IMG/VR virus record: IMGVR_UViG_3300028920_000001
Location: 312,001-376,000 of that record
Strand: one strand, 5' to 3'
Source: a virus
Length of the DNA stretch: 64,000 nucleotides
Shown: piece after piece, positions 1 to 64,000 of the stretch
How the letters are laid out: each line of letters begins with the position of its first letter
How positions within the stretch are numbered: position 1 is the stretch's first letter
Translations under genes and position numbers: made by a program
Notes under the pieces: model-generated
Database searches by the model: none
What the model was told of the DNA's origin: nothing
The model's input: the letters and a program-made list of their open reading frames with translations, nothing else

Positions 1-1
1 C

Positions 2-214
2 GTCAATCAATACGTAGGAACCAGTCCTCAAAAATTATTAGCTAAACTTCGGACTGAGGACTTGACTTTCGAACAAATAGCCGAAATCGAACATGCTCTT
101 CAAATTCATTCGGCTTGCACTGGTGATTTTATCGGTACTAAGGCCGAACAAGCATTGGGTTTGAAGCCGCCTAAGCCGCCGGCTCCTAAGCCGCCTCCAT
201 TTAAACTAACATAA
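2..214 (+). CDS. C-terminal end of an unidentified gene (5' truncated by the window)
   Basis: Only the last 70 codons are present; the reading frame is open from base 2 to a TAA stop. What can be read is a helical, mixed-charge stretch (around LTFEQIAEIEHAL) followed by a Pro/Lys-rich tail (PPKPPAPKPPPFKLT). Such a tail is a flexible extension, not a recognisable domain. I do not recognise the family. The gene runs in the same direction as the methyltransferase-like gene at 318, from which it is separated by about 100 bases that hold a strong hairpin. Confidence 0.6.
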   Translation, partial: VNQYVGTSPQKLLAKLRTEDLTFEQIAEIEHALQIHSACTGDFIGTKAEQALGLKPPKPPAPKPPPFKLT

Positions 215-283
215 CTTTTCCGGGGTCATACTCGTCCTCTAGACGTAAGACGTTAGTTGTACCCCAGATCTGACACCTGAGCA

Positions 284-312
284 TTCTCGAACATGTTTTT
301 AATGTTCGAGAA
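284..312 (+). promoter_or_regulatory. 11-bp stem hairpin directly upstream of the gene at 318
   Basis: TTCTCGAACAT (284-294) and ATGTTCGAGAA (302-312) are perfect inverted complements around a 7-base loop. The 3' arm ends 5 bases before the ATG at 318 and contains the only Shine-Dalgarno-like GAG. Folding of the mRNA would therefore hide the ribosome site. There is no T-run after it, so a simple terminator is less likely, although it could also end the upstream gene. Confidence 0.5.
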
Positions 313-317
313 ATAAT

Positions 318-989
318 ATGAAAGGTATTCGAGTATGTCGAAGCTGTGGTCTCCCTAAGGATATAGACCGAGAATACCTTGTTCGGGCCTCTGGTTACGT
401 TTCTCTGGACTGCGCTGCCTGTGAGCGGGGTAAGGCCCGCCGGAGGCGGAGAGCGCGTTACGGGACCGAAGAAGGGCGACGGAAGATACTTGAAGCCAAT
501 GCTAAATATCATAAATCTTATTCGAGGAAGGGTCGAATGGCCGGATTGCGTTTAACGGGATTAATTCAGAAATATGCAAATGGTCGAAGAATACTAGACC
601 CTTATATGAATAATCATTTGGCTAATTTGCTTTGTTCTGGGCTCGAGCTCGTAGGTTGCAGTTTAGATTCAAAGATTGTGAAACTGGTGGAGCAATTATC
701 TCCTCTCTGTAGCTCTAAGACTGAATTTTATGAAATGGATGGTCTAGAATTTCTAGGTCAAGATGAGCGTAAATATGGATTAATATTTGTTTCTTTACCG
801 CCATCTGAAGAAGATGGTTGGGCAGACAATTTCGGCTTTCCATTTATTGAACGATGTCAATCACATTTAGAATCGGACGGCCACATCTTATTTTATCTTA
901 GGAATATATCGGTCTATCAGCCCATTCTTAAGACTAACGGATTTAAGCGACTAGAGCGTCAAGCGGAGATCCATACTTACGGATTGTAG
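318..989 (+). CDS. Zinc-ribbon protein with a diverged DNA methyltransferase-like domain
   Basis: The 223-residue protein starts with a four-cysteine zinc ribbon (CRSC near residue 8, CAAC near 32) followed by a very basic stretch (GKARRRRRARYG). The C-terminal part resembles N4-cytosine/N6-adenine DNA methyltransferases. ILDPYMNNHLANLL (about residue 92) sits where the SAM-binding DPFxGxGT motif normally lies, GCSLDSKIV follows like the acidic end of strand 2, and LIFVSLPPSEEDGW (about 155) matches the catalytic S/D-P-P-Y/W motif. The glycine loop of the SAM site is not conserved and SLPPS replaces the usual SPPY. The enzyme may therefore be inactive or have changed substrate. The start follows a hairpin that covers the ribosome site. 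Family assignment is from motif order only. Confidence 0.55.
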   Translation: MKGIRVCRSCGLPKDIDREYLVRASGYVSLDCAACERGKARRRRRARYGTEEGRRKILEANAKYHKSYSRKGRMAGLRLTGLIQKYANGRRILDPYMNNHLANLLCSGLELVGCSLDSKIVKLVEQLSPLCSSKTEFYEMDGLEFLGQDERKYGLIFVSLPPSEEDGWADNFGFPFIERCQSHLESDGHILFYLRNISVYQPILKTNGFKRLERQAEIHTYGL

Positions 990-997
990 ATCTAAAT

Positions 998-1222
998 ATG
1001 TCATTCATGATCGATACTCATTGGAAGACTAAAGATGGTCGAATTATTGCCATTAAAGATATGGTTACCCCTCATTTGATCAATGTTTATTGTATGTGTC
1101 GTCTACAAAATGACGATCATAATTTTCCTGAGGAAGTTGCCATTACTGCTGAAATTGAGAAACGGGGACTCAAAAATGAGGTCGATGAATATTTTAAAGT
1201 GTATCGTGTGATGAGATCATGA
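998..1222 (+). CDS. Small conserved phage-type protein of unknown function
   Basis: This 74-residue protein contains HWKTKDGRIIAIKDMVTPHL near its start, a pattern (W-T-K-D-G, then I-x-DM and HL-x-N) that recurs in small proteins of many phages, from memory and without an assigned function. It has one Cys-x-Cys in the middle and a charged C-terminus. It is translationally coupled to the next gene: the last 15 bases (GTGATGAGATCATGA) contain both its stop and the next ATG. The same junction recurs in neighbouring genes and near 60.86 kb. Confidence 0.6.
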   Translation: MSFMIDTHWKTKDGRIIAIKDMVTPHLINVYCMCRLQNDDHNFPEEVAITAEIEKRGLKNEVDEYFKVYRVMRS

Positions 1223-1422
1223 AACACGACTGGAAGCGCATTCCGAATCAAATTAAAGGAGGAGGAGTCTATGAATGTTCAGGATGTGGAGAACGGATGA
1301 TTCGTCCCTATCCTATGTCCTATCGGACAGGTAAGCAGATGTCTATGAAGACTTATTTTGATAAACTTGAGATTTCGACTAATTGCACACTTCAAAAAAT
1401 TAAACAAGTGATGAAATCGTGA
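1219..1422 (+). CDS. Small zinc-ribbon-like protein
   Basis: The 67-residue protein has a CxxC knuckle (YECSGCGERMIRP) near residue 20 and a lone cysteine near 58. This could be half a zinc ribbon, or a site completed by a partner. It begins in the ATGA overlap with the previous gene and ends in the near-identical junction GTGATGAAATCGTGA, in which GTG starts the next gene. No function is assigned. It probably belongs to a small early-gene cassette. Confidence 0.55.
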   Translation: MKHDWKRIPNQIKGGGVYECSGCGERMIRPYPMSYRTGKQMSMKTYFDKLEISTNCTLQKIKQVMKS

Positions 1423-1625
1423 GTGGAGCAGTTTTAGGAACTCGTGTATTAGTTCCTATGTTTGAATTAACTAGTTGTGCTAAGATTAATCTATCAGTGA
1501 TTAAAAATCGTAGATATTCAAATTATGTTTGTCCTATTTGTGAAGAATTAGTCCCTGATCTTTTGGAGCATGCCGAAAAGATCGGTGATTTTCTTCATGG
1601 TTGGTTAACGATTATGGAGTCATGA
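1419..1625 (+). CDS. Small CxxC-containing protein
   Basis: A GTG start overlaps the stop of the previous gene. The 68-residue product carries YVCPICEELVPD near residue 43, a single zinc-knuckle-like CxxC. Its end (ATTATGGAGTCATGA) again contains a potential coupled ATG at 1622, but that frame closes after 11 codons as it meets the convergent gene. The cassette appears to have lost, or been cut off from, a downstream member. No function recognised. Confidence 0.5.
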   Translation: MSGAVLGTRVLVPMFELTSCAKINLSVIKNRRYSNYVCPICEELVPDLLEHAEKIGDFLHGWLTIMES

Positions 1626-2771
1626 TTACCATTTCCCGTTTGTTACTTGCTTACTACTAATTACTTTAATTTGATTTTGGGGGACGTTTACTGACTGATT
1701 TTCAGGCAGAATTTTGCCTTTGCCTTCTTTTTGAAGTGCGGCTACGCTCTTTACGCCTTTGAGTTTTTCAGTTCCGCTGAGGGCTGGATCATCGTTGTAG
1801 TAATCAAACCAGGGCATGCCATGGGAGGTGTAATCATTGGCAGTAAGTGGTGTAGTTGGTGGGGCTTCTCCAGTAAGAGTTCGCCAAACCATGGAATTAC
1901 AGAGATGAATGAAACAACGCTGTTTGATTTTCTTAGCCCAGACATCAAAGTCATGAGGGTCTTCAAAAATTTGCTGTTTCATTCGTCCACCAGCGGCTAA
2001 GCTCATATCGGCGTCTTCGTTGAGCGCCATGCTATCACAGCAATAATTCATTGAGGTTTTTTCATCAATTTCTCGAGTGGCATTAAATGAACAAAGGGTT
2101 TCTGTCATACTGTAGACACCAACTACGCCACAAGACCCACCTGGGAATCCTCCCATGCTTTGTGGCATAATTCCGCGTGTTACACTGCGCCTTCGTGTGT
2201 CTATTGGACGTTCCGGATACTTTGTATTGAAGATTTCCGCTTTCATCGGAAAAACTTCGATCTGAATGCCACCATGTTTATCTTCTCCGGTAATTTGCTG
2301 TTCAACGGAGAAGCCGCTTCCGAGTGGAGCTGCTACGAATTGACGAACTTCACCGTTTTCGACTACGTAGCCATCGAGCCAGGGCTGTTCAGGTAAAACT
2401 ACGTAATCCTTCTTTTTTAGGCCCTTCTTCCATTCTTTACCGGTAATAGCACTGATTTTGCCGGTAGCAATCTTAATGGCGAATGGATAGGCATGTCCGC
2501 GCTCGTGTATATAATGAGGATGGAAATTAATCCAGAGGGCCTCGGATTGGTACATGGGGATCATAATCCCGCCGTGTTCTACCCATTTCTTTGGCGCTCT
2601 CTTATAATCATCCACGTGTTTAGCTGGGAAGCGACCTAATCCGGGTGGGAGAGCATATTGCTTATCGTCATCTGGGATTCTGAGGGTCCGTTGGAATTCG
2701 ATTGTGCATTTAGCCTCTGGATGAATTTCCGGAAAGCTAAACTCAAGGGCGTCGTGTTGTAGTTCTAGCAT
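1626..2771 (-). CDS. Conserved protein of unknown function paired with an XRE regulator
   Basis: The 381-residue cytosolic protein has no signal or membrane segment. Characteristic stretches are LWINFHPHYIHERGHAYPFA, APLGSGFSVEQQITG, GGIQIEVFPMKAE, AAGGRMKQQIFEDPHD and PWFDYYNDD. I have seen this type of sequence in bacterial and fungal hypothetical proteins, but I know no function. The ORF is open to a TTG at 2804, but the ATG at 2771 is the better start. It lies one base after the stop of the upstream regulator and has GGAG nine bases upstream. The pair reads against both flanking gene groups, which suggests it was acquired as a unit. It is too large for a typical toxin and shows no HExxH metalloprotease motif. 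Confidence 0.65.
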   Translation of the reverse strand: MLELQHDALEFSFPEIHPEAKCTIEFQRTLRIPDDDKQYALPPGLGRFPAKHVDDYKRAPKKWVEHGGIMIPMYQSEALWINFHPHYIHERGHAYPFAIKIATGKISAITGKEWKKGLKKKDYVVLPEQPWLDGYVVENGEVRQFVAAPLGSGFSVEQQITGEDKHGGIQIEVFPMKAEIFNTKYPERPIDTRRRSVTRGIMPQSMGGFPGGSCGVVGVYSMTETLCSFNATREIDEKTSMNYCCDSMALNEDADMSLAAGGRMKQQIFEDPHDFDVWAKKIKQRCFIHLCNSMVWRTLTGEAPPTTPLTANDYTSHGMPWFDYYNDDPALSGTEKLKGVKSVAALQKEGKGKILPENQSVNVPQNQIKVISSKQVTNGKW

Positions 2772-2772
2772 G

Positions 2773-3120
2773 TCACCATTCTCCATCTCGTACTTGACGG
2801 ACAATTCTCAGAATCGAATGATCTGGTTCTTTGTCCATAGTTTCCATGAGTTGCTCAAAGACTTCCGGCCTTCTGATAATATAAGACTGGAGTCTTTTTG
2901 AGACTTTGCCTGCCATAGCGAAAAGAACGGTTTCGTTGATTTCCAGATCTTTGGCAAGAGCGATGAGCAGATCATCGGACGGGGCCACTCCTTCACGTTC
3001 GACTTTGCTCAGGTAGGTTTGTTGGAATCTGATTCTTTCAGCGACCTTTCGGAGCGAATACTTCGGATCCTGTTTTCGTTTCGCCTCTCGGATTTTCCGA
3101 AGTTGTTTTCCGAATCCCAT
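2773..3120 (-). CDS. XRE-family helix-turn-helix regulator
   Basis: The first 65 residues form a Cro/C1-type helix-turn-helix: FGKQLRKIREAKR, then YSLRKVAERIRFQQTYLSKV (recognition helix around QTYLSKVE) and a third pair of helices (LLIALAKDLEINETVLFAMA). The C-terminal 45 residues are an extension, probably for dimerisation. AAGG lies seven bases before the ATG. It is the first gene of a two-gene minus-strand operon and lies back to back with the glycosyltransferase gene, so it is well placed to control both through the shared intergenic region. The substitution rate and base use look like the neighbours. Confidence 0.85.
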   Translation of the reverse strand: MGFGKQLRKIREAKRKQDPKYSLRKVAERIRFQQTYLSKVEREGVAPSDDLLIALAKDLEINETVLFAMAGKVSKRLQSYIIRRPEVFEQLMETMDKEPDHSILRIVRQVRDGEW

Positions 3121-3185
3121 GTGTGTACCTTACCATACAAACATTACATTCGTCAAGTGTTTTTATCACGTGTAATTTCGGAAAG
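3121..3185. promoter_or_regulatory. Divergent control region with ATTACA/TGTAAT inverted repeat
   Basis: These 65 bases separate the XRE gene from the divergent glycosyltransferase gene. ATTACA at 3143-3148 and TGTAAT at 3171-3176 form an inverted pair 28 bases apart, close to three helical turns, which suits a dimeric regulator. A TTGACG hexamer on the minus strand could be a -35 box for the XRE gene, but no convincing -10 box is in register. The operator role is inferred. Confidence 0.3.
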
Positions 3186-4955
3186 ATGAAGAAAAAAATA
3201 TTAATAATTGTTTTGGGAATAATTATTTGTTCAGTAATTGGTCTCTGGTTTGCGGCTCCATCAATTGCTCGTTGGTATATTTTAGACAAGTATTCCTATA
3301 TTACATCAGTTGGTGAAATTAAGATTAACAAAGATGAAATTGAAATTCAACAAGTTATAGTAGACAAAGATAATATAGAAGGAATTCTAAGAACTGTTGT
3401 TTTTGATTATGACACCACAATTATAATCGAAGGTGGATTCCTACTGGTTGACTTGAATAAAGGCCGTCCTAAAGCTGAAAGTGTTGGGAATGCTAAGAAA
3501 TATACGATTATTGCACGAAAATTAAATGTTAATGTCAAAGTTAAAGATTATTTGGTTAAATTAAGTGATGTTGCTTATAATGACCCTAGTATTCAGGGTG
3601 AAAATGAAGTTTCTTTTAAGGAGGCAACTGCTGAAATTCCAAAATTAGAAAATGTTAAAGCTTACGGTGGTAGTTATGATCTTTTGAGTAAAAAGTTTTT
3701 GCTCGGTTCCGTTAATTTTGATTTCAAATTGCCGATCAAAATTCCAACCGTAGATGCAAAACAATCCGTTTATGCAAATTCAATTTACGTAGATTTGCCT
3801 ACTAAATTAGTTAAGGCAAAAGAAATTTCATTTTCCTCTGAGGATTCAGAATATCCTCACACTACAATTCAAAATTTAGCTGTCACATATTCAAATAAAA
3901 TTGTAGTTACTGCCTCTGAACTCAATACGATGCATCCTTGGTTTCAGAGATCAGAAACAGAACCATTTATATTAAATAAATTCCAAGTCGAAGCGCCTGT
4001 TTCATTAATAAAAGAAAAACGCGGGAAAATTAGTATTTTTCATAATGATATAATAATAGAAATTGATCCTGTTCTTTTTGGTATTAAAACAAATGAAGCA
4101 TCCTGTGCATCATGGCTTGGTTTGACTTCGGGTTTAGAATTTATTGATTATAATGATATTAGCGGGAAATTTGGATTTGAGGTTGCACTAGAACCAGAGC
4201 CTAAGGTGAAAGTAAAAAGCACCTGTGAGGTAAACTGTAAAGCTGACTTTATAGTAGCTTTAAAGAAAGAATTTACTTATACTGCTTATCATGCTGACGG
4301 GGAGCCATTTGAGAGAACAACTGGAAAGCGAACTAAAGAATGGGCTTCATTAGCCGGATCTCCTCCTTGGGTGACGCAAGGTTTTATTTTATTTGAAGAT
4401 CCTTGGTTTGAACGTCATAAAGGCTATCAAAATAGCGCATTTTTGAATTCGCTTAAGGCGAATCTTCGAGCTAAGAAATTCGTGCGCGGTGGTAGTACAA
4501 TCCCAATGCAATTAGCTAAGAATTTATGGCTTGGACGACGTAAGACATTAGATCGGAAATTTCAAGAAATCATTCTAGCAACTGCGCTTGAGGGTTGTTT
4601 TCTCAAGCATGAAATCCTGGAGCTCTATGTAAACGTAGTAGAATTTGGTCCAGATATTTATGGGATCAGAGATGCTGCGTGGCATTATTTTAAAAAAGAT
4701 ACTGGTTTTTTGACACCTTTGGAGGCTTATTATTTAGCCAGAATTCTTCCTCGTCCTCATAGTGCAACCCCGCCTGATAAGGGTGGGCTTGAACATGTAA
4801 AGAAATTATTGGCTAAGATGATTAAAACTCATAATATTCCAAAACACTTGGTGTTAGAGGATGAGATTGCTTTCTATATAGGATATAAAGAAGATGGAGT
4901 TGATACAACAAATACTGAAGACCCGGATTTTTCAGATTCTGACTCAGAAGAGTGA
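3186..4955 (+). CDS. Membrane-anchored peptidoglycan glycosyltransferase (GT51) with large N-terminal domain
   Basis: I chose the ATG preceded by GGAAAG, giving 589 residues. The frame extends 21 codons upstream into the control region, but those residues look non-coding. A membrane anchor (KKKILIIVLGIIICSVIGL) is followed by about 350 residues of beta-rich, AsmA-like sequence of unknown role. Residues about 390-560 are a GT51 glycosyltransferase, the enzyme that polymerises lipid II into glycan strands. LFEDPWFERHKG carries the expected catalytic Glu of the EDxxFxxHxG motif, and GGSTIPMQLAKNLWL and RKTLDRKFQEI match the next two family motifs. No transpeptidase domain follows. The tail is acidic. 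Most phages encode enzymes that cut peptidoglycan; one that makes it is unusual. The architecture resembles myxobacterial transglycosylase proteins. Confidence 0.85.
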   Translation: MKKKILIIVLGIIICSVIGLWFAAPSIARWYILDKYSYITSVGEIKINKDEIEIQQVIVDKDNIEGILRTVVFDYDTTIIIEGGFLLVDLNKGRPKAESVGNAKKYTIIARKLNVNVKVKDYLVKLSDVAYNDPSIQGENEVSFKEATAEIPKLENVKAYGGSYDLLSKKFLLGSVNFDFKLPIKIPTVDAKQSVYANSIYVDLPTKLVKAKEISFSSEDSEYPHTTIQNLAVTYSNKIVVTASELNTMHPWFQRSETEPFILNKFQVEAPVSLIKEKRGKISIFHNDIIIEIDPVLFGIKTNEASCASWLGLTSGLEFIDYNDISGKFGFEVALEPEPKVKVKSTCEVNCKADFIVALKKEFTYTAYHADGEPFERTTGKRTKEWASLAGSPPWVTQGFILFEDPWFERHKGYQNSAFLNSLKANLRAKKFVRGGSTIPMQLAKNLWLGRRKTLDRKFQEIILATALEGCFLKHEILELYVNVVEFGPDIYGIRDAAWHYFKKDTGFLTPLEAYYLARILPRPHSATPPDKGGLEHVKKLLAKMIKTHNIPKHLVLEDEIAFYIGYKEDGVDTTNTEDPDFSDSDSEE

Positions 4956-5256
4956 TCATGTAAGTGAGCATATTTTTACATTTGAACAAGATGGCATTCG
5001 TTCATATTACTTAACTTATGATTCTAATGGATATTCTTTATTTCTTGAATCTCAAAAAATAGCATATTATCCAATCTTTAATTTAATTGATGCTGCAATT
5101 GTTGATCAAATTGTATCTGACATTTTAAATGTTGAGTTGGTAGCTCGTATTATGGAAGTGGATCGTTCTTTTCAGGGATGGAGTGTGTCTGAAAATGTTG
5201 GGATCGGTATAGCGAATCCTCGTGGTTTAAAACAACTTCGTCTTAAATCAGATTAG
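4894..5256 (+). CDS. Hypothetical protein
   Basis: The 120-residue product overlaps the end of the glycosyltransferase gene by about 60 bases in another frame. The conserved-looking core starts near residue 28 (IFTFEQDGIRSYYLTY) and alternates beta strands with one helix, like a small alpha/beta fold. The only in-frame ATG is inside the upstream gene; the true start could be a later non-ATG codon. The 3' end overlaps the convergent gene by 14 bases. I do not recognise a family. Confidence 0.5.
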   Translation: MELIQQILKTRIFQILTQKSDHVSEHIFTFEQDGIRSYYLTYDSNGYSLFLESQKIAYYPIFNLIDAAIVDQIVSDILNVELVARIMEVDRSFQGWSVSENVGIGIANPRGLKQLRLKSD

Positions 5257-5689
5257 GTTCTGATTCTTCCATTTTGACGTGTTGAAGATAGCCTGCCAGT
5301 TGTAATCCCTGTACTATTTTGTTTAATGATTCATTCTCTGATTCAAATTCACGAATAAAATTTATAATTTCTTCATTAGTATGTCCAACATTGATGTCGA
5401 TTTGAATGTAATTATTTGTGTTAAAGTCATCTAGAGTATTCCCTAGACTGCCTTTGTCTCCCAGGGCTGCTTCAAGTTCATCATATTGGTCTTGGGTCAA
5501 ATTCATAGGGGGATAAAAGAAAACAGAATAAATCTCACCTGTTGGAGGTTCATTTCCATTTGGAGTGAGACCTTGATCATCTATTATTTCCCAATCTTCA
5601 TATTTTAGAGATAAATTTTTAAGGACATCTTCTGGACTCTTAACTGGAATTGTTTCAGCTATCTTTTTAGCAATTCGACTTAAATTCAT
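5243..5689 (-). CDS. Hypothetical protein with the recurring N-terminal IAKKIAE motif
   Basis: The 148-residue protein begins MNLSRIAKKIAETIPVK, a short amphipathic helix that recurs with variations in several unrelated products of this window (positions 8418, 38998, 43518). The rest is acidic and mixed alpha/beta (for example NNYIQIDINVGHTNEEIINF) with no known domain. If the shared start is a targeting or processing peptide, IAE-T would fit the (L/I)xE cleavage pattern known from T4-type prohead proteases; that is inference. It is divergent from the gene at 5758. Confidence 0.55.
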   Translation of the reverse strand: MNLSRIAKKIAETIPVKSPEDVLKNLSLKYEDWEIIDDQGLTPNGNEPPTGEIYSVFFYPPMNLTQDQYDELEAALGDKGSLGNTLDDFNTNNYIQIDINVGHTNEEIINFIREFESENESLNKIVQGLQLAGYLQHVKMEESEPNLI

Positions 5690-5702
5690 AATCCAAAATA
5701 CA

Positions 5703-5716
5703 ATTAAGATCTTAAT
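5703..5716. promoter_or_regulatory. 14-bp perfect palindrome between divergent genes
   Basis: ATTAAGATCTTAAT is its own reverse complement. It lies in the 68-base gap between divergent starts at 5689 and 5758 and is flanked by the outer pair AATCCA (5690-5695) and TGGATT (5717-5722). The position and symmetry suit an operator. No regulator can be named. Confidence 0.35.
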
Positions 5717-5757
5717 CTGGATTAAAAGTTAAGCTTTCTGGAGTAAGGAGATTTATT

Positions 5758-6171
5758 ATGCGTCCATCTCAATTAGCTCAGGCTCTTCGTCAGATTGCCA
5801 CTAAGATTGAGAATTCTAAGGCTCCTCATCGTGAATTAGTAGCAGAAGATATTCAAGGAATTCTTCAAGAGCTTGAAGAACCATCTCTAACTCGTGAAGA
5901 AGTAGCTAAGATGTGTCCTTCTTGTGCTGAAAAGATGGCCTCTATGGGCATTACTAAAATTTCGTCTGAAGCTATTATGCGAGCAATTGTTTCAGTTGAT
6001 CTGCCTAAGGGTTGGACTGAGGAATCAGCTAAAAAGTGGTGGAATACAGCAACTAAAGGTGCTGAACATAAGAAAACCAAATGTATGGAAAAGATTAAGG
6101 GAAAGGTTTCCAATCCCGGAGCTTTTTGCAATTGGTTAGCTGGTTTAGCTGATTATAAGCCGAGTAAATAA
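5758..6171 (+). CDS. Hypothetical phage protein with C-terminal CMEKI...GAFC motif
   Basis: AAGGAG eight bases before the ATG makes the start secure. The 137 residues open with a helix like the shared IAxRIA tag (LAQALRQIATKIEN). A CPSC pair follows near residue 54, then LPKGWTEESAKKWWN and TKCMEKIKGKVSNPGAFC. The last part resembles a small domain (W..S.KK.W, then C..K..GK...P.AFC) that I recall from many large-phage proteins, function unknown. It lies between other small unknown genes. The motif at about 78-84 (IMRAIVS) may be a second copy of the tag. Confidence 0.6.
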   Translation: MRPSQLAQALRQIATKIENSKAPHRELVAEDIQGILQELEEPSLTREEVAKMCPSCAEKMASMGITKISSEAIMRAIVSVDLPKGWTEESAKKWWNTATKGAEHKKTKCMEKIKGKVSNPGAFCNWLAGLADYKPSK

Positions 6172-6182
6172 TTGTAAATTAT

Positions 6183-6216
6183 TGGGTGTATTAGGTACGT
6201 AAGTACAAATCACCCA
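6183..6216 (+). promoter_or_regulatory. Imperfect long hairpin ending two bases before a GTG start
   Basis: TGGGTG (6183-6188) pairs with CACCCA (6211-6216). An inner ATT/AAT and GTAC-GTAA-GTAC continue the stem with small internal loops. The GTG start of the next gene follows within three bases and there is no separate Shine-Dalgarno. It could act as a translational switch or as a processing or termination site. There is no T-tract. Confidence 0.35.
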
Positions 6217-6218
6217 CT

Positions 6219-6539
6219 GTGAAGAAAATTGAATACATCGCTATTAAGGCAGCTCAAGGGAGTAAAAAATTTTTAAAAAAACTTCGTTCTCATTTTCCTG
6301 ATTCTTTTATTTTTTACACGTCTAACATCGGTTTGCTTGTTTTTTGGAACAATCATGTCAGACCTTTTGAGACAATGCCTATTAAATTACAACAGATTGC
6401 TTCCTACATAGAAGTGTTTGGACCTCGAGCTCAAATACTTAAAGATCGAGAGAATTGTTGTGCTGGTCGTTTTAAAAATCGTCTTTCTCTACGATTCATT
6501 AACAATGAAGTAGTAACTTGGGATGTAATGGCTTTATAA
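6219..6539 (+). CDS. Hypothetical protein
   Basis: A GTG start sits directly after a hairpin. The 106-residue basic protein begins KKIEYIAIKAAQGSKKFLKK, again reminiscent of the IAxRIA-type helix, and ends with strands (NRLSLRFINNEVVTWDVMAL). Two adjacent cysteines (ENCCAGRF) occur near residue 87. No family recognised. It probably forms an operon with the next gene. Confidence 0.45.
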   Translation: MKKIEYIAIKAAQGSKKFLKKLRSHFPDSFIFYTSNIGLLVFWNNHVRPFETMPIKLQQIASYIEVFGPRAQILKDRENCCAGRFKNRLSLRFINNEVVTWDVMAL

Positions 6540-6562
6540 ATTCTTTTTGATTCCAACTTGGT

Positions 6563-6877
6563 GTGGAATTTAGGGATTACTACAACAGTATTTTTGATTA
6601 TTTAAACAAACATCCGGGTCAGACTATCTTAGATTATGATAATCCACCAGGTCCTAAAACTCATTTTATTATTCTTGAAACTAGACAGAAGTGGTTTACT
6701 TCACATTTAGAAATTTTTCAATTCATAAATTGCCTCCATAACCAAGAATTAAAAAAACGATTGTTAGAAGGTGTTGTTAGTATAGTAGCGCCATTAAACA
6801 ATCGTATTCCATATGAAAATATTGAGGCTTGGTTTATTGATAATAATTATCATACTGTTAAAATTCCAAAATCATAA
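6563..6877 (+). CDS. Hypothetical protein
   Basis: This 104-residue protein with a GTG start has no strong ribosome site. Its content is aromatic and mixed alpha/beta (for example FRDYYNSIFDYLNKHPGQ). It overlaps the convergent gene at its 3' end by 20 bases. No domain or family is recognised; support is mainly an intact frame with neighbour-like codon use. Confidence 0.4.
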   Translation: MEFRDYYNSIFDYLNKHPGQTILDYDNPPGPKTHFIILETRQKWFTSHLEIFQFINCLHNQELKKRLLEGVVSIVAPLNNRIPYENIEAWFIDNNYHTVKIPKS

Positions 6878-7145
6878 CTAAGATGGTCATGATTTCTCCT
6901 TTAAATTCAAAATCTTGATCTTCACAAATTTTCATATCAAGGACGGTATTTGAGCCCATAGTAATTTGAACTGGAATTTGTAAAGAATTTGAATAATTTT
7001 GTGCTTTGAACTTAGGAAATTTTACAAGTTCTTCCATTAATTTATTAAAATATTCATTATTGATTTCAGCAATAGAATTGTCTGCAAAAATAATTTCAAA
7101 CATGTCATCAGACCACTGCTGAATATGAGTGATGACTTTATTCAT
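6858..7145 (-). CDS. Hypothetical protein
   Basis: The 95-residue acidic protein begins MNKVITHIQQWSDDMFEIIF. It has an alternating strand/helix pattern, as in a small alpha/beta fold, and ends in a hydrophobic strand (EIMTILVMILEF). It is convergent with the gene at 6563. No family recognised. Confidence 0.45.
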   Translation of the reverse strand: MNKVITHIQQWSDDMFEIIFADNSIAEINNEYFNKLMEELVKFPKFKAQNYSNSLQIPVQITMGSNTVLDMKICEDQDFEFKGEIMTILVMILEF

Positions 7146-7189
7146 ACTAAATAATACATGATTTAATCTTTAATTTTCGAATTTTAGAT

Positions 7190-7774
7190 ATGAAATCAAG
7201 GCAAGCAAGTATTAATGATATGCTGAAAAAATTCCTTGATTTATTAGATAACTCTGTTGAAAAGTATATATCTTCAAATCGGGAAAACATTGAAAGAAAA
7301 TTACGGTATAAGGCTCAGCAACATAAAGTTGAGCTTTCAGATGAACAAGTCAATAATGTACTCGAGTATTTAGGTGATTGGATAGATAAAAATTTGCAAT
7401 TGCCGGATGATCAAATTCAGAGATTAGTTAATTCCCTGGCTGAACCAGCTAAATTACGTGATTTAATCGAAAAAGCTTTGAATGATGAAATTTATACTTT
7501 GAAACAAGAACGGGGCATGGTATCTCAAGCGTCTTTATGCTATATGGCAGCTCGGATTGCTGGAGCAGAAGGAACTGAACCTGATAAAGAGAAATTTAGA
7601 CAATCTCTTAAGACATTGGATGAATTAGCAGATGATGTTATGTCTGCAGCAGAAAATATAAAATCATTGGTTGAATACGCTAAAAGGCGCGCTCCGCAGG
7701 CTAAATGGCAGGAATTTATTGATGGTAATATAGCTAAATATACTGAATTGAAAAAAATAATGCAAATTAACTAA
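7190..7774 (+). CDS. Helical hypothetical protein with an internal MAARIAGAE motif
   Basis: The 194-residue, almost entirely helical, highly charged protein is probably coiled-coil in its first 90 residues (ENIERKLRYKAQQHKVEL). Near residue 110 it contains CYMAARIAGAEGTEPDK, a copy of the IAxRIA-type motif found at the N-termini of several neighbours. Two functional segments might be joined there or separated by cleavage. It shares its last four bases with the convergent gene. No family recognised. Confidence 0.5.
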   Translation: MKSRQASINDMLKKFLDLLDNSVEKYISSNRENIERKLRYKAQQHKVELSDEQVNNVLEYLGDWIDKNLQLPDDQIQRLVNSLAEPAKLRDLIEKALNDEIYTLKQERGMVSQASLCYMAARIAGAEGTEPDKEKFRQSLKTLDELADDVMSAAENIKSLVEYAKRRAPQAKWQEFIDGNIAKYTELKKIMQIN

Positions 7775-8349
7775 AAAGGTGCATCTTCATCAGGTCGAAT
7801 TGAAGTAAGTTCATCTTTTTCAATTTCTCTCCAACGTTTATTACAAGCTTTTACCCATTTAGCAGCTCGAGTCATTACTTCGATTCCTTCTTGTTCTATG
7901 TCTTTGCCATTTTCTTTAGTATTGAGATAACGATTAGTGGCCTTTCCTAATCTCCATAGACTTCGAAGTAAATCAGGTGGAACAAAGATGAATCCTCGTT
8001 CTCGTAATTTATTTAAAATGTCATCTAAATTATCTACTTGTTGATTCTCTTTATCAATTTTATCAATTTTCTTTTTTAATCTTTGTAAGCATTCGATTAC
8101 ATTTTCTTTGGTATGAATTTCATCTTCTAACCAATCATCAAGTCCGAATAAATTGGGGACATTGAGATCTGAAGTTATTTCATCTAAAATGGTATTCTTG
8201 TCTTGGCTAGACTTTGTGAATTTATCAATTACTTTTTCCAATAGAGTGTCTTTGGCCAGAGGTTTTTGGCAAGTAGATATAAATTCAATTATTTTTTGAA
8301 GGACATCCCTTAATTGAAATAATTCTGCACAGTTATAATCACGGAACAT
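7771..8349 (-). CDS. Helical hypothetical protein
   Basis: The 192-residue protein is rich in long charged helices (ECLQRLKKKIDKIDKENQQV is a likely coiled coil) and contains a proline-rich turn (FIFVPPDLLRSLWRLGKATN). It has no signal, membrane segment or recognised domain. It is convergent with the helical gene at 7190, with a four-base stop overlap. The two could be partners, but the sequence does not show this. Confidence 0.45.
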   Translation of the reverse strand: MFRDYNCAELFQLRDVLQKIIEFISTCQKPLAKDTLLEKVIDKFTKSSQDKNTILDEITSDLNVPNLFGLDDWLEDEIHTKENVIECLQRLKKKIDKIDKENQQVDNLDDILNKLRERGFIFVPPDLLRSLWRLGKATNRYLNTKENGKDIEQEGIEVMTRAAKWVKACNKRWREIEKDELTSIRPDEDAPF

Positions 8350-8417
8350 ACTGAATTTTACGTTTGAATTATGGAAACGATCTATTAAATGATATAATTA
8401 TTTTGAGAACTATTTAT

Positions 8418-8609
8418 ATGAATTTATCTAAAATAGCAATTCGAATTGCAGGTTTGACTCAGCCTCTATCTGAACGTCCTGACTACGGGAGTCGTGAGTC
8501 TTCTCGAGGCTGTCCTAAATGCGGATTTGTTAAGGGAAATAATGGTGAAATCTATGATCCTACTTATCCCTGTCCTGGTTGTGGTAATGGTGGTGTAAAA
8601 TCTGGTTGA
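8418..8609 (+). CDS. Small zinc-ribbon protein with the MNLSKIAIRIAG start
   Basis: The frame is open from 8364, but the ATG beginning MNLSKIAIRIAG is the better start, because it matches MNLSRIAKKIAE of the gene starting at 5689. The 63-residue product has two zinc-knuckle pairs, CPKC and CPGC, 24 residues apart, after a Gly/Ser/Arg-rich linker. It may be a single zinc ribbon carrying the shared tag. A TATAAT at 8393-8398 could be its -10 box. Confidence 0.55.
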   Translation: MNLSKIAIRIAGLTQPLSERPDYGSRESSRGCPKCGFVKGNNGEIYDPTYPCPGCGNGGVKSG

Positions 8610-8633
8610 AAATAATATTAATCTTTTTATAAT
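8606..8633 (+). promoter_or_regulatory. Sigma70-like promoter for the virion-type gene at 8684
   Basis: TTGAAA (8606-8611) and TATAAT (8628-8633) are separated by 16 bases. Transcription would start near 8640, leaving a leader of about 44 bases that includes the hairpin at 8659-8677. This is one of the best host-type promoter matches seen in the window. Confidence 0.5.
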
Positions 8634-8658
8634 CAGATCTTCGTTCATCTAGTAGAGT

Positions 8659-8677
8659 ACTCCTAGATGATAGGAGT
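8659..8677 (+). promoter_or_regulatory. Hairpin that buries the Shine-Dalgarno of the gene at 8684
   Basis: ACTCCTA (8659-8665) and TAGGAGT (8671-8677) form a perfect 7-bp stem with the five-base loop GATGA. The ribosome site AGGAG (8672-8676), seven bases from the ATG, is entirely in the 3' arm. Pairing would block initiation until it is melted, displaced or absent from a shorter transcript. Confidence 0.5.
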
Positions 8678-8683
8678 CCAACA

Positions 8684-9700
8684 ATGGCTGAGATGATAAA
8701 ATGGAAGAGGGGTCAATTTTTCACTTTTTACGCTCAGATGAAGATCCGAGTGGGAGGATTGAACGGCCAGCCGGATATTGAAATTGCGGCTGGAGATGAA
8801 TTTGAATATGATGGTAGCATTTGTAAATATGCAGGTGCTGAATATCCTCAGCAAGGGCTCCGAGGGGCCGTTCGAGAGGGTTGGGCTACTACTGAGGAGG
8901 ATGCCGGGATTCCTGAAGGTAGGACTGCGGCTCGAAATGTAGCAGAGGCTCAATCTGTGAATCGAGATCTGAGTCGGGTTCAACGTCGTTCGGCCGCTCA
9001 GCCTATTGAGCAAGATTCTTTAGACGAAGAAACTGTTTTAGAAATTGGAGATCGGGAAGCTGCGATGGACCCTGTCACTCGTAAGGGCCATCTGACAGCT
9101 AGGGACAATCGTGGTCGTCAACTTAGGTCGGCTCGAGGAATGGAAATCGAGCAAAGTGACTTGGATGAACAGGACCATACCCCTATTTCACCTATCAAAT
9201 CACCTGCGAAGATTAAGGTAGATGTTACTGCTAATCCTAATGCGGCCCGGGACATCGAGATGCGATCTGTGGATCAAGGATATGGCCGATATGCAGGTAA
9301 GAAACCGGGTCGTTCGAATGTAATTGTAAGGGAGGGAGTTGAGATCCGAACTGACGTAAGGGGCGACTCCGCAATTGGTGGCGAAGAGACTGGAACGGTA
9401 GTTAGTCCGGTCCGTAACGTTTCCCAGAGGAAAGCTAAGATGGATAAAGAGAATAACAAGAAGCCCGTTAAGAAAGCCTCCAAGAAGAACCAGGGTATGT
9501 CCCCCAAACTTCAAAAGGCCGTCGAGCTTTATGCTGATTTCCCTCGTGATTGGAATTTCTTTGGGAAGACTGAAGAAAAGATCGCCAAGCTCAAGGAAAT
9601 CAGCCCTGACGCTGAGTTGCTGAATGCTCTATACGCTTCTGAAAGCAAATCAACTAAGGAAGCTCTGAAGAAAGCTTATCCAAAGCACTCCTTTTCCTGA
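8684..9700 (+). CDS. Probable virion-associated protein, conserved N-terminal domain and basic linker
   Basis: The 338-residue protein begins with a compact beta domain (KWKRGQFFTFYAQMKIRVGG and GDEFEYDGSICKYAGAEY) of about 70 residues, then a long low-complexity charged region, a Lys-rich stretch (KENNKKPVKKASKKNQG) and a C-terminal helical domain (LYADFPRDWNFFGKTEEKIA). GC content is higher than in the accessory genes around it, as in the other likely virion genes here. The ribosome site AGGAG is good but lies in a hairpin. I do not know the family; a head or tail accessory protein is an inference from location. Confidence 0.55.
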   Translation: MAEMIKWKRGQFFTFYAQMKIRVGGLNGQPDIEIAAGDEFEYDGSICKYAGAEYPQQGLRGAVREGWATTEEDAGIPEGRTAARNVAEAQSVNRDLSRVQRRSAAQPIEQDSLDEETVLEIGDREAAMDPVTRKGHLTARDNRGRQLRSARGMEIEQSDLDEQDHTPISPIKSPAKIKVDVTANPNAARDIEMRSVDQGYGRYAGKKPGRSNVIVREGVEIRTDVRGDSAIGGEETGTVVSPVRNVSQRKAKMDKENNKKPVKKASKKNQGMSPKLQKAVELYADFPRDWNFFGKTEEKIAKLKEISPDAELLNALYASESKSTKEALKKAYPKHSFS

Positions 9701-9714
9701 TTTCAAGCTTTGAT

Positions 9715-10089
9715 GTGGCGGTCCTATTGATGCAGTATAGGACCGCCACTGGGGCAACTATATATCTTCAGGAGGAGCTTTCTACATCGAGACTTCATAC
9801 TGAAAATATAAAGCATTTAATTGTTAGAGCTTATGATTTAATTAACGCCAGTGAGAATCGAGACCACTTTTTTGCTGTGGCTGGCGATATCATTTATTCA
9901 CTTCCTCGAGAAGTTGAAGCGCTGGAACGTTCACTTAATGCTAGCGCAATGGCGGTCAATAAAATTGATTATGAAGAATTGCGCCAAGCCTTAAGACCTG
10001 ATAAAATAGATGAGTTGGAGCGAGTTTTAGATGATGTCCGACTCAAAATCCCAAGACGTACAGGTAAACTCCCAGTCATTGAAGAATAA
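9715..10089 (+). CDS. Hypothetical protein
   Basis: The GTG start, or an ATG five codons later (LLMQYRTATG), gives about 120 residues. A short strand region (RTATGATIYLQEEL) is followed by helices (ENIKHLIVRAYDLINA and IDYEELRQALRPDKIDELER). The last 59 bases overlap the upstream-most start of the nuclease fusion gene, suggesting that the nuclease gene was inserted right at its end. Function unknown; probably part of the structural gene cluster. Confidence 0.5.
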   Translation: MAVLLMQYRTATGATIYLQEELSTSRLHTENIKHLIVRAYDLINASENRDHFFAVAGDIIYSLPREVEALERSLNASAMAVNKIDYEELRQALRPDKIDELERVLDDVRLKIPRRTGKLPVIEE

Positions 10090-11518
10090 TTATCTGGATT
10101 ATATTATTGGTGAGTATGATAAAATCACAGATAGAACTATTGTAATTGCAAAGTGCAAATTTTGTGGGTCTCATTGTGAAATTAAAGTAAAGAATTTAAA
10201 AGCAATTATTCGTAGTAAACATATTTTTCAATGCAGAAGTTGTTCAATTAAGGCACTATGGAAGAAACCTGAGTATATAAGTAAAATTAGGCAAACTCAA
10301 ATAGCAGTATGGTCTGATTCTGAAACTAAGGATAAAATTTCATATAAGTCAAAGCTTGTATGGCAGGACGCTGAATATAGGAAAAAACAAGAAGAAATTC
10401 ATTCGGATCCAGAGTATCTTAATAAAACTGCAGATTATTCTAGAAAATTATGGGAAAGAAATGGATTTAGGAGGAATCAAGAAAAAATAAGGTCTGATCC
10501 AGAATGGTTAAAAGAGCATGCCGAGCGTTCTCGTAAATTATGGAAGGATCAGATTTATAAAATTAAGCAAAGTAAAGCTAGATTAGAATGGTTAAATACC
10601 TGTAAAGATTCAGGGATTGAGAGAACAACGCAATCTTTGTTACACTTATTGGGTGTTGAATTCAAAATTCATTATCAAATTGGTCATTATGAATTTGATA
10701 TTTTTGTCTCCTCTCATAATTTATTAATTGAATGTCAAGGAGAATACTGGCATAGTACGAAACAAGCTAAACGACGGGATGCTGCCAAGGCTTCTTATAT
10801 CCATGAATATTTTCCTGATTATAGAATACTATATCTATATGAGAGAGAATTTTTAAATCCTAATTTAGTGAAACAAAAATTAGAGCAAGCATTACATCGA
10901 ATAAGTCCTGATATTAAAATTCAACATTTCGATTTAAATTCAGTTACGATTATGAAATTATCTGTTAAAAATAAATTACAAAAATCTTTTTATTCAGAGC
11001 CTGAAGAATTTCTTCAATCATTTCATTATGCGGGCTTTGGAAGATCAGCTAAAGTAATTTACGGGGCTTATTTAGGTGATAAGTTAACTGCTGTATGTAA
11101 ATTTTCTAGGATTATACGGCAAGAAGTTGCTACGTCTATGAAATTAAAGCCATCAGAAGTCCTGGAATTAGATAGGTTTTGTATTCATCCGGAATATCAA
11201 AAGAAGAATTTCGCCTCTTGGTTTATTTCTCGTTGTTCTAAATTAATATTTCAAGAATATGAAATTAAATGTCTGGTGTCATTTGCTGATTTAACATTTG
11301 GGCACACTGGGATTATTTACAAGGCTGCTAATTGGGAAGAGATAGGAAAGATTCGACCTGATTATTATTATGTCTCAGAGGATGGATTTATTCTTCATAA
11401 GAAAACTTTGTATAATCGAGCTCGAAAAATGGGTATGACCGAACGGAAATATGTAGAAGAATATAAATATACTAGGACTTATGGGAAAGGAAAAATTAAA
11501 TATATTCTAAAACGCTAA
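10031..11518 (+). CDS. PD-(D/E)XK/Vsr-like nuclease fused to a Mom-like acetyltransferase-fold domain
   Basis: The 495-residue protein has four parts. (1) A zinc ribbon (CKFCGSHC near 42, CRSCS near 68). (2) Short helical repeats, each ending in a Trp or SRKLW-type motif (DYSRKLW, ERSRKLW), as in modular DNA-binding regions of homing enzymes. (3) A nuclease core around 195-290 with HYEFDIFVSSHNLLIECQGE: D, then E-x-Q with the following EYWHS, as in Vsr and PD-(D/E)XK homing nucleases. (4) A C-terminal 170-residue domain with VLELDRFCIHPEYQKKNFAS, KCLVSFADLTFGHTGIIYKA and KKTLYNRARKMGMTE. Part 4 resembles phage Mu Mom (ELNRM, then SFAD and a G-T-I-Y-R-A segment), a GNAT-fold DNA adenine-modifying protein. 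The start is ATG 10031 or TTG 10079. The gene at 40348 shares part 4 only. Confidence 0.7.
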   Translation: MMSDSKSQDVQVNSQSLKNNYLDYIIGEYDKITDRTIVIAKCKFCGSHCEIKVKNLKAIIRSKHIFQCRSCSIKALWKKPEYISKIRQTQIAVWSDSETKDKISYKSKLVWQDAEYRKKQEEIHSDPEYLNKTADYSRKLWERNGFRRNQEKIRSDPEWLKEHAERSRKLWKDQIYKIKQSKARLEWLNTCKDSGIERTTQSLLHLLGVEFKIHYQIGHYEFDIFVSSHNLLIECQGEYWHSTKQAKRRDAAKASYIHEYFPDYRILYLYEREFLNPNLVKQKLEQALHRISPDIKIQHFDLNSVTIMKLSVKNKLQKSFYSEPEEFLQSFHYAGFGRSAKVIYGAYLGDKLTAVCKFSRIIRQEVATSMKLKPSEVLELDRFCIHPEYQKKNFASWFISRCSKLIFQEYEIKCLVSFADLTFGHTGIIYKAANWEEIGKIRPDYYYVSEDGFILHKKTLYNRARKMGMTERKYVEEYKYTRTYGKGKIKYILKR

Positions 11519-11533
11519 TACTTAATATGTAAT

Positions 11534-12808
11534 ATGAGTGACGATATTCATGGCTTTATTTTAAGTGAAGCCGCACTTTATTCATTTAAAGCTCAGGATG
11601 TATTTCCTGACTTAATTAGTTTCTGTGCTGCTATTCCGGATCATTTACGACCGTTATTTTTAATTCCAATTCAACTTGATACTAATTCTGATGTTCCCTA
11701 CGGGAATTTGGCTTCCGTGGCTTCTAGAGTGGCTTCATATACTTATATGGATGGTATGCACAATGCTACTCCAGAAGGGGAACTATTTAGCTATCAAACC
11801 TTTGTTTATGACGAAGATGAACCACCTTTAATTCCTAGTTCTGAACCTGGTTCAATTCACAATAAAGATACTGGTCCAACTAAAACGCATCATCAAGAGG
11901 ATCCTGAGGAGGACGAGAATATTCAAGTTCCAACTGATACTTCATATATGTCAGATGTGGATATGACCCAATATTGGGATTATCCATATCGAAGTGAAGA
12001 ACAACCTCGTCACTCTTCAATTATGATTGCTGCTCGTTCTTTAGCTCGGAGAGTTGCCCTTAAAACTGAACAGCTTGAGACTAAGGCTCCGGAAGAAATT
12101 CAAGATCGGGCTGAGACTTGTTTGGTCAATTTTATTTCTTATGATAAGAGGGGTCGAGTTTTTACTTTTGAAGTAAATTGTGGAAATGTTCCTCGGACGG
12201 TTAGAGCAGCCATGTCAGATATTGATCATGTTGCTTTGACGTGTAATTGTCCGTTTTGGCAATACGGTGGTCCTGAATTTCATGCTAAAGAGAACCGTTA
12301 TCTTTTAGGTCCTCCTCGGGGAACTGCTACTCCTCCTGATATTCGAGATCCAGATAGAAAATTTTTTCTTTGTAAACATGCTTATGCTGTTTTAGCTCGC
12401 CTTGATCATTTTGTAGAACGAATTGTTGAGGAGAATTGGGACTTGGATGATGCAGAATTACTAGAAATAATTGATAAAGAATGGGATAAACTTGAGCCTA
12501 CTGCTCAGATTGATCTTGATGAAGCTATAGAGGAAGAACCCGAAATAGAGGAAATAGAAGAAGAGCCTGAGGGGGCTGAAGAAGAGCCTGAAGAGGCTGA
12601 GGCTGAGGTTGAAGAAGAGTCTGAAGAGCCTGAGGTTGAAGAAGAGCCTGAGGAGGCTGAGGCTGAAGAGCCTGAGGAGGCTGAGGAGGCTGAGCCTGAG
12701 GAGGCTGAGGCTGAGGCTGAAGAGCCTGAGGAGGCTGAGGCTGAAGAGCCTGAGGAGGCTGAGGCTGAAGAGCCTGAGGCTGAAGAAGAGGAAGAAAAAG
12801 AAAAATAG
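11534..12808 (+). CDS. SWIM-like zinc-finger protein with acidic repeat tail
   Basis: This 424-residue protein has a central CxC...CxH motif: LTCNCPFWQYGGPEF near residue 236 and FFLCKHAYAVLARL near 281, spaced as in an enlarged SWIM zinc finger, usually a DNA- or protein-binding module. IMIAARSLARRVALK near 165 and LASVASRVASY near 58 are internal matches to the recurrent IAxRIA motif. The last 90 residues are almost only Glu, Ala and Pro, encoded by tandem DNA repeats. I recall similar C-P-x-W...C-K-H proteins from large phages, function unknown. A virion or assembly role is inferred from its position among structural genes. Confidence 0.6.
   Translation: MSDDIHGFILSEAALYSFKAQDVFPDLISFCAAIPDHLRPLFLIPIQLDTNSDVPYGNLASVASRVASYTYMDGMHNATPEGELFSYQTFVYDEDEPPLIPSSEPGSIHNKDTGPTKTHHQEDPEEDENIQVPTDTSYMSDVDMTQYWDYPYRSEEQPRHSSIMIAARSLARRVALKTEQLETKAPEEIQDRAETCLVNFISYDKRGRVFTFEVNCGNVPRTVRAAMSDIDHVALTCNCPFWQYGGPEFHAKENRYLLGPPRGTATPPDIRDPDRKFFLCKHAYAVLARLDHFVERIVEENWDLDDAELLEIIDKEWDKLEPTAQIDLDEAIEEEPEIEEIEEEPEGAEEEPEEAEAEVEEESEEPEVEEEPEEAEAEEPEEAEEAEPEEAEAEAEEPEEAEAEEPEEAEAEEPEAEEEEEKEK
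12537..12792 (+). repeat. Tandem DNA repeats encoding an acidic Glu/Ala/Pro tail
   Basis: About 255 bases built from variations on a 24-base unit containing GCTGAAGAGCCTGAGGAG, with six-base (GAGGCT) subunits. Several copies are perfect (for example at 12715-12740 and 12742-12767). Such repeats expand and contract by slippage, so the length of the acidic tail probably varies between isolates. Confidence 0.8.
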
Positions 12809-12819
12809 TATAGTGATAT

Positions 12820-13236
12820 ATGTTATATGATTATGAATGTACTAAATGTGGGAATATTCAAGAAGAAGAAGCTAGGGTAGCTGAATTTAAAGAATTTGAG
12901 CCTACCTGCAATGAATGTGGGGGTAAATGTAAATATCATTTTACCCCAACTGTGATTCAGTTTGCTTTAAAAGATGGCCCATCTGGATCTTGGCCATCTA
13001 AGGGAAACAGATTTAAAAATTATCGAGCTAAGCAGAGCGAGGCGGTTAAAAAGCGTCAACGTGAAAGATATGGGGGTGGTAATAAATTAATTCCGAATTA
13101 TAGAGGCCAACGGACCGAAGATTGGCGGGAAGCTCAATCTATGGCTATGCAAGATAAAGATAATCCTGATTCTTTAGCGACTGCATCTACTTATAACGAA
13201 CAAATCAACAAAGAGAAGGCCGCTAAAGCTAAATAG
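12820..13236 (+). CDS. FmdB-type zinc-ribbon protein, copy 1
   Basis: The 138 residues start with the putative-regulator FmdB/CxxC zinc ribbon: MLYDYECTKCGNIQEEE, then PTCNECGGKCKYHF, followed by a phage-type extension (FALKDGPSGSWPSKGNRFKN) and a basic helical tail. The family binds zinc; its role in phages is unknown. A second copy lies at 50432. Both are preceded by the identical 12-mer AAATAGTATAGT, which contains the stop of the preceding gene. Here it lies five bases before the ATG. Confidence 0.75.
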   Translation: MLYDYECTKCGNIQEEEARVAEFKEFEPTCNECGGKCKYHFTPTVIQFALKDGPSGSWPSKGNRFKNYRAKQSEAVKKRQRERYGGGNKLIPNYRGQRTEDWREAQSMAMQDKDNPDSLATASTYNEQINKEKAAKAK

Positions 13237-13250
13237 TTTAATTCCCAGGC

Positions 13251-13257
13251 CTTTAAT
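13251..13257 (+). promoter_or_regulatory. CTTTAAT box (candidate late promoter element)
   Basis: CTTTAAT lies 18 bases before the ATG at 13275 in a 38-base gap between virion-type genes. The same heptamer occurs upstream of the starts at 14005, 47965 and, on the minus strand, 62364. It could be a phage late promoter element. The sequence is short and AT-rich, so chance matches are expected. Confidence 0.25.
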
Positions 13258-13274
13258 TTCTCAGTAAATCCGAG

Positions 13275-13964
13275 ATGCCTCGATCTATATCTGTAACTCG
13301 TCGTAAGCCAGATTTAATTGATTTGTTCGTTGAGAAACGAGCAGGTGTGACTGGGTTCCAGTTTTCTGTAGCTGCTAATTTTGACTCTGCTTTAACTGTT
13401 TTTCAGGAAATACCAATTTATGGATATGCTTCCCCTTCAGTTATAGGAAACGCTACTATTAATAAGTATGCTGGGGCGATAGGCAATCAGTATCGGAATA
13501 AAACTCGGTTTGTATTTGCTCCGTCTGATTATACTGCGTCTGTTGCTGCGATGCGCGATGATAAGCCTATATATTTAAGTATTAAACAGCGAAATGCTGA
13601 TGGTAGTTTAGGTGCCGCTGAAGCATTACATATGATTGTGCCTCCTCCATGGCCTGGTCGCCGGCCGATCATGTTACGTGGAACAGTTCCACTTGGTGCT
13701 AATATAGCAGCTTCTTTGGAAATCCAGCTTCCTATGTCTTGTTATGATTGGGAGATTCAAAATGGCGGAGCTGCTGATATGTATATTGCTTTTGAGCGGG
13801 GTGTAGGAACTACAACAGATCCGGAATTCAGACTACCTCCTGCTACTTCAGTATTTAGGAGTTTAGAGCAGTACGCAACTAATATTTCTCAAATATTTTT
13901 GCGGGGAGCCGGTGCTAGCACAATAATTGATGGAATATTTACGGCACGTAATGAAGAACTTTAA
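13275..13964 (+). CDS. Probable virion protein
   Basis: The 229-residue protein is almost entirely beta-rich, with many small residues and no charged coiled coil: for example GFQFSVAANFDSALTVFQEI, PIYLSIKQRNADG and SLEIQLPMSCYDWEIQNGGA. Predicted strands and a C-terminal FLRGAGASTIIDG segment fit a jelly-roll-like decoration or tail protein. It is the first of three consecutive structural-type genes. I do not recognise the family. Confidence 0.5.
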   Translation: MPRSISVTRRKPDLIDLFVEKRAGVTGFQFSVAANFDSALTVFQEIPIYGYASPSVIGNATINKYAGAIGNQYRNKTRFVFAPSDYTASVAAMRDDKPIYLSIKQRNADGSLGAAEALHMIVPPPWPGRRPIMLRGTVPLGANIAASLEIQLPMSCYDWEIQNGGAADMYIAFERGVGTTTDPEFRLPPATSVFRSLEQYATNISQIFLRGAGASTIIDGIFTARNEEL

Positions 13965-13972
13965 TTGTGGCT

Positions 13973-13997
13973 CTTTAATTGAGGTCCTAATTTAGGA
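13973..13997 (+). promoter_or_regulatory. CTTTAAT box followed by a hairpin covering the Shine-Dalgarno
   Basis: CTTTAAT is at 13973-13979. TCCTA (13985-13989) and TAGGA (13993-13997) form a 5-bp stem, and the AGGAG ribosome site (13994-13998 region) lies in the 3' arm, 8 bases before the ATG at 14005. A transcript starting six to eight bases after the box would lack part of the 5' arm and so expose the site. Confidence 0.35.
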
Positions 13998-14004
13998 GAA
14001 TTTC

Positions 14005-14568
14005 ATGGCTATCACCTATCTCAGAGTTGTAAACGAGCAGACTCTTAACCGCAGCATCTTGCTGGATAAAATTGATCGTGCTCAGGGAAATTTTGAGGGA
14101 TATGCTCAGAGAGTAAGGCATAAGGAACAAATTTATGTTCCTTATTCGAATCCACTTGATGCAAATGTCAAGGGATATTCTGACTTAATTGCCGGTGATC
14201 AAGTTTTAATGCAAGCTGAACCTGAAGGCAGTATTGGTGGATTGGTGGCAGCTGGTAAGCTTTCAGCTGCTTTGGTTAGCTCGACATTGGTAGCCACTCC
14301 TACTTTGACTAATGCTCAAGCCAATACTCCTGCTGGTAGCTCAACCTATACTGGGACTACATTTTTATCAGTTTCTCCTGATATCACTTATCTTGAATTG
14401 ACTAATGCAGGTGGCGGTATTCAGGTGATTGATGAAACATCATTTACTACTCATACAGCTACTTCTATTGTTATCCCTGATGCCAGTGTAACCGGTACAC
14501 CTGTTGCTGGTTGGAAGGCCAGGATTTTTGCGAACTCCAAGTGGAGTAACCAGTTCACGCTTGTCTAA
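14005..14568 (+). CDS. Probable virion protein with Ig-like second half
   Basis: The TAGGAG ribosome site supports this start. The 187 residues have a helical/extended N-terminal half (LDKIDRAQGNFEGYAQRVRH) and a beta-sandwich-like C-terminal half rich in Thr, Ser and Gly (TFLSVSPDITYLELTNAGGG, then TSIVIPDASVTG), reminiscent of TIG/IPT-type phage domains. It lies in line with the genes on both sides. A head or tail surface protein is likely; the family is not recognised. Confidence 0.5.
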   Translation: MAITYLRVVNEQTLNRSILLDKIDRAQGNFEGYAQRVRHKEQIYVPYSNPLDANVKGYSDLIAGDQVLMQAEPEGSIGGLVAAGKLSAALVSSTLVATPTLTNAQANTPAGSSTYTGTTFLSVSPDITYLELTNAGGGIQVIDETSFTTHTATSIVIPDASVTGTPVAGWKARIFANSKWSNQFTLV

Positions 14569-14586
14569 GAGACAGAGGAGAATACA

Positions 14587-15408
14587 ATGCGCGTAGCAAT
14601 GGTACGAACTGATCTTGATCGGATCTATCTCTCGGATCTCGAGAATAGCTCCCAGCGAAACTTCTCAAGTGAGCCGGTTGGGCAGAGTCGTTATGTTCAC
14701 CGTTTGACGGCGGCTGAGATTACGACTTTGTTAAGTGCAAATGCTCCTCTAACTCTGCTCGGATCTGTCGGTGCTGCGACGTTTGATACGTCAGTAAACG
14801 ATACCCTTGAGATCGGAACAGCGGCTGGTGTATTCACCGCAATTTCGGTTACCTCAGGTGCTGCCACTCCGATCGCAACTATAGTTGCTGATCTGAATGC
14901 TGGGTTCCTTGCCAATAATTTACCATTTGTAGCTGAGGCTTCTACAGATGCTGGTACCCTGAATCAGGTACGTATCAATACCACGACTCTTGGTCCGAGT
15001 GCTACATTGTACACGGATACGTTTGCTGGTGGCTCAACTCTGAATACTCCGCTTGGTCTGACCGATGGTGCGTCTCTTACGGGTTTAACTGCTGCCGCAT
15101 TTGCCGCTGCGGTTTATACTGGCGCACTTCCTAATCAAGATGTAGATATCACAGATGCTACTCTTCAGGGTCTTTCTACGTTTGATGATTTGGAAGATGC
15201 TGACGAAGCGGTTCTGCTTTTGGCGATTCGGGATGCTGTGGCTCCTAGAATTGTTGAAACTGGACAAGCTTTGCTGTCGTTTGCCTACGGTGTCACAGGT
15301 AAATTGACGGATGTGACTCTTCAGCCTGGTGGGACTCGAGCTGGCTATGCTGCAGGACGGGCTGCGGTGGTGAAGCTAGACGACGGGTCCGCTAATTTCA
15401 CTATTTAA
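14587..15408 (+). CDS. Probable abundant virion protein
   Basis: AGAGGAG upstream gives a secure start. The 273-residue protein is rich in Ala, Thr, Leu and Asp with alternating strands (TAAGVFTAISVTSGAATPIA, GPSATLYTDTFAGGSTLN) and a helical segment (DDLEDADEAVLLLAIRDAV). GC content is well above that of the accessory genes and a very strong terminator-like hairpin follows, both as expected for a highly expressed structural gene. Phosphate-, nucleotide- or metal-binding motifs are absent. Family not recognised. Confidence 0.55.
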   Translation: MRVAMVRTDLDRIYLSDLENSSQRNFSSEPVGQSRYVHRLTAAEITTLLSANAPLTLLGSVGAATFDTSVNDTLEIGTAAGVFTAISVTSGAATPIATIVADLNAGFLANNLPFVAEASTDAGTLNQVRINTTTLGPSATLYTDTFAGGSTLNTPLGLTDGASLTGLTAAAFAAAVYTGALPNQDVDITDATLQGLSTFDDLEDADEAVLLLAIRDAVAPRIVETGQALLSFAYGVTGKLTDVTLQPGGTRAGYAAGRAAVVKLDDGSANFTI

Positions 15409-15419
15409 TATTTGCCTCT

Positions 15420-15452
15420 TTGACCCCGGGTTTATTCTCCGCCCGGGGTCAA
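15420..15452 (+). terminator. Strong 11-bp GC-rich hairpin after the virion gene
   Basis: TTGACCCCGGG (15420-15430) and CCCGGGGTCAA (15442-15452) pair perfectly around an 11-base loop. The stem is far more GC-rich than its surroundings and lies 12 bases after the stop at 15408. There is only a short T-rich stretch later (15464-15476), so termination may be partial, or the hairpin may protect the mRNA 3' end. Confidence 0.65.
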
Positions 15453-15506
15453 GAGTATTTCGTCAATTTTTTCTTAGTAAGGTTACTAAAATCATACGGA
15501 TATGAG

Positions 15507-15743
15507 ATGAGTACATCTGAAGAAATTGAAGTTCATGATATTTATTTTGCTGCTTATCTTAAAGTAGCTGAATGTGAATTGACTCGCCGCCGTAAGGAAG
15601 GCAGCCGATGGTATTTCGTATTCATTAATCCAGCAGGATCTTTAACTCAACTTCGTGAGGATTATTATTCAGGTAAAGGAAAAGTTTCTGCTGTTCGATA
15701 TGCTCAAGAAATTCAGAACATGAAACAGATGTGTTTCGGCTGA
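15507..15743 (+). CDS. Small hypothetical protein
   Basis: A longer frame exists from a TTG at 15420, but that codon is inside the terminator hairpin. The ATG beginning MSTSEEIEVHDIYFAAY is the sensible start and gives 78 residues. The protein is helical and charged (LKVAECELTRRRKEGSRWYF). No family recognised. It is followed by the HNH-AP2 gene. Confidence 0.5.
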   Translation: MSTSEEIEVHDIYFAAYLKVAECELTRRRKEGSRWYFVFINPAGSLTQLREDYYSGKGKVSAVRYAQEIQNMKQMCFG

Positions 15744-15781
15744 TTCGAAGGATCAAATTACACTAGAATTTTTATCAGCGT

Positions 15782-15793
15782 TTTCATATGAAA
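15782..15793 (+). promoter_or_regulatory. 12-bp palindrome just before the homing endonuclease start
   Basis: TTTCATATGAAA is self-complementary and ends one base before the ATG at 15795. The same CATATG core is the centre of an 18-bp palindrome over the start codon at 43960. It may limit translation of the endonuclease; this is inference. Confidence 0.25.
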
Positions 15794-15794
15794 C

Positions 15795-16535
15795 ATGAAG
15801 GAAAAAACAATAAGAAAAATTTGTCCACTTTGCGGTAAAGAATATTTTACTATTCATAGGGATTCAAAATTCTGTAGTAGAATTTGTTCAAATAAAAATA
15901 GGCGTAGATCAGATGAGAATGGGTTCTTTGATAGGGTATGTAAAAATTGTGGGATAAGATTTAAGACTAAGAGATCATCTAACTATTGTAGTACTCAATG
16001 TTATTCTAAATTAAAATTTGGTGTAAGGGATTTTCCAGAGCCTCTTCCTGTACAAGGTGCACGATGGGTTGAATTAGGATATGGGACTTTTTCTTTAATT
16101 GATGAAACAGATTATGAATTAGTTTCCAATGTTCTTTGGAGATTGCATAAGCGTGGCTATGCTTATCGATTGGTTAAAGGTCAAAATATATATTTGCATC
16201 GTTTTATTATGGAATCACATTTAGGGAAAATCCGAGAGACTATAGATCATATTAACGGGGATAAACTAGATAATCGAAAGTGCAATCTTAGAGTAGCTAC
16301 TCAATCTCAAAATAATGCAAATCAAAAAATGCAAGAAAATACTACTAGTGAATACAAAGGTGTTTGTTTTAATCGAAATCTAAAAGCCAACTGTTGGAGG
16401 GCCTATATTCGACATAATTATAAAATGATTAATATAGGATCTTTTTCATCTGAAGAAGCAGCTGCTCGAGCTTATGACCAAAAAGCCAAAGAGTTGTTCG
16501 GTACATTTGCGAAGCTAAATTTTCCAGAGTCTTAG
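15795..16535 (+). CDS. HNH homing endonuclease with AP2 DNA-binding domain
   Basis: The 246 residues carry two N-terminal zinc-finger-like motifs (CPLCGKEYF..CSRIC and CKNCGIRFK..CSTQC). An HNH nuclease follows: YLHRFIMESH, then TIDHINGDKLDNRKCNLRVA with His-Asn-His catalytic positions. The protein ends with an AP2 domain (SEYKGVCFNRN, WRAYIRHNYKMINIGSFSSE, AAARAYDQKAKELFG). This is the standard architecture of free-standing phage homing endonucleases, which copy their own gene into lacking relatives by cutting the empty site. It is inserted between a small gene and virion genes. The base composition is more AT-rich than in the structural genes. Confidence 0.92.
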   Translation: MKEKTIRKICPLCGKEYFTIHRDSKFCSRICSNKNRRRSDENGFFDRVCKNCGIRFKTKRSSNYCSTQCYSKLKFGVRDFPEPLPVQGARWVELGYGTFSLIDETDYELVSNVLWRLHKRGYAYRLVKGQNIYLHRFIMESHLGKIRETIDHINGDKLDNRKCNLRVATQSQNNANQKMQENTTSEYKGVCFNRNLKANCWRAYIRHNYKMINIGSFSSEEAAARAYDQKAKELFGTFAKLNFPES

Positions 16536-16569
16536 GAATTTGATAAGGTGCTAATTCTTTATTCCAAAT

Positions 16570-16974
16570 ATGAGTCGTCAAGTATCCGGTGGACAGGTCA
16601 TTCATGACCAATTAGATATTTATTCTCCAAATACGATAACTCGATTGATTGGAGTTACTATACCTCAAATCGAGCTTTTAGTATTTACAAATAACGTTGA
16701 TCAAAATTGGGTATTAGCTGACGGATCAGCCGTACTAGATACTGGTATATCTTCAGGCACAGTCTATTTTGATGAATTAACTACAAATTCTGGATATTAT
16801 CGAGTTAGATTCTTTCCAGGTCAAGTTGGATTTTGGAGGTTGATTTATAAATTACCATCAATTCAAACTGAAATCATTAAAGAATATGATATACTGGCAG
16901 TGGGGGCACTACAGCCCGGACCTAATGTTCGCGGCTTGGTTTCTAGTTTTGAGTCAAGCGGTAGTTCATGCTAA
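16570..16974 (+). CDS. Small probable virion protein
   Basis: The 134 residues are beta-rich: ITRLIGVTIPQIELLVFTNN, then SGYYRVRFFPGQVGFWRLIY. The second segment is like the repeated Ig-like domain of the next gene, which ends domains with a G-x-Y-x-x-x-W/F pattern. The C-terminus is Ser-rich. Its stop is directly before the next ATG, so the two are probably co-translated. Function not assigned. Confidence 0.5.
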   Translation: MSRQVSGGQVIHDQLDIYSPNTITRLIGVTIPQIELLVFTNNVDQNWVLADGSAVLDTGISSGTVYFDELTTNSGYYRVRFFPGQVGFWRLIYKLPSIQTEIIKEYDILAVGALQPGPNVRGLVSSFESSGSSC

Positions 16975-16975
16975 C

Positions 16976-18217
16976 ATGGCTCTCCTTTTTGTCAATTCGG
17001 GTATCCCTGCTGGACGCTTGCAGCTCTCTTTATTTAATCTAGAGGGTTATCCGCAAGATGCCTATAACGTAGGATATACTATATTTAAACAAGACGGAAC
17101 TCAAGTATCTGGACGTAATATTCCTGCAGTTAAAGTTGACACTGGAAGATATGAAGCTTCATGGGCTTGTTCTAATGTAGGTGGATGTTACAAAATTAAA
17201 TGGGAATATAAACCGGAATCTGGGCGCTCTGTTGAAATAATTTGTGATGATTTCTTTGTAGTTTCTCCTTCTTTTTATCAAAATTTCTTGGCGGGAGCCG
17301 CTTCTGGTCAGCCTCTTAGTACAACTTGTAAAGCGTTCTATTGTGGTCAGGCTCTCGGCGATGGTGATTTAAGTCTATATCTGAAAGATGCAAATGGATT
17401 TCCTGCTAATGCTTATGCAGTTTTTTGGTCCATAATTGATTGTTGTACTGGTTGTCCTTTAATTCAAAGAACTGAAGCTACTCCTGGAGCTGAAATTGGT
17501 TCGTATTATGCAAATTGGTTTGTTAATTTAACCGGAGGTGAATATAAGGTAAAATGGGAATGGATGGAGGAAGCTGATTCTCCATTAGAATCAGCTTGCA
17601 TGACATTTTCTATAATTTGTAATAATTTATTCAATGTTCTCGGAGAGTGTGTTACATCTGAATCTTTTTGTGTTTCTCCGGATGGATTAGATACCTGTTG
17701 CATAATTAAGAAAATTTATATCCCAGTTTCAAATCCTTGTAGCCCAGTTGGTCCAGGAATACCGGTGGTGCCAGTGACTGATCAATGCTGCCCATTTGAA
17801 ATCCCTCGAGTAGTTCATTTAATTACTCAAGTTTTGCCTGCAGGAGGCGCCTATACTACACAACCTGTTTATGAAATTCCGTCTAGAATTCGTAAAATAA
17901 TGTTCTACGTGACTTATAAGAGAGGAATAGCTGGTGGTTATGCTAATTTCAGATTGATGTGGGGAAATGGAACTGAAGAAATTCAATCTACTATGATTGA
18001 TTTAGATTTTGTGAATATAAATACGGCTAGATCTAGACAAGATGCATTTATGAATGATTTTAAAGGACCTGAACCAATAAATGATAATCAAGTAAATTTT
18101 GCATTTGAAGTTAATGTGCCAGGAGGTTCAACTACAGTCAGATTGCTTGCGTCTGAAGGTGGACAGGTAGGAGCGCCTGGGATAATAAGTATTACCTTAA
18201 CTGCTGCGAGTGATTAG
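16976..18217 (+). CDS. Multi-domain Ig-like virion protein, Cys-rich
   Basis: The ATG two bases after the previous stop gives 413 residues. A longer frame from 16886 would lie inside the upstream gene. Two tandem domains share a pattern: [20 protein letters not shown] ... GRYEASW ... GCYKIKWEY, and [20 protein letters not shown] ... GSYYANW ... GEYKVKWEW. The gene at 39408 carries a third relative. A Cys-rich linker (about residues 220-275, with [13 protein letters not shown]) leads to a C-terminal beta domain ([20 protein letters not shown]). The stop overlaps the GTG of the giant collagen gene, so it is probably the fibre base or connector. Confidence 0.6.
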
Positions 18218-21200
18218 TGGCTGTTCAGAATCCCCGTGGTAAAAAACCAGGTGCAACTGGTGCAACCGGGCCTCCTGGTCCGACTGGGCCACAAGGTGTA
18301 ACTGGTTTACAAGGGCCTCCTGGTTCACCAGGTGCTACAGGACCACAGGGATCACCAGGTGCTACAGGACCACAGGGATCACCGGGTGTCACAGGTCCAC
18401 AAGGTGTTACTGGTGTAATTGGTCCACAAGGTGCCACTGGACCACAAGGTATTCAGGGATCGCCTGGTCCTGCAGGTCCACAAGGTATTCAGGGATCGCC
18501 TGGTCCTGCAGGTCCACAAGGACCCACTGGATCAATTGGTCCACAAGGTGTTACTGGTTCCCTTGGCCCCACTGGTCCACAAGGATCACAGGGTTCCCCG
18601 GGTGTTACTGGATTACAAGGTGTTCAGGGTTCCCCTGGCCCCACGGGTCTACAAGGATCACAGGGTTCCCCTGGCCCCACGGGTCCACAAGGTTCTACTG
18701 GTCCACAAGGTTCTACAGGTCCCCAGGGTCCTACTGGTGCCACTGGTCCACAGGGTGCCACTGGTCCACAGGGTTCCACTGGTCCACAGGGTGCAACTGG
18801 TTTACAAGGACCAACTGGTGTTACTGGACCACAAGGCTCACCAGGCACTACTGGACCACAAGGTTCCCCTGGACCACAAGGTTCCCCTGGACCACAAGGT
18901 GCTACAGGAATTCAAGGACCAACTGGACCACAAGGCGTAACAGGACCACAAGGAATTCAAGGTACTCCTGGCCCTCGAGGCGCTACTGGTTTACCTGGTC
19001 CTCCAGGATTGCAAGGTAATCAAGGTTCACCGGGTGTTACTGGACCACAAGGAATTCAGGGATCGCCTGGTGTTACTGGATCAACTGGTCCTACTGGTCC
19101 CCAAGGTGCCACTGGTCCCCAAGGTACACAGGGAGTAACTGGTCCTCAGGGAGTAACTGGTTCTACAGGCCCTACTGGTCCCCAAGGTGCAACAGGACCA
19201 CAGGGAATTCAGGGTGCCACTGGTTTACAGGGTGCCACTGGTTTACAGGGTCCTAATGGTGTCACAGGAGCTACTGGTCCCCAAGGTGCAACTGGTCCCC
19301 AAGGTGCCACAGGTGTTACGGGTCCTACTGGACCACAAGGGGCAACAGGACCACAAGGGGCAACAGGACCACAAGGGGCAACAGGACCACAAGGAATTCA
19401 GGGTACCACTGGCCCAACTGGACCACAGGGTGCAACTGGTCCCCAAGGTGCCACTGGACCACAGGGTGCAACAGGACCGCAGGGTATAACTGGCCCAACT
19501 GGTCCTCAAGGTAGTCCAGGTGTTACTGGACCACAAGGTATTCAGGGTCCTACGGGTCCCCAAGGTCCTACGGGTCCCCAAGGTTCTACGGGTCCCCAAG
19601 GTCCTACGGGTTTAAAAGGTGATCAAGGCAGTCCAGGTATAACTGGTGCGACAGGCCCTACCGGACCCCAGGGCGAAACAGGTGTACAAGGCACCCCTGG
19701 GTCAACTGGTCCCCAAGGCGTTACTGGTTTACAGGGTGCAACTGGTGCAACTGGGCCTCAAGGTTCGCCTGGTGTTACTGGCCCCCAGGGTGCAACTGGT
19801 GTTCAAGGTCCTACAGGTGTTCAAGGTCCTACAGGCCCTACTGGACCACAAGGCGTAACAGGACCACAAGGAATTCAAGGTACTCCTGGCCCTCGAGGCG
19901 CTACTGGTTTACCTGGTCCTCCAGGATTGCAGGGCCCACAAGGTAGTCCAGGCATAACTGGTGCACTTGGTCCTACGGGTCCTATTGGTACTACAGGTCC
20001 ACAAGGCGCTACGGGTCCACAGGGTGCTACAGGATTACAAGGCGCTACAGGATTACAAGGACCAACAGGCGCTACAGGTCCCCAGGGTGCAACTGGTCCC
20101 CAGGGTGCAACTGGTCCACAAGGTGCTACAGGATTACAAGGACCAACAGGTCCCCAGGGTGCAACTGGACCACAAGGCGTTACAGGTCCCCAAGGTGCAA
20201 CTGGTTTACCAGGCGCAACTGGTTTACCAGGCGCAACTGGATCAACTGGACCACAAGGCGTTACAGGTCCCCAAGGTGCAACAGGATTACAAGGACCAAC
20301 AGGTGCTACAGGACCAACAGGTGCTACAGGACCACAAGGCGCTACAGGTCCCCAAGGTAGTCCAGGTGTTACTGGCTCACAGGGTATTCAAGGACTAACA
20401 GGTGCTATTGGTCCCACTGGACCACAAGGATTACAGGGTAGTCCAGGTGTTACTGGGGTTACGGGTCCACAGGGTGATCAAGGCTCACCTGGTGTTACTG
20501 GTCCACAAGGATCACCGGGTGTCACAGGTCCTACGGGTTCACAAGGTGATCAGGGCTCTCCGGGTGTTACTGGTCCTACAGGTCCCCAAGGTGATCAGGG
20601 TTCTCCAGGTGTCACAGGCCCTCAAGGATCACCGGGTGTTACAGGTTCTATAGGTTCACAGGGATCACCTGGAGTCACAGGTCCCCAAGGTGATCAGGGC
20701 TCCCCAGGTGTCACAGGAGCTACAGGTCCCCAGGGATCACCAGGTGTTACCGGTCCGACTGGACCCACTGGACCGCAGGGTGATCAAGGCTCTCCGGGTA
20801 TTACCGGCTTTACTGGTCCACAGGGTGATCAAGGCTCCCCAGGTGTCACAGGTCCTACAGGCCCCCAAGGTGATCAAGGATCACCAGGTCCTACAGGCCC
20901 CCAAGGATCACCGGGTGTTACAGGTCCAACCGGACCGCAGGGTTCCCCCGGAATCACAGGTCCCCAAGGTTCTCCCGGAATCACAGGTCCCACAGGCCCT
21001 CAAGGTGATCAAGGCTCACCTGGTGTTACAGGAGCCATAGGCCCTCAAGGCTTCCCGGGTGTTACCGGTCCTACAGGTCCACAGGGTGTTACCGGTCCTA
21101 CAGGCCCCCAGGGCTCACCTGGTGTCACAGGATCACAAGGTGATCAAGGATCACCTGGAGTTACCGGTCCTACAGGTTCCCGGGGCGCCACCGGTACTCA

Positions 21201-24200
21201 GGGTGATCAAGGGTCACCTGGTGTCACAGGCCCTACAGGCCCTCAGGGTGTCACCGGTACTCAGGGTGATCAAGGATCACCTGGTGTCACAGGCCCTCAA
21301 GGATCACCTGGTGTCACAGGCCCTACAGGTCCAACAGGTCCCCAAGGTGTCACAGGCCCTACAGGCCCTCAGGGTGATCAGGGATCACCTGGAATTACGG
21401 GCACTATTGGTCCAACAGGTCCCCAGGGTGAGACAGGTGTTCAAGGAATTCAAGGAAGTCCTGGAGTAACAGGTGCTACAGGTCCTGCTGGATCTGCTAC
21501 TGGAGTCACCGGTCCCCAGGGGCCACAGGGGAGTCCAGGTGTCACAGGTTCTATAGGTCCACAAGGCAGCCCTGGTGTCACAGGTTCCCAGGGCGCTACA
21601 GGCCCACAAGGTTTCACCGGTCCCCAGGGGTCACCTGGTGCTACAGGCCCACAAGGTGTCACAGGCCCTCAGGGTGATCAGGGCTCACCTGGTGTCACCG
21701 GTCCAGTAGGGGCTACTGGATCCCAAGGTGCTCAAGGCTCACCTGGAGTTACAGGATTTACTGGGCCACAAGGCTCACCTGGAGTCACAGGTCCCCAAGG
21801 CTCACCTGGTGTCACTGGTTCTACAGGCCCCCAAGGTGTTCAAGGTTCACCAGGTGTCACGGGTCCACAAGGTTCACCTGGAGTCACAGGTCCCCAAGGT
21901 GTCACTGGTCCTATAGGTTCAACAGGTCCCCAAGGTGTTACAGGATCTACAGGTCCCCAAGGTCCCCAAGGCTCACCTGGAGTCACAGGTCCAACAGGCC
22001 CTCAAGGCGTCACAGGTCCACAGGGTGTTACCGGTTTTATAGGCCCTCAAGGCTCACCAGGTGTAACGGGTCCAACAGGTCCCCAAGGCGATCAGGGTTC
22101 TCCAGGTGTTACAGGGGCTACTGGACCTCAAGGTCCTACAGGCCCCCTGGGTGTCACAGGTCCAACAGGTCCCCAAGGCGATCAGGGAAGTCCTGGAATT
22201 ACTGGTGCGACAGGGGCTACTGGTCCTACAGGTCCCCAAGGTGTTACTGGACCACAGGGTGATCAGGGTTCACCAGGTGTCACAGGTCCACAAGGTGTCA
22301 CAGGTCCTACAGGCCCACAGGGTTCACCTGGAGTCACCGGTCCCATAGGTCCAACAGGTCTAACAGGTCCAACAGGTCCACAAGGGGTTACTGGTTCTAC
22401 AGGCCCTCAAGGCGAAACAGGGGTTACTGGTTCTACAGGCCCCCAAGGTGATCAAGGATCCCCGGGTGTTACAGGTCCTACTGGACCCCAAGGAGTCCAG
22501 GGATCACCAGGTGTTACAGGGGTAACTGGACCCCAAGCATCACCTGGTGTCACTGGTCCAGTAGGGGCTACTGGATCCCAAGGTGCTCAAGGCTCACCTG
22601 GAGTTACAGGATTTACTGGGCCACAAGGCTCACCTGGAGTCACAGGTCTTACAGGCCCCCAAGGTGCTCAAGGATCACCTGGAGTCACAGGCTCTACAGG
22701 TCCCCAAGGTGTTACTGGCCCACAGGGATCACCAGGTGTTACCGGGGCTACAGGCCCCCAAGGTGTCACAGGTCTTACAGGCCCCCAGGGCTCACCGGGT
22801 GTCACAGGCCCCCAAGGCTCACCGGGTGTCACAGGCCCCCAAGGCTCACCGGGTGTCACAGGCCCCCAAGGTGCTCAAGGCTCACCGGGTGTCACAGGTC
22901 CTACAGGTCCTGTTGGTCCACAGGGTGTTACTGGTTTTACTGGACCGCAGGGTGATCAGGGCAGTCCAGGTTTCACTGGTCCACAAGGTGATCAGGGCTC
23001 ACCTGGAGTTACAGGTCCTACAGGCCCCCAAGGTGTCACAGGCCCCCAAGGATCACCGGGTGTCACAGGTCCACCGGGTGTCACAGGTCCTATTGGACCG
23101 CAAGGTGATCAAGGCTCACCGGGTGTCACAGGTCCACAGGGTGATCAAGGCTCCCCGGGTGTTACAGGAGCTATAGGTGTCACCGGTCCACAAGGCGATC
23201 AGGGTTCACCTGGAGTCACAGGCCCTCAAGGTGTCACTGGTCCACAAGGTGATCAAGGCTCCCCAGGTGTTACAGGTGTTACAGGGGCTACAGGTCCACA
23301 AGGTGATCAGGGCTCACCTGGAGTCACAGGCCCCCAAGGTGTCACAGGTCCTACGGGTCCCCAAGGTGTTACCGGTTTCACAGGTTCTAAAGGTGATCAG
23401 GGTTCACCTGGAGTCACAGGTCCCCAAGGTGATCAGGGTTCACCTGGAGTCACCGGTTCTACGGGCCCTGTTGGCTTACAGGGTTCTCCAGGTGTTACAG
23501 GAGCTACAGGTCCACAAGGTGATCAGGGAAGTCCTGGTGTCACAGGTCCCCAAGGATCACCTGGTGTCACAGGCCCTACAGGCCCACAGGGTGTTCAGGG
23601 TTCACCAGGTGTCACAGGTTCTACAGGTCCACAAGGTGATCAAGGATCACCTGGAGTCACAGGAGCTTTAGGTCCAACAGGCCCCCAGGGTGATCAAGGC
23701 TCACCCGGAGTCACAGGCCCCCAAGGTGTCACAGGTCCTACGGGTCCCCAAGGTGTTACCGGTCCCCAAGGTGATCAAGGCTCCCCAGGTGTCACAGGAG
23801 CTATAGGCCCCCAAGGTGTTACCGGGGCTACAGGTCCTACGGGTCCCCAAGGTGATCAGGGATCACCTGGAATTACAGGCCCCCAAGGTGCTCAAGGATC
23901 ACCTGGAATTACAGGCCCCACAGGTCCTGTTGGCCCACAAGGCTCACCGGGTGTCACAGGAGCCACAGGTCCCCAAGGTTCTACAGGTCCACAGGGTTCA
24001 CCTGGAGTTACCGGTTCTACGGGTCCACAGGGTGATCAAGGCTCACCGGGTGTCACCGGTCTTACAGGCCCCCAAGGCTCACCGGGTGTCACCGGCCCCC
24101 AGGGTGTCACAGGTCCTACAGGTCCACAGGGTTCACCTGGAGTCACAGGTGCTACAGGACCACAAGGCGCTACAGGATTACAAGGATCAACAGGTTCTAC

Positions 24201-25434
24201 GGGTCCACAGGGTGATCAAGGATCACCTGGAGTCACAGGAGCTTTAGGTCCAACAGGCCCCCAGGGTGATCAAGGCTCCCCGGGTGTCACAGGAGCTACA
24301 GGCCCCCAAGGATCACCTGGTGTCACCGGTCCTACAGGCCCACAGGGTGTCACAGGTCCTATTGGACCGCAAGGTGATCAAGGCTCACCGGGTGTCACAG
24401 GTCCACAGGGTGATCAAGGGTCACCCGGAATTACGGGTGTCACAGGCCCTCAGGGTGATCAAGGCTCCCCGGGTGTCACAGGCCCCCAGGGTGTCACAGG
24501 TTCTATAGGTCCAACAGGTTCTATTGGACCGCAAGGTGATCAAGGCTCCCCAGGTGTCACAGGCCCCCAAGGTGTCACAGGCCCCCAAGGTGTCACAGGC
24601 CCCCAAGGTGTCACAGGTCCTACAGGCCCCCAGGGTGATCAGGGCTCACCAGGTGTCACCGGTCCTACAGGTCCCCAGGGTGATCAAGGATCACCGGGTG
24701 TTACAGGCCCCCAAGGTGATCAAGGATCACCAGGTCCTACAGGTCCACAGGGTGATCAAGGCTCTCCTGGTATTACAGGCCCCCAGGGTGATCAAGGCTC
24801 TCCTGGTATCACAGGAGCTACAGGTCCCCAAGGCGTCACAGGTCCCCAGGGTGATCAAGGCTCTCCTGGTGTCACAGGATCTACAGGCCCCCAGGGCTCT
24901 CCTGGTGTCACAGGCCCCCAAGGAGTCACAGGTCCTACGGGTCCCCAAGGTCCACAAGGTAGTCCTGGTGTAACTGGAGTTACTGGTTTTATTGGTCCTC
25001 AAGGATCGCCTGGAGTTACTGGTGCTACAGGTCCAGCTGGTGCTAGTACTGATTGGTTTAATTCTATTACAAGTAATACAACTATAACTTCAACTTCATT
25101 CGTTACTTTGTTATCTGTGAATATTACTAAAGCTACTTCTGGTTCGGTTCTTAAAATTTATGGAGTTGTTAATGGTGTTATTTCTTCTGCTCAGCAACAG
25201 ACAGAAGTTAGATTAAGAATTGATTCTACGACTTATATGGGTGGATCTCTTGATCAAGCTGCCAATACGAATGCAGCTTGTTGTTCATTTGTATACAGAG
25301 CAACTGGAATTTCGTCAGGAGCTCATACTGTAGAAATTCAAGTTAGATCAATTCAGCCTAGTCAATCAATTTATGTTAGACCTTCTACTTATCCTAATCG
25401 TGAGAGTGCTACACTGCTTGTTGAGGAGATTTAA
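18217..25434 (+). CDS. Giant collagen-like fibre protein (about 755 Gly-X-Y triplets)
   Basis: The GTG start overlaps the previous stop by one base, giving 2405 residues. After about 11 residues the sequence is Gly-X-Y until about residue 2276, then a 130-residue C-terminal domain ([15 protein letters not shown] ... ATLLVEEI), a beta-sandwich-like tip or trimerisation head. The triplets use mainly P-Q, A-T, V-T, S-P and P-T. The first third is dominated by GPQGATG; the rest by [13 protein letters not shown]. The repeat is unbroken by stops, but residue 1441 is Ala where Gly is expected (GPQ-ASP-GVT). Phage collagens are known as trimeric tail fibre stalks; this one is extraordinarily long. 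Proline at X rather than Y, and abundant Thr at Y, suit stabilisation without hydroxyproline and possible Thr glycosylation. Confidence 0.93.
18922..19013 (+). repeat. 92-bp perfect direct repeat, copy A
   Basis: Identical to 19840-19931, 918 bases (306 codons) downstream and in frame. It encodes part of the collagen repeat around [16 protein letters not shown]. Perfect identity including silent positions points to a recent in-frame duplication or gene conversion. Confidence 0.85.
19840..19931 (+). repeat. 92-bp perfect direct repeat, copy B
   Basis: Second copy of the segment at 18922-19013. Recombination between the copies would delete or add 306 residues without changing the reading frame. 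Confidence 0.85.
21700..21793 (+). repeat. 94-bp perfect direct repeat, copy A
   Basis: Identical to 22555-22648, 855 bases (285 codons) downstream, in frame, within the GDQGSPG-rich part of the collagen gene (around [19 protein letters not shown]). Confidence 0.85.
22555..22648 (+). repeat. 94-bp perfect direct repeat, copy B
   Basis: Second copy of the segment at 21700-21793. It begins 16 bases after the Gly-to-Ala codon at 22537-22539. Confidence 0.85.
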
Positions 25435-25437
25435 TAG

Positions 25438-27783
25438 GTGGCTTCTTATAATTATTCAGTTTCCGGAGATTTTCCGAATAGCATAGTTGATAATGATCGT
25501 TTATGGGATGAGATTATTGCAGAAACTGCAATAACTGCTACACTCGAGTCAATAATAACTATTGGTGATACTTGTACAATCACGTTTGATATTGCTCTTT
25601 CAGGCGCTGAAGAAACTGCACTAGATAATGTTGTAGCTAATCATAGTGGTGAACCTAAAGCTTATCCTGAACCTATTTATAGTGATGATGTATTTACAGG
25701 GCCTTCTGCTACTGGTCCAGGTCGAGCTGGTATAATTCCAACTCCAATTGGTTCTGCTGCTGGTGTTGCTTCTGCTTATTTGCGAATTGATGGGACTTGG
25801 GATTATACTGGAGCTCTTGGCCCTACCGGGGCTCAAGGTGTAACTGGTCCACAAGGCATTACTGGAGTTACGGGTCCTCAAGGTGCAACGGGGGTCACTG
25901 GAGCCCGTGGTGCCACTGGAGTTACAGGCCCACGAGGTGCAACAGGCCCTACAGGTCCACGAGGTGCAACGGGGGTTACTGGATCACAGGGTGTTACAGG
26001 CCCACAAGGATCACCTGGAGTTACAGGCCCACGAGGTGCAACAGGCCCTACTGGTCCACAGGGATCACCTGGAGTCATTGGATCACAAGGGGTTACTGGA
26101 TCACAGGGTGTTACAGGCCCACAAGGATCACCTGGAGTTACAGGCCCTACAGGCCCACGAGGTGCAACAGGGGTCACTGGAGCCCGTGGTGCCACTGGAG
26201 TCACAGGCCCACGAGGTGCAACAGGGGTCACTGGAGCCCGTGGTGCAACAGGGGTCACAGGCCCTACAGGCCCACGAGGTGCAACAGGGGTCACTGGAGC
26301 CCGTGGTGCAACGGGGGTCACTGGAGTCCGTGGTGCCACTGGAGTCACAGGTCCACGGGGTGCCACTGGAGTTACAGGCCCTCAAGGCCCTCAAGGATCA
26401 CCAGGCGTAACTGGTGCAGGAGGAATCGTTGGTCCAGGATCTTCTACTGATAATGCTATAGTACGTTGGAATGGTACTGGTGGTAATCAAATTCAAGATT
26501 CTAATATTCTGGTTGATGATGATGGTAATATTGTAAATGCACGTACTACTCAATATGAATTATTAAGTCCTACTGCGGTTGCTTGGTCTGAGGGCATAGT
26601 TTTTTATGATGACGATCATCATACTTTAGCAGTTCATAATGACCAGTCTGATGCTACTCTTCGATTAGGGCAGGAAGAACATCTTCGTGTTTATAATAAT
26701 ACTGGATCTCAAATCAATAATGGAAGTGCCGTATATATTAGTGGTGCGAATGGGAACTTACCTACCGTAGCTTTAGCTCAATCTAATGCTTGGTCCACGG
26801 CTTATGCTGTTGGTCTTGCTACTCATGATATACCTAATGCTTCTGAGGGCATTATTACAGTTTTAGGGAATGTAACGATGGACACTACCGGGTTTTCTCC
26901 CGGTACCAGAGTTTATGTTTCTGCAGCTTCTCCTGGTTTATTAACTTCTACTTTACCCGCACAAGGAAACATTGTTGTTACAATTGGGGAAGTTATTAAT
27001 TCTGCTTCCGACGGCATGATTTATGTATCACCAAGTGGTCTTCCACTTGGTTCTAATAAGGAATTAGTTATTCCTGGCGATATTTATGTGAGCGCTAATG
27101 GTTCATCTTTATCCAACCCGCGCATTATTGGTGCGGTTGATATGACTTCTGGTGAGGGAGCTCGTTATCAATTTGGTGATGCTGCGAATGGCTGGCAGAA
27201 TGGCTATGATCAAGCTATGCAGTTGTGGGCATACCATACTATTATTCTTGAAGGTGATAGATCGAGTCTCACACCTCCTAGCATGGAGACTACTAGTAAT
27301 ATTAGTATACTAATTCGGAATACAACTGCCAGTAGTCCGGCATTAGTTGTACGTGGAGCATCTGGTCAGACAGCTAATCTTCAACAATGGCAGAGTTCTA
27401 CTCCAACAACATTGTGTAGTATTACATCATCTGGAAATTTTGATGCTAACAATCATGATTTAGATAATATTAGAACAGCTACTTTTAACGGTGTTATTGC
27501 TCATGGGTCCATGGGGTCTACAGAAACAATTAATTGGACTCAGGGTCAAAAACATTCAGGGACGAATAATGCAACCTGCACTATTAGTTTCACTAATCCT
27601 CCTGGACCTTGTAATTTGATTTTTGTATTAACAAATGGGGGAGCTTATACACTTACTTGGCCAGCTTCTGTGAATTGGGCTGGTGGATCACAACCCTCTT
27701 GGACAACAAGTGGTGTGGATATCATAGCGTTTTTCTTTGATGGGACCAACTATTTTGGAGTCGCTAGTTTGAACTTCTCATAG
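25438..27783 (+). CDS. Tail fibre-like protein with collagen-like middle
   Basis: The GTG start lies three bases after the collagen gene stop, with GAGGAG upstream. The 781 residues have a 120-residue N-terminal domain ([20 protein letters not shown]), about 70 Gly-X-Y triplets rich in [10 protein letters not shown], and a long beta-rich C-terminal region. The first part of that region ([29 protein letters not shown]) matches a stalk motif frequent in phage fibres, and [16 protein letters not shown] and [17 protein letters not shown] follow it. Arg in its triplets distinguishes this collagen from the giant one. It is probably a receptor-binding or side fibre. Confidence 0.82.
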
Positions 27784-27817
27784 TGAAAGTTCTTTCTAGT
27801 CTCTTGAAGGAGAAATC

Positions 27818-28441
27818 ATGTCGAGCACCAAGACCGTTCGTACCTATGCCGAGTCGGAGTTCACATCGGCAACCACTGTCAACGTTGGCATCTTCCAGCA
27901 AGAGTTGGAAGATGATGCCTCGGTTACAGAAAAACCATCAGCTGTCTACAAGGCGGGCACATCTGTCATTGTAGAATGGTCTGTAGATAATGTTAGTTCA
28001 GGTACATTTAGTGCTGTTGACGCTGCTGTGGCTGCTCACGTTGGAGGGGCTTACGCAAGCGTACCCATTACGGAGATTTCGGAAGGGGAGTCTTCTGACG
28101 ACTCTGGAGATGAACAGACCAAGTTGACTCTGGACACAGGTTTGCTGCCTGCTGGGAGCTACTTGCTCGGATGGTACTGTGAACTCAAGACCGCTGGTGA
28201 AGTTGCAGCGACTGCAGCTCAGGTCAGGTTGTACGCCGACAAGAATGGCGGTGGGGAAGTGGAGCGAGGACTCTGCACTTGGCAACACTCGCAGTATCAC
28301 GATTTTGGAGGCTCCTTCCCATTCGTGGCGAAGGACGGGGATCGATACGAGCTGCGTCTGGCCTACGAACGGCTCGGGGCAAGCAGCAACGAGGTCTCGA
28401 TCCAACGGGCTCGGATGTACTGCGTGCAACTGAACAGCTAG
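27818..28441 (+). CDS. Beta-rich fibre-associated protein of foreign composition
   Basis: AAGGAG upstream secures the start. The 207 residues form a probable single beta-sandwich: TSVIVEWSVDNVSSGTF, GSYLLGWYCELKTAGEVAAT and RYELRLAYERLGASSNEVSI. GC content rises abruptly to about 57% in places, compared with about 30% in the sugar genes downstream, so this gene and the next were probably acquired from another source. It may be a fibre tip or adhesin. No family recognised. Confidence 0.55.
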   Translation: MSSTKTVRTYAESEFTSATTVNVGIFQQELEDDASVTEKPSAVYKAGTSVIVEWSVDNVSSGTFSAVDAAVAAHVGGAYASVPITEISEGESSDDSGDEQTKLTLDTGLLPAGSYLLGWYCELKTAGEVAATAAQVRLYADKNGGGEVERGLCTWQHSQYHDFGGSFPFVAKDGDRYELRLAYERLGASSNEVSIQRARMYCVQLNS

Positions 28442-28452
28442 TACTCTGAATA

Positions 28453-29814
28453 ATGCCCAGCTATGACAACAGTTCCTCGACCACAGCTGGTGGTGGAGGG
28501 ACTAGTTATTCTGCTAATCATACGATTGCAGCGCAAGGAAACGGCCGCATTCTCATTGCGGTGTTTTTTGCGATGGCTGGGTCGAACGCTGCCACCAAGT
28601 TCACGTCGGTGCAGTACGATGGGACTGCACCGACGGGACAACTTACTCCTGATGTAGAACACGATCGATATGGAAACTATGGGAGTATCTCAGTTTACTA
28701 TTGGCTGGAATCAGATCTACCAGCCAATGGATCGCCGACTGCTTACAATATCACGGCGACGAGTGCTACTGGTCAGTGGAATGGGCATCTAGCAGCCATC
28801 TCGTTGACGGCGGCTGCCCAGACGGCCCCTACAGCCACAGGGAGGAACGAGGCCGAGAATGCAACTTCAAGCTCGGTAAGCATCACGACCACGGACACCA
28901 ATTCAATGATTGTGGATGCTGTTGCTGTCGTAGCAAGCGACATGTCGGGAGGTGTGTCACCAACAGCAGGCCAAACCGAAGTCCAAGACATTACTGCTGC
29001 TACCGCTTATAGGTTGGGTCTCGGTTACGAAGCGGTCACGACGGCCCAAGCTTACTCTCAAACTTGGTCGTGGAGCCCCACTTGCATGTTCGACATGGAG
29101 TTTGCCGTTGCGGTAGCTCCAGGTGGTGGTGTCAACATAGAAATAGGAAACCTCGCCCAGGGTAACGCTGGTTCCAGTGTAAGCCATACTCTGACAACGA
29201 GTGCCAATCGCATCGCCATCGTCTTGATCGATGACGAATCCACCAGTCAAGCCTCAGGTGTTACCTACAACAGTGTGGCAATGACCCGGGTGGCGTACTC
29301 GACTGCGACGGCAGGTGCGGGCAACGCATCCTCTATGTGGGTAATCCTTGATGCAGATTTACCTGCTGGAGGCACTAGCTACAACGTCGTGGTCTCGGGA
29401 TTGGACTCGGGTGCGTCGGTAACTGTTGTCGAGATCAACAATGTGGCACAGGTCATTCCTACAGGGTCTCAAGTGGATACGACCGAGTCTGGTGATGTTT
29501 CTAGCTCGTCCACGACAGTCACCGCACCGGATGGTAACTCGATCTCTGTAGGAGCGCTTGGGTACGGAAACGACACAGCGACTTTCAACAGTCCGAGTGG
29601 GACGGGAACTTGGACCCGGCTGTTCACGATTTATGGTCCGCCCAGCAGTGCCTGGTATGGAGGTGCTTACCAGGCATGGACAACAGGAGGATCTAAGACA
29701 TATACCGAGAGCGTAGATACTACGTTCTTTCGAGCTTCGCATATTCAAGCGGTATTTGCAGCTTATGCTGTTGTTACGACTTATAATGCCCCATTTTTCG
29801 GGACCAATTTTTGA
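28453..29814 (+). CDS. Two-domain beta-sandwich adhesin-like protein of foreign composition
   Basis: The 453 residues consist of two homologous domains of about 220 residues. Both have S-V-S-H/N-T-x-T/A followed by N-R/G-I-x-I-V/A, then a V-x-Y-x-x-x-A segment, and YYWLESDLPANGSPTAYNIT in copy 1 aligns with WVILDADLPAGGTSYNVVVS in copy 2. Both end near a V-x-A-x-A-x-x strand. There is no signal peptide, enzymatic motif or membrane segment. High GC is shared with the preceding gene. Position at the end of the fibre cluster suggests a receptor-binding or glycan-binding protein. Family not recognised. Confidence 0.6.
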   Translation: MPSYDNSSSTTAGGGGTSYSANHTIAAQGNGRILIAVFFAMAGSNAATKFTSVQYDGTAPTGQLTPDVEHDRYGNYGSISVYYWLESDLPANGSPTAYNITATSATGQWNGHLAAISLTAAAQTAPTATGRNEAENATSSSVSITTTDTNSMIVDAVAVVASDMSGGVSPTAGQTEVQDITAATAYRLGLGYEAVTTAQAYSQTWSWSPTCMFDMEFAVAVAPGGGVNIEIGNLAQGNAGSSVSHTLTTSANRIAIVLIDDESTSQASGVTYNSVAMTRVAYSTATAGAGNASSMWVILDADLPAGGTSYNVVVSGLDSGASVTVVEINNVAQVIPTGSQVDTTESGDVSSSSTTVTAPDGNSISVGALGYGNDTATFNSPSGTGTWTRLFTIYGPPSSAWYGGAYQAWTTGGSKTYTESVDTTFFRASHIQAVFAAYAVVTTYNAPFFGTNF

Positions 29815-29839
29815 AGCATTTATCTGAATTGATAATGCT
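29815..29839 (+). terminator. Probable terminator at the end of the fibre cluster
   Basis: AGCATTTATC and GATAATGCT pair as a 9-bp stem with one bulged T around TGAATT, starting directly after the TGA of the adhesin-like gene. A TTTTTT run follows about 17 bases later. The stem is AT-rich, so it is a weak candidate. Confidence 0.35.
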
Positions 29840-29877
29840 TATAAATTAACTCAATTTTTTAGCGGTAACGTTAGGCT

Positions 29878-32289
29878 ATGAATCAGGTTGCTCCAATATC
29901 TGTCTGTCTAATTACTAAAAATGAAGCTGGTCAAATTGAAAATTGTTTAAAATCTATCCGTCCGTATGTGGCTGAAATTTGTGTAGTTGATACTGGATCC
30001 TCAGATAATACTCCTGAAATTTGTAAAAAATACGCAGATAAACTTGAAACGTATACTGAATGTAATGATTCTCAGGGCCGAATAATATCATTTTCTAAGG
30101 CTCGAAATCGAAGTTTTGAATTAGCCAGTCAGCCTTGGGCTATGTGGGTTGATGGGGATGATGAGGTTCAAGGTGCTGAAAATTTATATAACGTAATTCA
30201 AAATCTTGATCATCTTTCTCGTCCCATTCTCATTTTGTTTCAATATGAATATTCTCATGACGATAAAGGAAATGTTACTTGTTTACATTGGAGAGAGCGA
30301 TTAGTTCAGCCTAAAGAACAATTTGAATGGGTAAATCCTGTTCATGAAGTATTGAATCCTAAAATACCGAATACTATTCATATTAGATCTGAAGCTGTTA
30401 GAATTATCCATCGACGAGATTTATCAGGTAAAATAATTGAACCAGGTCGCAATCTTCGAATTTTGAAAAAGCACTACGCAAATGTTGGGGAATCCGATGT
30501 TCGTAGTTTATATTATTTAGGATTAGAATATGGGAATAATGGTGATATTGAAAGTGCTTTAAAATTTCATAAGCGATATATTGAATTATCTGGTTGGGAT
30601 GATGAAAGATTTCAAGCATGTTTAAAAATCGTTGAACATTATCAGACTTCTGGTAGATATGAAGAAGCTATTGAATGGGCGCTTAAATCATTAACTATTA
30701 GAGAGGGATGGGCTGAGTCTTATTTTGCTTTAGCTAGGAACTATTATTTCTTGGCTCAACGGAATGATGCTAATTCGCGTCGTAATTGGGAAAGGTGTAT
30801 TTATTTTTCTAAATTAGGATTAGATTTTCCTCCGACTGAAACTATTTTATTTGTTAATCCGACTGAAAGAGACTTTGAGATCCATAAATATTTAAATGTA
30901 GCGTATAATAATGTTGGAAGGGTTGAAGACGCACTTGATAGTGTAAATACTGCACTTCAAATTAAAGGAGATCCAGGATTAGAACACAATAAACGATTAT
31001 ATGAACTTCATTTAGCTCGAGTGAGAATTAACACTGAATTAGACGTTCTTAATCGATATGAAAATGATGGAGGAATTTCTGTTAAAGCAAAGCATATTAT
31101 TGATTCAATATTGGACGGGAAGTTTTTGGTATCCCAGGAATTGGAACAAACTAAATCAGATAAGCTAGATATTGTTTTTTATGTTGGGAGTAGTATTGAG
31201 TCTTGGAATCCAAAAACAATAAAGAAAAATGGAATAGGAGGATCTGAGACAGCGGTTTGGGAAATGGGTCGTCGTTTTACTAAGATGGGTCATAGAGTTC
31301 GTGTATTCGGTGATTGTCCTGGACGGCTTGAAGGAGTCTTTGAGGATGTTGAATTTCTATATTATGATAAATGTAGGGATTTAACTTGTGATGTTTTTAT
31401 AACTTCTCGTCAGCCTCATATTGTTGATGATGGATTTAACATTAAATCTAAAATTAAATTATGCTGGGTCCATGACATTCATTGTGGATCTGGATTAAAT
31501 CATGAGCGGGCTTTGAAAATTGACAAGTTTTTATGTTTAAGTAAATGGCATAAGGATTTCTTCTTAGCTCAATATCCATATATACATCCTGATCAAGTTA
31601 TTGTAACTAGAAATGGTATTGATTTAAGTCGATTTGAATCAAATGATTCAATTATTAGAAATCCGCATAAGGGAGTTTATAGTAGTAGTCCTGATCGTGG
31701 ATTAGAGATTGCTATCAAATCTATGCCGAAGATTCGAGAACGAGTTCCAGATGCAGAACTTCATATATATTATGGATTTAAGAATTGGGAGATTTCTGCT
31801 AAATTAGCAAATAGTAAAGATCAAATGGAACTTATTCAATACTTGAAGATTTTGATTGAAGAACATGAAGAACATGGTGTAGTATTCCATGATCGATTAG
31901 ATCAAGATACACTAGCTAAGGAATTCGTGAGTGCAGGTGTGTGGATGTATCCAACTTGGTTTTCTGAGACATCGTGCATTACTGCAATGGAAGCTCAGGC
32001 AGCAGGTCTTCATATAGTTACTTCTCCAATTGCAGCATTGAATGAAACGGTCGGTGATCGCGGAACAATGATCGAGGGAGATTGGCTTTCTCCTGAATAT
32101 ATGGAAAAGTTTGTTAATGCTGTAGAATTTCACATGAATCGTTCAGGAGATGATGAGAGGAAGTCACTTCAGCAGTATGCTCGAGGGCATTTTGGATGGG
32201 ATTCTCTAGTAAATGATTGGGTTAAAATGTTTGAAAGTATAGTTGAAGAAGTGATGGAAAATATTGTTCCTGCGTTTAAATCGGTGTAA
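29878..32289 (+). CDS. Bifunctional glycosyltransferase: GT2 - TPR - GT4
   Basis: The 803 residues contain three parts. Residues 5-120 are a GT-A/GT2 domain: SVCLITKNEAGQIENCLKS, VVDTGSSDNTPEI and the DGDDE metal site. Residues about 200-410 are TPR-like helices (LEYGNNGDIESALKFHKRYI). Residues about 430-800 are a GT-B/GT4 domain with KNGIGGSETAVWEMGRRF, VTRNGIDLSRF, SSPDRGLEIAIKS and SETSCITAMEAQAAG, the E-x7-E-like donor site. It probably transfers two different sugars onto one acceptor. It leads a seven-gene operon. The acceptor may be the phage's own Thr-rich fibres (inference), or host surface glycan. Confidence 0.88.
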   Translation: MNQVAPISVCLITKNEAGQIENCLKSIRPYVAEICVVDTGSSDNTPEICKKYADKLETYTECNDSQGRIISFSKARNRSFELASQPWAMWVDGDDEVQGAENLYNVIQNLDHLSRPILILFQYEYSHDDKGNVTCLHWRERLVQPKEQFEWVNPVHEVLNPKIPNTIHIRSEAVRIIHRRDLSGKIIEPGRNLRILKKHYANVGESDVRSLYYLGLEYGNNGDIESALKFHKRYIELSGWDDERFQACLKIVEHYQTSGRYEEAIEWALKSLTIREGWAESYFALARNYYFLAQRNDANSRRNWERCIYFSKLGLDFPPTETILFVNPTERDFEIHKYLNVAYNNVGRVEDALDSVNTALQIKGDPGLEHNKRLYELHLARVRINTELDVLNRYENDGGISVKAKHIIDSILDGKFLVSQELEQTKSDKLDIVFYVGSSIESWNPKTIKKNGIGGSETAVWEMGRRFTKMGHRVRVFGDCPGRLEGVFEDVEFLYYDKCRDLTCDVFITSRQPHIVDDGFNIKSKIKLCWVHDIHCGSGLNHERALKIDKFLCLSKWHKDFFLAQYPYIHPDQVIVTRNGIDLSRFESNDSIIRNPHKGVYSSSPDRGLEIAIKSMPKIRERVPDAELHIYYGFKNWEISAKLANSKDQMELIQYLKILIEEHEEHGVVFHDRLDQDTLAKEFVSAGVWMYPTWFSETSCITAMEAQAAGLHIVTSPIAALNETVGDRGTMIEGDWLSPEYMEKFVNAVEFHMNRSGDDERKSLQQYARGHFGWDSLVNDWVKMFESIVEEVMENIVPAFKSV

Positions 32290-32291
32290 AT

Positions 32292-32957
32292 ATGCTTGGT
32301 TTATTATCATTTAAGGGCAAAGAGTTCAGATATGAATTCATACCAGGAAATATTCCTACTGGTCAGAACCCATCTTGGTATTCATTTGTAGATGAACAAT
32401 CAGTACGCGACAGATGGTGGAATATCGAAGAAGGTGATGTTATCTTTGATGTTGGATGTGCATATGGTTCTTACACCTTGCCGGCTTTAGTATTAGGAGC
32501 CAGTCACTGTTATTGTTGGAACCCCCTTGATTCAGAAATGTCTATTTTAGCTCAATCTTTAAAGCATAATGGGTGGGAAGATAAAGCTACTTTATTTATG
32601 GCTGGGCTATATAATAAGATTGGATTTCTTAACCCAGATACTCAAGAATTTTCTCAAGAATACAAAGATGGAATGTTTGCTGTTACGACTTTAGATCAAT
32701 ATTTAGAAGATCAGAAAATTAAATTAAGTAACTCTAAATGTTGGATGAAAATGGATGTTGAAGGAGCTGAATTAGAAATTCTTAAAGGAGGAACGAAATT
32801 ATTAAATCAATTTAGACCAAATATTATAATAGAAAATCATGTATTTAAGATTGCTGATATTCAGACACAGGTTCAGTCTTTTCTGGAATCATTGAATTTT
32901 AAACATGTAGAAACTGTTCCTTATCATGCTGTATCTCATTCTTTGTATATTCCATGA
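32292..32957 (+). CDS. FkbM-family SAM-dependent methyltransferase
   Basis: The 221 residues have the SAM-binding motif DVIFDVGCAYGSYTLPALVL, then MFAVTTLDQYLED and WMKMDVEGAELEILKGG, the FkbM-type signature (T-L-D...K-x-D-V-E-G-x-E). FkbM enzymes O-methylate sugars or polyketides. Here the likely role is capping or decorating the glycan made by the flanking glycosyltransferases. The start is two bases after the previous stop and the end overlaps the next gene by four bases. A Trp replaces the usual acidic residue after motif I (CYCWNPLDS). Confidence 0.85.
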   Translation: MLGLLSFKGKEFRYEFIPGNIPTGQNPSWYSFVDEQSVRDRWWNIEEGDVIFDVGCAYGSYTLPALVLGASHCYCWNPLDSEMSILAQSLKHNGWEDKATLFMAGLYNKIGFLNPDTQEFSQEYKDGMFAVTTLDQYLEDQKIKLSNSKCWMKMDVEGAELEILKGGTKLLNQFRPNIIIENHVFKIADIQTQVQSFLESLNFKHVETVPYHAVSHSLYIP

Positions 32958-34102
32958 AAATATTATTTGTTTTTGCCCCTTATTTGTTTTTGAGGGGTCT
33001 TTTTGACCATGGTAAAAAATATGATTTTGTAAATTTAAGGGACAATCCTAGAGGATTAACAGGTTCTGAAGTCTCTTGTTTCCAAATTGCTAAGCAATTT
33101 GCTCTAAAGGATCATGATGTTGCAATATCTACTACATTGAATTCAAATAGAATAAATATCTGGGAAAATGTCAATATTATACCTATGGATAATGTAGATG
33201 ACATTAAGAAAATTGTGAATGGTGATTGGGATGTTGTTTATTCTTGGAATGAAGTCAATGTTTTAAGATATGTAAATCCGAATTCACTTAGGATGATAAA
33301 TCTTCAAATTAATGACTTGGATCATGGTGAAGATGGATATGATGATTATGTAGATATATATACTAGTCCATCTGAATCTCACAAGTCTGTTATCGGCAAA
33401 TTAGCTCCTAATCTTAGCAAATGGGAAGTTGTGCCAAATGGATGTTATTTGGATATATATGACAAATTAAATCAAAACATAATAGATGGGAGAATAATTT
33501 ATGCATCTTCTCCAGATAGGGGTCTTCATTGGTTACTTCAAATATGGCCTTCAATTCGTAAGGCAGTTCCAGAAGCTCATTTAAAAATTTTTTATGAGAT
33601 TCAATCTTGGATAAATCGATTTAATGATATAGATCCAATATCGGTAACTAAAATAATGGCTCAACTTTCATGTCGAGCACGTTATATTAAAGAGGCTTTT
33701 AGAAGATTTGGATCAAATTCTGGAATTGAAGTTATTGGTTCTGTCAGTCGGAATCAGATTGCTAAAGAATTTGCTCAAGCTCAAATTTTAGCTTATCCTT
33801 GCGATACTGTTAGTTATACTGAAGGATTTTCAGTTACTTTGATGGAAGCGTGTGCTTCTAAAACTGTTCCAATCACTACTGATGTGGATGCTCTTGGAGA
33901 GATTTATGGATCTGCAGTTCCCATGGTGCATGCACCAATTGAGCCCAATTTGGATGAATATCGGGAGTTGGTAATTAGAGCGCTTACTGATTATAATTTT
34001 CGTCAGGAAGTGATCTCTAAAGCTAGGCAATTAGCAGAGCAGTATACCTGGGATAAGGTTGCTGATAAGGTGTTAGATATCATAGAAAAGAGACGAAAAT
34101 GA
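32954..34102 (+). CDS. GT4-family glycosyltransferase
   Basis: The 382 residues form a single GT-B enzyme: LTGSEVSCFQIAKQFALKDH at the N-terminus, VVPNGCYLDIYDKL in the linker, ASSPDRGLHWLLQIWPSIRK, and TEGFSVTLMEACASKTVPIT as the donor-binding E-x7-E region. It resembles the C-terminal half of the bifunctional enzyme at 29878, and the two may be old paralogues. It starts in an ATGA overlap with the FkbM gene and ends with the same overlap to the cupin gene. Confidence 0.88.
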   Translation: MKILFVFAPYLFLRGLFDHGKKYDFVNLRDNPRGLTGSEVSCFQIAKQFALKDHDVAISTTLNSNRINIWENVNIIPMDNVDDIKKIVNGDWDVVYSWNEVNVLRYVNPNSLRMINLQINDLDHGEDGYDDYVDIYTSPSESHKSVIGKLAPNLSKWEVVPNGCYLDIYDKLNQNIIDGRIIYASSPDRGLHWLLQIWPSIRKAVPEAHLKIFYEIQSWINRFNDIDPISVTKIMAQLSCRARYIKEAFRRFGSNSGIEVIGSVSRNQIAKEFAQAQILAYPCDTVSYTEGFSVTLMEACASKTVPITTDVDALGEIYGSAVPMVHAPIEPNLDEYRELVIRALTDYNFRQEVISKARQLAEQYTWDKVADKVLDIIEKRRK

Positions 34103-34566
34103 ATCATGATGAATATACAACAGCTGTGGATCAGGGTAAATGGCCATCCGATTCATTAGTTCCTTTAGATGATCCTTTCATTAATGAAAATGGGGTTATT
34201 CAGAATCTTCTTCTTAAGCCTGCAAATAGTTTTACTATCATTCATAGTAAACCATCTAGTATTCGTGCCAATCACTACCATAAGACTGATTGGCATTATT
34301 CATATGTAGTGAGTGGAAGAATTATTTATTTTGAGCGCAAAGTTGGCGATACTATTGTTCCAGAACCACAGTTTTATGAATCTGGAAAAATGTTTTTTAC
34401 TCCACCGATGGTGGAACATGTTATGTATTTTCCTGAACAAACAACTTTTGTGACTATGGCCAAAAATATACGTTCTCATGAAAGTCATGAATCTGATGTT
34501 GTCAGAGTTTCATTTTTAGATTTGGATCAAATACGAGATTTGTGTTGGAAAGCTTTGAGGAAATAA
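34099..34566 (+). CDS. Cupin-fold protein, probable sugar-nucleotide isomerase or epimerase
   Basis: The 155 residues form one cupin barrel. Motif 1 is SIRANHYHKTDWHYSYVVSG (metal-binding HxH and the following His), and motif 2 is KMFFTPPMVEHVMYFPE. In sugar operons such cupins usually act as dTDP-keto-hexose isomerases or epimerases, or less often as regulatory or binding proteins. The exact reaction cannot be read from the sequence. It overlaps the preceding glycosyltransferase gene by four bases. Confidence 0.75.
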   Translation: MNHDEYTTAVDQGKWPSDSLVPLDDPFINENGVIQNLLLKPANSFTIIHSKPSSIRANHYHKTDWHYSYVVSGRIIYFERKVGDTIVPEPQFYESGKMFFTPPMVEHVMYFPEQTTFVTMAKNIRSHESHESDVVRVSFLDLDQIRDLCWKALRK

Positions 34567-34567
34567 T

Positions 34568-35878
34568 ATGACTCTTCAAAGGATTCGGAAAGACTGTAGG
34601 CTGTGTGGAAGTGAAGAGCTTGAGAAAACTTTTGATTTAGAGGATTCTCCTCCAGCAAATGAATTTGTTACAGAATCAGAAATAGACAAGTCTCAGGAGA
34701 AGTTTCCACTCGGATTATGGGAATGTCAAAATTGTGGTCATGTTCAGTTACCTGTAGTAGTAAGCCCTGATCAGCTATTTCGTAATTATGTTTATGTATC
34801 TGGTACTAGCCCAGTTTTTGTAGATCATTTTCGTAAGTATGCCGAATCTTTAACTAATCGGGCCAATTTTCGAAAAGGAGACTGGGTAATTGATATTGGA
34901 AGTAATGATGGTACTCTTCTTAAATTTTTTAAAGAGAAGGGCGCTCGAGTTTTAGGTGTTGATCCGGCTAGAGATATTGCAGCTAAGGCAACAGTAGAAG
35001 GTATTGAAACTATTCCGGAATTTTTTACTAGTGAACTGGCTCAGAAAATTAGTGAAGAGCGAGATATTAGGACAACTAAGGCTAATGGAGCTAGATTCAT
35101 AACAGCGAATAATGTGTTTGCCCATGCTGATGATTTAGGTGATATTGTTAATGGAGTAAAGAAATTACTTGATACTAATGGGATATTTGTTTTTGAGGTT
35201 TCTTATTTAGTTGATGTGATAGAGAAGAATTTATTTGATACCATTTATCATGAGCATTTATCTTATCATCACTTAGGACCACTTATTAAATTTATGTTAT
35301 CTTATAATATGATGGTTAGCCATGCCGAGCGTATTGATACTCATGGCGGATCTTTACGGGTTTACTGTACGAGTTTGTTTAGTTCTGCTTTTGGAAAACC
35401 GTCGAGTTTAGTCCAAGAAATTCTTGAACACGAATTTAAGATGAACTTAAAAGGAAGTGGCTTTGATGATGTATTTAATGGATTTATGCCATTACATTCT
35501 TTGAAATCGAAGATTGATTCACTTCGTGATCAATTACTAAATAGATTGAAAGAGATTAAGTCAAGAGGAAAATCTATAGTAGTTTTTGGAGCTCCAGCTA
35601 AAGCCACTACTTTAATGCATCATTTTAAATTGGGTAAAGAAACCATTGATTTTGTGGTGGACGACTCTCCACTTAAACAGGGGTTATTTACTCCTGGAAC
35701 TCATATTCCTGTGGTATCGTCAAGTACCTTGTATGAAAAGAAGCCAGACTATTGTGTGATTTTGGCTTGGAATTTTGCAGAGCCAATTATGAAAAATCAT
35801 CAGGCTTATTTAGAACAAGGTGGAAAATTTATTGTACCAATACCAGAGTTAAAAGAATATGGAACTCCTAAAAACTGA
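34568..35878 (+). CDS. Sugar C-methyltransferase (TylCIII/NovU type)
   Basis: The 436 residues have the three parts of this family. The N-terminal zinc domain carries CRLCGSEELEKTFDL and LWECQNCGHVQLP. The central SAM domain carries WVIDIGSNDGTLLKFFKEKG and FITANNVFAHADDL. The C-terminal Rossmann-like domain carries KSIVVFGAPAKATTLMHHFK and FVVDDSPLKQGLFTPG. FDTIYHEHLSYHHLGPL contains the family's catalytic Glu-His. These enzymes put a methyl branch on C3 of dTDP-4-keto-6-deoxy sugars. Length and motif order are typical and the gene looks intact. It overlaps the SDR gene by 20 bases. Confidence 0.9.
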   Translation: MTLQRIRKDCRLCGSEELEKTFDLEDSPPANEFVTESEIDKSQEKFPLGLWECQNCGHVQLPVVVSPDQLFRNYVYVSGTSPVFVDHFRKYAESLTNRANFRKGDWVIDIGSNDGTLLKFFKEKGARVLGVDPARDIAAKATVEGIETIPEFFTSELAQKISEERDIRTTKANGARFITANNVFAHADDLGDIVNGVKKLLDTNGIFVFEVSYLVDVIEKNLFDTIYHEHLSYHHLGPLIKFMLSYNMMVSHAERIDTHGGSLRVYCTSLFSSAFGKPSSLVQEILEHEFKMNLKGSGFDDVFNGFMPLHSLKSKIDSLRDQLLNRLKEIKSRGKSIVVFGAPAKATTLMHHFKLGKETIDFVVDDSPLKQGLFTPGTHIPVVSSSTLYEKKPDYCVILAWNFAEPIMKNHQAYLEQGGKFIVPIPELKEYGTPKN

Positions 35879-36905
35879 TATTGATGAAATTGCCACTAGT
35901 TTAAACAGTTTGAGAGATGTTTTCGACGGAAAACGAATTCTCATTACTGGTGGATGTGGATTTTTAGGTCGATATTTTATCGAGACCTTTGTTTTTCTTA
36001 ATAAACACTTTCTTCGGAATCCCTGTGAATTAATTGTTTTAGATAACTTCATTACTTCTGGTGATAAGGGTGAATTACCAGAAACTAAGAACATTGCATT
36101 TATTGAACATGATATAATTAAGCCATTTTATCCAGAAAGACCGGTAGATTTCATTTTGCATGCAGCTGGAATAGCTAGCCCATTTTATTATCGTAAATAT
36201 CCATTAGAAACATTAGCAGTTGCTACTACTGGACTTCAGAATACGCTTGAACTTGCCCAAAAAAGTCCTGGATCAAGGTTACTTTTCTTTAGTTCGAGTG
36301 AGATTTATGGAGATCCAGATTCGAAATGTGTTCCTACTCAAGAAAGTTATCGTGGCAATGTGAGTTGTATCGGACCTCGCGCATGTTATGATGAATCGAA
36401 ACGATTGGGGGAGACTTTAATTGATATTTTTCATCAACAATATGGGGTTCATGCTACTGTAGTACGTCCATTTAATGTATACGGCCCGGGAATGTTGAAA
36501 ACTGATTATCGAGTGTTACCTAATTTTGGAGCTCGAATAAAAGAGGGTAAGCCGCTTCAAATTTATGGAACTGGAGATCAAACCAGAACTTTTTGTTATA
36601 TAACTGATGCTATTCGCGGGTTTTTACAAGTACTGGTTAGTGGTGTACCGGGGGAGCCTTACAATATTGGCAATCCAAGTCCTGAAATTTCCATGATTGA
36701 TTTGGCTTATGAGATTGGAAAGACTTTAGGAAAAGAAGTTAAATTTGATATAGTTGAATATCCTGATTCTTACCCAGCGGATGAACCTAATCGACGTTGT
36801 CCTGATATTACCAAAGCAGCACGTCAAGTTGGGTATGAGCCTTCCATACCTTTGCAAATGGGCTTGAAGAGATTCTTTGATTGGGTTGAAGAGGCATATA
36901 AGTGA
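35859..36905 (+). CDS. SDR sugar-nucleotide enzyme, UDP-glucuronate decarboxylase-like
   Basis: The 348 residues begin with the NAD-binding RILITGGCGFLGRYFIETF. FFSSSEIYGDPDSK holds the catalytic Ser/Glu, and SCIGPRACYDESKRLGETL carries the Tyr-x3-Lys pair. The G-P-R-A-C-Y-D-E-x-K-R segment is closest to UDP-glucuronate decarboxylase (UDP-xylose synthase) as I know it. dTDP-glucose 4,6-dehydratases have a different sequence here. Substrate-binding VRPFNVYGPGM and YNIGNPSPEISM follow. In this operon it would make the activated sugar or a 4-keto intermediate. Confidence 0.85.
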   Translation: MELLKTDIDEIATSLNSLRDVFDGKRILITGGCGFLGRYFIETFVFLNKHFLRNPCELIVLDNFITSGDKGELPETKNIAFIEHDIIKPFYPERPVDFILHAAGIASPFYYRKYPLETLAVATTGLQNTLELAQKSPGSRLLFFSSSEIYGDPDSKCVPTQESYRGNVSCIGPRACYDESKRLGETLIDIFHQQYGVHATVVRPFNVYGPGMLKTDYRVLPNFGARIKEGKPLQIYGTGDQTRTFCYITDAIRGFLQVLVSGVPGEPYNIGNPSPEISMIDLAYEIGKTLGKEVKFDIVEYPDSYPADEPNRRCPDITKAARQVGYEPSIPLQMGLKRFFDWVEEAYK

Positions 36906-37771
36906 GATTCACTCTTGTAGGTTGTGGCGCTTGGGGAAAAAATTACTTAAAAACTGTTAAAACTATTCCAGGTATAGAAATTTCTAATGTAATTAAGCGA
37001 AGCATTCTTTCTGAAGATGCACGTACATTAATGTCGAAATATGGATTAACAATTTCAACTCCAGATGCTTTAGATTATATTAATCCAACTGGAGTTATAA
37101 TTGCTACTCCCCCACAGACACATAAAGATATGGTTATTCCACTTTTACAAAGGAAAATCCCCGTTTTATTGGAAAAACCTGTTGCTCATACTTATGGTGA
37201 TGCAAAAGAAATTTTTGAAGCTGCTAAGGCTACCGGAACCCTTTTGTTAGTGAATAATATTCATTTATTTGCTGACGCGTTTTTGAGTTTAAAAGATAGC
37301 TTAGTTCATCGACCCATCCATATTGTTTCTTGTGGAGGAAATCAGGGTCCATTTCGTGATTATTCTTCATTGTTAGATTACGCTCCTCATGATTTAGCAA
37401 TGTGTTTGTCATTGTTTGATGGGCAAAATCCAGATCAAGTAGAGATAAATAAAATAAACAGACCCAGAGGTGAGACTTATACTATTGCTTTAAAATTTGG
37501 TGATAGTTCTGCTGAGCTTGTGGTTGGGAATGGCATGACTGGAAAGCGTCGATATTTTGAAGTAACACAAGGTAGAAATAAGATTGTTTATGATGATTTG
37601 GCTTATTCAAAATTAATCGTAAATGGCATAGGTACGATGAAAACTCAAGAACCTCCATTAACTCGAGTGATTCAAACATTTGCGAAATCTATTATTGATA
37701 ACAATCGTGATTGGAGGTTTGACTATGAATTAAATCTGAGAATTATGAAGATTATTCAACAAGGACTATGA
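36902..37771 (+). CDS. Gfo/Idh/MocA-family sugar oxidoreductase
   Basis: A GTG start overlaps the SDR stop (GTGA). The 289 residues have the Rossmann nucleotide site FTLVGCGAWGKNYLKTVK, the GVIIATPPQTHKDM strand and LLEKPVAHTYGDA, which carries the family's catalytic-region E-K-P. YAPHDLAMCLSLF provides the later conserved Asp/His pair. The protein is shorter than the usual 320-370 residues, mainly at the C-terminus. It is probably a keto-sugar reductase completing the operon's modified sugar. It is the last plus-strand gene before the minus-strand pair. Confidence 0.87.
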   Translation: MRFTLVGCGAWGKNYLKTVKTIPGIEISNVIKRSILSEDARTLMSKYGLTISTPDALDYINPTGVIIATPPQTHKDMVIPLLQRKIPVLLEKPVAHTYGDAKEIFEAAKATGTLLLVNNIHLFADAFLSLKDSLVHRPIHIVSCGGNQGPFRDYSSLLDYAPHDLAMCLSLFDGQNPDQVEINKINRPRGETYTIALKFGDSSAELVVGNGMTGKRRYFEVTQGRNKIVYDDLAYSKLIVNGIGTMKTQEPPLTRVIQTFAKSIIDNNRDWRFDYELNLRIMKIIQQGL

Positions 37772-37772
37772 A

Positions 37773-38297
37773 TTAAGTAGTCATTATATCTTCAATCTGT
37801 TTTGTATGCGTGACATCTATTGTTTTTTCCCATCTTTGCCAATAAGATGGGAGAACGTGTCTTAGCCAATGTTCTTTATCATAATAAGCTGGTTCAATTT
37901 CTAGTATATAAAATAAGTGATGCGCTGCATCAATGGCTTCTTTACCGGAAGCAGTTTTAAGTAAATGAATGGTTGTTGAAATTTCATATGGATCAATAGT
38001 CAACTTGGGAAGGTTTTTAATTACGTGATGAGGACTTTTACAAAACCAATTTTTTTCATAGACTCTTACCTGAGCTAAATAATTTCCACCATTTGATACT
38101 GCAAATGCAGATGAGTTGTAAACATGTAGCGTGTTTTGAGGTTTAATCCATATTTCTTTTTCAATTCTGATAGTCATTCCATCTTGATTAAAGATAAGAT
38201 AAATCCAAGCTGGAGATCTAAATTTAGTACTCCTACATTTAGTGATTTCTTCAATCTTAATTCTGAAAGTATTAACTTGGTTCCAATCAGTATCCAT
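37773..38297 (-). CDS. Hypothetical protein
   Basis: The ATG with GGGAG nine bases upstream gives 174 residues (MDTDWNQVNTFRI); a longer frame starts at 38330. A beta-rich N-terminal half (SPAWIYLIFNQDGMTIRIEK, AVSNGGNYLAQVRVYEKNWF) is followed by a helical half (TASGKEAIDAAHHLFYILEI). No catalytic motif is seen. It overlaps the upstream ligase-like gene by 11 bases, so the two are co-expressed. It may assist that enzyme; family not recognised. Confidence 0.5.
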   Translation of the reverse strand: MDTDWNQVNTFRIKIEEITKCRSTKFRSPAWIYLIFNQDGMTIRIEKEIWIKPQNTLHVYNSSAFAVSNGGNYLAQVRVYEKNWFCKSPHHVIKNLPKLTIDPYEISTTIHLLKTASGKEAIDAAHHLFYILEIEPAYYDKEHWLRHVLPSYWQRWEKTIDVTHTKQIEDIMTT

Positions 38298-38937
38298 TGA
38301 GATCAGGCTCCCAGCCTTCCATTCCATCAAACAGAATTTTTAGCCAATCCGGGTGCTTGGTTGATCGACTGCAGTGATCACGTCGAACGGAGCCATTCTT
38401 CTTAAGAACTACTCCATGTATGAATCCATGTTTGGAGTTTCCGGCTTTTCTCATTTCGATTGCTTCTCGATTAATTCGTTCGCATTCTTCCAATGATGCT
38501 TCGAGTATTTCAACTTGTTTAATGCTTGGACATTCTTCTTTCATTAAACTACCGAGAATTTCCCGGCGTTTTTCGATTGGTTCTTTACTTAAATCAGTCT
38601 GTCCGATCCGGATGATATCCCATAGAGTAATCCGACACTCTCCGGGTTCACATTTATGCCAGCCTCCTTTCTTTTTCTGGGTCCAGATTTCTCCGTCAAA
38701 TACTGTTCCCTTTGGAGCTTGAAGAGCTGCTAATTGATCCATCAAATCCGACGGAGCTTGAATCTTCTTCTTTTGGCGGGTAAATAATTTAGGAGTTCCG
38801 TTTAAAATATTTATGATACGCCATCCATCTAGTTTAGTTTCCATGGTATAATTTGAAGTATCAATTGTTTTAAAGACAGCCTTAGTAGTTCGGACTGGCT
38901 TGAAGGGATACATCCACCAGGAAAGAGTATTGAGCAT
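38287..38937 (-). CDS. Minimal ATP-dependent DNA ligase-like adenylation domain
   Basis: The 216-residue protein has the nucleotidyltransferase motifs in order: motif I TMETKLDGWRI (K-x-D-G-x-R type, with Trp before Arg), motif III GTVFDGEIW, a motif IV-like FIHGVVLKKNG and a motif V-like DWLKILF. Covalent AMP transfer through the motif I Lys is expected. The whole protein is only the adenylation domain; there is no OB-fold. In motif IV the usual Glu is His (HGVVLKK), which may weaken metal binding. It could be a small nick-sealing ligase, an RNA ligase or a degenerate copy. Confidence 0.72.
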   Translation of the reverse strand: MLNTLSWWMYPFKPVRTTKAVFKTIDTSNYTMETKLDGWRIINILNGTPKLFTRQKKKIQAPSDLMDQLAALQAPKGTVFDGEIWTQKKKGGWHKCEPGECRITLWDIIRIGQTDLSKEPIEKRREILGSLMKEECPSIKQVEILEASLEECERINREAIEMRKAGNSKHGFIHGVVLKKNGSVRRDHCSRSTKHPDWLKILFDGMEGWEPDLNGY

Positions 38938-38997
38938 ATAAAGATGTACAAGGATCTAGCTGTGATTTACGCAATTTTTAATTATTTGGTTTGACTG
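38938..38997. promoter_or_regulatory. Divergent intergenic region
   Basis: Sixty bases between the ligase-like gene and the divergent gene at 38998, so promoters for both are expected here. AT-rich blocks (ATTTTTAATTATTTGG) are visible, but I cannot assign -35 and -10 boxes with confidence. Confidence 0.25.
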
Positions 38998-39408
38998 ATG
39001 AACCGGCAAGCATCCATTCAAAAAGCATTCAGTTTAGCTAATATTGCTATGCGGATCGTTGAAGCTTCAGAAAAGCGGACCGCATACATTAAAAAAGAGA
39101 AAGGTAAATGGTGCGTAAAATCACCGAATAATCCTAAATGGTCTGGAGGATGTTACGATACTAAGGCTGAAGCCGAAAAGCGGCTTGGTCAAGTTGAGAT
39201 GTTTAAGCATATGAAGAAAGGGGCTGAAGAAGTAACGGATCCAGGTCCAGGTCGGAGACGTCAGCAGAGATTAAGGCGTCCGGATTGTCCTTGGGCTGAT
39301 GTTGAATTTGATGAAGAATTTAATCCTGGCCCCGGTGGACCAAGAGGGCGTGGATTAGGAGATGTAAATATTGAAGAGTTGGATATCGAAATTGAAGATG
39401 ATGATTAA
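38998..39408 (+). CDS. Phage protein with shared N-terminal tag and RLxQVExFK domain
   Basis: The 136 residues begin with a helix ending SLANIAMRIVEASEKR, the best-developed copy of the window's IAxRIA motif. A small domain follows, KGKWCVKSPNNPKWSGGCYD then AEAEKRLGQVEMFKHMK, of a type I recall in many large-phage proteins (W-x-V...Y-x-T-K..A..RL.QVE.FK). The C-terminal part is an Arg/Gly/Pro linker and a strongly acidic end. IVE-A directly after the tag would suit a T4-like prohead protease (inference). The stop overlaps the next ATG (TAATG). Confidence 0.6.
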   Translation: MNRQASIQKAFSLANIAMRIVEASEKRTAYIKKEKGKWCVKSPNNPKWSGGCYDTKAEAEKRLGQVEMFKHMKKGAEEVTDPGPGRRRQQRLRRPDCPWADVEFDEEFNPGPGGPRGRGLGDVNIEELDIEIEDDD

Positions 39409-40301
39409 TGCCGACTTTTAAACGTGGACAAGAATTAGGTCCAGGAGACCTGAATATTCATCTTCGGACTCGAGATAGAAATCCGAGGAATGCGGCTGAA
39501 ATTTATTATAATATTTTTGATTTTACGACAGGTGTAGAGGTTCTTCTTCCTCCCACTAATCGAGCTCCTGAAAATCCATCTATTGGTGAATATTACGCTC
39601 CATTCATTATTCCATTAGATGCTAACCTTGGGCCATATCGAATTAGGTGGTATTTTAAAGAATATACTAATTCACCGGAAAATCAGGTTCTTCAAGAATT
39701 TGATATTGTAGAAACCTCAACTCAAATTGTGAGTTTGCCAGATATTACGGCGGTTGAATTTGACTTAGTTAGAAGTTTAAGGATTTTGCTCCGGGACAAC
39801 AATCCTGATCGGAATTATCATTTTGTTCCTCCAACACATGAAGAAACAATCAATCAATTTAATCGAGTATTTGGATTTATTTGGGAGGATATTGAACTTA
39901 TTGAATATTTGAGGATAGCACTTGATGTGATTAATATGTATCCTCCAATGACTACTTTTGCTACTTTAGATCAGTTGATATCTCAGCAGCGCCCATGGCG
40001 TCATTTGTTGCTTGAGGCTGCCATGATTTATGCAGTCACGGCATTGACTCTAAATTGGATTCATGAGGAATTCGACTATAGCATTGGTGGTGTATCTCTT
40101 TCAATTGAGCGTAGTTCTAAATATCAATCCTTGGCTAGTGATTTAAGGTCTCGTTTGACTGATGATATAACTGGAGCAAAGGAAACTGTTAAAATTATGC
40201 GCGGTTTGAAGCAAAGTCGTTACGGAGTTGGGATTCGTTCTTCATTCGGTCCATCAGTTGGTAGGGGAGCGCTCACCCCACGCAGATTCCTTGGTATTTA
40301 A
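39408..40301 (+). CDS. Probable virion connector protein with Ig-like domain
   Basis: The N-terminal 105 residues (LNIHLRTRDRNPRNAAEIYY, IGEYYAPF, GPYRIRWYF) share the G-D-L..D..G/P..A....W/Y...G.YYA...G.Y.I.W pattern with the two domains of the protein at 16976. The rest is helical: VEFDLVRSLRILLRDNNPDR, LEAAMIYAVTALTLNWIHEE, then LASDLRSRLTDD. Total length is 297. The mixed Ig-like plus helical design suggests a structural connector in the neck or tail region. Family not recognised. Confidence 0.55.
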   Translation: MPTFKRGQELGPGDLNIHLRTRDRNPRNAAEIYYNIFDFTTGVEVLLPPTNRAPENPSIGEYYAPFIIPLDANLGPYRIRWYFKEYTNSPENQVLQEFDIVETSTQIVSLPDITAVEFDLVRSLRILLRDNNPDRNYHFVPPTHEETINQFNRVFGFIWEDIELIEYLRIALDVINMYPPMTTFATLDQLISQQRPWRHLLLEAAMIYAVTALTLNWIHEEFDYSIGGVSLSIERSSKYQSLASDLRSRLTDDITGAKETVKIMRGLKQSRYGVGIRSSFGPSVGRGALTPRRFLGI

Positions 40302-40347
40302 GTCCTCTTTAAGTGTTACAGTTTCTTTTTTAATGTAAATTCCTTTT

Positions 40348-41802
40348 ATGAAGAAGGAATATTACGAAGCCCATAAAGAAGAGATTAAACGTAAGGCTCG
40401 AGAACGATATAAGAAAAATCGGGCACGAATTTTAAATCAAAAGAATGAACGATACACTAGAGAGCGAGATAATATTTTAACTCGTAGGCGTAAAGCTTGG
40501 AAAGAAAACTCTGAAATTAAGAAAAACCATGATAAATACCACCGTCAGCTCAAAAATAAATGTTATGAGATTTTAGGTGGTAAATGTGTCCGATGTGGAG
40601 AGGCTAATCATGATTTACTGTCCATTGATCATATAAACGAAGATGGGGCTCAAGAAAGAAAGTCTCTTACTTTAGTTAAACTTCGGTCTAATATTGTAAA
40701 TGGTGTAAATCGGGAGAATTATCAACTTCTTTGTTTCAATTGCAATCTGAAGAAGCACCTGAATTATGAAGAACGATTTTTATTGATTGGGAGAGATAAA
40801 TACTGTCCTACTTGTCGCTTGTCTAAGGATGAATCTCAATTCAAGAAAGATAAATTGTATGAAGATGGTTATTATTATGAATGTCGATTTTGTGTTCAGT
40901 CTAGAGAGTTAGAAGTTAAAATTAAGGTATTTAATTTATTAGGAAAATCTCAATGTAATTGCGGCATCAGTGACGTTGATGTTCTTACTGTTGATCATAT
41001 TGAAAAGATTGGGAAGAAAAGAAAATGGCTAGGTAGTTCTTTATATAGAAAGATTTTACAAGGAGCTTTGAATGCTCAGAATTATCAAGTATTATGTTTG
41101 AACTGCAACATTTTGAAGAGTCTTCAAAATGGAGATAAACAGCATGCGACTAATCTGAAAATTGGTTCTTATATTACTGAGGTTGATTTTGAAGAACCTG
41201 TGACCAAAACCACTTTGGAGTATGACTTAGTTAATTTTGATTTTGAAGATATTATAATTCAGAATATTGATAGGGAAAAATCAGTCGTATTTTTAGAAAA
41301 TTATCACTACATTGGATTTGGAAGATCTGGATTTGGTGCGTATGGGGTATTCTTAGGTGATAAATTAATTGCAGTTGTTAAATTCGCTCCCCCGGTTCGA
41401 CAAAAAGTGGCTAGTTCTATTGGATATGAATCTAATAAAATTTTTGAATTAGATCGATTTTGTATCCATCCTGCCTACCAGAAGAAAAACTTTGCCTCTT
41501 TTCTTTTGTCTCGAGTTGTTAAATTGGTAAAACGAGATTATTCAGACATCAAATGTTTGGTTTCATTTGCTGATCCACGGTATGGGCATGATGGGACAAT
41601 TTATAAGGCTGCGAATTGGAAGTTCGTGAGGAAAACTGCTTATAGTTATGCTTATGAGAATGGGAAAGGTGAAGAGATAAATAAGAAAACTCTCTATAAT
41701 TGGTCAAAGGTTCGAGGGATGACTGAGAAAGAAGGGGTGGAACAACTATGTTTGAAGAAGATTAAGTTACCTCGAAAATTGAAATTTGTGTATGAATTGT
41801 AA
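40348..41802 (+). CDS. Double-HNH nuclease fused to a Mom-like domain
   Basis: The 484 residues begin with a very basic helical region (RKARERYKKNRARILNQKNE). First HNH: CVRCGEANHDLLSIDHINED ... QLLCFNCNLKKHLN. Then a zinc-knuckle segment (CPTCRLSKDES, CRFC). Second HNH: CNCGISDVDVLTVDHIEKIG ... QVLCLNCNILKSLQ. The last 170 residues are the same domain as in the gene at 10031: FELDRFCIHPAYQKKNFASF, KCLVSFADPRYGHDGTIYKA, NKKTLYNWSKVRGMTEKEGV. That domain resembles Mu Mom. So two unrelated nucleases carry one common C-terminal module. It sits between two non-homing genes and is a probable mobile intergenic element. Confidence 0.75.
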   Translation: MKKEYYEAHKEEIKRKARERYKKNRARILNQKNERYTRERDNILTRRRKAWKENSEIKKNHDKYHRQLKNKCYEILGGKCVRCGEANHDLLSIDHINEDGAQERKSLTLVKLRSNIVNGVNRENYQLLCFNCNLKKHLNYEERFLLIGRDKYCPTCRLSKDESQFKKDKLYEDGYYYECRFCVQSRELEVKIKVFNLLGKSQCNCGISDVDVLTVDHIEKIGKKRKWLGSSLYRKILQGALNAQNYQVLCLNCNILKSLQNGDKQHATNLKIGSYITEVDFEEPVTKTTLEYDLVNFDFEDIIIQNIDREKSVVFLENYHYIGFGRSGFGAYGVFLGDKLIAVVKFAPPVRQKVASSIGYESNKIFELDRFCIHPAYQKKNFASFLLSRVVKLVKRDYSDIKCLVSFADPRYGHDGTIYKAANWKFVRKTAYSYAYENGKGEEINKKTLYNWSKVRGMTEKEGVEQLCLKKIKLPRKLKFVYEL

Positions 41803-41813
41803 ACTTTTCAATA

Positions 41814-42677
41814 ATGGCTCGTCTTAAAAATGAAGAATGGATAATTGACTACAATCAACAATATGAGTATAGTGATTTGTTAAATTATACTATTAGTTCG
41901 AAAGATCTTACATTTCATGCTAATAGTGATGGTAAACATTTTGAAATTAATTATTTTGATAATTTAAATCCTATTTCTTTTAATTTTTCTAAAAAATTGG
42001 AAGGTTTATCCTGGATTGAAACAATTTTGAGGTCGTCAGATATTAGATCTAGTGTTGAGTACTTAAAGGAAATAACTACTAAATTTGAACAAATCAAGAA
42101 AAATGCACGAAAGAAAGGAGTTATTTCTTCTTCTGCTAGGTTATTGTATCAATTGATCATGGATTGTCAAAAAGATTTTCAATCCAAAGTTGAAAAAGAG
42201 ATTAAATCATTTATAAAATCATTTGAGCTCGCTTGTGAGCAAATTAATATTATTGGTGTTAGTTTTCGACCTAAAGCCAATTATTATTTATTAGATTTAT
42301 CTTTTCCTTGTTATAATGTATTTGAGTATAATCAACATGAACATCTTTGCATAGCAATTACAAAGGGAAACCGGGATTTAACGAATAATGTTTTTGCATT
42401 AATGAAAAAATCTGATTCTTTCGATTATAATGGTGTATATTATTGGCATAGTAGTGAATACCATAAAATAAAATCATACTGTAATATGATAAAACGACTT
42501 GATGGTCAAATGACTAAGTTTGATTCTCAAATACTAGCTGATTCTAAAAATCCGGCTAGGAAAAAGATACGCAGTTTACTTTGGAGTCTCAGTAAAAAAT
42601 ATTCTGTTGAATTAATTGATCAATTTTTGGAGGAAGAAACGGCTTTGTTTAAAGTTGAAAAGATGCTATCTGAGTGA
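41814..42677 (+). CDS. Hypothetical helical protein
   Basis: The 287 residues are AT-rich in coding. A beta/alpha first part (DLTFHANSDGKHFEINYFDN) leads to long helices (KVEKEIKSFIKSFELACEQI), then a segment with Cys and aromatics (FPCYNVFEYNQHEHLCIAIT), ending in a charged helical tail. There is no signal peptide or known motif. It directly follows the second nuclease fusion and precedes the lipoprotein's own promoter. It may be an accessory gene brought in with either; unknown function. Confidence 0.5.
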   Translation: MARLKNEEWIIDYNQQYEYSDLLNYTISSKDLTFHANSDGKHFEINYFDNLNPISFNFSKKLEGLSWIETILRSSDIRSSVEYLKEITTKFEQIKKNARKKGVISSSARLLYQLIMDCQKDFQSKVEKEIKSFIKSFELACEQINIIGVSFRPKANYYLLDLSFPCYNVFEYNQHEHLCIAITKGNRDLTNNVFALMKKSDSFDYNGVYYWHSSEYHKIKSYCNMIKRLDGQMTKFDSQILADSKNPARKKIRSLLWSLSKKYSVELIDQFLEEETALFKVEKMLSE

Positions 42678-42686
42678 TGCTATAAT
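42678..42686 (+). promoter_or_regulatory. Extended -10 sigma70-type promoter of the lipoprotein gene
   Basis: TGC-TATAAT (TATAAT at 42681-42686) is a perfect extended -10 element. A TTGAAA lies 20 bases upstream, too far to act as a good -35 box, but extended -10 promoters do not need one. The start of transcription would be near 42693, giving a leader of about 36 bases. Confidence 0.55.
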
Positions 42687-42728
42687 GGACTCTTGAATTA
42701 TTATGGCGTACCTTGGATGAGGTTAGTT

Positions 42729-42908
42729 ATGAAATATACTTGGGCAATTGCATTAGCTTTAGTTTTGGTTGGCTGTGGATCTGATGACGACGATGCGGGA
42801 AGTGCTGGCGCCGCTGGTGCATCCGAAGTCGGTGTATCTGGAGCTGCAGGTTCTGAAGTTGGCGGAGCTGCGGGCCAACAGGTTGGTGGGGAAGCTGGGA
42901 CTGAGTAA
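42729..42908 (+). CDS. Small secreted lipoprotein with Gly/Ala/Ser tail
   Basis: The ATG preceded by GAGG gives 59 residues; TTG and ATG codons further upstream are in frame but less well placed. MKYTWAIALALVLVGCGSDD is a typical signal peptide ending in the lipobox L-V-G-C, so the protein should be lipidated on Cys and anchored in a membrane. Asp at +2/+3 is distant (CGSDDDD), so outer membrane sorting is possible. The rest is a disordered repeat of Ala, Gly, Ser, Val and Glu, like many myxobacterial lipoproteins. With its own promoter it looks like a moron gene; phage lipoproteins often block superinfection. Confidence 0.75.
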   Translation: MKYTWAIALALVLVGCGSDDDDAGSAGAAGASEVGVSGAAGSEVGGAAGQQVGGEAGTE

Positions 42909-42924
42909 ATTGTAATCTTATCCT

Positions 42925-43194
42925 GTGGAAGCAGGATACGATTGGCAACAAATTCAACCGCCTGTGGGATCAGGCGGTATTTATCGCATTTATCAATGTG
43001 CCAGGACAGGTATATATGGGTATGTAAGAGGAAGCGGTATTAATCCAAAGCGAAAAGTGAAGAAAATTATTCCATATTTATGCTCTGCTAAGGGATGTAA
43101 GCGGAAAGCTACGGCCAGAAAACCAGGGTTGATTGGTCCTCGATATATTTGGGTATGTGAAGAACATCTACATGTTGACTTTGCTAGAAGGTGA
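42925..43194 (+). CDS. Small basic Cys-containing protein
   Basis: The GTG start gives 89 residues. GSGGIYRIYQCARTGIYGYV, then PYLCSAKGCKRKAT and WVCEEHLHVDF, hold four cysteines and two histidines arranged like a treble-clef or zinc-ribbon finger. The protein is rich in Lys and Arg, so nucleic-acid binding is possible. It ends four bases before the next gene. Family not recognised. Confidence 0.5.
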   Translation: MEAGYDWQQIQPPVGSGGIYRIYQCARTGIYGYVRGSGINPKRKVKKIIPYLCSAKGCKRKATARKPGLIGPRYIWVCEEHLHVDFARR

Positions 43195-43197
43195 CTT

Positions 43198-43494
43198 GTG
43201 GATGATATTAAAAATCAGATTAAGGAACGTATCGAAAGGGCCTTACGAACAACTTTGATGGAGCATGATGATCATGCTGAGGAACGAATAACGAATACGC
43301 TTATGCAGTATTTGCAAAGTCTTGATCATGTTAGTGCTCCTCAAGTTGAGTTGGTTGAAGAATCGGATGAAATGAAGATAGTTCGAGAAATTATGGAAGA
43401 AATTAAAGATAAATATGAATTTAAAGTGTCAATGCAATTACCAACGTATATAGATCATATTATTTTTGAGGTCAAAGTAGGGGATAAGGATTAA
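43198..43494 (+). CDS. Hypothetical protein
   Basis: The GTG start gives 98 residues. The first half is a charged helix (NQIKERIERALRTTLMEHDD) and the second ends in strands (YEFKVSMQLPTYIDHIIFEV). The fold may be a small alpha/beta domain. It is coupled to the previous gene and precedes the Lys-rich tagged protein. No family recognised. Confidence 0.45.
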   Translation: MDDIKNQIKERIERALRTTLMEHDDHAEERITNTLMQYLQSLDHVSAPQVELVEESDEMKIVREIMEEIKDKYEFKVSMQLPTYIDHIIFEVKVGDKD

Positions 43495-43517
43495 GCCCTT
43501 CATAGCACCATATTGAT

Positions 43518-43940
43518 ATGGATTTTCGATCCATTGCTATGCGCGTAGCTTCTGGGACGACGGCGGCTAGGAAAAAGTCTAAGAAGTCAAAAAAATCCCG
43601 GAAAACTAAGAAAACTCGAACTAAAAAGACTAAGCCTCGCACCTCCAAACCGGTGAAACCGGTTGAGCCGGATCCTCCTGAAGAAACTGAGGATGAAGAG
43701 GAATCAACAGATAGTATTTTGAAGCCGAAGACTGAATATTCTTGTCAGCTTCAAATATCTATAATTGCTGATTTTGAAGGTGAAGTTGATCAGGGTAAAT
43801 TAAAGAGAAAGCTTAAGACCGAATCTATCAATGCTGTGAAAGCAGGGGTGGCTACTACCGCTCGTGAATATAGATTGGAGGCCACTCAGATTACGGTTCA
43901 ACCAATCAGTATCGAATGTGCGGTTAATTCGATTGAATGA
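43518..43940 (+). CDS. Tagged protein with Lys-rich linker and a C-terminal beta domain
   Basis: The protein begins MDFRSIAMRVASGTTAARKK, a copy of the shared IAxRIA tag. A Lys/Arg/Thr-rich stretch (residues 18-50) and a Pro/Glu/Asp stretch (50-72) follow. The C-terminal domain (EYSCQLQISIIADFEGEVDQ, TQITVQPISIECAVNSIE) is an alpha/beta sandwich-like fold of about 70 residues. The basic part could bind DNA inside the capsid. The total of 140 residues fits an internal or head-associated protein. Family not recognised. Confidence 0.5.
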   Translation: MDFRSIAMRVASGTTAARKKSKKSKKSRKTKKTRTKKTKPRTSKPVKPVEPDPPEETEDEEESTDSILKPKTEYSCQLQISIIADFEGEVDQGKLKRKLKTESINAVKAGVATTAREYRLEATQITVQPISIECAVNSIE

Positions 43941-43950
43941 GCTCAGGTAA

Positions 43951-43968
43951 AGTCTTCATATGAAGACT
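43951..43968 (+). promoter_or_regulatory. 18-bp perfect palindrome over a start codon
   Basis: AGTCTTCATATGAAGACT is fully self-complementary and contains the ATG of the gene at 43960. As RNA it would form a 7-bp stem with the loop ATAT, placing the start codon at the loop edge. As DNA it could be an operator. No clear Shine-Dalgarno precedes it except AGG at about 43946. Confidence 0.45.
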
Positions 43969-44319
43969 CACAGTATTCAGCTGGAAAAAGACGATACTCA
44001 ACAAGTTCAGCAAATCGAACGATCTATCATTCATTATTCAATTGAGCTTGGGAAGATAGCAGTTGTAGAACATAATATCAGGAATTCTTTGGTCGGTTTG
44101 GGTGAAGCTCGACATAAACTAATTCAGTCCATTCTAAAAAATAATGGATTTGATCTGAATAAGGTGGCTGGAGTCCAGGTTAATCCTGAAATTGGATCTA
44201 TAATTGTTGAAATCGATGAATCTAAATCTGAATCTGCACCAAACGGACCTGTTGGAGCAGAACCTGTATCAGATTCAGTTGGTAAGAATGGACCTGCGGG
44301 TCATCCTCCTACGGAATAA
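43960..44319 (+). CDS. Helical hypothetical protein
   Basis: The 119 residues begin with helices (LEKDDTQQVQQIERSIIHYS, SLVGLGEARHKLIQSILKNN). A short strand region (VAGVQVNPEIGSIIVEIDES) and a Gly/Pro-rich disordered tail follow. The start codon lies inside a palindrome. The layout resembles small phage scaffolding-like or tail-assembly proteins, but no family is recognised. Confidence 0.45.
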   Translation: MKTHSIQLEKDDTQQVQQIERSIIHYSIELGKIAVVEHNIRNSLVGLGEARHKLIQSILKNNGFDLNKVAGVQVNPEIGSIIVEIDESKSESAPNGPVGAEPVSDSVGKNGPAGHPPTE

Positions 44320-44347
44320 CCGCCTCTTAATGTTGTGTCTCTAGTAA

Positions 44348-45673
44348 ATGCCAGCTCCTCGCGATCGACAAATCCCACATATATTGGAGATACGAAAGCC
44401 GGCTTTTCCTCTCCCGCCGCTAAATGTCCGGGTATATTCTCCTGCTAAAGAAGTTATTGATATTCGATGGACGCCTCCTAGTCAATTAGATCAAAATTCT
44501 TGTTTTAATATTATTGGTGTTAATATTTATCGTAGTTTTAATTCTGAATTTGGACCGTATTATCGATTAAATACTATTCCGCTTGGTGCTACTTTTTGGC
44601 GAGATCAGACTCGGATTGTTTTAGCTCTACAAGAAGATGTTTCCAAGTGTTTTGTGGCTCGAGGAGTGGAATCGGATCCAGTAGGACGTTATGTTTTTAG
44701 GACTCCTCATCGTCCCATCATTATTCATCCTTCCCCGGGAGCAGCGAACTGTACTAATTTGAATGTTCAGGTCACAGTTAATGGACAAAATGCATGGGTA
44801 CAGACTATCAGGACAGAAGAAGGTTTAGTAGAACTTCGAAATAAGGACGCTTTTGATGTTGCGTCTCAGCAGGCTGTACCGGTAGTTTTACCTACTAATG
44901 AAGATGATGTTGTTTTAGCTACTTACCGATATCGGGCGGAAGAAGTTAAGACTAGATTATATCAGAGAGTGTTCTATCGAATTACTACAGTTGCTACTTG
45001 TAAAGATGAACCAAGATTAATTGAGACTCCGCTTGATCGAGCGACACAATCTAATCGGCATGAAATAGAGAAACTAGATTATATTTGGCGTGAAGCTATT
45101 CGTCGCACTCGCTGGATTTTGAATCAGGGTGGAGAAAGAGTCAAATTATTTATCCGTAGATCAGCAGGTGTTCAATGTGGTTGCTATTCGGTTGAACATA
45201 AACAGCCCCAAAATGACTGTGAGGTTTGTTACGGAACCGGAATTTTAGGCGGGTATGATGGTCCTTATGATATTGTAATAGCCCCGGATGATGCTGAAAG
45301 AGGAATTTCTCAATCGAATCGAGGTCGAAATTTATCTCATTCTTATGAGACCTTTACAGGTCCTTCTCCTTTAATTTCTCAACGAGATTTTATTGTTAAG
45401 GAAAGTGGAGACAGGTATGGAATAGGTCCAGTTAGAATGCCTAGTAATCGAGGTATGCAACTTCAACAAATGTTTACAATTTCTTATTTAGATGAAGCTG
45501 ACATTCGATATAGGATTCCAATTTTTGATCCCACTTATATGGAATTTCCTGAGACTAGATGGATTGTTCCTGGTGAAGGTAAATCTACTCCGATGATGAC
45601 TGAGAAGCATAATATTGATGATCATCGTGAAATTCGTGGTAATACTGTAACATACGAAAATATAGTTTATTGA
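44348..45673 (+). CDS. Structural protein with Fn3-like and zinc-knuckle segments
   Basis: The 441 residues contain an Fn3/Ig-like domain near the start (IDIRWTPPSQLDQNSCFNII, VNIYRSFNSEFGPYYRLN) and a central helical/strand region. A four-Cys knuckle follows, CGCYSVEHKQPQNDCEVCYG, leading to GGYDGPYDIVIAPDD. The C-terminal part (SQRDFIVKESGDRYGIGPV) reads like virion proteins in which F-I-V..G-x-R-Y-x-I-x-x-V recurs. I recall similar proteins from the neck or baseplate regions of large phages, but cannot name the role. It lies in the neck/tail cluster leading to the sheath gene. Confidence 0.6.
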   Translation: MPAPRDRQIPHILEIRKPAFPLPPLNVRVYSPAKEVIDIRWTPPSQLDQNSCFNIIGVNIYRSFNSEFGPYYRLNTIPLGATFWRDQTRIVLALQEDVSKCFVARGVESDPVGRYVFRTPHRPIIIHPSPGAANCTNLNVQVTVNGQNAWVQTIRTEEGLVELRNKDAFDVASQQAVPVVLPTNEDDVVLATYRYRAEEVKTRLYQRVFYRITTVATCKDEPRLIETPLDRATQSNRHEIEKLDYIWREAIRRTRWILNQGGERVKLFIRRSAGVQCGCYSVEHKQPQNDCEVCYGTGILGGYDGPYDIVIAPDDAERGISQSNRGRNLSHSYETFTGPSPLISQRDFIVKESGDRYGIGPVRMPSNRGMQLQQMFTISYLDEADIRYRIPIFDPTYMEFPETRWIVPGEGKSTPMMTEKHNIDDHREIRGNTVTYENIVY

Positions 45674-45677
45674 TCAA

Positions 45678-46331
45678 ATGGCCGAAATTACTACTGCGTT
45701 TAATACGGCATTGGACCGGGCATTGGACCGGGTTATAGATAGTGTAGCTATTGAAGGAGTGAAGGCTCTTCAGGTAATACTGGACGATGCTGGATTTTCA
45801 AAATCTCCATATCTTAAAGACTATGAAATTTATGCTAATGTAATTGGACATGAGATTGTTTTTGAAATACTTTTGAGCATGGATTCGGTAGAATATGAAA
45901 AGGAGATAGAAGAAAAACAGGAAGAAGCCAAGAAGAAGCAAGAAAAGCAGCTTCAGGATTTGACCGCACGTACTTACGGGCTGACGAGACAGTCCCGGAA
46001 AGTGACTCGAATTTATAGTGCCACTGATATGCGTCGTCCTGCTCGAGACGCCAGGAAAGGGGCAAGAGACGCCAGAAAAGGGGCAGCCTATAGACTAGCG
46101 CAGCATGAAATGATAAATAAACGTCCCCGGTCAGCCCATATAACCCGTCAGGGTAAATTGGCTATCGAAATGAAACGTTCAATGAGAGAAAGTGAGACTC
46201 AAGTTCATTTACCTCAAGGTAACTTTGAGGGGATTATAAAAGATATAATTGATAAAGCAAAGGAAATTATATTAGATAAATTCCTTCCGGAACTTTCTGA
46301 CGCTATTCAGGTTCGATTTGGCAAGGTATAA
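45678..46331 (+). CDS. Probable tail-region protein, helical
   Basis: The 217 residues start with helices, including a 22-base direct repeat in the DNA (LDRALDRV). A Lys/Glu coiled coil follows around residues 75-95 (EKEIEEKQEEAKKKQEKQLQ), then an Arg-rich linker with a duplicated DARKGARDARKGAA, and a C-terminal amphipathic helix (IIKDIIDKAKEIILDKFLPE). The central basic part could touch nucleic acid or a partner. It overlaps the next gene by 14 bases. No family recognised. Confidence 0.5.
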   Translation: MAEITTAFNTALDRALDRVIDSVAIEGVKALQVILDDAGFSKSPYLKDYEIYANVIGHEIVFEILLSMDSVEYEKEIEEKQEEAKKKQEKQLQDLTARTYGLTRQSRKVTRIYSATDMRRPARDARKGARDARKGAAYRLAQHEMINKRPRSAHITRQGKLAIEMKRSMRESETQVHLPQGNFEGIIKDIIDKAKEIILDKFLPELSDAIQVRFGKV

Positions 46332-46908
46332 AGTTACTAATCTCATTTCGGCTGGGGTTTCCATTACCGATCTTGGGATCCATCTTCCTGGAAAGGGAAG
46401 CTATAAAATAATAGATGCTAGTGCTAAGGAAAAATCTCATGATCTTAAAGATGTTAAAGGTCGGAGATGGGTTAGGGTAGACTTAATAATCGAGGAAAAA
46501 GTGCCAGTTTGGCCATTCACCAAAGGACCTCGGTCTAATCTAAAAGCTCAGCCTAAAATAAGATCTGAGCCTGAAGCTCTATCGTCTTTAGATGAATTAA
46601 CTCGTTCAGTCAAAAGTATTGAAAAATCTTTACTTGAATTATTGCAGCGTCCTTCTCCTCCTCCACCTGAGGTAATAGCTGCTCATATGAAATCAATAAG
46701 CCAAATAGGTGAAATTCCGAGAGGTCTACCCGGAGCTTCACCTAGGCCAGGTCCGGGTGTATCTGAAAATCCTCTTTATATTCCTTCTAAAATTAAGCCT
46801 GAAGTTAAAGATGGGGAGGTTTCTATTTCTTCTAAAGATATGTCGACAGATGACGTAGATCAAAGTGTGGATATGTTGAGAAAAATGAGAAAAAATAGGA
46901 AGAAATAG
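46318..46908 (+). CDS. Hypothetical protein with Pro-rich linker
   Basis: A TTG start within the end of the previous gene gives 196 residues. The N-terminal 60 residues form a beta domain (YKVTNLISAGVSITDLGIHL, GRRWVRVDLIIEE), like a small ribbon fold. A helical segment (LDELTRSVKSIEKSLLELLQ), a Pro/Gly linker and a charged C-terminus (VDMLRKMRKNRKK) follow. It belongs to the neck/tail cluster. Family not recognised. Confidence 0.5.
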   Translation: MARYKVTNLISAGVSITDLGIHLPGKGSYKIIDASAKEKSHDLKDVKGRRWVRVDLIIEEKVPVWPFTKGPRSNLKAQPKIRSEPEALSSLDELTRSVKSIEKSLLELLQRPSPPPPEVIAAHMKSISQIGEIPRGLPGASPRPGPGVSENPLYIPSKIKPEVKDGEVSISSKDMSTDDVDQSVDMLRKMRKNRKK

Positions 46909-46941
46909 CCTCGATGTAATGTAGAAAAGACTGGAGAGATC

Positions 46942-47934
46942 ATGGCTAAAGATGTAGTAGGAGTAGGTCTTGATTGTGGCACCATGAATTTTGTTGCCGC
47001 TAGAAAAGCGGATGGAAGTATTGGTATTACTCAAATTAGAGATGCTTTTCTTGATTTACCGCTTGAGCACAAGAGAATGCTCAGATTGTCTGAAACTAGT
47101 TATGTAGAGATGGGTGACCGATTATTGGTTCTCGGAGATGAAGCACTAGAAACAGCCAATTTATTTAATCGAGAAGCTCGTCGGCCAATGATTAACGGAA
47201 TGATTTCTCCTGGTGAAATTGATGCTCAGGAAGTTATCTCGATCATGATCGAGAAAGTTTTAGGTAAACCTAAGAAAGATGAAAAATGTTGTTTTTCGGT
47301 TCCGGCTACTGCCATTGATGTTACTGGTTCTGATGTTACTTATCACAAATTGATTTTAGAGAAAATACTAAAAGAAATTGGATATTTGCCTGAACCAATT
47401 AATGAAGCTCAAGCCGTGGTTTTTTCCGAAGCACCTAAAGAGAAATTCTCAGGTGTAGGCATTTCTTATGGTGCTGGAATGACCAATGTCTGTCTGTCCT
47501 ATAATGCTATGAGTGCTCTTGAATTTTCGTTGGCTAAAGGTGGTGATTGGGTTGATGAATTGGCAGCTAAGGCGGTTAATACTACTAAAGCTAAGATGAC
47601 TGCCGTCAAAGAAAAAGAAATTGATATTAATAATCCTCAGACTCGAGAACAAGAAGCTTTAGTGCTATTTATTCAAACTCTCATTGATAATTCACTTAAT
47701 GGAATAATTGAGCATTTTCATAAAGTGAAAAATGAATTACTGGTTCCTAAACCTATTCCAATTATAGTGAGTGGTGGGACTTCCAAAGCAACTGGTTTCT
47801 TAGACAAATTTAAAGAACGATTTGAAGTTTTGAAGCAAAGATTTCCGATTGAAATTTCTGAAATTCGTGCTGCTCGAGATCCTATGACGGCAGTAGCTAC
47901 TGGATTACTTGTGGTTGCCCAAATGGAGGATTGA
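46942..47934 (+). CDS. Actin-like ATPase (MreB/Hsp70 superfamily)
   Basis: GGAGAG precedes the ATG. The 330 residues show the actin/Hsp70 ATPase core: phosphate-1 loop VGVGLDCGTMNFVAARK (residues about 5-21), phosphate-2-like GVGISYGAGMTNVCLSY with the MreB-type continuation SLAKGGDWVDELA, and the adenosine motif PIIVSGGTSKATGF. ARDPMTAVATGLLV resembles the end of MreB. In phosphate-2 the usual Asp is Tyr (SYGAG), and Met replaces the Thr of GTT, so hydrolysis could be slow. Phage actins are known to position or segregate DNA. Its place among virion genes could instead suggest an assembly chaperone. It might also partner with the J-domain proteins at 56323 and 58645. Confidence 0.8.
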   Translation: MAKDVVGVGLDCGTMNFVAARKADGSIGITQIRDAFLDLPLEHKRMLRLSETSYVEMGDRLLVLGDEALETANLFNREARRPMINGMISPGEIDAQEVISIMIEKVLGKPKKDEKCCFSVPATAIDVTGSDVTYHKLILEKILKEIGYLPEPINEAQAVVFSEAPKEKFSGVGISYGAGMTNVCLSYNAMSALEFSLAKGGDWVDELAAKAVNTTKAKMTAVKEKEIDINNPQTREQEALVLFIQTLIDNSLNGIIEHFHKVKNELLVPKPIPIIVSGGTSKATGFLDKFKERFEVLKQRFPIEISEIRAARDPMTAVATGLLVVAQMED

Positions 47935-47943
47935 CGAGTAGTC

Positions 47944-47971
47944 CTTTAATGTTCTAGCCCAAATATGGGCT
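47944..47971 (+). promoter_or_regulatory. CTTTAAT box followed by a hairpin over the start codon
   Basis: CTTTAAT lies at 47944-47950. AGCCCA (47956-47961) and TGGGCT (47966-47971) form a 6-bp stem around AATA that includes the ATG at 47965. A transcript starting six to eight bases after the box would lack the first bases of the 5' arm, so translation could depend on where transcription starts. Confidence 0.35.
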
Positions 47972-48249
47972 CATTAAATATTCCGGTTCTGAAAACTCCT
48001 GAGGATGTTCTTGCCCATAAAGGCAAGGCACCTGCTCCGATTAAGCCTGCTCCGGCTCCTCCGCCTGCTCCTCCTCCGGCTCCGGCTCCGGCTCCCGCTC
48101 CGGAACAGAGTGTTGAAGAAGTCGCAGCTGGTTTGGTGAGCCAGTATAAGAAGGATGAACTGGTTCAAATGTGCAAAGATGCTGGTTTGGAAGCTGAAGG
48201 CACTAAGGCTGATTTGGCACAGGCATTAGCTGAAGCCTACGCTAAATAA
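47965..48249 (+). CDS. Pro/Ala-rich protein with C-terminal SAP-like domain
   Basis: The 94 residues have a short N-terminal part (LNIPVLKTPEDVLAHKGK), a Pro/Ala linker (residues 23-47) and a C-terminal helix-turn-helix of SAP/HeH type: LVSQYKKDELVQMCKDAGLE then GTKADLAQALAEAY. SAP domains bind DNA or tether proteins to it. The linker would keep the domain mobile, as in virion or nucleoid-associated proteins. It lies right after the actin-like ATPase, possibly linking it to DNA (inference). Confidence 0.7.
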   Translation: MGSLNIPVLKTPEDVLAHKGKAPAPIKPAPAPPPAPPPAPAPAPAPEQSVEEVAAGLVSQYKKDELVQMCKDAGLEAEGTKADLAQALAEAYAK

Positions 48250-48292
48250 TAGAAGCCAACATTTGGGTGTATCGGCCGGCGTATAGTTTTGT

Positions 48293-48451
48293 ATGTCGTT
48301 TGATAAGTTAGTTGGAATATCCGTCACATCCACACTTACAAAAGAAAAATTTGCTGAGGTAATTGACAAACCAAAATTAAAACAAAAGATGGTTGATGCA
48401 TTTGCAGCAGCAAATGGTGAAGTTGATCTTGATGATATTTTTGACGATTAA
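48293..48451 (+). CDS. Small acidic protein (52 residues)
   Basis: A complete frame between the SAP-domain gene and the double-HNH gene, too short for a 60-residue cutoff. It reads MSFDKLVGISVTSTLTKEKF, then a helix (PKLKQKMVDAFAAANG) and the acidic end DLDDIFDD. Codon use is like that of the neighbours. The overall pattern recalls the tiny acidic phage proteins that bind host factors. No clear ribosome site; unknown function. Confidence 0.45.
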   Translation: MSFDKLVGISVTSTLTKEKFAEVIDKPKLKQKMVDAFAAANGEVDLDDIFDD

Positions 48452-48467
48452 TTAAATTTCCGGATCA

Positions 48468-49211
48468 GTGGAAAAAATCTGTACTGCTTGTGATACTCCT
48501 AAATTATTATCTGAGTATCATGTACATAAATTGGGCAAATTTGGGAGAAACTCAATTTGTAAGCTTTGTAAAAATAAATATACTAGTAAACACAGGATAG
48601 GATATAAAAAACGATTTAAAGAGCTCCGTGAGTTAAGAAAAGCTAAGCTCATTGAATTCTTAAATATCGAAAAATCAAAACCATGTGTTGACTGCGGCAA
48701 GTCTTTTATCCCAGAAGCGATGCACTTTGATCATCTCCCTCAATTTCATAAAGTTAAGCATATTGCTGATATGGTTAATAGAGTATATAGTATTAGCACT
48801 GTTCAGAAAGAGCTTCAAAAATGTGAATTAGTATGTGTTGGGTGTCATCGCGATCGAACTAAAGATAGGAATGAACTAAGGGAGCATTATTCTTGTTCAA
48901 AACATAAAACATATCAAGAGGATTGTAGATTATGTAAAATTTGTGATCGAGTTAGAATTAATAAACGTAAATTTACTAAGTTTATTGAATCATTGAAGGA
49001 TAAAGAGTGTGTTGATTGCGGTCAGAAATTTCAGCCTCACAAGATGGATTTTGATCATTTTGATGATAAGCTTGAGGGAATATCTGATTTAATTCATAAG
49101 CATCATATTACATCTCGACATCAAATGAGAATCATTGAGGAAATTCAAAAATGTGAATTAGTCTGTTGTTGGTGTCATGTTAATAGAACTATAAGTAGGA
49201 GGTCTTTATGA
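48468..49211 (+). CDS. Double-HNH endonuclease (tandem duplicated domain)
   Basis: The GTG start gives 247 residues. An N-terminal zinc ribbon (CTACDTPK ... CKLCKNKY) precedes two HNH modules with almost the same plan. Module 1 has CVDCGKSFIPEAMHFDHL and CELVCVGCHRDRT. Module 2 has CVDCGQKFQPHKMDFDHF and CELVCCWCHVNRT. The C-x2-C pairs bind zinc, and the D-H and C-H-x-N/D-R residues form the beta-beta-alpha-metal site. A short Cys/His-rich spacer (CSKHKTYQEDCRLCKICDRV) joins them. It is probably a homing or nicking enzyme. It is inserted in the tail cluster and its stop overlaps the next ATG (ATGA). Confidence 0.85.
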   Translation: MEKICTACDTPKLLSEYHVHKLGKFGRNSICKLCKNKYTSKHRIGYKKRFKELRELRKAKLIEFLNIEKSKPCVDCGKSFIPEAMHFDHLPQFHKVKHIADMVNRVYSISTVQKELQKCELVCVGCHRDRTKDRNELREHYSCSKHKTYQEDCRLCKICDRVRINKRKFTKFIESLKDKECVDCGQKFQPHKMDFDHFDDKLEGISDLIHKHHITSRHQMRIIEEIQKCELVCCWCHVNRTISRRSL

Positions 49212-50419
49212 AAAATTGGCTGTCAGCGGCCACTAAGAAGCGTGTAATCCAGGAGATCAAGCGTATTCTATATGAGCATCCTCGTTATCGGGGGGATTCT
49301 GGAAATGTTCAAAATAAATTTTCGTTTGATGAACGTCCTCAACGTGGAGTGATTGTAAACGGAACCTCTGCTGATCGGGTTAGGCTATCAGCTAATAATT
49401 ATGTTGGGAGAGTTTCTTCATTTGTAATGCAGGCCAATCTAGAAAATTATCCTAATACTACAATTGAATGGGTGATTGAGAATCAAGGTTTGTTAGGTAG
49501 ATATTCACCTAAGCGAGATGTATTCCCTACTCCACCCGGAGTTTATATAATTGAAATTGAAGAAGTTCCTGATGTGGGCCGAAATTTACCTGGAAAATTC
49601 TATATCGATCCTATTTTAACTGAATTCAATGAGCCACTCATTAAATTTCAAACTACTTCTGATACAACAGCACAGCTTTCGCGTGAAAATATTTATCCAC
49701 AGTCAGTTAGATTGTGGTTGGATGGTAGATTGTCATTAGCGCAGGGAGTCGATTATTCAGTAGATCATGAGAGTGGTCAAATCACATTTTTAAAACCTAC
49801 TCCTCCGGAAACTGAAGTTTATGCAGACTATCGATATCAATTAGAAAAACAAGGTCCATTTGATTTTTACATGGAATCAACTGATATGGAGGTGATTCCT
49901 GGTGCTATTATTGCTTTCGGAGATCGTCCTCAGAAATGTGATAAGATTCCAATCGTAGTTAGTGCTACTCGAGCTGAGGTTCATGAAGTTTATGGTGGCA
50001 AATTTGAAATGAATTTCGATTTGACAGTATTTTCTCGTGATGCTGAAGATCGAGAAAAATTGAGTGATTATATTATCATCAAAATTTTGGAAGTTCAAAA
50101 TCATCTAGGTTGGGAAGGGTTGGAATTAATGGATGTTTCTCCGGGCGGGGAAAGTGAAGAAATTTATGTAGAATCAATTGATGATTATTTTTATGATGGT
50201 GCAGTTTCATTAAGTATGAGAGTAGATTGGGAAATATATGTTCCATTGCCAGTAGAAATATTTAGAGTTGTTTCAGTATCTAAAACAGAGGAACAAGAAA
50301 AGGGATATATGGATGGGACTTACACTGATGATTTATTCAAGGCTATAGCTAATCCTATAGAGTTAGCTGGATCTGTAATATCTATAGGAAATCAGCTTTC
50401 TTTTGAGCGAATTAAATAG
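49208..50419 (+). CDS. Probable neck or tail-completion protein
   Basis: AGGAGG before the ATG indicates strong translation. The 403 residues begin helical (ATKKRVIQEIKRILYEH) and continue as beta domains: RVSSFVMQANLENYPNTTIE, QSVRLWLDGRLSLAQGVDYS, then a domain with KCDKIPIVVSATRAEVHEVY and NFDLTVFSRDAEDREKLSDY. The latter is like tail terminator folds, in which a helix follows F-x-x-D-A-x-D-R-E. Location just before the sheath gene supports a terminator or neck role, as in other myoviruses. Family not recognised for certain. Confidence 0.6.
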   Translation: MKNWLSAATKKRVIQEIKRILYEHPRYRGDSGNVQNKFSFDERPQRGVIVNGTSADRVRLSANNYVGRVSSFVMQANLENYPNTTIEWVIENQGLLGRYSPKRDVFPTPPGVYIIEIEEVPDVGRNLPGKFYIDPILTEFNEPLIKFQTTSDTTAQLSRENIYPQSVRLWLDGRLSLAQGVDYSVDHESGQITFLKPTPPETEVYADYRYQLEKQGPFDFYMESTDMEVIPGAIIAFGDRPQKCDKIPIVVSATRAEVHEVYGGKFEMNFDLTVFSRDAEDREKLSDYIIIKILEVQNHLGWEGLELMDVSPGGESEEIYVESIDDYFYDGAVSLSMRVDWEIYVPLPVEIFRVVSVSKTEEQEKGYMDGTYTDDLFKAIANPIELAGSVISIGNQLSFERIK

Positions 50420-50431
50420 TATAGTTTAATT

Positions 50432-50884
50432 GTGCCAACGTATGAATATCTTTGTCAAACTTGTAATATTGAATTTGAACAATTACTGATTCAAAAAGAT
50501 GAAATCGAAGAATACCAGGATTTTCACCCTTGTCCTAAATGCGGGGAATTGTCTCCCAGGATTCCATCCGCAGTTAATTTTCAATTTAAAGGAAACGCTG
50601 AAGGGGATCCTACCAAGTCCGGCAGTTCCGGAGTCCATGATTTAGATTATCCTAGTGTGGATAAAGCTGTTGGAAGGTCTGCTAATCGCAGATGGAAACA
50701 ATTTAATGAGCGAAAGGCCCAGCGAGATAAGGCTCGGCGTGAGCTTGGAACCAATACAATAGCAGTGAGTGGTCTAGAGGCCGATGCTGGGGTTCAAGCT
50801 ATTTCTTCGGATCAGTCTAAAATTCGAGAGAAGGGCATTAAAACCTTTAAAGAGGCCCTCAAATCTGATTCAGAATCTAAATAA
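50432..50884 (+). CDS. FmdB-type zinc-ribbon protein, copy 2
   Basis: The GTG start gives 150 residues. MPTYEYLCQTCNIEFEQLL, then FHPCPKCGELSPRIPSAVNF, is the FmdB zinc ribbon, followed by QFKGNAEGDPTKSGSS and a basic tail (RRWKQFNERKAQRDKARREL). It is the paralogue of the gene at 12820. Both follow a structural-type gene and share the 12-mer AAATAGTATAGT over the preceding stop. Function in phages is unknown; a zinc-dependent assembly or binding role is possible. Confidence 0.75.
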   Translation: MPTYEYLCQTCNIEFEQLLIQKDEIEEYQDFHPCPKCGELSPRIPSAVNFQFKGNAEGDPTKSGSSGVHDLDYPSVDKAVGRSANRRWKQFNERKAQRDKARRELGTNTIAVSGLEADAGVQAISSDQSKIREKGIKTFKEALKSDSESK

Positions 50885-50914
50885 TTAATAAGCTCTCTAT
50901 AATCTGATTGATAG

Positions 50915-50930
50915 TGAAGCTCGAGCTTCA
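50915..50930. promoter_or_regulatory. 16-bp perfect palindrome upstream of the sheath gene
   Basis: TGAAGCTCGAGCTTCA is self-complementary and lies in the 131-base gap before the sheath gene. Its core GCTCGAGC recurs at 50992-50999. It could be an operator, or a terminator stem for the gene upstream; no T-run follows. Confidence 0.4.
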
Positions 50931-51015
50931 TATCATACCAATATTCAAACGTTTGTGCCAAGGGAAATATATACTGAAGATTAACATCGTCGCTCGAGCA
51001 CAATAGGGAGCTGAA

Positions 51016-54000
51016 ATGACAATTGGACCTTTCACGACGTATGCCCCTCCTGGCGTCTACACTCAGACTATTGTTGAGCCAGTCGTTATTCAGCTCCTAG
51101 GAGGGCTGAGGGTTCCGGTATTGATCGGAACGGCCCAAGAGACACTCACTCAGACCGATTTTGAAATGATTCGTGGGTCCAGCAGCGTGGCTGATACCCC
51201 GATCTTCAATGAGGATGTCTCTGGTCGGTGGATTGTTAGTGGGACTAATCAAAATCCTATTATCGGTAGTCAAGATGGGACCCTTTTTAAATTTAAAGTT
51301 CGTAATTATCCGATTGTTGATGGTGATGGTCTTGGTCGTACTACATTTGATGTAACCAAGGTTTCGGTTACTGTTAATGGTGAAGCTACAGTTGTTTCCC
51401 AGGTTGATGGCACTAATGGTGTTATTACCTTATTAACTGCTCCTCAGTCTACCGATACTGTTCTAATCAGTTATTTCTTCCATCGGAAAGATACCCGTAT
51501 CACCGATGACGTTTCTGATCAGGTGACCGAGGACGCAGCGTCCTTGATTGCTCCCAAGGCTGAAACCTACGAGATTACGACTGGTACTAATGATACATTA
51601 ACTGTGTATATTAATGATGCAATTGCATCAAATTCGGTTACTTTGACCGCTGGAATTCGAAGTGCCACAGACATTGCTAATGATATTAATGGAGCAGGCG
51701 TTACTGGGTTGACCGCTACTGTCCATGTTGATAACCAAGGTTTGAATCATCTGCGACTGAATGCCCAAGGCAACATTTTAATCGGTAGTGGTACTGCCAA
51801 TGGTATCCTTGGGTTTAATCCCGGAGATTACACTAATCGTACTCGTGTATTCCGTACGTATCAAGGTCCGATTGTAGATGGTTCTGATGGTGGTATCACT
51901 ACCACTGAACCTTCCAAGGTGACGGTCTTGGTCAATGGAGTCCAGGTAGTTGCATCCGAGGTGGATGGTACCAATCGCTTGGTTACTCTGCCAACTGCTC
52001 CGGTTCCTGGTGCTATTGTCACAATTGAATATTGGTTCAATACTTGGCAGGATACGTTTGATTATCTGCCGAATTCAAATATTGTGACGATGGGCAATGT
52101 GGGTATCTCGCCTGGTCGGCGAGATTATCTGAATGGTCCGGACTTTGTAGTCGTTAATGAAAACGACCAGTCCAAGATTCTGTGGGGCACAGCTTGGCAG
52201 GTTGTTTCTGGTGAGGTCACCGGGTCTACGCCGCTTGATTCCACACAGGTTACCGCCATGTTGGTGGATGACCGAATGTACGCGGTTGAATTAGATCGGT
52301 ATGTAGATACTACTACTAACACAGTATCTTCTACACAATTTGAGCTTCCACTGATCGCCACTACCGGTAATGGACGAGATACGCCGCTTGGTACATCTGT
52401 TTACCAGACTGTGACCAATAGCCGGATTGATCTGCCAACAAATCGTCCTGATTTGGTGATTGTTCATACTGGCAAGACTCCTAGGGATGCCCTTTCTCGG
52501 CCTCCGGTTACGGTTCTCGAGGTTAACATCAGCAATAATACCATAGTTCTTCAGGATACGGTGCCTGCGGACTATAATGCTTATGCCACTTTCTGGTATA
52601 ACCGCACAGTTGATGATAATTACACTTTGACTTGTCAAACACCTGGTGCCAGTGGGATTGGCAAGTTTACGGTTACTTCCGAGCTAAATAACGATGTTAA
52701 TCTTTACAGTGTCATCTTTGGTACTAAGAATGCATTGCCTCAGACAGTGCAATGGCCAAGTGGGGTGGAGAAGATAACTGATGCTATCCATTATGGTGGA
52801 CAGCCTGTGCCCGAGACAGTTACTATCACTTTTGATAGTACGCTGCTTCCAAACACTCATGCGTCGTTCTCGAATGCTCTGCCTGAGCCATACGACCTAT
52901 ATACTACTTATAGTGATCAATTTGGTGGGATTCGGATTGATGGAGCTTCTGCATTCTCTGTTGATTTGAATACGGCGTTCGCTGCTCAGTTGTTAGGTAG
53001 TCCGGTTTCCGGTACTCTGCCGGCAGCTATTACGACAACTGATGAGCTCGTGCTTGAGATTGATGGAGTTATTCTAAATATCAATGAGACGACTGTTACG
53101 GCAGCTGCAGGCACTTGGTCTACCGTTACCACCCTTGCAGGTGTGGTTACTGCCATTAATGCTGTAATTGATGCTGACGTTCAAGTTCATCCTGATGGAT
53201 CTGGCACGTTTGCTTCAACAGCGGCTAATAGTCTGGCTTCCGTAGTTACTTATGGGACTCAGAGCATTCTGAAGATTGCCGGTAGAAATGTTCAAACTTC
53301 TACCAATGGTCTAGAATCTCAGGTTAAGGTTCTGACTCCAACTACTGTTGGTCAGGTTGATATTTCGGCCACTCTTGGTTTCACTCCGAATCAAGAATCC
53401 CTTGGTAGCTGGGATGGTTTGAATCAGCCAGCAGAGATCATTAGTTCGGTTGATGCTCCGTACTTGATTACTGCTAGTGTGGATGATTCTTTCCTGTTCA
53501 ATATTGATGGACAGGATTATCAAGCTACCATTCCGTCTGGTTCGGCGGTGACTCAGGGTCAGGTGGTTGATGCTATTAATGCTGGGTATCTAGACACTGC
53601 TCCTGCTGCTGATCAGGCTACTGCGTTGGCTCAGGCTATTGTAGTGGCGAACTCATTGGCTACTAATTACGGTGGCCATCAGGCTTTGGCTACTTGGCAC
53701 GTATTAGCGGATGCTGCTAATAATGTGACAGCGCCTGTGGCCACTGATTTGTCATCATTGCTTACTTTGTTAGCAGATATTAAGGCCCAGTTCAATGCCC
53801 ATATCATTAATACTGGTGGTGTTTATCATAATGGCTCGACTGATACCACCAATACGATATCAGCAGCTGATCCGACTACTCTGGAAGAAGCTATCAATTT
53901 CATCTGGGTTTTGAAGAATAATTTCAATTCGCACTTGGCGACAGCCGGAACCATCCACCTTTTGGCTGATGCAACCAACGTTGAGACTAATAGTAACTCT

Positions 54001-55731
54001 CAGTTGGTAGCAATTGCTGGTGCAGGTTTGTACGCGAATAAGATTATTCTTAGATCGCGTGTCAATACCATTTCTTCGCGAGTGGCAATTAGTACGTTGG
54101 GGACTGCCAATACGAAGCTCGGGTTTACTGCTGGTGATTCGGCCTCTGTTAATCAACCAACTGCTTCTCGTTTAGCAGCTGCTTTGAATGCTGATGCTAC
54201 TTTTGCTGCAGCGGCAGTGGCATGGCCAGTAACGACCCAGGGTCGTGGCACATTCCTCCAGATTGATTCTCTTTCTGCCGGTATCGGCTCCAGTATCACT
54301 TTCACTAGTGTGACTGGCACGGTCTTTACCACAGATACGGGAATCGGTATTACTCCTGGTGTTAGTGGTGATATCGGTGAGGCAGCCACTGCTGGTTATA
54401 CAGTTTCCTCTTCGAATCCAAATGGATCAAGCGGAACTGGTGTTCCGGGCCAGACTTATACAGATGCTCAGACCGGGCTTCGGTTCACTGTTCTTCCGGC
54501 ATCTGCTGGTGATTACGCTGATGGTGGTTCGTTCACTTTGATTGTGAATTCCACCTTCACTGCTGATGCCTCAATTCCGTCTCGAGCTATTCCGGGCTTG
54601 GAATTCTACGTTTTCAACACCCTGAATGTGGGCGTTGATTCGACAGCTATTCTGAGCACATTTAATAAGGGTGGTTCGGAACCAGCAGTGGGTGACGTTT
54701 ACTACGTCAGCTACAACTACGCTAAGTCGGATATTTCCACTGCCCTATTCCGGGATCTGAAGAAGATTCAGCAGAATTTTGGAGCTCCTACTCCCGAAAA
54801 TCCGCTCAGTCTTGGAGCTCGGTTGGCTCTGTTAAATGGTTCGGTTCTGCTTGGCCTGCGTCAGGTGCTTCGAGCCCCGAATTCAGCTCAAGCTTCTCTG
54901 CAATCATACGCAGATGCTATCAATGAGCAGAAGAAACCAATTGAGGGCAGCGTGAAGCCGGATGTATTGGTTGCTCTAGCAACTGATCCAGAAATCTTCA
55001 GTTTGCTGAATCAGCATGCTGTGTTCATGTCCGCTCCGCGCCAGGAAGGTGAGCGAATTAGCATCGGTGGTGTTGCAGCTGGTACCACCCCGTTGGGTGT
55101 GCGTGCTATTGCTCAAGGTCTGCAATCTGAGTTGTTCATTCTGACTTATCCTGATACTTTCGTAATTTCGGTTACGGATCAGCAGGGTAATACGGTTGAA
55201 CAGCTGATTGATGGCTCGTATGCTGCAGCGGCTTTAGCGGGTAGTGCAACCAATCCGGCTGTAGATGCCGCTACCCCATGGACTCGTCGTCAAGTTCTCG
55301 GGTTCAAGAGGTTGGGCCGCATTCTGGATCCGACTGAAGCTAATCAGGTGGCGGTCAGTGGTGTCAGCATTATTGAGCGAGTCGACACCGGGATGCGAAT
55401 TCGCCACGGGTTGACGACTCGAATTGATAACGTCATTACGCGTACACCGAGCGTGACGTTGACGATTCATTACATCCAGCAGTCTACTCGCCGAACTTTG
55501 GATCCATACATTGGGCAGAAGTTCACGAGCACTCTGATTAAGTCGGTTGAGTCCAAACTGAACGGTATGTTCAGCGGACTTATCGATAAGGAAATTGTAA
55601 CTGAGGTTGGTGGAATTGCGGTGACGATTGATGAAGATGATCCTACTATCATGAGGACGTCTGCCATCTACGTCCCAGTGTTCCCGCTTGAGTATATCGT
55701 TAGTACCTTCCAGGTACGAATTCGGCTCTAA
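51016..55731 (+). CDS. Contractile tail sheath protein (unusually long)
   Basis: GGGAG before the ATG supports the start. The 1571 residues begin YAPPGVYTQTIVEPVVIQLL, a typical sheath opening. The C-terminal 250 residues carry the sheath core: QVLGFKRLGRILDPTEANQV, VSIIERVDTGMRIRHGLTTR, and a last domain with RRTLDPYIGQKFTSTLIKSV and a final strand YIVSTFQVRIRL that donates to the neighbouring subunit. Between them lie many beta-rich inserted domains with repeated patterns (VNGEATVVSQVDGTNGVITL and VNGVQVVASEVDGTNRLVTL). Most phage sheaths have 400-900 residues, so this one has large surface additions. GC content is higher than in the accessory genes, as expected for an abundant protein. Confidence 0.85.
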   Translation: MTIGPFTTYAPPGVYTQTIVEPVVIQLLGGLRVPVLIGTAQETLTQTDFEMIRGSSSVADTPIFNEDVSGRWIVSGTNQNPIIGSQDGTLFKFKVRNYPIVDGDGLGRTTFDVTKVSVTVNGEATVVSQVDGTNGVITLLTAPQSTDTVLISYFFHRKDTRITDDVSDQVTEDAASLIAPKAETYEITTGTNDTLTVYINDAIASNSVTLTAGIRSATDIANDINGAGVTGLTATVHVDNQGLNHLRLNAQGNILIGSGTANGILGFNPGDYTNRTRVFRTYQGPIVDGSDGGITTTEPSKVTVLVNGVQVVASEVDGTNRLVTLPTAPVPGAIVTIEYWFNTWQDTFDYLPNSNIVTMGNVGISPGRRDYLNGPDFVVVNENDQSKILWGTAWQVVSGEVTGSTPLDSTQVTAMLVDDRMYAVELDRYVDTTTNTVSSTQFELPLIATTGNGRDTPLGTSVYQTVTNSRIDLPTNRPDLVIVHTGKTPRDALSRPPVTVLEVNISNNTIVLQDTVPADYNAYATFWYNRTVDDNYTLTCQTPGASGIGKFTVTSELNNDVNLYSVIFGTKNALPQTVQWPSGVEKITDAIHYGGQPVPETVTITFDSTLLPNTHASFSNALPEPYDLYTTYSDQFGGIRIDGASAFSVDLNTAFAAQLLGSPVSGTLPAAITTTDELVLEIDGVILNINETTVTAAAGTWSTVTTLAGVVTAINAVIDADVQVHPDGSGTFASTAANSLASVVTYGTQSILKIAGRNVQTSTNGLESQVKVLTPTTVGQVDISATLGFTPNQESLGSWDGLNQPAEIISSVDAPYLITASVDDSFLFNIDGQDYQATIPSGSAVTQGQVVDAINAGYLDTAPAADQATALAQAIVVANSLATNYGGHQALATWHVLADAANNVTAPVATDLSSLLTLLADIKAQFNAHIINTGGVYHNGSTDTTNTISAADPTTLEEAINFIWVLKNNFNSHLATAGTIHLLADATNVETNSNSQLVAIAGAGLYANKIILRSRVNTISSRVAISTLGTANTKLGFTAGDSASVNQPTASRLAAALNADATFAAAAVAWPVTTQGRGTFLQIDSLSAGIGSSITFTSVTGTVFTTDTGIGITPGVSGDIGEAATAGYTVSSSNPNGSSGTGVPGQTYTDAQTGLRFTVLPASAGDYADGGSFTLIVNSTFTADASIPSRAIPGLEFYVFNTLNVGVDSTAILSTFNKGGSEPAVGDVYYVSYNYAKSDISTALFRDLKKIQQNFGAPTPENPLSLGARLALLNGSVLLGLRQVLRAPNSAQASLQSYADAINEQKKPIEGSVKPDVLVALATDPEIFSLLNQHAVFMSAPRQEGERISIGGVAAGTTPLGVRAIAQGLQSELFILTYPDTFVISVTDQQGNTVEQLIDGSYAAAALAGSATNPAVDAATPWTRRQVLGFKRLGRILDPTEANQVAVSGVSIIERVDTGMRIRHGLTTRIDNVITRTPSVTLTIHYIQQSTRRTLDPYIGQKFTSTLIKSVESKLNGMFSGLIDKEIVTEVGGIAVTIDEDDPTIMRTSAIYVPVFPLEYIVSTFQVRIRL

Positions 55732-55759
55732 TCTCCTCTTGCGAGGTATGTTGGCTGTT

Positions 55760-55788
55760 GCCTGAGGTCGCGGGCAGGGACCTCAGGC
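55760..55788. terminator. Bidirectional terminator-like hairpin between convergent genes
   Basis: GCCTGAGGTC (55760-55769) and GACCTCAGGC (55779-55788) form a perfect 10-bp stem with a nine-base loop. It lies 28 bases after the sheath stop and just before the end of the minus-strand cassette, so it would serve both directions. GC-rich and with no mismatches. Confidence 0.75.
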
Positions 55789-55794
55789 GCAGCT

Positions 55795-56322
55795 CTATTT
55801 CCCGCTATTATTCTTGGTAGGCGGAAGCAGGGGCATCGAGTCGATAGCGGCAGTCAAAGCCTTCATTGATTTACGACTCTTGTTGACCTCCCGCTTGACG
55901 TCAGCGCTGAGTTTGTTGACATCTACATTCTTATCTGTGGATTCTAAACTCGCGGCACTGGACTTAACCCGACGACGCTTTCGACGGTGAACAGTACGAG
56001 CCAAATCTTCATCATCAACTGTTGCTCGTACTCCCTCAACTTTATCAAACCAGATTTCCCGGTGATATTTTCGGCTCAGGATTCGGTTGGCACTGGCTAG
56101 AACACTGGAGAGGCGATTTTTGACTTGGTCGCTATCTTCCCCAGGAATTCGGCTCAAGCCGAAGGCGACCTTAGCGATATATCGTTTATCAAAAAAGGCG
56201 AGTGGGAGTTCATCGGCTCCGGTGTTTAAGAACTCGGCAGCTCGTTCGCCATAAGTTCCGGTGTTGTCAGTTTTATAAGATTTTAGAAATTCAGCAGGTG
56301 ATCTTACAGTGCGTTTTGACAT
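55795..56322 (-). CDS. Small winged-helix protein of the J-domain cassette, copy B
   Basis: The 175-residue basic protein begins MSKRTVRSPAEFLKSYKTDN. Residues 60-115 (EDSDQVKNRLSSVLASANRI, LSRKYHREIW, GVRATVDDEDLARTVHRRKR) align with the gene at 58124 (EADSVRACMTRARDLLRKEY, GVGYRATVNDEDKAR). This resembles a helix-turn-helix followed by a wing (OmpR-type GVGYR). The C-terminal part is helical (VKREVNKSRKSMKALTAAID). GGAGA precedes the start and the gene follows one base after the J-domain gene. It is the last gene of the minus-strand operon. Confidence 0.65.
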   Translation of the reverse strand: MSKRTVRSPAEFLKSYKTDNTGTYGERAAEFLNTGADELPLAFFDKRYIAKVAFGLSRIPGEDSDQVKNRLSSVLASANRILSRKYHREIWFDKVEGVRATVDDEDLARTVHRRKRRRVKSSAASLESTDKNVDVNKLSADVKREVNKSRKSMKALTAAIDSMPLLPPTKNNSGK

Positions 56323-57246
56323 TTATTTCTCCATCTGTTCGTTCCAGAGTTCTACGACCTCCCACGCTTCATTTACAGCGTGATATTGTTTAACCAGCTT
56401 GTCACTTCCATTGTTCCGATCCGGATGATACCTTGCGGCCAATCTTTTGTAAACCGATCTGGCTCTTTTAATATCGACTTTATGTCTACCTCTAGGTCTA
56501 GAGATACCGAGGGTTTCGCAGGCGTTACGGATGGCAGTAACAGTAATAGTGTCGGTGTCAGAAGGAGTGAAATCCCGCCTAAGATTTCTAATTTTCTTGA
56601 GAAGATCTTCATAGGTGACGCGGACTTCGTACTCGAAATCTTCAACTAGCCCTCTTCTTACATCAGGTTCAATACCTTCTAATCTTACATTGACGAATGT
56701 ATCTGTTAACGCCTTGATACTGGCGTAAAACATTCGGGCGTTGTCGGCTCTAAGATCTTCAGGATTGATTTCTGGAATTGAAGGTTTTGTTTTTTTAGAT
56801 TTAGGTTTTTTGGGTGGTCGTCTTCGATGAATATACCCGTCTTTATTAGGATAATCTATGTATTTATCTGAAAAATATTCCTCAAGGAATTCTTTTAATT
56901 TGGTAGGATCTCCTTTGGCTTTTTTTCCAAGAACATAAGCTGTAGCCAGGGGCATTTTTCTAACCGCGATGGCATCCCATAGTGGTTTGGCTAGATCCCC
57001 CATTAATAAAATTCCGGCTCTCTTGGCAGGGCCATATGTATTTTTTGCTCCAATTTCTACAAACCATTGACTTCTTCTTAGAGGAGTTTTATCTCCTTTG
57101 TCACGTCGGTTAATGCTATAGAAGGACCAAACTTTTCTTTCAAGTTTAGCTATTTTATATTGATTGGTTGGGATGTCTTTTTCATACTCTTCAAGTAATT
57201 CAAGGATTAGCTCTTCTACATGCTTATCAAGGTTCTGCAGATTCAT
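56323..57246 (-). CDS. J-domain protein of the cassette, copy B
   Basis: The 307 residues are mainly helical. The last 65 form a J domain: RGRHKVDIKRARSVYKRLAA, then RYHPDRNNGSDKLVKQYHAV and NEAWEVVELW, with the HPD tripeptide needed to stimulate Hsp70. The first 240 residues (PTNQYKIAKLERKVWSFYSI, AGILLMGDLAKPLWDAIAV, a Lys/Pro-rich linker near 145-155) align loosely with the gene at 58645, which has the same layout. Unlike DnaJ the J domain is C-terminal, as in many substrate-specific J proteins. It probably recruits host DnaK, or the actin-like ATPase, to a DNA-bound partner (inference). Confidence 0.82.
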   Translation of the reverse strand: MNLQNLDKHVEELILELLEEYEKDIPTNQYKIAKLERKVWSFYSINRRDKGDKTPLRRSQWFVEIGAKNTYGPAKRAGILLMGDLAKPLWDAIAVRKMPLATAYVLGKKAKGDPTKLKEFLEEYFSDKYIDYPNKDGYIHRRRPPKKPKSKKTKPSIPEINPEDLRADNARMFYASIKALTDTFVNVRLEGIEPDVRRGLVEDFEYEVRVTYEDLLKKIRNLRRDFTPSDTDTITVTAIRNACETLGISRPRGRHKVDIKRARSVYKRLAARYHPDRNNGSDKLVKQYHAVNEAWEVVELWNEQMEK

Positions 57247-58117
57247 GTTGCTTTAGGTGCTTCACAACGGTTTCGATCTCTTTGAATAAAGAGTCCTCTT
57301 TTTTCATTTGAGAGGACATTTGATTAATAAGATTCTTACCTCGAGAGTTAAATTCCATTACTTTTGCTAATAATTCTATAACTTGAAGTTGGGTCTTGTT
57401 GTCTACTTTCTTGTTGATTCCGGTGCAGAGTCGCATCAACCCTGCAGTTCGATCTGCACTTGCAGACGAAAGTTCTTGAATTGCGATCAATTTAGTATCA
57501 TATTCTCCGAGGAATTCAAGCTCAGTTTCAATCCCTTGGTTAATTTTGGTGGCAGTGCCGGCAATTTCTTTTAATTGTGATGTTGTGCCGTTTTGAAAGC
57601 TTTCTACTTTTTCTTCGAGTTCTTCAACTTTCTTATAAAGGTTGGTGGAGATTTGAATTAAGGCAGCTACTCCTCTTATTAATTGATCTGCAGTGTTTTC
57701 TTCTTGTTCTTGGGTAACATCAGAACCTACGTTATGAGCTATGACTGGTTCTTCTTCAGGTTTTTCCTTCAGGGGATATTCATTTGGCCAAATTATGTGT
57801 TTGATATAAACAGTATCATTTGCTGCTTTAGTAAGCAATCCAATAGCTTTGTCCTTGTTTCCAATTTCGTAAGTTGTATTTCTAAGTGAACCACTTCTAA
57901 TTGCCAATTCTTCTTCAATCAGGCGACTCATTAATTTGCGCTGCCAGTCTTTTGACATGGCCATCTTGCGCATTTGTGGAACTTCTAAATCTCCGTCACC
58001 TCTTGGAGAGAATAATTCTTTCATTGAAAGCGGGTCCTTTGAACTAATCAGTCTTTCTAAGACTACTCCAGCCCAAAGGACCTTCGCTTCATTCTTATTT
58101 AAGTTACGTGAAACCAC
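57227..58117 (-). CDS. Winged-helix and coiled-coil protein of the cassette, copy B
   Basis: The GTG start gives 296 residues. The N-terminal 95 residues look like a winged-helix DNA-binding domain: PLSMKELFSPRGDGDL, then SKDWQRKLMSRLIEEELAIR and a wing NTTYEIGNKDKAIGLL. This aligns with TASKDWQKGCMYHLAGKGLI in the gene at 59505. Residues 130-296 are long coiled coil (LYKKVEELEEKVESFQNGTT, ELLAKVMEFNSRGKNLINQM). It overlaps the J-domain gene by 20 bases and is probably co-translated with it. It is shorter than its paralogue and lacks a second and third winged-helix-like segment. Confidence 0.7.
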   Translation of the reverse strand: MVSRNLNKNEAKVLWAGVVLERLISSKDPLSMKELFSPRGDGDLEVPQMRKMAMSKDWQRKLMSRLIEEELAIRSGSLRNTTYEIGNKDKAIGLLTKAANDTVYIKHIIWPNEYPLKEKPEEEPVIAHNVGSDVTQEQEENTADQLIRGVAALIQISTNLYKKVEELEEKVESFQNGTTSQLKEIAGTATKINQGIETELEFLGEYDTKLIAIQELSSASADRTAGLMRLCTGINKKVDNKTQLQVIELLAKVMEFNSRGKNLINQMSSQMKKEDSLFKEIETVVKHLKQHESAEP

Positions 58118-58123
58118 GTTCTA

Positions 58124-58648
58124 TTATTCTTTTTCTTCCTGGACTGGAGGCAACAGTTTCTGAATTCGATCATCAGAAATCAGGTTACTGATTTTCTTGA
58201 CATTACGGACGAAGCTACGAAGTTTACGACCTTCAGGATTTGAGGTTGAAATCTTACGGGCATCGATCATGCCGAGGCTATTATCAACACTAACCTTGGC
58301 TGAGGCTAATCGCTTAGTACGGTCAGCTAAATCAAATCGAGCTTTATCTTCATCATTGACAGTGGCACGGTAGCCAACTCCGCGTTGGCAGATATACCCA
58401 CGTTGATATTCTTTGCGTAGAAGATCACGGGCTCGAGTCATACATGCCCGTACGCTATCTGCTTCCTTGGAAGTAGCACGTGGTGTATGATTATAACCAT
58501 TAATGGCTTTTACGATTTCCTGTGCCGGGAAATACTGATACCGCAAATTCTTAGCGGCCCAGTCGAGGAAATGAGCAACACGTTGAGTTAGGCTCATCCC
58601 AGGAAGTGACTGGTAATCCGCTACTGCCGCCTTTCGTTTCTTGGTCAT
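58124..58648 (-). CDS. Small winged-helix protein of the J-domain cassette, copy A
   Basis: AAGGAG before the ATG supports the start. The 174 residues have a helical first part (SLTQRVAHFLDWAAKNLRYQ, YFPAQEIVKAINGYNHTPR). KEADSVRACMTRARDLLRKE then GVGYRATVNDEDKARFDL follows: a probable recognition helix followed by the wing. The C-terminus is helical and basic. It is the paralogue of the gene at 55795 and better fits a complete winged helix. Its start overlaps the J-domain gene stop by four bases. Confidence 0.7.
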   Translation of the reverse strand: MTKKRKAAVADYQSLPGMSLTQRVAHFLDWAAKNLRYQYFPAQEIVKAINGYNHTPRATSKEADSVRACMTRARDLLRKEYQRGYICQRGVGYRATVNDEDKARFDLADRTKRLASAKVSVDNSLGMIDARKISTSNPEGRKLRSFVRNVKKISNLISDDRIQKLLPPVQEEKE

Positions 58649-59508
58649 AGCTTCTCCTTATTCAAGGAATCATTGTATTCCTTGAGAATTTCGTGTGCTC
58701 CTACTGCTTCTTCAAACAAATCCCTAGTCTCTTCATTGCCACCGTGAGCATCAGGATGATACAACCTGGTGAGTCTTTTCATTTGTTTAGTAGCTTGTTT
58801 TAGATCTATTGGTTGATTAATTGGAGGCGAATCAATTTGTAGGATTTTACAAGCGCGAATCAATTTTTTTCGATCTATTGTAGTTCCGAATTTAATTTTG
58901 CTTTTTGCGGCTCGGGCAGCTCTGGATTGCCAACCCATGATTAATGTTTTCAAATCAATTTCAAATTCTCTTAGAAGATTATCTTTTTCAATTTCAAGTA
59001 AATCTCCGAGTTTTCCTTCAAGATGATCAGTGATCATCATTCTGATTTGTGCCCAGAATGGTTTATCTCCGTTTTCTCGAACAATTAAACCAATCCCAGT
59101 TTCAGTTTTTCTTTTAATGATTGGAAATTTTTTCTTAATTTGTTTTCCACTGGGGAGTCGTGCTTCATAGGATTTATTTTCATATTTATTGAATTCAATA
59201 TTTAGTGCTTTTTCAATTGGTTCTCCTCGTCTTTTAGCTGTAGTGATTATTCGATAAATAGTATGAAAAGGCATTCCATTTTCAAGTCTTTCCCAAAGAG
59301 GACTTGATAATCTAGGTGGTAACTTATAAATTGACCGTCGAGTTCGATATTGAATATCAGTGATTCCGAGAGTATGAACGACAGTTTTGGCTGCTCTTTT
59401 ACTGTTTTGGATACCTTTATAATGTTTCCAAAGGGTATACTCGAATTCAGCTTTCTCCTCTTGGGTGGAAAGTTTCTGATATTCTTCCACTAATTGACTC
59501 GTGTTCAT
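58645..59508 (-). CDS. J-domain protein of the cassette, copy A
   Basis: The 287 residues have the same plan as the gene at 56323: N-terminal helical region (YQKLSTQEEKAEFEYTLWKH), a middle section with SSPLWERLENGMPFHTIYRI, and a C-terminal J domain (DLKQATKQMKRLTRLYHPDA, HGGNEETRDLFEEAVGAHEI) with an intact HPD. Overall similarity to copy B is low outside the J domain, so the duplication is old. Both ends overlap neighbouring genes by four bases, indicating tight co-expression in a fixed order. Confidence 0.82.
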   Translation of the reverse strand: MNTSQLVEEYQKLSTQEEKAEFEYTLWKHYKGIQNSKRAAKTVVHTLGITDIQYRTRRSIYKLPPRLSSPLWERLENGMPFHTIYRIITTAKRRGEPIEKALNIEFNKYENKSYEARLPSGKQIKKKFPIIKRKTETGIGLIVRENGDKPFWAQIRMMITDHLEGKLGDLLEIEKDNLLREFEIDLKTLIMGWQSRAARAAKSKIKFGTTIDRKKLIRACKILQIDSPPINQPIDLKQATKQMKRLTRLYHPDAHGGNEETRDLFEEAVGAHEILKEYNDSLNKEKL

Positions 59509-60596
59509 TTCTTGAAAATGCGGGTTTGGACTTTACGGTTAAGTTCAGAATCAAAAATAACTGCTTTAGTACGTTTAAATCCGAATTCTCTTAAAATATT
59601 AGCGATTTCTTTAGCTTCTTGTCCTTTTGGATTTATTTGAAGTTCCAGATAATTGCAAATATCTTTTATACTTACAGCAGATAAATTTTGAACAAAATCA
59701 GCAATATTTTTCCTCAATTCAATTTGTTTCAAATTTGGTTGGGGATAAACTGTATGAACATGAGTGTCATGTTTTTGACTAATTTTTCTGAGTTCAGTTT
59801 CAATTGCTTCTAATCTGGTTGAATGATACTCAAGAATTTGTAAATATTGAACTAGCTTTTCAAGAATTACTAATCCAACATTAGTTTGATCAGATTCTTT
59901 TAATTTTGGTTCTTGCTTTGATTCAAGAGCTACGGAATGTTTAAGTTGCTTGACATTTCTTTTTAGAAATCCAGGTGCAGTTACTCTTTGTGTGTATCGA
60001 TACCATTTAGGGAAAAGTAATTCAACAATTTTTTCGTTATCTGGTTGAATGACGGCTTTACCAACTCGAGCTTTATACTCAACCCATCTGGTCCAGCCTT
60101 TAACTGAACAAAATCCAGTAGCGACAAGCCGTTTCATAAAAGCTGATTGCCAACTTGCTGTTTCTTGAAATAAATCATCCCTTCTAATTGGTTTTCCTTT
60201 AGCAAGTTTTCTTACTACTTTTGTTGCGTCAATAAACTGAGTATGTTGCTCATCAGTTAGGCGTTGGAAAATACTGAGTGCATAAATATTTTCAAAATTG
60301 CTATCTGCAATGGCGGTTCCGCAAATAGCAACCTCTTGTGTAAGAGGATAATGGGATATAATTTGACGAATAGCTTGTTTTTCTTTAATTACATATGTAT
60401 CGGCATTACGTTCAATAAGCCCCTTTCCGGCTAAATGATACATACAGCCCTTTTGCCAATCTTTAGAGGCTGTCTTTTTTCTATTACCGATTCCTATAAA
60501 GATATCCTCGATGGTAACTGGTGCGTCAGTTTTAAGCATTTCTTTTAAGGCATTACGGATAATCTTCTCAAGGGCAGAGAGGGTTTTTTGATCCAT
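59505..60596 (-). CDS. Multi-winged-helix and coiled-coil protein of the cassette, copy A
   Basis: The ATG at 60596 (MDQKTLSALEKIIRNAL) is chosen over a TTG at 60620, giving 363 residues. There are three probable winged-helix segments: near 20-85 (DAPVTIEDIFIGIGNRKKTA, SKDWQKGCMYHLAGKGLIER), near 125-190 (RKLAKGKPIRRDDLFQETAS, SWQSAFMKRLVATGFCSVKG) and near 295-363 (VSIKDICNYLELQINPKGQE). A coiled coil (YLQILEYHSTRLEAIETELR) sits between the second and third. The first resembles the start of the gene at 57227. It is first in the operon and so probably the DNA-recognition component. Confidence 0.72.
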   Translation of the reverse strand: MDQKTLSALEKIIRNALKEMLKTDAPVTIEDIFIGIGNRKKTASKDWQKGCMYHLAGKGLIERNADTYVIKEKQAIRQIISHYPLTQEVAICGTAIADSNFENIYALSIFQRLTDEQHTQFIDATKVVRKLAKGKPIRRDDLFQETASWQSAFMKRLVATGFCSVKGWTRWVEYKARVGKAVIQPDNEKIVELLFPKWYRYTQRVTAPGFLKRNVKQLKHSVALESKQEPKLKESDQTNVGLVILEKLVQYLQILEYHSTRLEAIETELRKISQKHDTHVHTVYPQPNLKQIELRKNIADFVQNLSAVSIKDICNYLELQINPKGQEAKEIANILREFGFKRTKAVIFDSELNRKVQTRIFKK

Positions 60597-60611
60597 AACT
60601 GAACTTACAAG

Positions 60612-60624
60612 TTGATTCAATCAA
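60612..60624. promoter_or_regulatory. Inverted repeat between the cassette and divergent genes
   Basis: TTGATTCAATCAA (TTGATT and AATCAA around a central C) lies in the 34-base gap between divergent starts at 60596 and 60631. With three DNA-binding proteins in the adjacent operon, it is a natural candidate for an autoregulatory operator. Confidence 0.3.
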
Positions 60625-60630
60625 TTTACG

Positions 60631-60870
60631 ATGTACAGTTTGAATATGAATCATCAATTTGAAGAATATCAAGGTCCGGAGAAGCACAACAATCAATGGG
60701 AATTTACTAATGGGGATGATCGAATTCAAATTAATTTAGAAATGAATATTGTTTATGGAGATAAAATGAAAAAGTGTAAATACTGCGGACTCATGTATGC
60801 CGTGGAATTTGAACAGCCGAAATTTCAGACTTGTGAAGAAGTGTATGTTGATGAGGTAATGAAATCATGA
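60631..60870 (+). CDS. Small Cys-knuckle protein
   Basis: The 79-residue protein has acidic N-terminal sequence (FEEYQGPEKHNNQWEFTNGD) and a CxxC knuckle (KKCKYCGLMYAVEF) near residue 52. A later lone Cys could complete a zinc site. It ends in the junction GTAATGAAATCATGA, nearly the same as those at 1208 and 1408, with the next gene's ATG inside. It is similar in style to the small proteins at 1219 and 1419. Function unknown. Confidence 0.5.
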   Translation: MYSLNMNHQFEEYQGPEKHNNQWEFTNGDDRIQINLEMNIVYGDKMKKCKYCGLMYAVEFEQPKFQTCEEVYVDEVMKS

Positions 60871-61352
60871 GTTCTAGTGTTCAAGCTCAGATTGATGATG
60901 ATATCCTTAAGCATTTGCTTAAGGGTTTAACTCAAACAGTATCTTCGATACCAATTTCAATCCAAACCAGGATTACTGAGTTTGTTGGGTTTGAATCAGA
61001 TATTTTATTAGCCAAGCGGCTTTACTCCGGTCTTTTAGGAAAGGGGACATTTCAAGGTCAAACAATCAAATTTGAAGATACGGAATATTCATTAAGCTGG
61101 GCTAGTGAATCTCAAATGCGAATTCCTCCCATTCAGATTCAAACTAATCCTAGTTTTAGTTTGGATCAGGTCAAGATGGTTTATAATAAGCCTCAGTTTA
61201 TGGTTTATGAAGAACCAGTGAAGATGGGTACCGAAAATCCATTGGTTGAACTTCGTAATGCACTCATACGTTGTCATCGAGAAGGTATTTCAATCAAACA
61301 AGTAGATGAAACTTATGTGTTAGCAGTAGCTCAATGGGTAATGGATCAATGA
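60867..61352 (+). CDS. Hypothetical protein
   Basis: The 161 residues start in the ATGA overlap. A helical N-terminal half (DDDILKHLLKGLTQTVSSIP, SDILLAKRLYSGLLGKGTF) is followed by strands (LSWASESQMRIPPIQIQTN) and a C-terminal helix (ENPLVELRNALIRCHREGIS). No motif is recognised. It is the middle gene of three coupled small genes and ends in a further variant of the junction (GTAATGGATCAATGA). Confidence 0.5.
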   Translation: MSSSVQAQIDDDILKHLLKGLTQTVSSIPISIQTRITEFVGFESDILLAKRLYSGLLGKGTFQGQTIKFEDTEYSLSWASESQMRIPPIQIQTNPSFSLDQVKMVYNKPQFMVYEEPVKMGTENPLVELRNALIRCHREGISIKQVDETYVLAVAQWVMDQ

Positions 61353-61759
61353 TTTTAAGGGTTGTTCTTGACAAAATAAATGCGGGGTCACCGCCGGCCG
61401 TCCAATATCAAAAAAATGAAAAGGATAAGTGTCTTATTTCAGTTGATGATAAGACAGCTGCTACACCTTGGTCTAATGTAAAAGATACTACTTTTTCAGT
61501 CCCTTTACATCATTTAGATGCGAATGAAGCTAAACAATTTTTAAAGGATCGATTTGCTTGCTTGAATGAAGATGGTTGTATTATGGTTCCTTATATGAGT
61601 CCTGTAAATGGAGAGGTTGTATTTGGATTAGTATATTATCCTAAAAGAACATTCATGTCATTTGATAACAATCATAATATGGCACAACCATTTGAACCGA
61701 ATGTTTTAGTAGATTATTTAATTAATATTATGCTAGTAGATGAAGTTATGGATAACTAA
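61349..61759 (+). CDS. Hypothetical protein
   Basis: The ATG in the ATGA overlap ([13 protein letters not shown]) is preferred over one five codons upstream, giving 136 residues. Alternating strands and helices ([40 protein letters not shown]) suggest a compact alpha/beta domain. It ends VDEVMDN, echoing the VDEVMKS end of the gene at 60631. It overlaps the convergent collagen-like gene by four bases. Unknown function. Confidence 0.5.
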
Positions 61760-62364
61760 GGATTAGCTAAATCAGTAGTATTTCCAGTATCAGCTCGAGC
61801 CTTCAGTTTTCCATCTCCTGAGTCTGCCCAAACATACCAAGAACCAGTAGGTGGGGTTCCAGGATCAGAAATTGTTGAAAGTTCCAATAATGGACCCAAT
61901 ACTCCGGTAGCCCCTTGAGGTCCTGTAGCACCTATTGGGCCCGTTGGACCTATCGGTCCAGTTACAATTGACCCTGTTATTCCTTGTGGACCTACTGGCC
62001 CTGCTGGTCCAGGTGATCCCTGAGGACCTGCTGGTCCAGGTGGACCGATCGGTCCTTGTATTCCCTGTGGACCTTGGAACTGCTGGATTTGTGGATCTAC
62101 TGTGTTATTCTGAAGGAATCGAATAGTGAAGCCATATTCAAAAATATTAGATACTTGAGTATTTATACTGGTGATGGTGACTTGAGAAATTGACCACTCA
62201 TCAGGAGATAGGCTCAGGGTATTAAATATTTGTCTGTAGTTTTCCGGTTTATTTAGTTCTGTAACAGGATTAGGTAAAATCGCATTTGAGGTTAGGGAAA
62301 CAAAGGCGTTGACTACATTATTATAATTTGAAGTTAGTTTTTCAACGCCTACGTTCGTAGTCAT
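61756..62364 (-). CDS. Short collagen-like virion protein
   Basis: The 202 residues have an N-terminal beta domain ([40 protein letters not shown]), then about 17 Gly-X-Y triplets ([16 protein letters not shown] and following). The triplets are interrupted at GSIVTGPIG, where an extra residue shifts the register. A C-terminal part ([20 protein letters not shown]) resembles the end of some phage fibre domains. This gene is on the opposite strand to the two other collagen-bearing genes and 34 kb away from them. A CTTTAAT box precedes it. Confidence 0.75.
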
Positions 62365-62381
62365 GCTAAACGATACGAGGC

Positions 62382-62388
62382 ATTAAAG
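62382..62388 (-). promoter_or_regulatory. CTTTAAT box on the minus strand before the short collagen-like gene
   Basis: Read on the minus strand, CTTTAAT lies 18 bases before the ATG at 62364. It is the same heptamer found before three plus-strand virion-region genes. Candidate late promoter element only. Confidence 0.25.
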
Positions 62389-62405
62389 CTGGCTTAAATT
62401 ATCAA

Positions 62406-62822
62406 TTAGTTTAATTTATCATGGACTAATTGATTTAATTTTTTAACAAATTCACTCCTGCCAGATTTGGAATCAAATCTGTTTGTTACTTCGATTTTGG
62501 CTCTAGGCGCTTTTAAAGCAATTCTCATATCTTCATTTTGGTCTATCCACACTCTTAGTCGGCACGGATAGGTCTCGCGGCCGATTTTGATGTTTCCGTG
62601 GGCATAATAGATATGGTTTCCGGCTTGGGTTTCTTCAAGGTCCAGACTTGGTAATTTTAAGAGGATACTCTTAAGATGGTCGGTCATCTGGAGCCTATAG
62701 AACTTTGAAATCACTTTCTTTTCCATATCCTTATATACCAAAAATTGGAGTCGATTTTCGGGCACTAATAAACCTTCTTTGATTAGGATACGATATGGGA
62801 CTATTACGTACAGCCGGTTCAT
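62406..62822 (-). CDS. Hypothetical protein
   Basis: The frame gives 138 residues with MNRLYVIVPYRILIKEG at its start. These first residues are encoded opposite the beginning of the AAA+ gene, whose own start (62795) lies inside. Overlapping divergent starts are uncommon, so the true start may be further in, for example at DMEKKVISKFYRL. The core (LDLEETQAGNHIYYAHGNIK, CRLRVWIDQNEDMRIALKAP) is alpha/beta. No family recognised. Confidence 0.45.
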   Translation of the reverse strand: MNRLYVIVPYRILIKEGLLVPENRLQFLVYKDMEKKVISKFYRLQMTDHLKSILLKLPSLDLEETQAGNHIYYAHGNIKIGRETYPCRLRVWIDQNEDMRIALKAPRAKIEVTNRFDSKSGRSEFVKKLNQLVHDKLN

Positions 62823-64000
62823 ACCTCAGCGCACTTTCCACAGGAGAGTACGAAATCCCTAATCCTCTGGCAGCTGCGGTCAATTATGCCATTGATTCAT
62901 ATTTTGCTAAGAGAGATGAACGGGCTCGGATAGCTGAAGCTAATCGTAAAGAAATGCCAATGGACCTTGATGTATATCTCAAGGAAGTTTGGCTTGGATG
63001 TGAAATTCATAAGGCTATCAATCTTTCAGGTAGTTATCCGGCATATGCTAAAGCTGTTAATGCTTGGGCATTCACTCGAATGTTTACTGCGTATGCTGGA
63101 GCGAATGCTTCGTATGAGATAGTTCCGGTTCTAGATCAATCTGAATATAAAGATTATTTGAAGAGTAACCGAGAATATAGAACTCAATATGAACCTATAA
63201 ATATTAGTTTGACCCAAGCTGTCACTCTTCCGGTATACGGGACTTTCTTCGTTAAGAATCGAAGGACTGGAGCCCATCTAATAATTGCGTTTGACTTCTG
63301 TTACTATGGAATGGGATGCAGCGTTAGTGTGATGGCTCATTCTCACGGCCAGCATGAAGCTGAAGCCTTCCTGGCCGATTTGACTGGTTCAATTCAGGCC
63401 AATAACATTTATTTCAAGAGTTGCCTCTCATTCAATAGAGGATACCTTGATTTTCATTATGTAATTCCAACTACTTGGCAACAGGTAATTTTAAAGGATA
63501 GTCTGAGAACGCAAATTCAGAAGAATTCTGTTGGAGTTCTTGATCATATTTCTGATTTATCATCTATTGGAATGAGTGCTAATCAAAGTATGCTTTTGAT
63601 TTCGCCGCCCGGAATGGCTAAGACTACTATGTTCCGGGCTACTTCCAATGAGATTAATGAGCAAGCTACCCGAATTTGGTGTACTGGTAAGTCTATTTCA
63701 TATCCGGAACATGTTACTGCGTTGTTTGAAGCAGCTCGAGATTTAAGTCCGTCAGTTATATTTATTGAAGATATGGACCTATTTGGTGGTGATCGTAGCA
63801 CCTTAGGTCGAGATAGTAGTGTTTTGAATGAATTTTTAGCTCAACTTGATGGGACTCAATCTAATGCGGGCGTCGTCATTATGGCATCCACTAATGATCT
63901 TGACTCTATGGACGAGGCTTTGATCAATCGTCCCGGTCGATTTGGGGTTAAGATTGAAATACCATATCCGGATGCTGAGGATCGGAAGAAAATGCTGGTT
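62795..64000 (+). CDS. AAA+ ATPase (3' truncated by the window)
   Basis: AGGA six bases before the ATG; 402 codons are readable, with no stop before the window end. Residues 1-255 form an N-terminal region (YLSALSTGEYEIPNPLAAAV and later AHLIIAFDFCYYGMGCSVSV) of unknown role. The ATPase core follows: Walker A ISPPGMAKTTMFRA, Walker B PSVIFIEDMDLFGGDRS, sensor-1 VVIMASTNDLDSM and an arginine-finger region LINRPGRFGVKIEIP, as in BCS1/FtsH-like AAA proteins. No metalloprotease part is visible in the portion present. Roles in remodelling or DNA processing cannot be told apart here. Confidence 0.85.
   Translation, partial: MGLLRTAGSYLSALSTGEYEIPNPLAAAVNYAIDSYFAKRDERARIAEANRKEMPMDLDVYLKEVWLGCEIHKAINLSGSYPAYAKAVNAWAFTRMFTAYAGANASYEIVPVLDQSEYKDYLKSNREYRTQYEPINISLTQAVTLPVYGTFFVKNRRTGAHLIIAFDFCYYGMGCSVSVMAHSHGQHEAEAFLADLTGSIQANNIYFKSCLSFNRGYLDFHYVIPTTWQQVILKDSLRTQIQKNSVGVLDHISDLSSIGMSANQSMLLISPPGMAKTTMFRATSNEINEQATRIWCTGKSISYPEHVTALFEAARDLSPSVIFIEDMDLFGGDRSTLGRDSSVLNEFLAQLDGTQSNAGVVIMASTNDLDSMDEALINRPGRFGVKIEIPYPDAEDRKKMLV

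Follow-up and report, generated by a model that had tools for sequence, protein, structure and literature searches.

A Vsr-like, homing-type endonuclease gene of a large virus encodes a C-terminal Mom-family domain

Free-standing homing endonucleases inserted between genes must somehow spare the genome that carries them. Sandegren et al. 2005 are said to have found that the DNA of the phage encoding Hef is itself cut by this enzyme. The gene described here raises the question of whether a nuclease of this kind might carry the means of sparing its carrier in the same polypeptide. It lies at positions 10031-11518 of a 64,000-base stretch of DNA (the window), part of a 426,960-base viral record. 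The original prediction, made from the letters of the sequence, was that it encodes a Vsr-like nuclease fused to a Mom-like domain and that it could be a self-protecting homing element. The features of the locus are as follows; Mom residue numbers are those of full-length Mu Mom.

9715..10089, + strand: upstream flanking gene, 124 aa, unknown function
10031..11518, + strand: whole gene, 495 aa, zinc ribbon, helical repeats, Vsr-like nuclease and Mom domain
10154..10243, + strand: zinc ribbon C42-C45...C68-C71; four cysteines, each 90% or more conserved across 20 relatives
10259..10600, + strand: Trp-ended repeats (residues 77-190), modelled as helices by AF2; presumed to bind target DNA
10613..10894, + strand: Vsr-like/EDxHD-type nuclease domain, residues 195-288 (E197, D223, E234-x-Q236, H241, D250)
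10934..11515, + strand: Mom-family GNAT domain, residues 302-495
11024..11029, + strand: H332-Y333, equivalent to Mu Mom H58-Y59; 71 of 71 fusions, 8 of 8 free-standing Moms
11165..11176, + strand: ELDR motif E379-R382, equivalent to Mu E108-R111
11216..11218, + strand: S396, equivalent to Mu Mom S124
11288..11290, + strand: D420 of SFAD, equivalent to Mu D149; 70 of 71 fusions
11309..11320, + strand: G427-x-x-Y430, equivalent to Mu G156-Y159; 71 of 71 fusions
11534..12808, + strand: downstream flanking gene, 424 aa, SWIM-type zinc finger
40348..41802, + strand: sibling gene, 484 aa, tandem-HNH (endonuclease VII-like) nuclease and Mom domain

The segments on which the prediction was built could be located in the product residue by residue: the zinc ribbon, the Trp-ended repeats (Trp at 77, 94, 111, 141, 159, 171 and 187), the nuclease core in the order D223...E234-C-Q236...H241...D250, and, in the C-terminal domain, ELDRF (379-383), SFAD (417-420) and GIIYKA (427-432). 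The D-x-E repeat pattern of the helical region was matched by none of 10,000 shuffles. Since the upstream gene ends beyond the first ATG, the real start may lie slightly further downstream.

Nuclease and Mom-family domains

Judged from its sequence, the nuclease is Vsr-like and of the EDxHD homing type. A profile of the nuclease family retrieves 3R3P at 1.9e-9, a structure entitled 'Mobile intron protein' in the PDB, which we take to be I-Bth0305I. The E-D-H-D set is represented by E197, D223, H241 and D250, with E197 replaced by Q in many relatives. Vsr models give weak matches only, and because the Pfam Vsr and MTES_1575 scores fall under their cut-offs, the Vsr-like/EDxHD label rests on the 3R3P profile match and these residues. 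A homing-endonuclease model covering residues 195-286 is all that PADLOC yields, and a defence-system gene was rejected on this ground.

The predicted structure makes the C-terminal domain a genuine member of the Mom family, with its GNAT fold. The product matches Pfam Mom (PF25680) at 1.9e-20 (73.9 bits; curated cut-off 27.1) and the PHROG 'Mom-like DNA modification protein' at 1.6e-26, and a single-sequence search already finds Mu Mom (8BV8) at 1.9e-5. A profile made from the nuclease-fused C-termini alone retrieves 8BV8 at 1.9e-9, the sole credible match among 177,635 PDB sequences, and Pfam Mom in turn matches all 71 fusions at E <= 0.01. The AlphaFold2 model of residues 301-495 is confident (mean pLDDT 94.2, pTM 0.82) and has Mu Mom 8BV8 as its top PDB fold match (E 5e-11, TM 0.71). 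In BFVD the fold is matched by the Mom of a Salmonella phage and by the C-terminal ends of many proteins that bear the name 'homing endonuclease'. A chance or low-complexity likeness to Mom was rejected on profile, structural and residue evidence, and profiles, residues and the predicted structure bear out the union of a Vsr-like nuclease with a Mom domain in one polypeptide.

The residues that define Mom are those that the fusions retain. Eight free-standing Moms from distant phages share, among others, H58, Y59, E108, L109, R111, D149, G156, Y159 and N163. In 25 fusions, 9 of the 14 Mom-invariant columns are at least 90% identical, against 11 of the 134 other columns (Fisher p 3e-6). H332, Y333, R382, G427 and Y430 are invariant in 71 nuclease-bearing relatives; E379 is found in 68 of these, with D in the other three. 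S396 aligns with Mu S124, the residue altered in 8BV8 (PDB title 'inactive mutant S124A'); of the 71 proteins, 66 have Ser at this position and five have Thr. Neither of the two outcomes that would have told against the prediction was seen: the confident C-terminal model is of GNAT/Mom type, not of an unrelated fold, and the Mom active-site residues are kept in essentially every relative. A point against an active domain is that the window clade does not evidently have the glycines of the canonical GNAT acetyl-CoA loop, which reads QKKNFAS there.

A mobile gene and its copies

Two relatives, the 436-kb record L065 and L066, have the orthologues of the upstream and downstream genes abutting directly, with nothing between them. 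This intact locus, together with five related copies in the window's own record, indicates that 10031-11518 is a free-standing homing-type gene, as its prediction as a homing element would have it. An intron-encoded gene was considered and rejected, there being no Rfam family in 8500-13500 and no intron sign. At other insertion sites, too, the Mom fusion is missing from the 436-kb relative, whose record holds no Mom gene anywhere. At the site of L061:2187-3740, the relative (L173) has HNH-related sequence adjoining the site and no Mom fusion; a 92-aa flanking gene has two matches there, one to each side of the HNH-related sequence.

The five Mom-domain genes of the 426,960-base record are all fused to nucleases. 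Three are Vsr-like (10031-11518 of the window, L062:3182-4828 and L063:3655-5538) and two are tandem-HNH (40348-41802 of the window and L061:2187-3740). No free-standing Mom gene was found in that record, which also has a Hef-like gene whose GNAT domain has diverged. A further gene of the window, 15795-16535, encodes an HNH_3 and AP2-type homing endonuclease without a Mom domain. Eight other large viral records hold one to eight Mom genes each, nearly all within ORFs of 448-659 aa, and the nuclease-Mom architecture occurs in more than 100 viral contigs. The contig scan relied on an alignment of fusions only (A2), the mixed alignment (A1) being too diverse. Two of the fusions (L145, L146) are on contigs binned as Candidatus Lokiarchaeota, which are probably viral. 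Shortened copies exist as well: in a 284-aa ORF (L098:3680-4531) the N-terminal part is gone and the Mom site intact, and G006:248328-248627 holds a remnant of Mom, 114 aa long. Both look like homing-gene decay. In Microbacterium phage Blett, a free-standing Mom gene (L059:750-1483) adjoins a tRNA-Gly gene, either by chance or possibly in connection with the source of the modifying group.

Conservation is distributed unevenly along these proteins. Mean identities among 65 Vsr-type proteins are 21% for the N-terminal part, 38% for the nuclease and 46% for Mom. Between copies of the same genome, N-terminal identity is 7-32% and Mom identity mostly 39-73%, with the domain of the Hef-like gene apart at 25-27%. 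The least conserved part is the Trp-repeat region. Since sibling copies have similar Mom domains and very different N-terminal parts, target choice probably lies outside the Mom domain. Where they encode Mom, the three Vsr-type copies share near-identical patches (window 10976-11500 against L062 and L063) in which the partner switches along the gene, a pattern that suggests gene conversion between copies. dN/dS between the record's own copies is about 0.14-0.25 in Mom, with dS near saturation, which leaves these values little weight.

In a tree with long branches, that of Mu Mom included, and with a root drawn at the midpoint only, the fused Mom domains form one group beside the free-standing Moms. 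HNH fusions are nested among Vsr fusions, so the Mom module has probably moved between nuclease types.

What the Mom domain may do

We favour the reading of this gene as a homing endonuclease that carries a catalytically active Mom-family domain, to which we give a probability of roughly 0.6. The zinc ribbon and Trp-ended helical repeats would find the target, the Vsr-like domain would cut an allele without the gene, and repair would then copy the gene into the cut allele. The Mom domain would modify DNA at the protein's binding place, with adenine nearby as its probable substrate still. Catalysis is favoured because the active site is invariant and the Mom domain is generic between copies.

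What such an activity would be for is more tentative. The most economical purpose of a single polypeptide would be to mark DNA that carries the element, sparing it from its own nuclease or that of a sibling, a proposal that we hold to be less likely than not. Slightly more doubtful is a one-polypeptide homing element of restriction-modification type: the Vsr-like (or HNH) half would cut phage DNA that lacks the gene and the Mom half would mark target adenines in carriers, which would be spared even if insertion leaves the cut site intact. The invariant active site, the position of Mom as the best-conserved domain and the difference in N-terminal parts between copies lend this cut-and-mark scheme indirect support. 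Against the favoured reading as a whole, there are Mom genes with no EDxHD nuclease and EDxHD nuclease genes with no Mom, so that neither needs the other, and the HNH endonuclease at 15795-16535 does without a Mom domain.

The alternative that fares best, although we consider it unlikely, is that the Mom-like domain is catalytically dead and serves to bind or position DNA, its ancestral residues being kept for contacts with DNA or bases. The conserved residues could indeed serve the fold or DNA binding. Phage homing endonucleases often have additional DNA-binding modules (PMC3943268), and the domain resembles these in being found with nucleases of either type, Vsr-like or HNH. The Mom residues are no longer complete in the Hef C-termini, and the Hef relatives that have lost some of them still appear to spread, which also speaks against the favoured reading. 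A mere binding module accords less well with the retention of the complete set, the S124 equivalent included, in nearly all 71 fusions, or with sibling copies that sit at different sites with like Mom domains and very unlike N-terminal parts.

Somewhat less probable again is an active Mom domain that shields the whole phage genome from host restriction, as in Mu, and is helpful cargo rather than a means of self-protection. Protection from host restriction is the established role of Mom (PMC6483171), and fusions would be the only source of Mom in the 426,960-base record. However, the closest large relative manages without any Mom gene, a single modifier for the whole genome would hardly be expected to persist as up to eight nuclease-tied copies per record, and a separate Mom gene, as exists elsewhere, would suffice. 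It is very improbable that the domain is an ordinary GNAT acyltransferase acting on a protein or small molecule and unrelated to DNA modification: many ordinary GNATs match the model's fold at E of about 1e-5 to 1e-4, but Mom 8BV8 surpasses them by five orders of magnitude, and it is the Mom-invariant residues that have been retained.

If the reading of an active domain holds, a Mom-family modification domain on such nucleases would offer a concrete answer to how the carrier genome is spared. It would also widen Mom from a curiosity of Mu to a multicopy module of very large phages, in which further kinds of modified adenine might then be sought. Should the domain do no more than bind DNA, 'HNH/homing endonuclease' PHROG families would still have to be re-read as nuclease plus Mom, and many annotations corrected.

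Relation to Hef and other known systems

The architecture itself already lies within known phage families and is, as far as sequence comparison goes, not unique to the window. Two Hef-like PHROGs annotated as 'HNH' or 'homing' endonuclease, 559 and 3339, match the product over its full length, at 4.7e-24 (residues 15-494) and 2.3e-16 (residues 40-494). Members such as Campylobacter phage CP81 hef-1, phiR1-37 g171, AR9 g265 and LIMEstone F-Lim are, like the window gene, free-standing and often multicopy, and share its order of an N-terminal zinc/DNA-binding part, a Vsr-like nuclease and a C-terminal GNAT/Mom-type domain. Hef has been described from T4-related phages as a homing endonuclease with nrdB as its target (PMC2988022), and Hef-like genes have been listed for LIMEstone1 (PMC3296691). 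PHROG 559 has been listed as intron-encoded with a VSR domain only (PMC11878797), and some GenBank entries read 'nuclease/acetyltransferase', that of a T4-like relative being 'putative nuclease/acetyltransferase'. A literature search, which covered papers outside subscription, returned no link between nuclease proteins of this kind and a Mom domain or its intact active site.

The C-termini set the two groups apart. Those of Hef form a separate clade (support 100/100), with the window domain outside it, among Mom and the fused Moms. Hef C-termini mostly have a weak Pfam Mom score or none, phiR1-37 excepted, and are without Y59 and N163; H183 or D149 is often missing as well, D149 being N in two T4-like phages. 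This loss indicates that the fold can persist with an altered site. The window clade, in contrast, keeps the full Mom residue set and has Trp-ended repeats in addition; its gene is accordingly best described, from these comparisons, as a homing endonuclease of the Hef/EDxHD type in which the Mom active site is unusually complete.

Mu Mom and the free-standing Mom-like proteins (PF25680, PHROG 1384) share the GNAT fold and the key residues, the S124 equivalent included, and form the sister clade in the tree; unlike the window gene, they are separate genes without a nuclease, and their identity to its aligned domain is about 23-28%. For I-Bth0305I (3R3P), the solved nuclease domain is without Mom, and the gene is intron-encoded whereas that of the window is free-standing. 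Vsr-like homing endonucleases with CapR-like domains, described in 2025 from phage group II introns (PMC12350094), form a large Vsr-like outgroup with repeated N-terminal DNA-binding domains. There the nuclease is the C-terminal domain, no Mom or GNAT domain is mentioned, and the genes lie within introns (PMC12350094).

Follow-up and report, generated by a model that had tools for sequence, protein, structure and literature searches.

Two diverged copies of a three-gene J-domain cassette in a giant-phage genome: a candidate dedicated co-chaperone system

What could a virus gain from carrying, side by side, two copies of a three-gene set whose middle gene encodes a J-domain protein? Phages are known to need or to redirect host DnaK, and in the literature we searched Rki is the only phage J protein that has been characterised experimentally. 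The trio described here, whose genes we call A, B and C in their order, is previously undescribed. It lies in a window of 64,000 nucleotides of viral DNA (the whole stretch analysed), from whose first letter all positions are counted, and comprises the following features.

59505..60596, minus strand: A1, 363 aa from the ATG at 60596 (371 aa from the TTG at 60620), pI 9.6; repeated W-motif domains at residues 19-97 and 130-211 (putative winged helices, by sequence pattern only), a coiled-coil segment and a C-terminal extension
58645..59508, minus strand: B1, class C-type J-domain protein of 287 aa; from N to C, helical N-terminal domain, disordered linker, long helices and J domain
59176..59508, minus strand: N-terminal seven-helix domain of B1, residues 1-111, AlphaFold pLDDT about 84-94
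58648..58872, minus strand: J domain of B1, residues 213-287, HPD at 58750-58758, Pfam DnaJ 5e-5
58124..58648, minus strand: C1, small basic protein of 174 aa with a predicted winged-helix fold, pI 10.0
58346..58381, minus strand: signature GVGYRATVNDED of C1, in the predicted wing and the start of the next helix
57227..58117, minus strand: A2, 296 aa, GTG start, one W-motif domain and a long coiled coil, pI 5.7
56323..57246, minus strand: B2, J-domain protein of 307 aa
56326..56541, minus strand: J domain of B2, about residues 236-307, HPD at 56419-56427
55795..56322, minus strand: C2, small basic protein of 175 aa, likewise a predicted winged helix, pI 10.1, signature EGVRATVDDED

The six ORFs form two adjacent A-B-C trios, and the ORF listing bears out the coordinates, strand and gene order given by the first-pass annotation, with the ATG at 60596 being a likelier start of A1 than the upstream TTG at 60620. 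Overlapping stops and starts, which had been said to hold each trio together, are present at A1/B1 and B1/C1 (4 bp each) and at A2/B2 (20 bp), but B2 and C2 abut; C1 and A2 are separated by 6 bp.

B1 and B2 align over nearly their full length (BLASTP E=4e-10) and C1 and C2 align at E=2e-10, whereas A1 and A2 reach only E=6e-4, confined to the SKDWQ region. Leave-one-out profiles, i.e. profiles built without the protein under test, recovered homology in all three families, at or below 1e-28 for C, 3e-17 for B without its J domain and 1e-5 for A. In the phage under study (G000), the corresponding values were 2.8e-13 for A1 and 5e-7 for A2 with the A-domain HMM, 3.6e-26 for B1 and 2.7e-17 for B2 with the B profile lacking the J domain, and 9e-45 for C1 and 1.3e-30 for C2. 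Four other distinct viral lineages (G008, G020, G021/G022 and G023) also carry the trio with its gene order unchanged, giving six trios in total, every one from uncultured contigs, with intergenic gaps of -44 to +6 bp. The cassette had been said to stand or fall with the alignment of its paired genes and the joint occurrence of all three; both were observed.

Conservation is uneven, A being the most divergent member (29 bits between the type I trio of G000 and that of G008, compared with 116 for B and 127 for C). In G021 the gene at the A position has no detectable homology to A, but that cluster does contain a genuine A homologue, further upstream. In a set of about 1,200 ORFs, no homologue of A, B or C below about 0.01 was found outside trio clusters, GTDB bacterial contigs scanned with the C alignment gave no matches, and additional viral scans with B returned no trios other than those in G008 and L005. 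An apparent tblastn match of C in an Agtrevirus, to gp011 of Salmonella phage SKML-39, a NUMOD3 homing endonuclease, was discarded, as the profile finds nothing there and the alignment is 16% identical. Matches in Pseudomonas phage Y6 and Agrobacterium phage Atu_ph07 covered the J domain and nothing else.

The first-pass annotation had described the locus as a tandem duplication. Diverged copies are indeed adjacent, but the type II trio groups with the trio of another phage (98/96; the AU test does not reject the alternative, p=0.105) and the two copies in G000 are therefore probably not a recent tandem duplication. As a statement of history, the term is probably wrong; the pair looks more like two old lineages in one genome than like a local duplication. 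The genomic setting is that of cargo. Trios occupy variable slots flanked by conserved tail genes, with homing endonucleases as neighbours. In the interval from sheath to tube, the G000 trios sit in slot 1 and the G020 trio in slot 2, and relatives fill these slots with other genes and homing endonucleases. The trio was not found in most relatives, nor in Tunturi_5, phage G and LR745208; G023 has only a few other genes in common with the remaining carriers. The trio thus looks like accessory cargo of giant phages that moves between slots.

The J domain proposed at the C-terminus of the second gene is well supported. All seven B proteins retain the HPD motif and match Pfam DnaJ at a permissive E<=1; against the curated cut-off of 27.8 bits, B2 lies above (33.1) and B1 slightly below (23.7). 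A seven-member B profile matches E. coli DnaJ at 2e-9 and the J domain of CbpA at about 2e-6, and the B model matches J-domain structures with a Foldseek probability of about 1. HPD lies between helices II and III, modelled in B1 at residues 236-250 and 259-286, and the net charge of helix II ranges from +1 to +6 among the B proteins. B is not a class A or B DnaJ, in which the J domain comes first and a G/F region, zinc finger or CTD follows: its J domain is C-terminal and DnaJ is its only Pfam match. G000 encodes a complete class A DnaJ at another locus, and no Hsp70 was detectable in the four genomes searched (G000, G008, G001 and G002). B is therefore probably a specialised co-chaperone, for which host DnaK is a plausible partner. 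That a co-conserved, mobile J-domain trio is carried besides a complete DnaJ suggests that the host chaperone is put to a dedicated use and not to a general one. A recombination breakpoint considered inside B2, relative to the L005 copy, was rejected, with dS similar on both sides and dN differing about eightfold.

The N-terminal half of B is conserved across lineages. Structurally, the N-terminal domain of B1 weakly resembles the DNA-binding domain of KorB (1r71; Foldseek probability 0.80, E 2.1), and the B model resembles several ParB, Spo0J and Noc structures at probabilities of 0.2-0.6. B has no match to Pfam KorB or HTH_ParB at E<=10, and the hhalign register, which sets the HTH at the expected place, has a score equalled by 7 of 100 shuffles and is not significant. 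We therefore do not assign this domain to the KorB/ParB family; the likeness is structural only. CbpA binds DNA and is annotated in PDB as a curved DNA-binding protein; it combines an N-terminal J domain with chaperone C-terminal domains, whereas in B the N-terminal domain is helical and the J domain comes last.

For the third gene, the AlphaFold model agrees with the small winged helix suggested earlier. The C1 model (mean pLDDT 82) contains helices at 20-34, 42-50 and 61-81 and strands at 85-88 and 92-95, i.e. a helix-helix-helix-beta-wing-beta topology, followed by a long helix at 99-126, with the helices (residues 21-100) at a pLDDT of about 89-95 and lower values beyond residue 100. Foldseek matches of C1 in PDB are weak, none below 0.2; viral matches include an OmpR/PhoB-type protein, the best reaching E=4.7e-4 (BFVD). 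Small phage winged-helix proteins of this type (Gordonia phage Trine and others) have a predicted fold similar to that of C but no sequence similarity to it was found, and C is distinguished by its conserved RATV(D/N)DxD signature and its long C-terminal helix; we know of no J-protein partner for them. The R-A-T and the two Asp positions of the signature are invariant in 7/7 C proteins, and C2 compared with the L005 copy is under purifying selection (dN/dS 0.037). A pI of about 10 in all six trios is suggestive of DNA binding by C. A is acidic in five of the six, and its W-motif domains may, judging from sequence pattern, adopt a winged-helix fold.

A dedicated J protein encoded with partners of its own has a bacterial parallel. 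The AtcJABC operon of Shewanella likewise encodes a class C J protein with partners lacking known domains, and a physical chain AtcJ-AtcC-AtcB has been shown (PMC6715715). This operon serves cold adaptation and comprises four genes with AtcJ first, whereas B is the second of three; AtcJ is short and ends in a 21-residue C-terminal tail that binds AtcC, whereas in B the J domain itself is C-terminal. Its partners are not described as DNA-binding in PMC6715715, and by this description the trio is set apart from AtcJABC.

We tentatively propose, at somewhat less than an even chance, that the trio is a dedicated, accessory and laterally moving co-chaperone cassette, in which A, C and the N-terminal domain of B select a target and B brings host DnaK to it. 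The three proteins would act as a complex: the C-terminal J domain of B would engage host DnaK, while C as a basic winged helix, the B N-terminal domain and the fast-changing A would pick the target and keep hold of it. This target would most likely be a host or defence complex bound to DNA, and DnaK would then remodel or sequester it in the service of host takeover or counter-defence. The presence of two old, diverged types together may then reflect two targets. A bolder version, which we regard as doubtful, is a mobile three-protein machine that loads host Hsp70 onto chosen nucleoprotein targets. Its parts would be a DNA-binding J protein that joins a KorB-like domain to a C-terminal J domain, a clamp of the winged-helix type and an adaptor whose targeting changes rapidly, and one phage would carry two independent versions.

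The first-pass annotation had instead suggested, as an example, remodelling of a replication or transcription complex. That the trio and host DnaK act on such a complex of the phage itself, in the style of lambda replication, would fit the J domain and the predicted DNA-binding winged helix, as well as the position of the G023 trio, which has a terminase gene and one for an RNA polymerase beta'-like protein nearby. However, the latter gene is found in G023 only and is discarded as a shared partner, no replication or transcription neighbour is common across lineages, and both the placement as cargo in variable slots adjoining tail genes and the failure to find the trio in the three phages named above speak against such a role, which we consider unlikely.

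Next in probability, and unlikely as well, B alone could capture host DnaK and shift the heat-shock or quality-control state, with A and C as operon regulators, a function for which the constantly basic winged-helix protein C would be suited. Rki of phage RB43 provides the precedent, as it binds host DnaK via its J domain, stabilises sigma32 via DnaK and aids growth (PMC3486835). Like B, as we propose it, Rki is encoded by a phage-specific gene, acts as a J protein on host DnaK and is accessory, not strictly essential. Its J domain is N-terminal, however (HPD at residue 38, H38), and joined to an unrelated C-terminal domain, and Rki does not need its neighbour ORF058w to function. B, in contrast, is always within a trio, never seen without A and C, and keeps its N-terminal half across lineages.

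An assembly chaperone, in which B and DnaK would aid folding or assembly of the very large tail sheath (1571 residues) or neighbouring tail proteins, would explain why the trio lies between sheath and tube in G000, L005 and G020. We consider it improbable, since the G000 trios are on the strand opposite to the sheath, the G008 trio is far from tail genes, more than 10 relatives have the same sheath and tube genes without a trio there, and C is by its model a winged-helix protein. Least probable is a phage-borne defence, superinfection-exclusion or toxin-like cassette, in which A would sense an invader and B with DnaK would trigger or restrain an effector; cargo slots shared with homing endonucleases, two diverged copies together and a fast-changing A would suit it, but no enzymatic or toxic domain appeared in Pfam, PHROGs and PADLOC searches. 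PADLOC models gave no match at E<=0.1 for eight proteins, and membership in a defence system was rejected accordingly; this library covers defence and not counter-defence, so that the result is neutral for the dedicated co-chaperone cassette.

If DNA-targeted recruitment of Hsp70 by this cassette is true, it would constitute a new phage route to dismantle or block nucleoprotein complexes, and the trio would be a candidate tool of counter-defence or host takeover.

Open reading frame calls confirmed the gene coordinates of the first-pass annotation for the six minus-strand genes at window 55795-60596 of the viral contig G000, which measures 426,960 bases and includes the window at 312001-376000. 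The six genes run in the order A1-B1-C1 (type I) and A2-B2-C2 (type II), where A encodes W-motif domains and a coiled coil, B a J-domain protein and C a small basic protein with a predicted winged helix. Two sets of genes flank them:

Window 51016-55731, plus strand: tail sheath gene of 1571 residues, bounding the trios on one side
From window 60631, plus strand: small genes, bounding the trios on the other side

Overlaps of 4 bp join A1 to B1 and B1 to C1, a gap of 6 bp separates C1 from A2, A2 and B2 overlap by 20 bp and B2 abuts C2, so that all six genes could share a single transcript. The sheath is unusually large (the annotated sheath gene of phage G measures 1740 bp) and has relatives in phage G, Tunturi_5 and 35 IMG/VR loci. 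Elsewhere in the window we observed collagen-like proteins with tail fibre family matches (61756-62364 and 25438-27783), a possible sugar modification cluster with genes for glycosyltransferase and nucleotide-sugar epimerase (29878-36905) and an ORF of 2405 residues (18217-25434).

Homology between the paired genes, as proposed previously, was borne out for all three pairs. BLASTP related B1 to B2 over nearly the full length (E=4e-10) and C1 to C2 (E=2e-10), and A1 to A2 at E=6e-4 only, confined to the SKDWQ stretch. Leave-one-out profiles, each made from the other trios so as to exclude the protein under test and searched against about 1,200 ORFs, recovered A1 at 2.8e-13 and A2 at 5e-7, C1 at 9e-45 and C2 at 1.3e-30 and, with the J domain removed, B1 at 3.6e-26 and B2 at 2.7e-17; no other ORF scored below about 0.01, save a second A gene within the cluster of contig G021. 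At the sequence level the likeness of the paired genes is therefore far beyond chance and independent of the J domain.

Searching outwards from relatives sharing the sheath, then with the C profile, locus reading and alignment searches, we obtained six trios on five different contigs of uncultured origin. In G008 (273,770 bases) the C profile returned a B-C pair, and reading the locus gave A, B and C of 524, 309 and 175 aa in order; alignment searches added G020 (182 kb; 436, 285 and 178 aa) and G023 (134 kb; 188, 313 and 188 aa), and the gene order recurs in all three. G021 and its near-identical partner G022 carry a trio of 305, 325 and 197 aa, in which the gene at the A position has no detectable homology to A, while profiles identify a 592-aa ORF upstream as an A homologue. 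A further locus, L005, contains the final part of a type II trio, next to a sheath gene that shares 95% identity with the one in G000. Among those found, B always directly precedes C and C always directly follows B. Further features were seen near two of these trios, and the phage of G023 has a GpA-type terminase:

L067 4695-6085 (G021 7890-9280): genes extending the G021 trio cluster upstream, namely the second A-type gene, one encoding 166 aa and one whose product weakly matches a methyltransferase
L074 (G023) 13927-16452 and G023 contig about 92930-93343: RNA polymerase beta'-like gene near the G023 trio, with NADFDGD motif in an open frame of 2097 residues

GenBank phage records gave no match to C or to the N-terminal part of B (the matches returned were to the J domain only, plus one judged spurious), and bacterial and archaeal genome contigs, scanned twice, yielded no trio. 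It is therefore rare and so far seen solely in uncultured large phages, where incomplete contigs make absence weak evidence. Profiles did not find it in LR745208 (485 kb) or in the complete genomes of Tunturi_5 and phage G.

The tandem duplication proposed earlier stands as far as two diverged copies are concerned, but the copies do not stem from a recent duplication under either tree, with more than one change per site on each side. In the B tree, the C tree and their concatenation, type II of G000 joins G021 (98/96 in the concatenation) and type I joins G008, G020 and G023, suggesting separate ancestry. This grouping is a preference and not proof: a sister relation of the two copies in G000 was not rejected by an AU test (p=0.105), and the trees join long branches. 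The tail region is syntenic across G000, G020 and G021, and the position of the trio differs: on the minus strand right behind the sheath in G000, about 4.4 kb after it, beyond three shared genes and on the plus strand, in G020, upstream of the two genes preceding the tube in G021, and far from tail genes in G008. These slots are filled by homing endonucleases or different cargo in relatives that share the sheath and tube genes. Taking this variable placement together with the replaced slots and the lack of a profile match in three genomes, the trio behaves as accessory cargo. Several HNH/homing-endonuclease-family proteins also match a Mom-like DNA modification family as apparent fusions, and members of this family adjoin the cargo slots:

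Window 10031-11518, window 40348-41802 and G000 377186-378739: HNH/homing endonuclease and Mom-like family matches

For B, the C-terminal HPD J domain noted from sequence is well founded. Pfam DnaJ matched 7/7 available B sequences at E<=1 (B2 over the curated cut-off, B1 slightly under), HPD is invariant, a profile of the seven proteins matched E. coli DnaJ at 2e-9, and Foldseek matched the B model to J-domain structures with probability near 1. In this AlphaFold model (pLDDT 77), residues 3-111 fold into seven helices at the N-terminus; a disordered linker then leads to a pair of long helices, and residues 213-286 form the J domain. The N-terminal domain had no Pfam match, KorB and HTH_ParB included. 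Foldseek gave the KorB DNA-binding domain 1r71 a probability of 0.80 and ParB, Spo0J and Noc lower ones, all with E >1, and hhalign against a ParB profile chose the expected helix-turn-helix register with a score reached by 7/100 shuffles; a KorB-like nature is treated as no more than a lead.

The C proteins are basic throughout the trios (pI 9.9-10.2) and share the signature G(V/Y/I)RAT(V/F)(D/N)DxD, in line with the motif first read in the third genes. The predicted model of C (pLDDT 82) likewise agrees with the proposed winged helix, with a core made up of three helices (20-34, 42-50, 61-81) and two strands (85-88, 92-95), after which comes a long helix. PDB matches were weak, none below 0.2, several being winged-helix regulators; a viral structure library returned a Gordonia phage protein at 4.7e-4 and an OmpR/PhoB-type phage protein at E=0.16. 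In A, a W-containing domain, putatively a winged helix, occurs one to three times alongside a heptad-rich C-terminal segment. A matched no family in family searches and is acidic in 5/6 trios, A1 being the sole basic one. It is also the most divergent member (G000 type I vs G008: 29 bits for A, 116 for B, 127 for C).

Selection was compared for one pair, type II of G000 and L005, whose divergent stretch runs up to the end of the contig. C is clearly under constraint (dN/dS 0.037 in C2, against 0.078 in the C-terminal part of B2 and 0.096 in the sheath), and part of the N-terminal half of B evolves fast in this one pair (0.49 over the 66 codons of B2 seen in L005, linker included). With dS at 0.8-0.97 across C2 and the bulk of B2, 0.41 for the J domain alone and 0.27 for the sheath, the cassette seems to have its own history, apart from the sheath.

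No Hsp70 was detectable in the genomes tested, yet a complete class A DnaJ is encoded by G000, as also by G020:

G000 37762-38847 (outside the window), minus strand: class A DnaJ of 361 aa with J domain, zinc-finger repeats and C-terminal domains, homologue in G020
G000 47070-47390: J-domain fragment of 106 aa

A specialised second J protein would make sense in this setting if B carries host DnaK to one particular target. C, and perhaps the N-terminal domain of B, could bind DNA or nucleoprotein, and A, the fastest-changing part, could act as the adaptor to the target. As precedents, the phage J protein Rki of RB43 acts on host DnaK (PMC3486835), and AtcJABC links a J protein to partners encoded in its operon (PMC6715715). 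Large aquatic 'moraphages' also carry DnaJ and DnaK, and the authors of that work discuss counter-defence (PMC12619734). Because the trio is accessory cargo, we disfavour, with modest confidence, the remodelling of a replication or transcription complex suggested at first and any such core role, and favour a function of the trio in host takeover or counter-defence.
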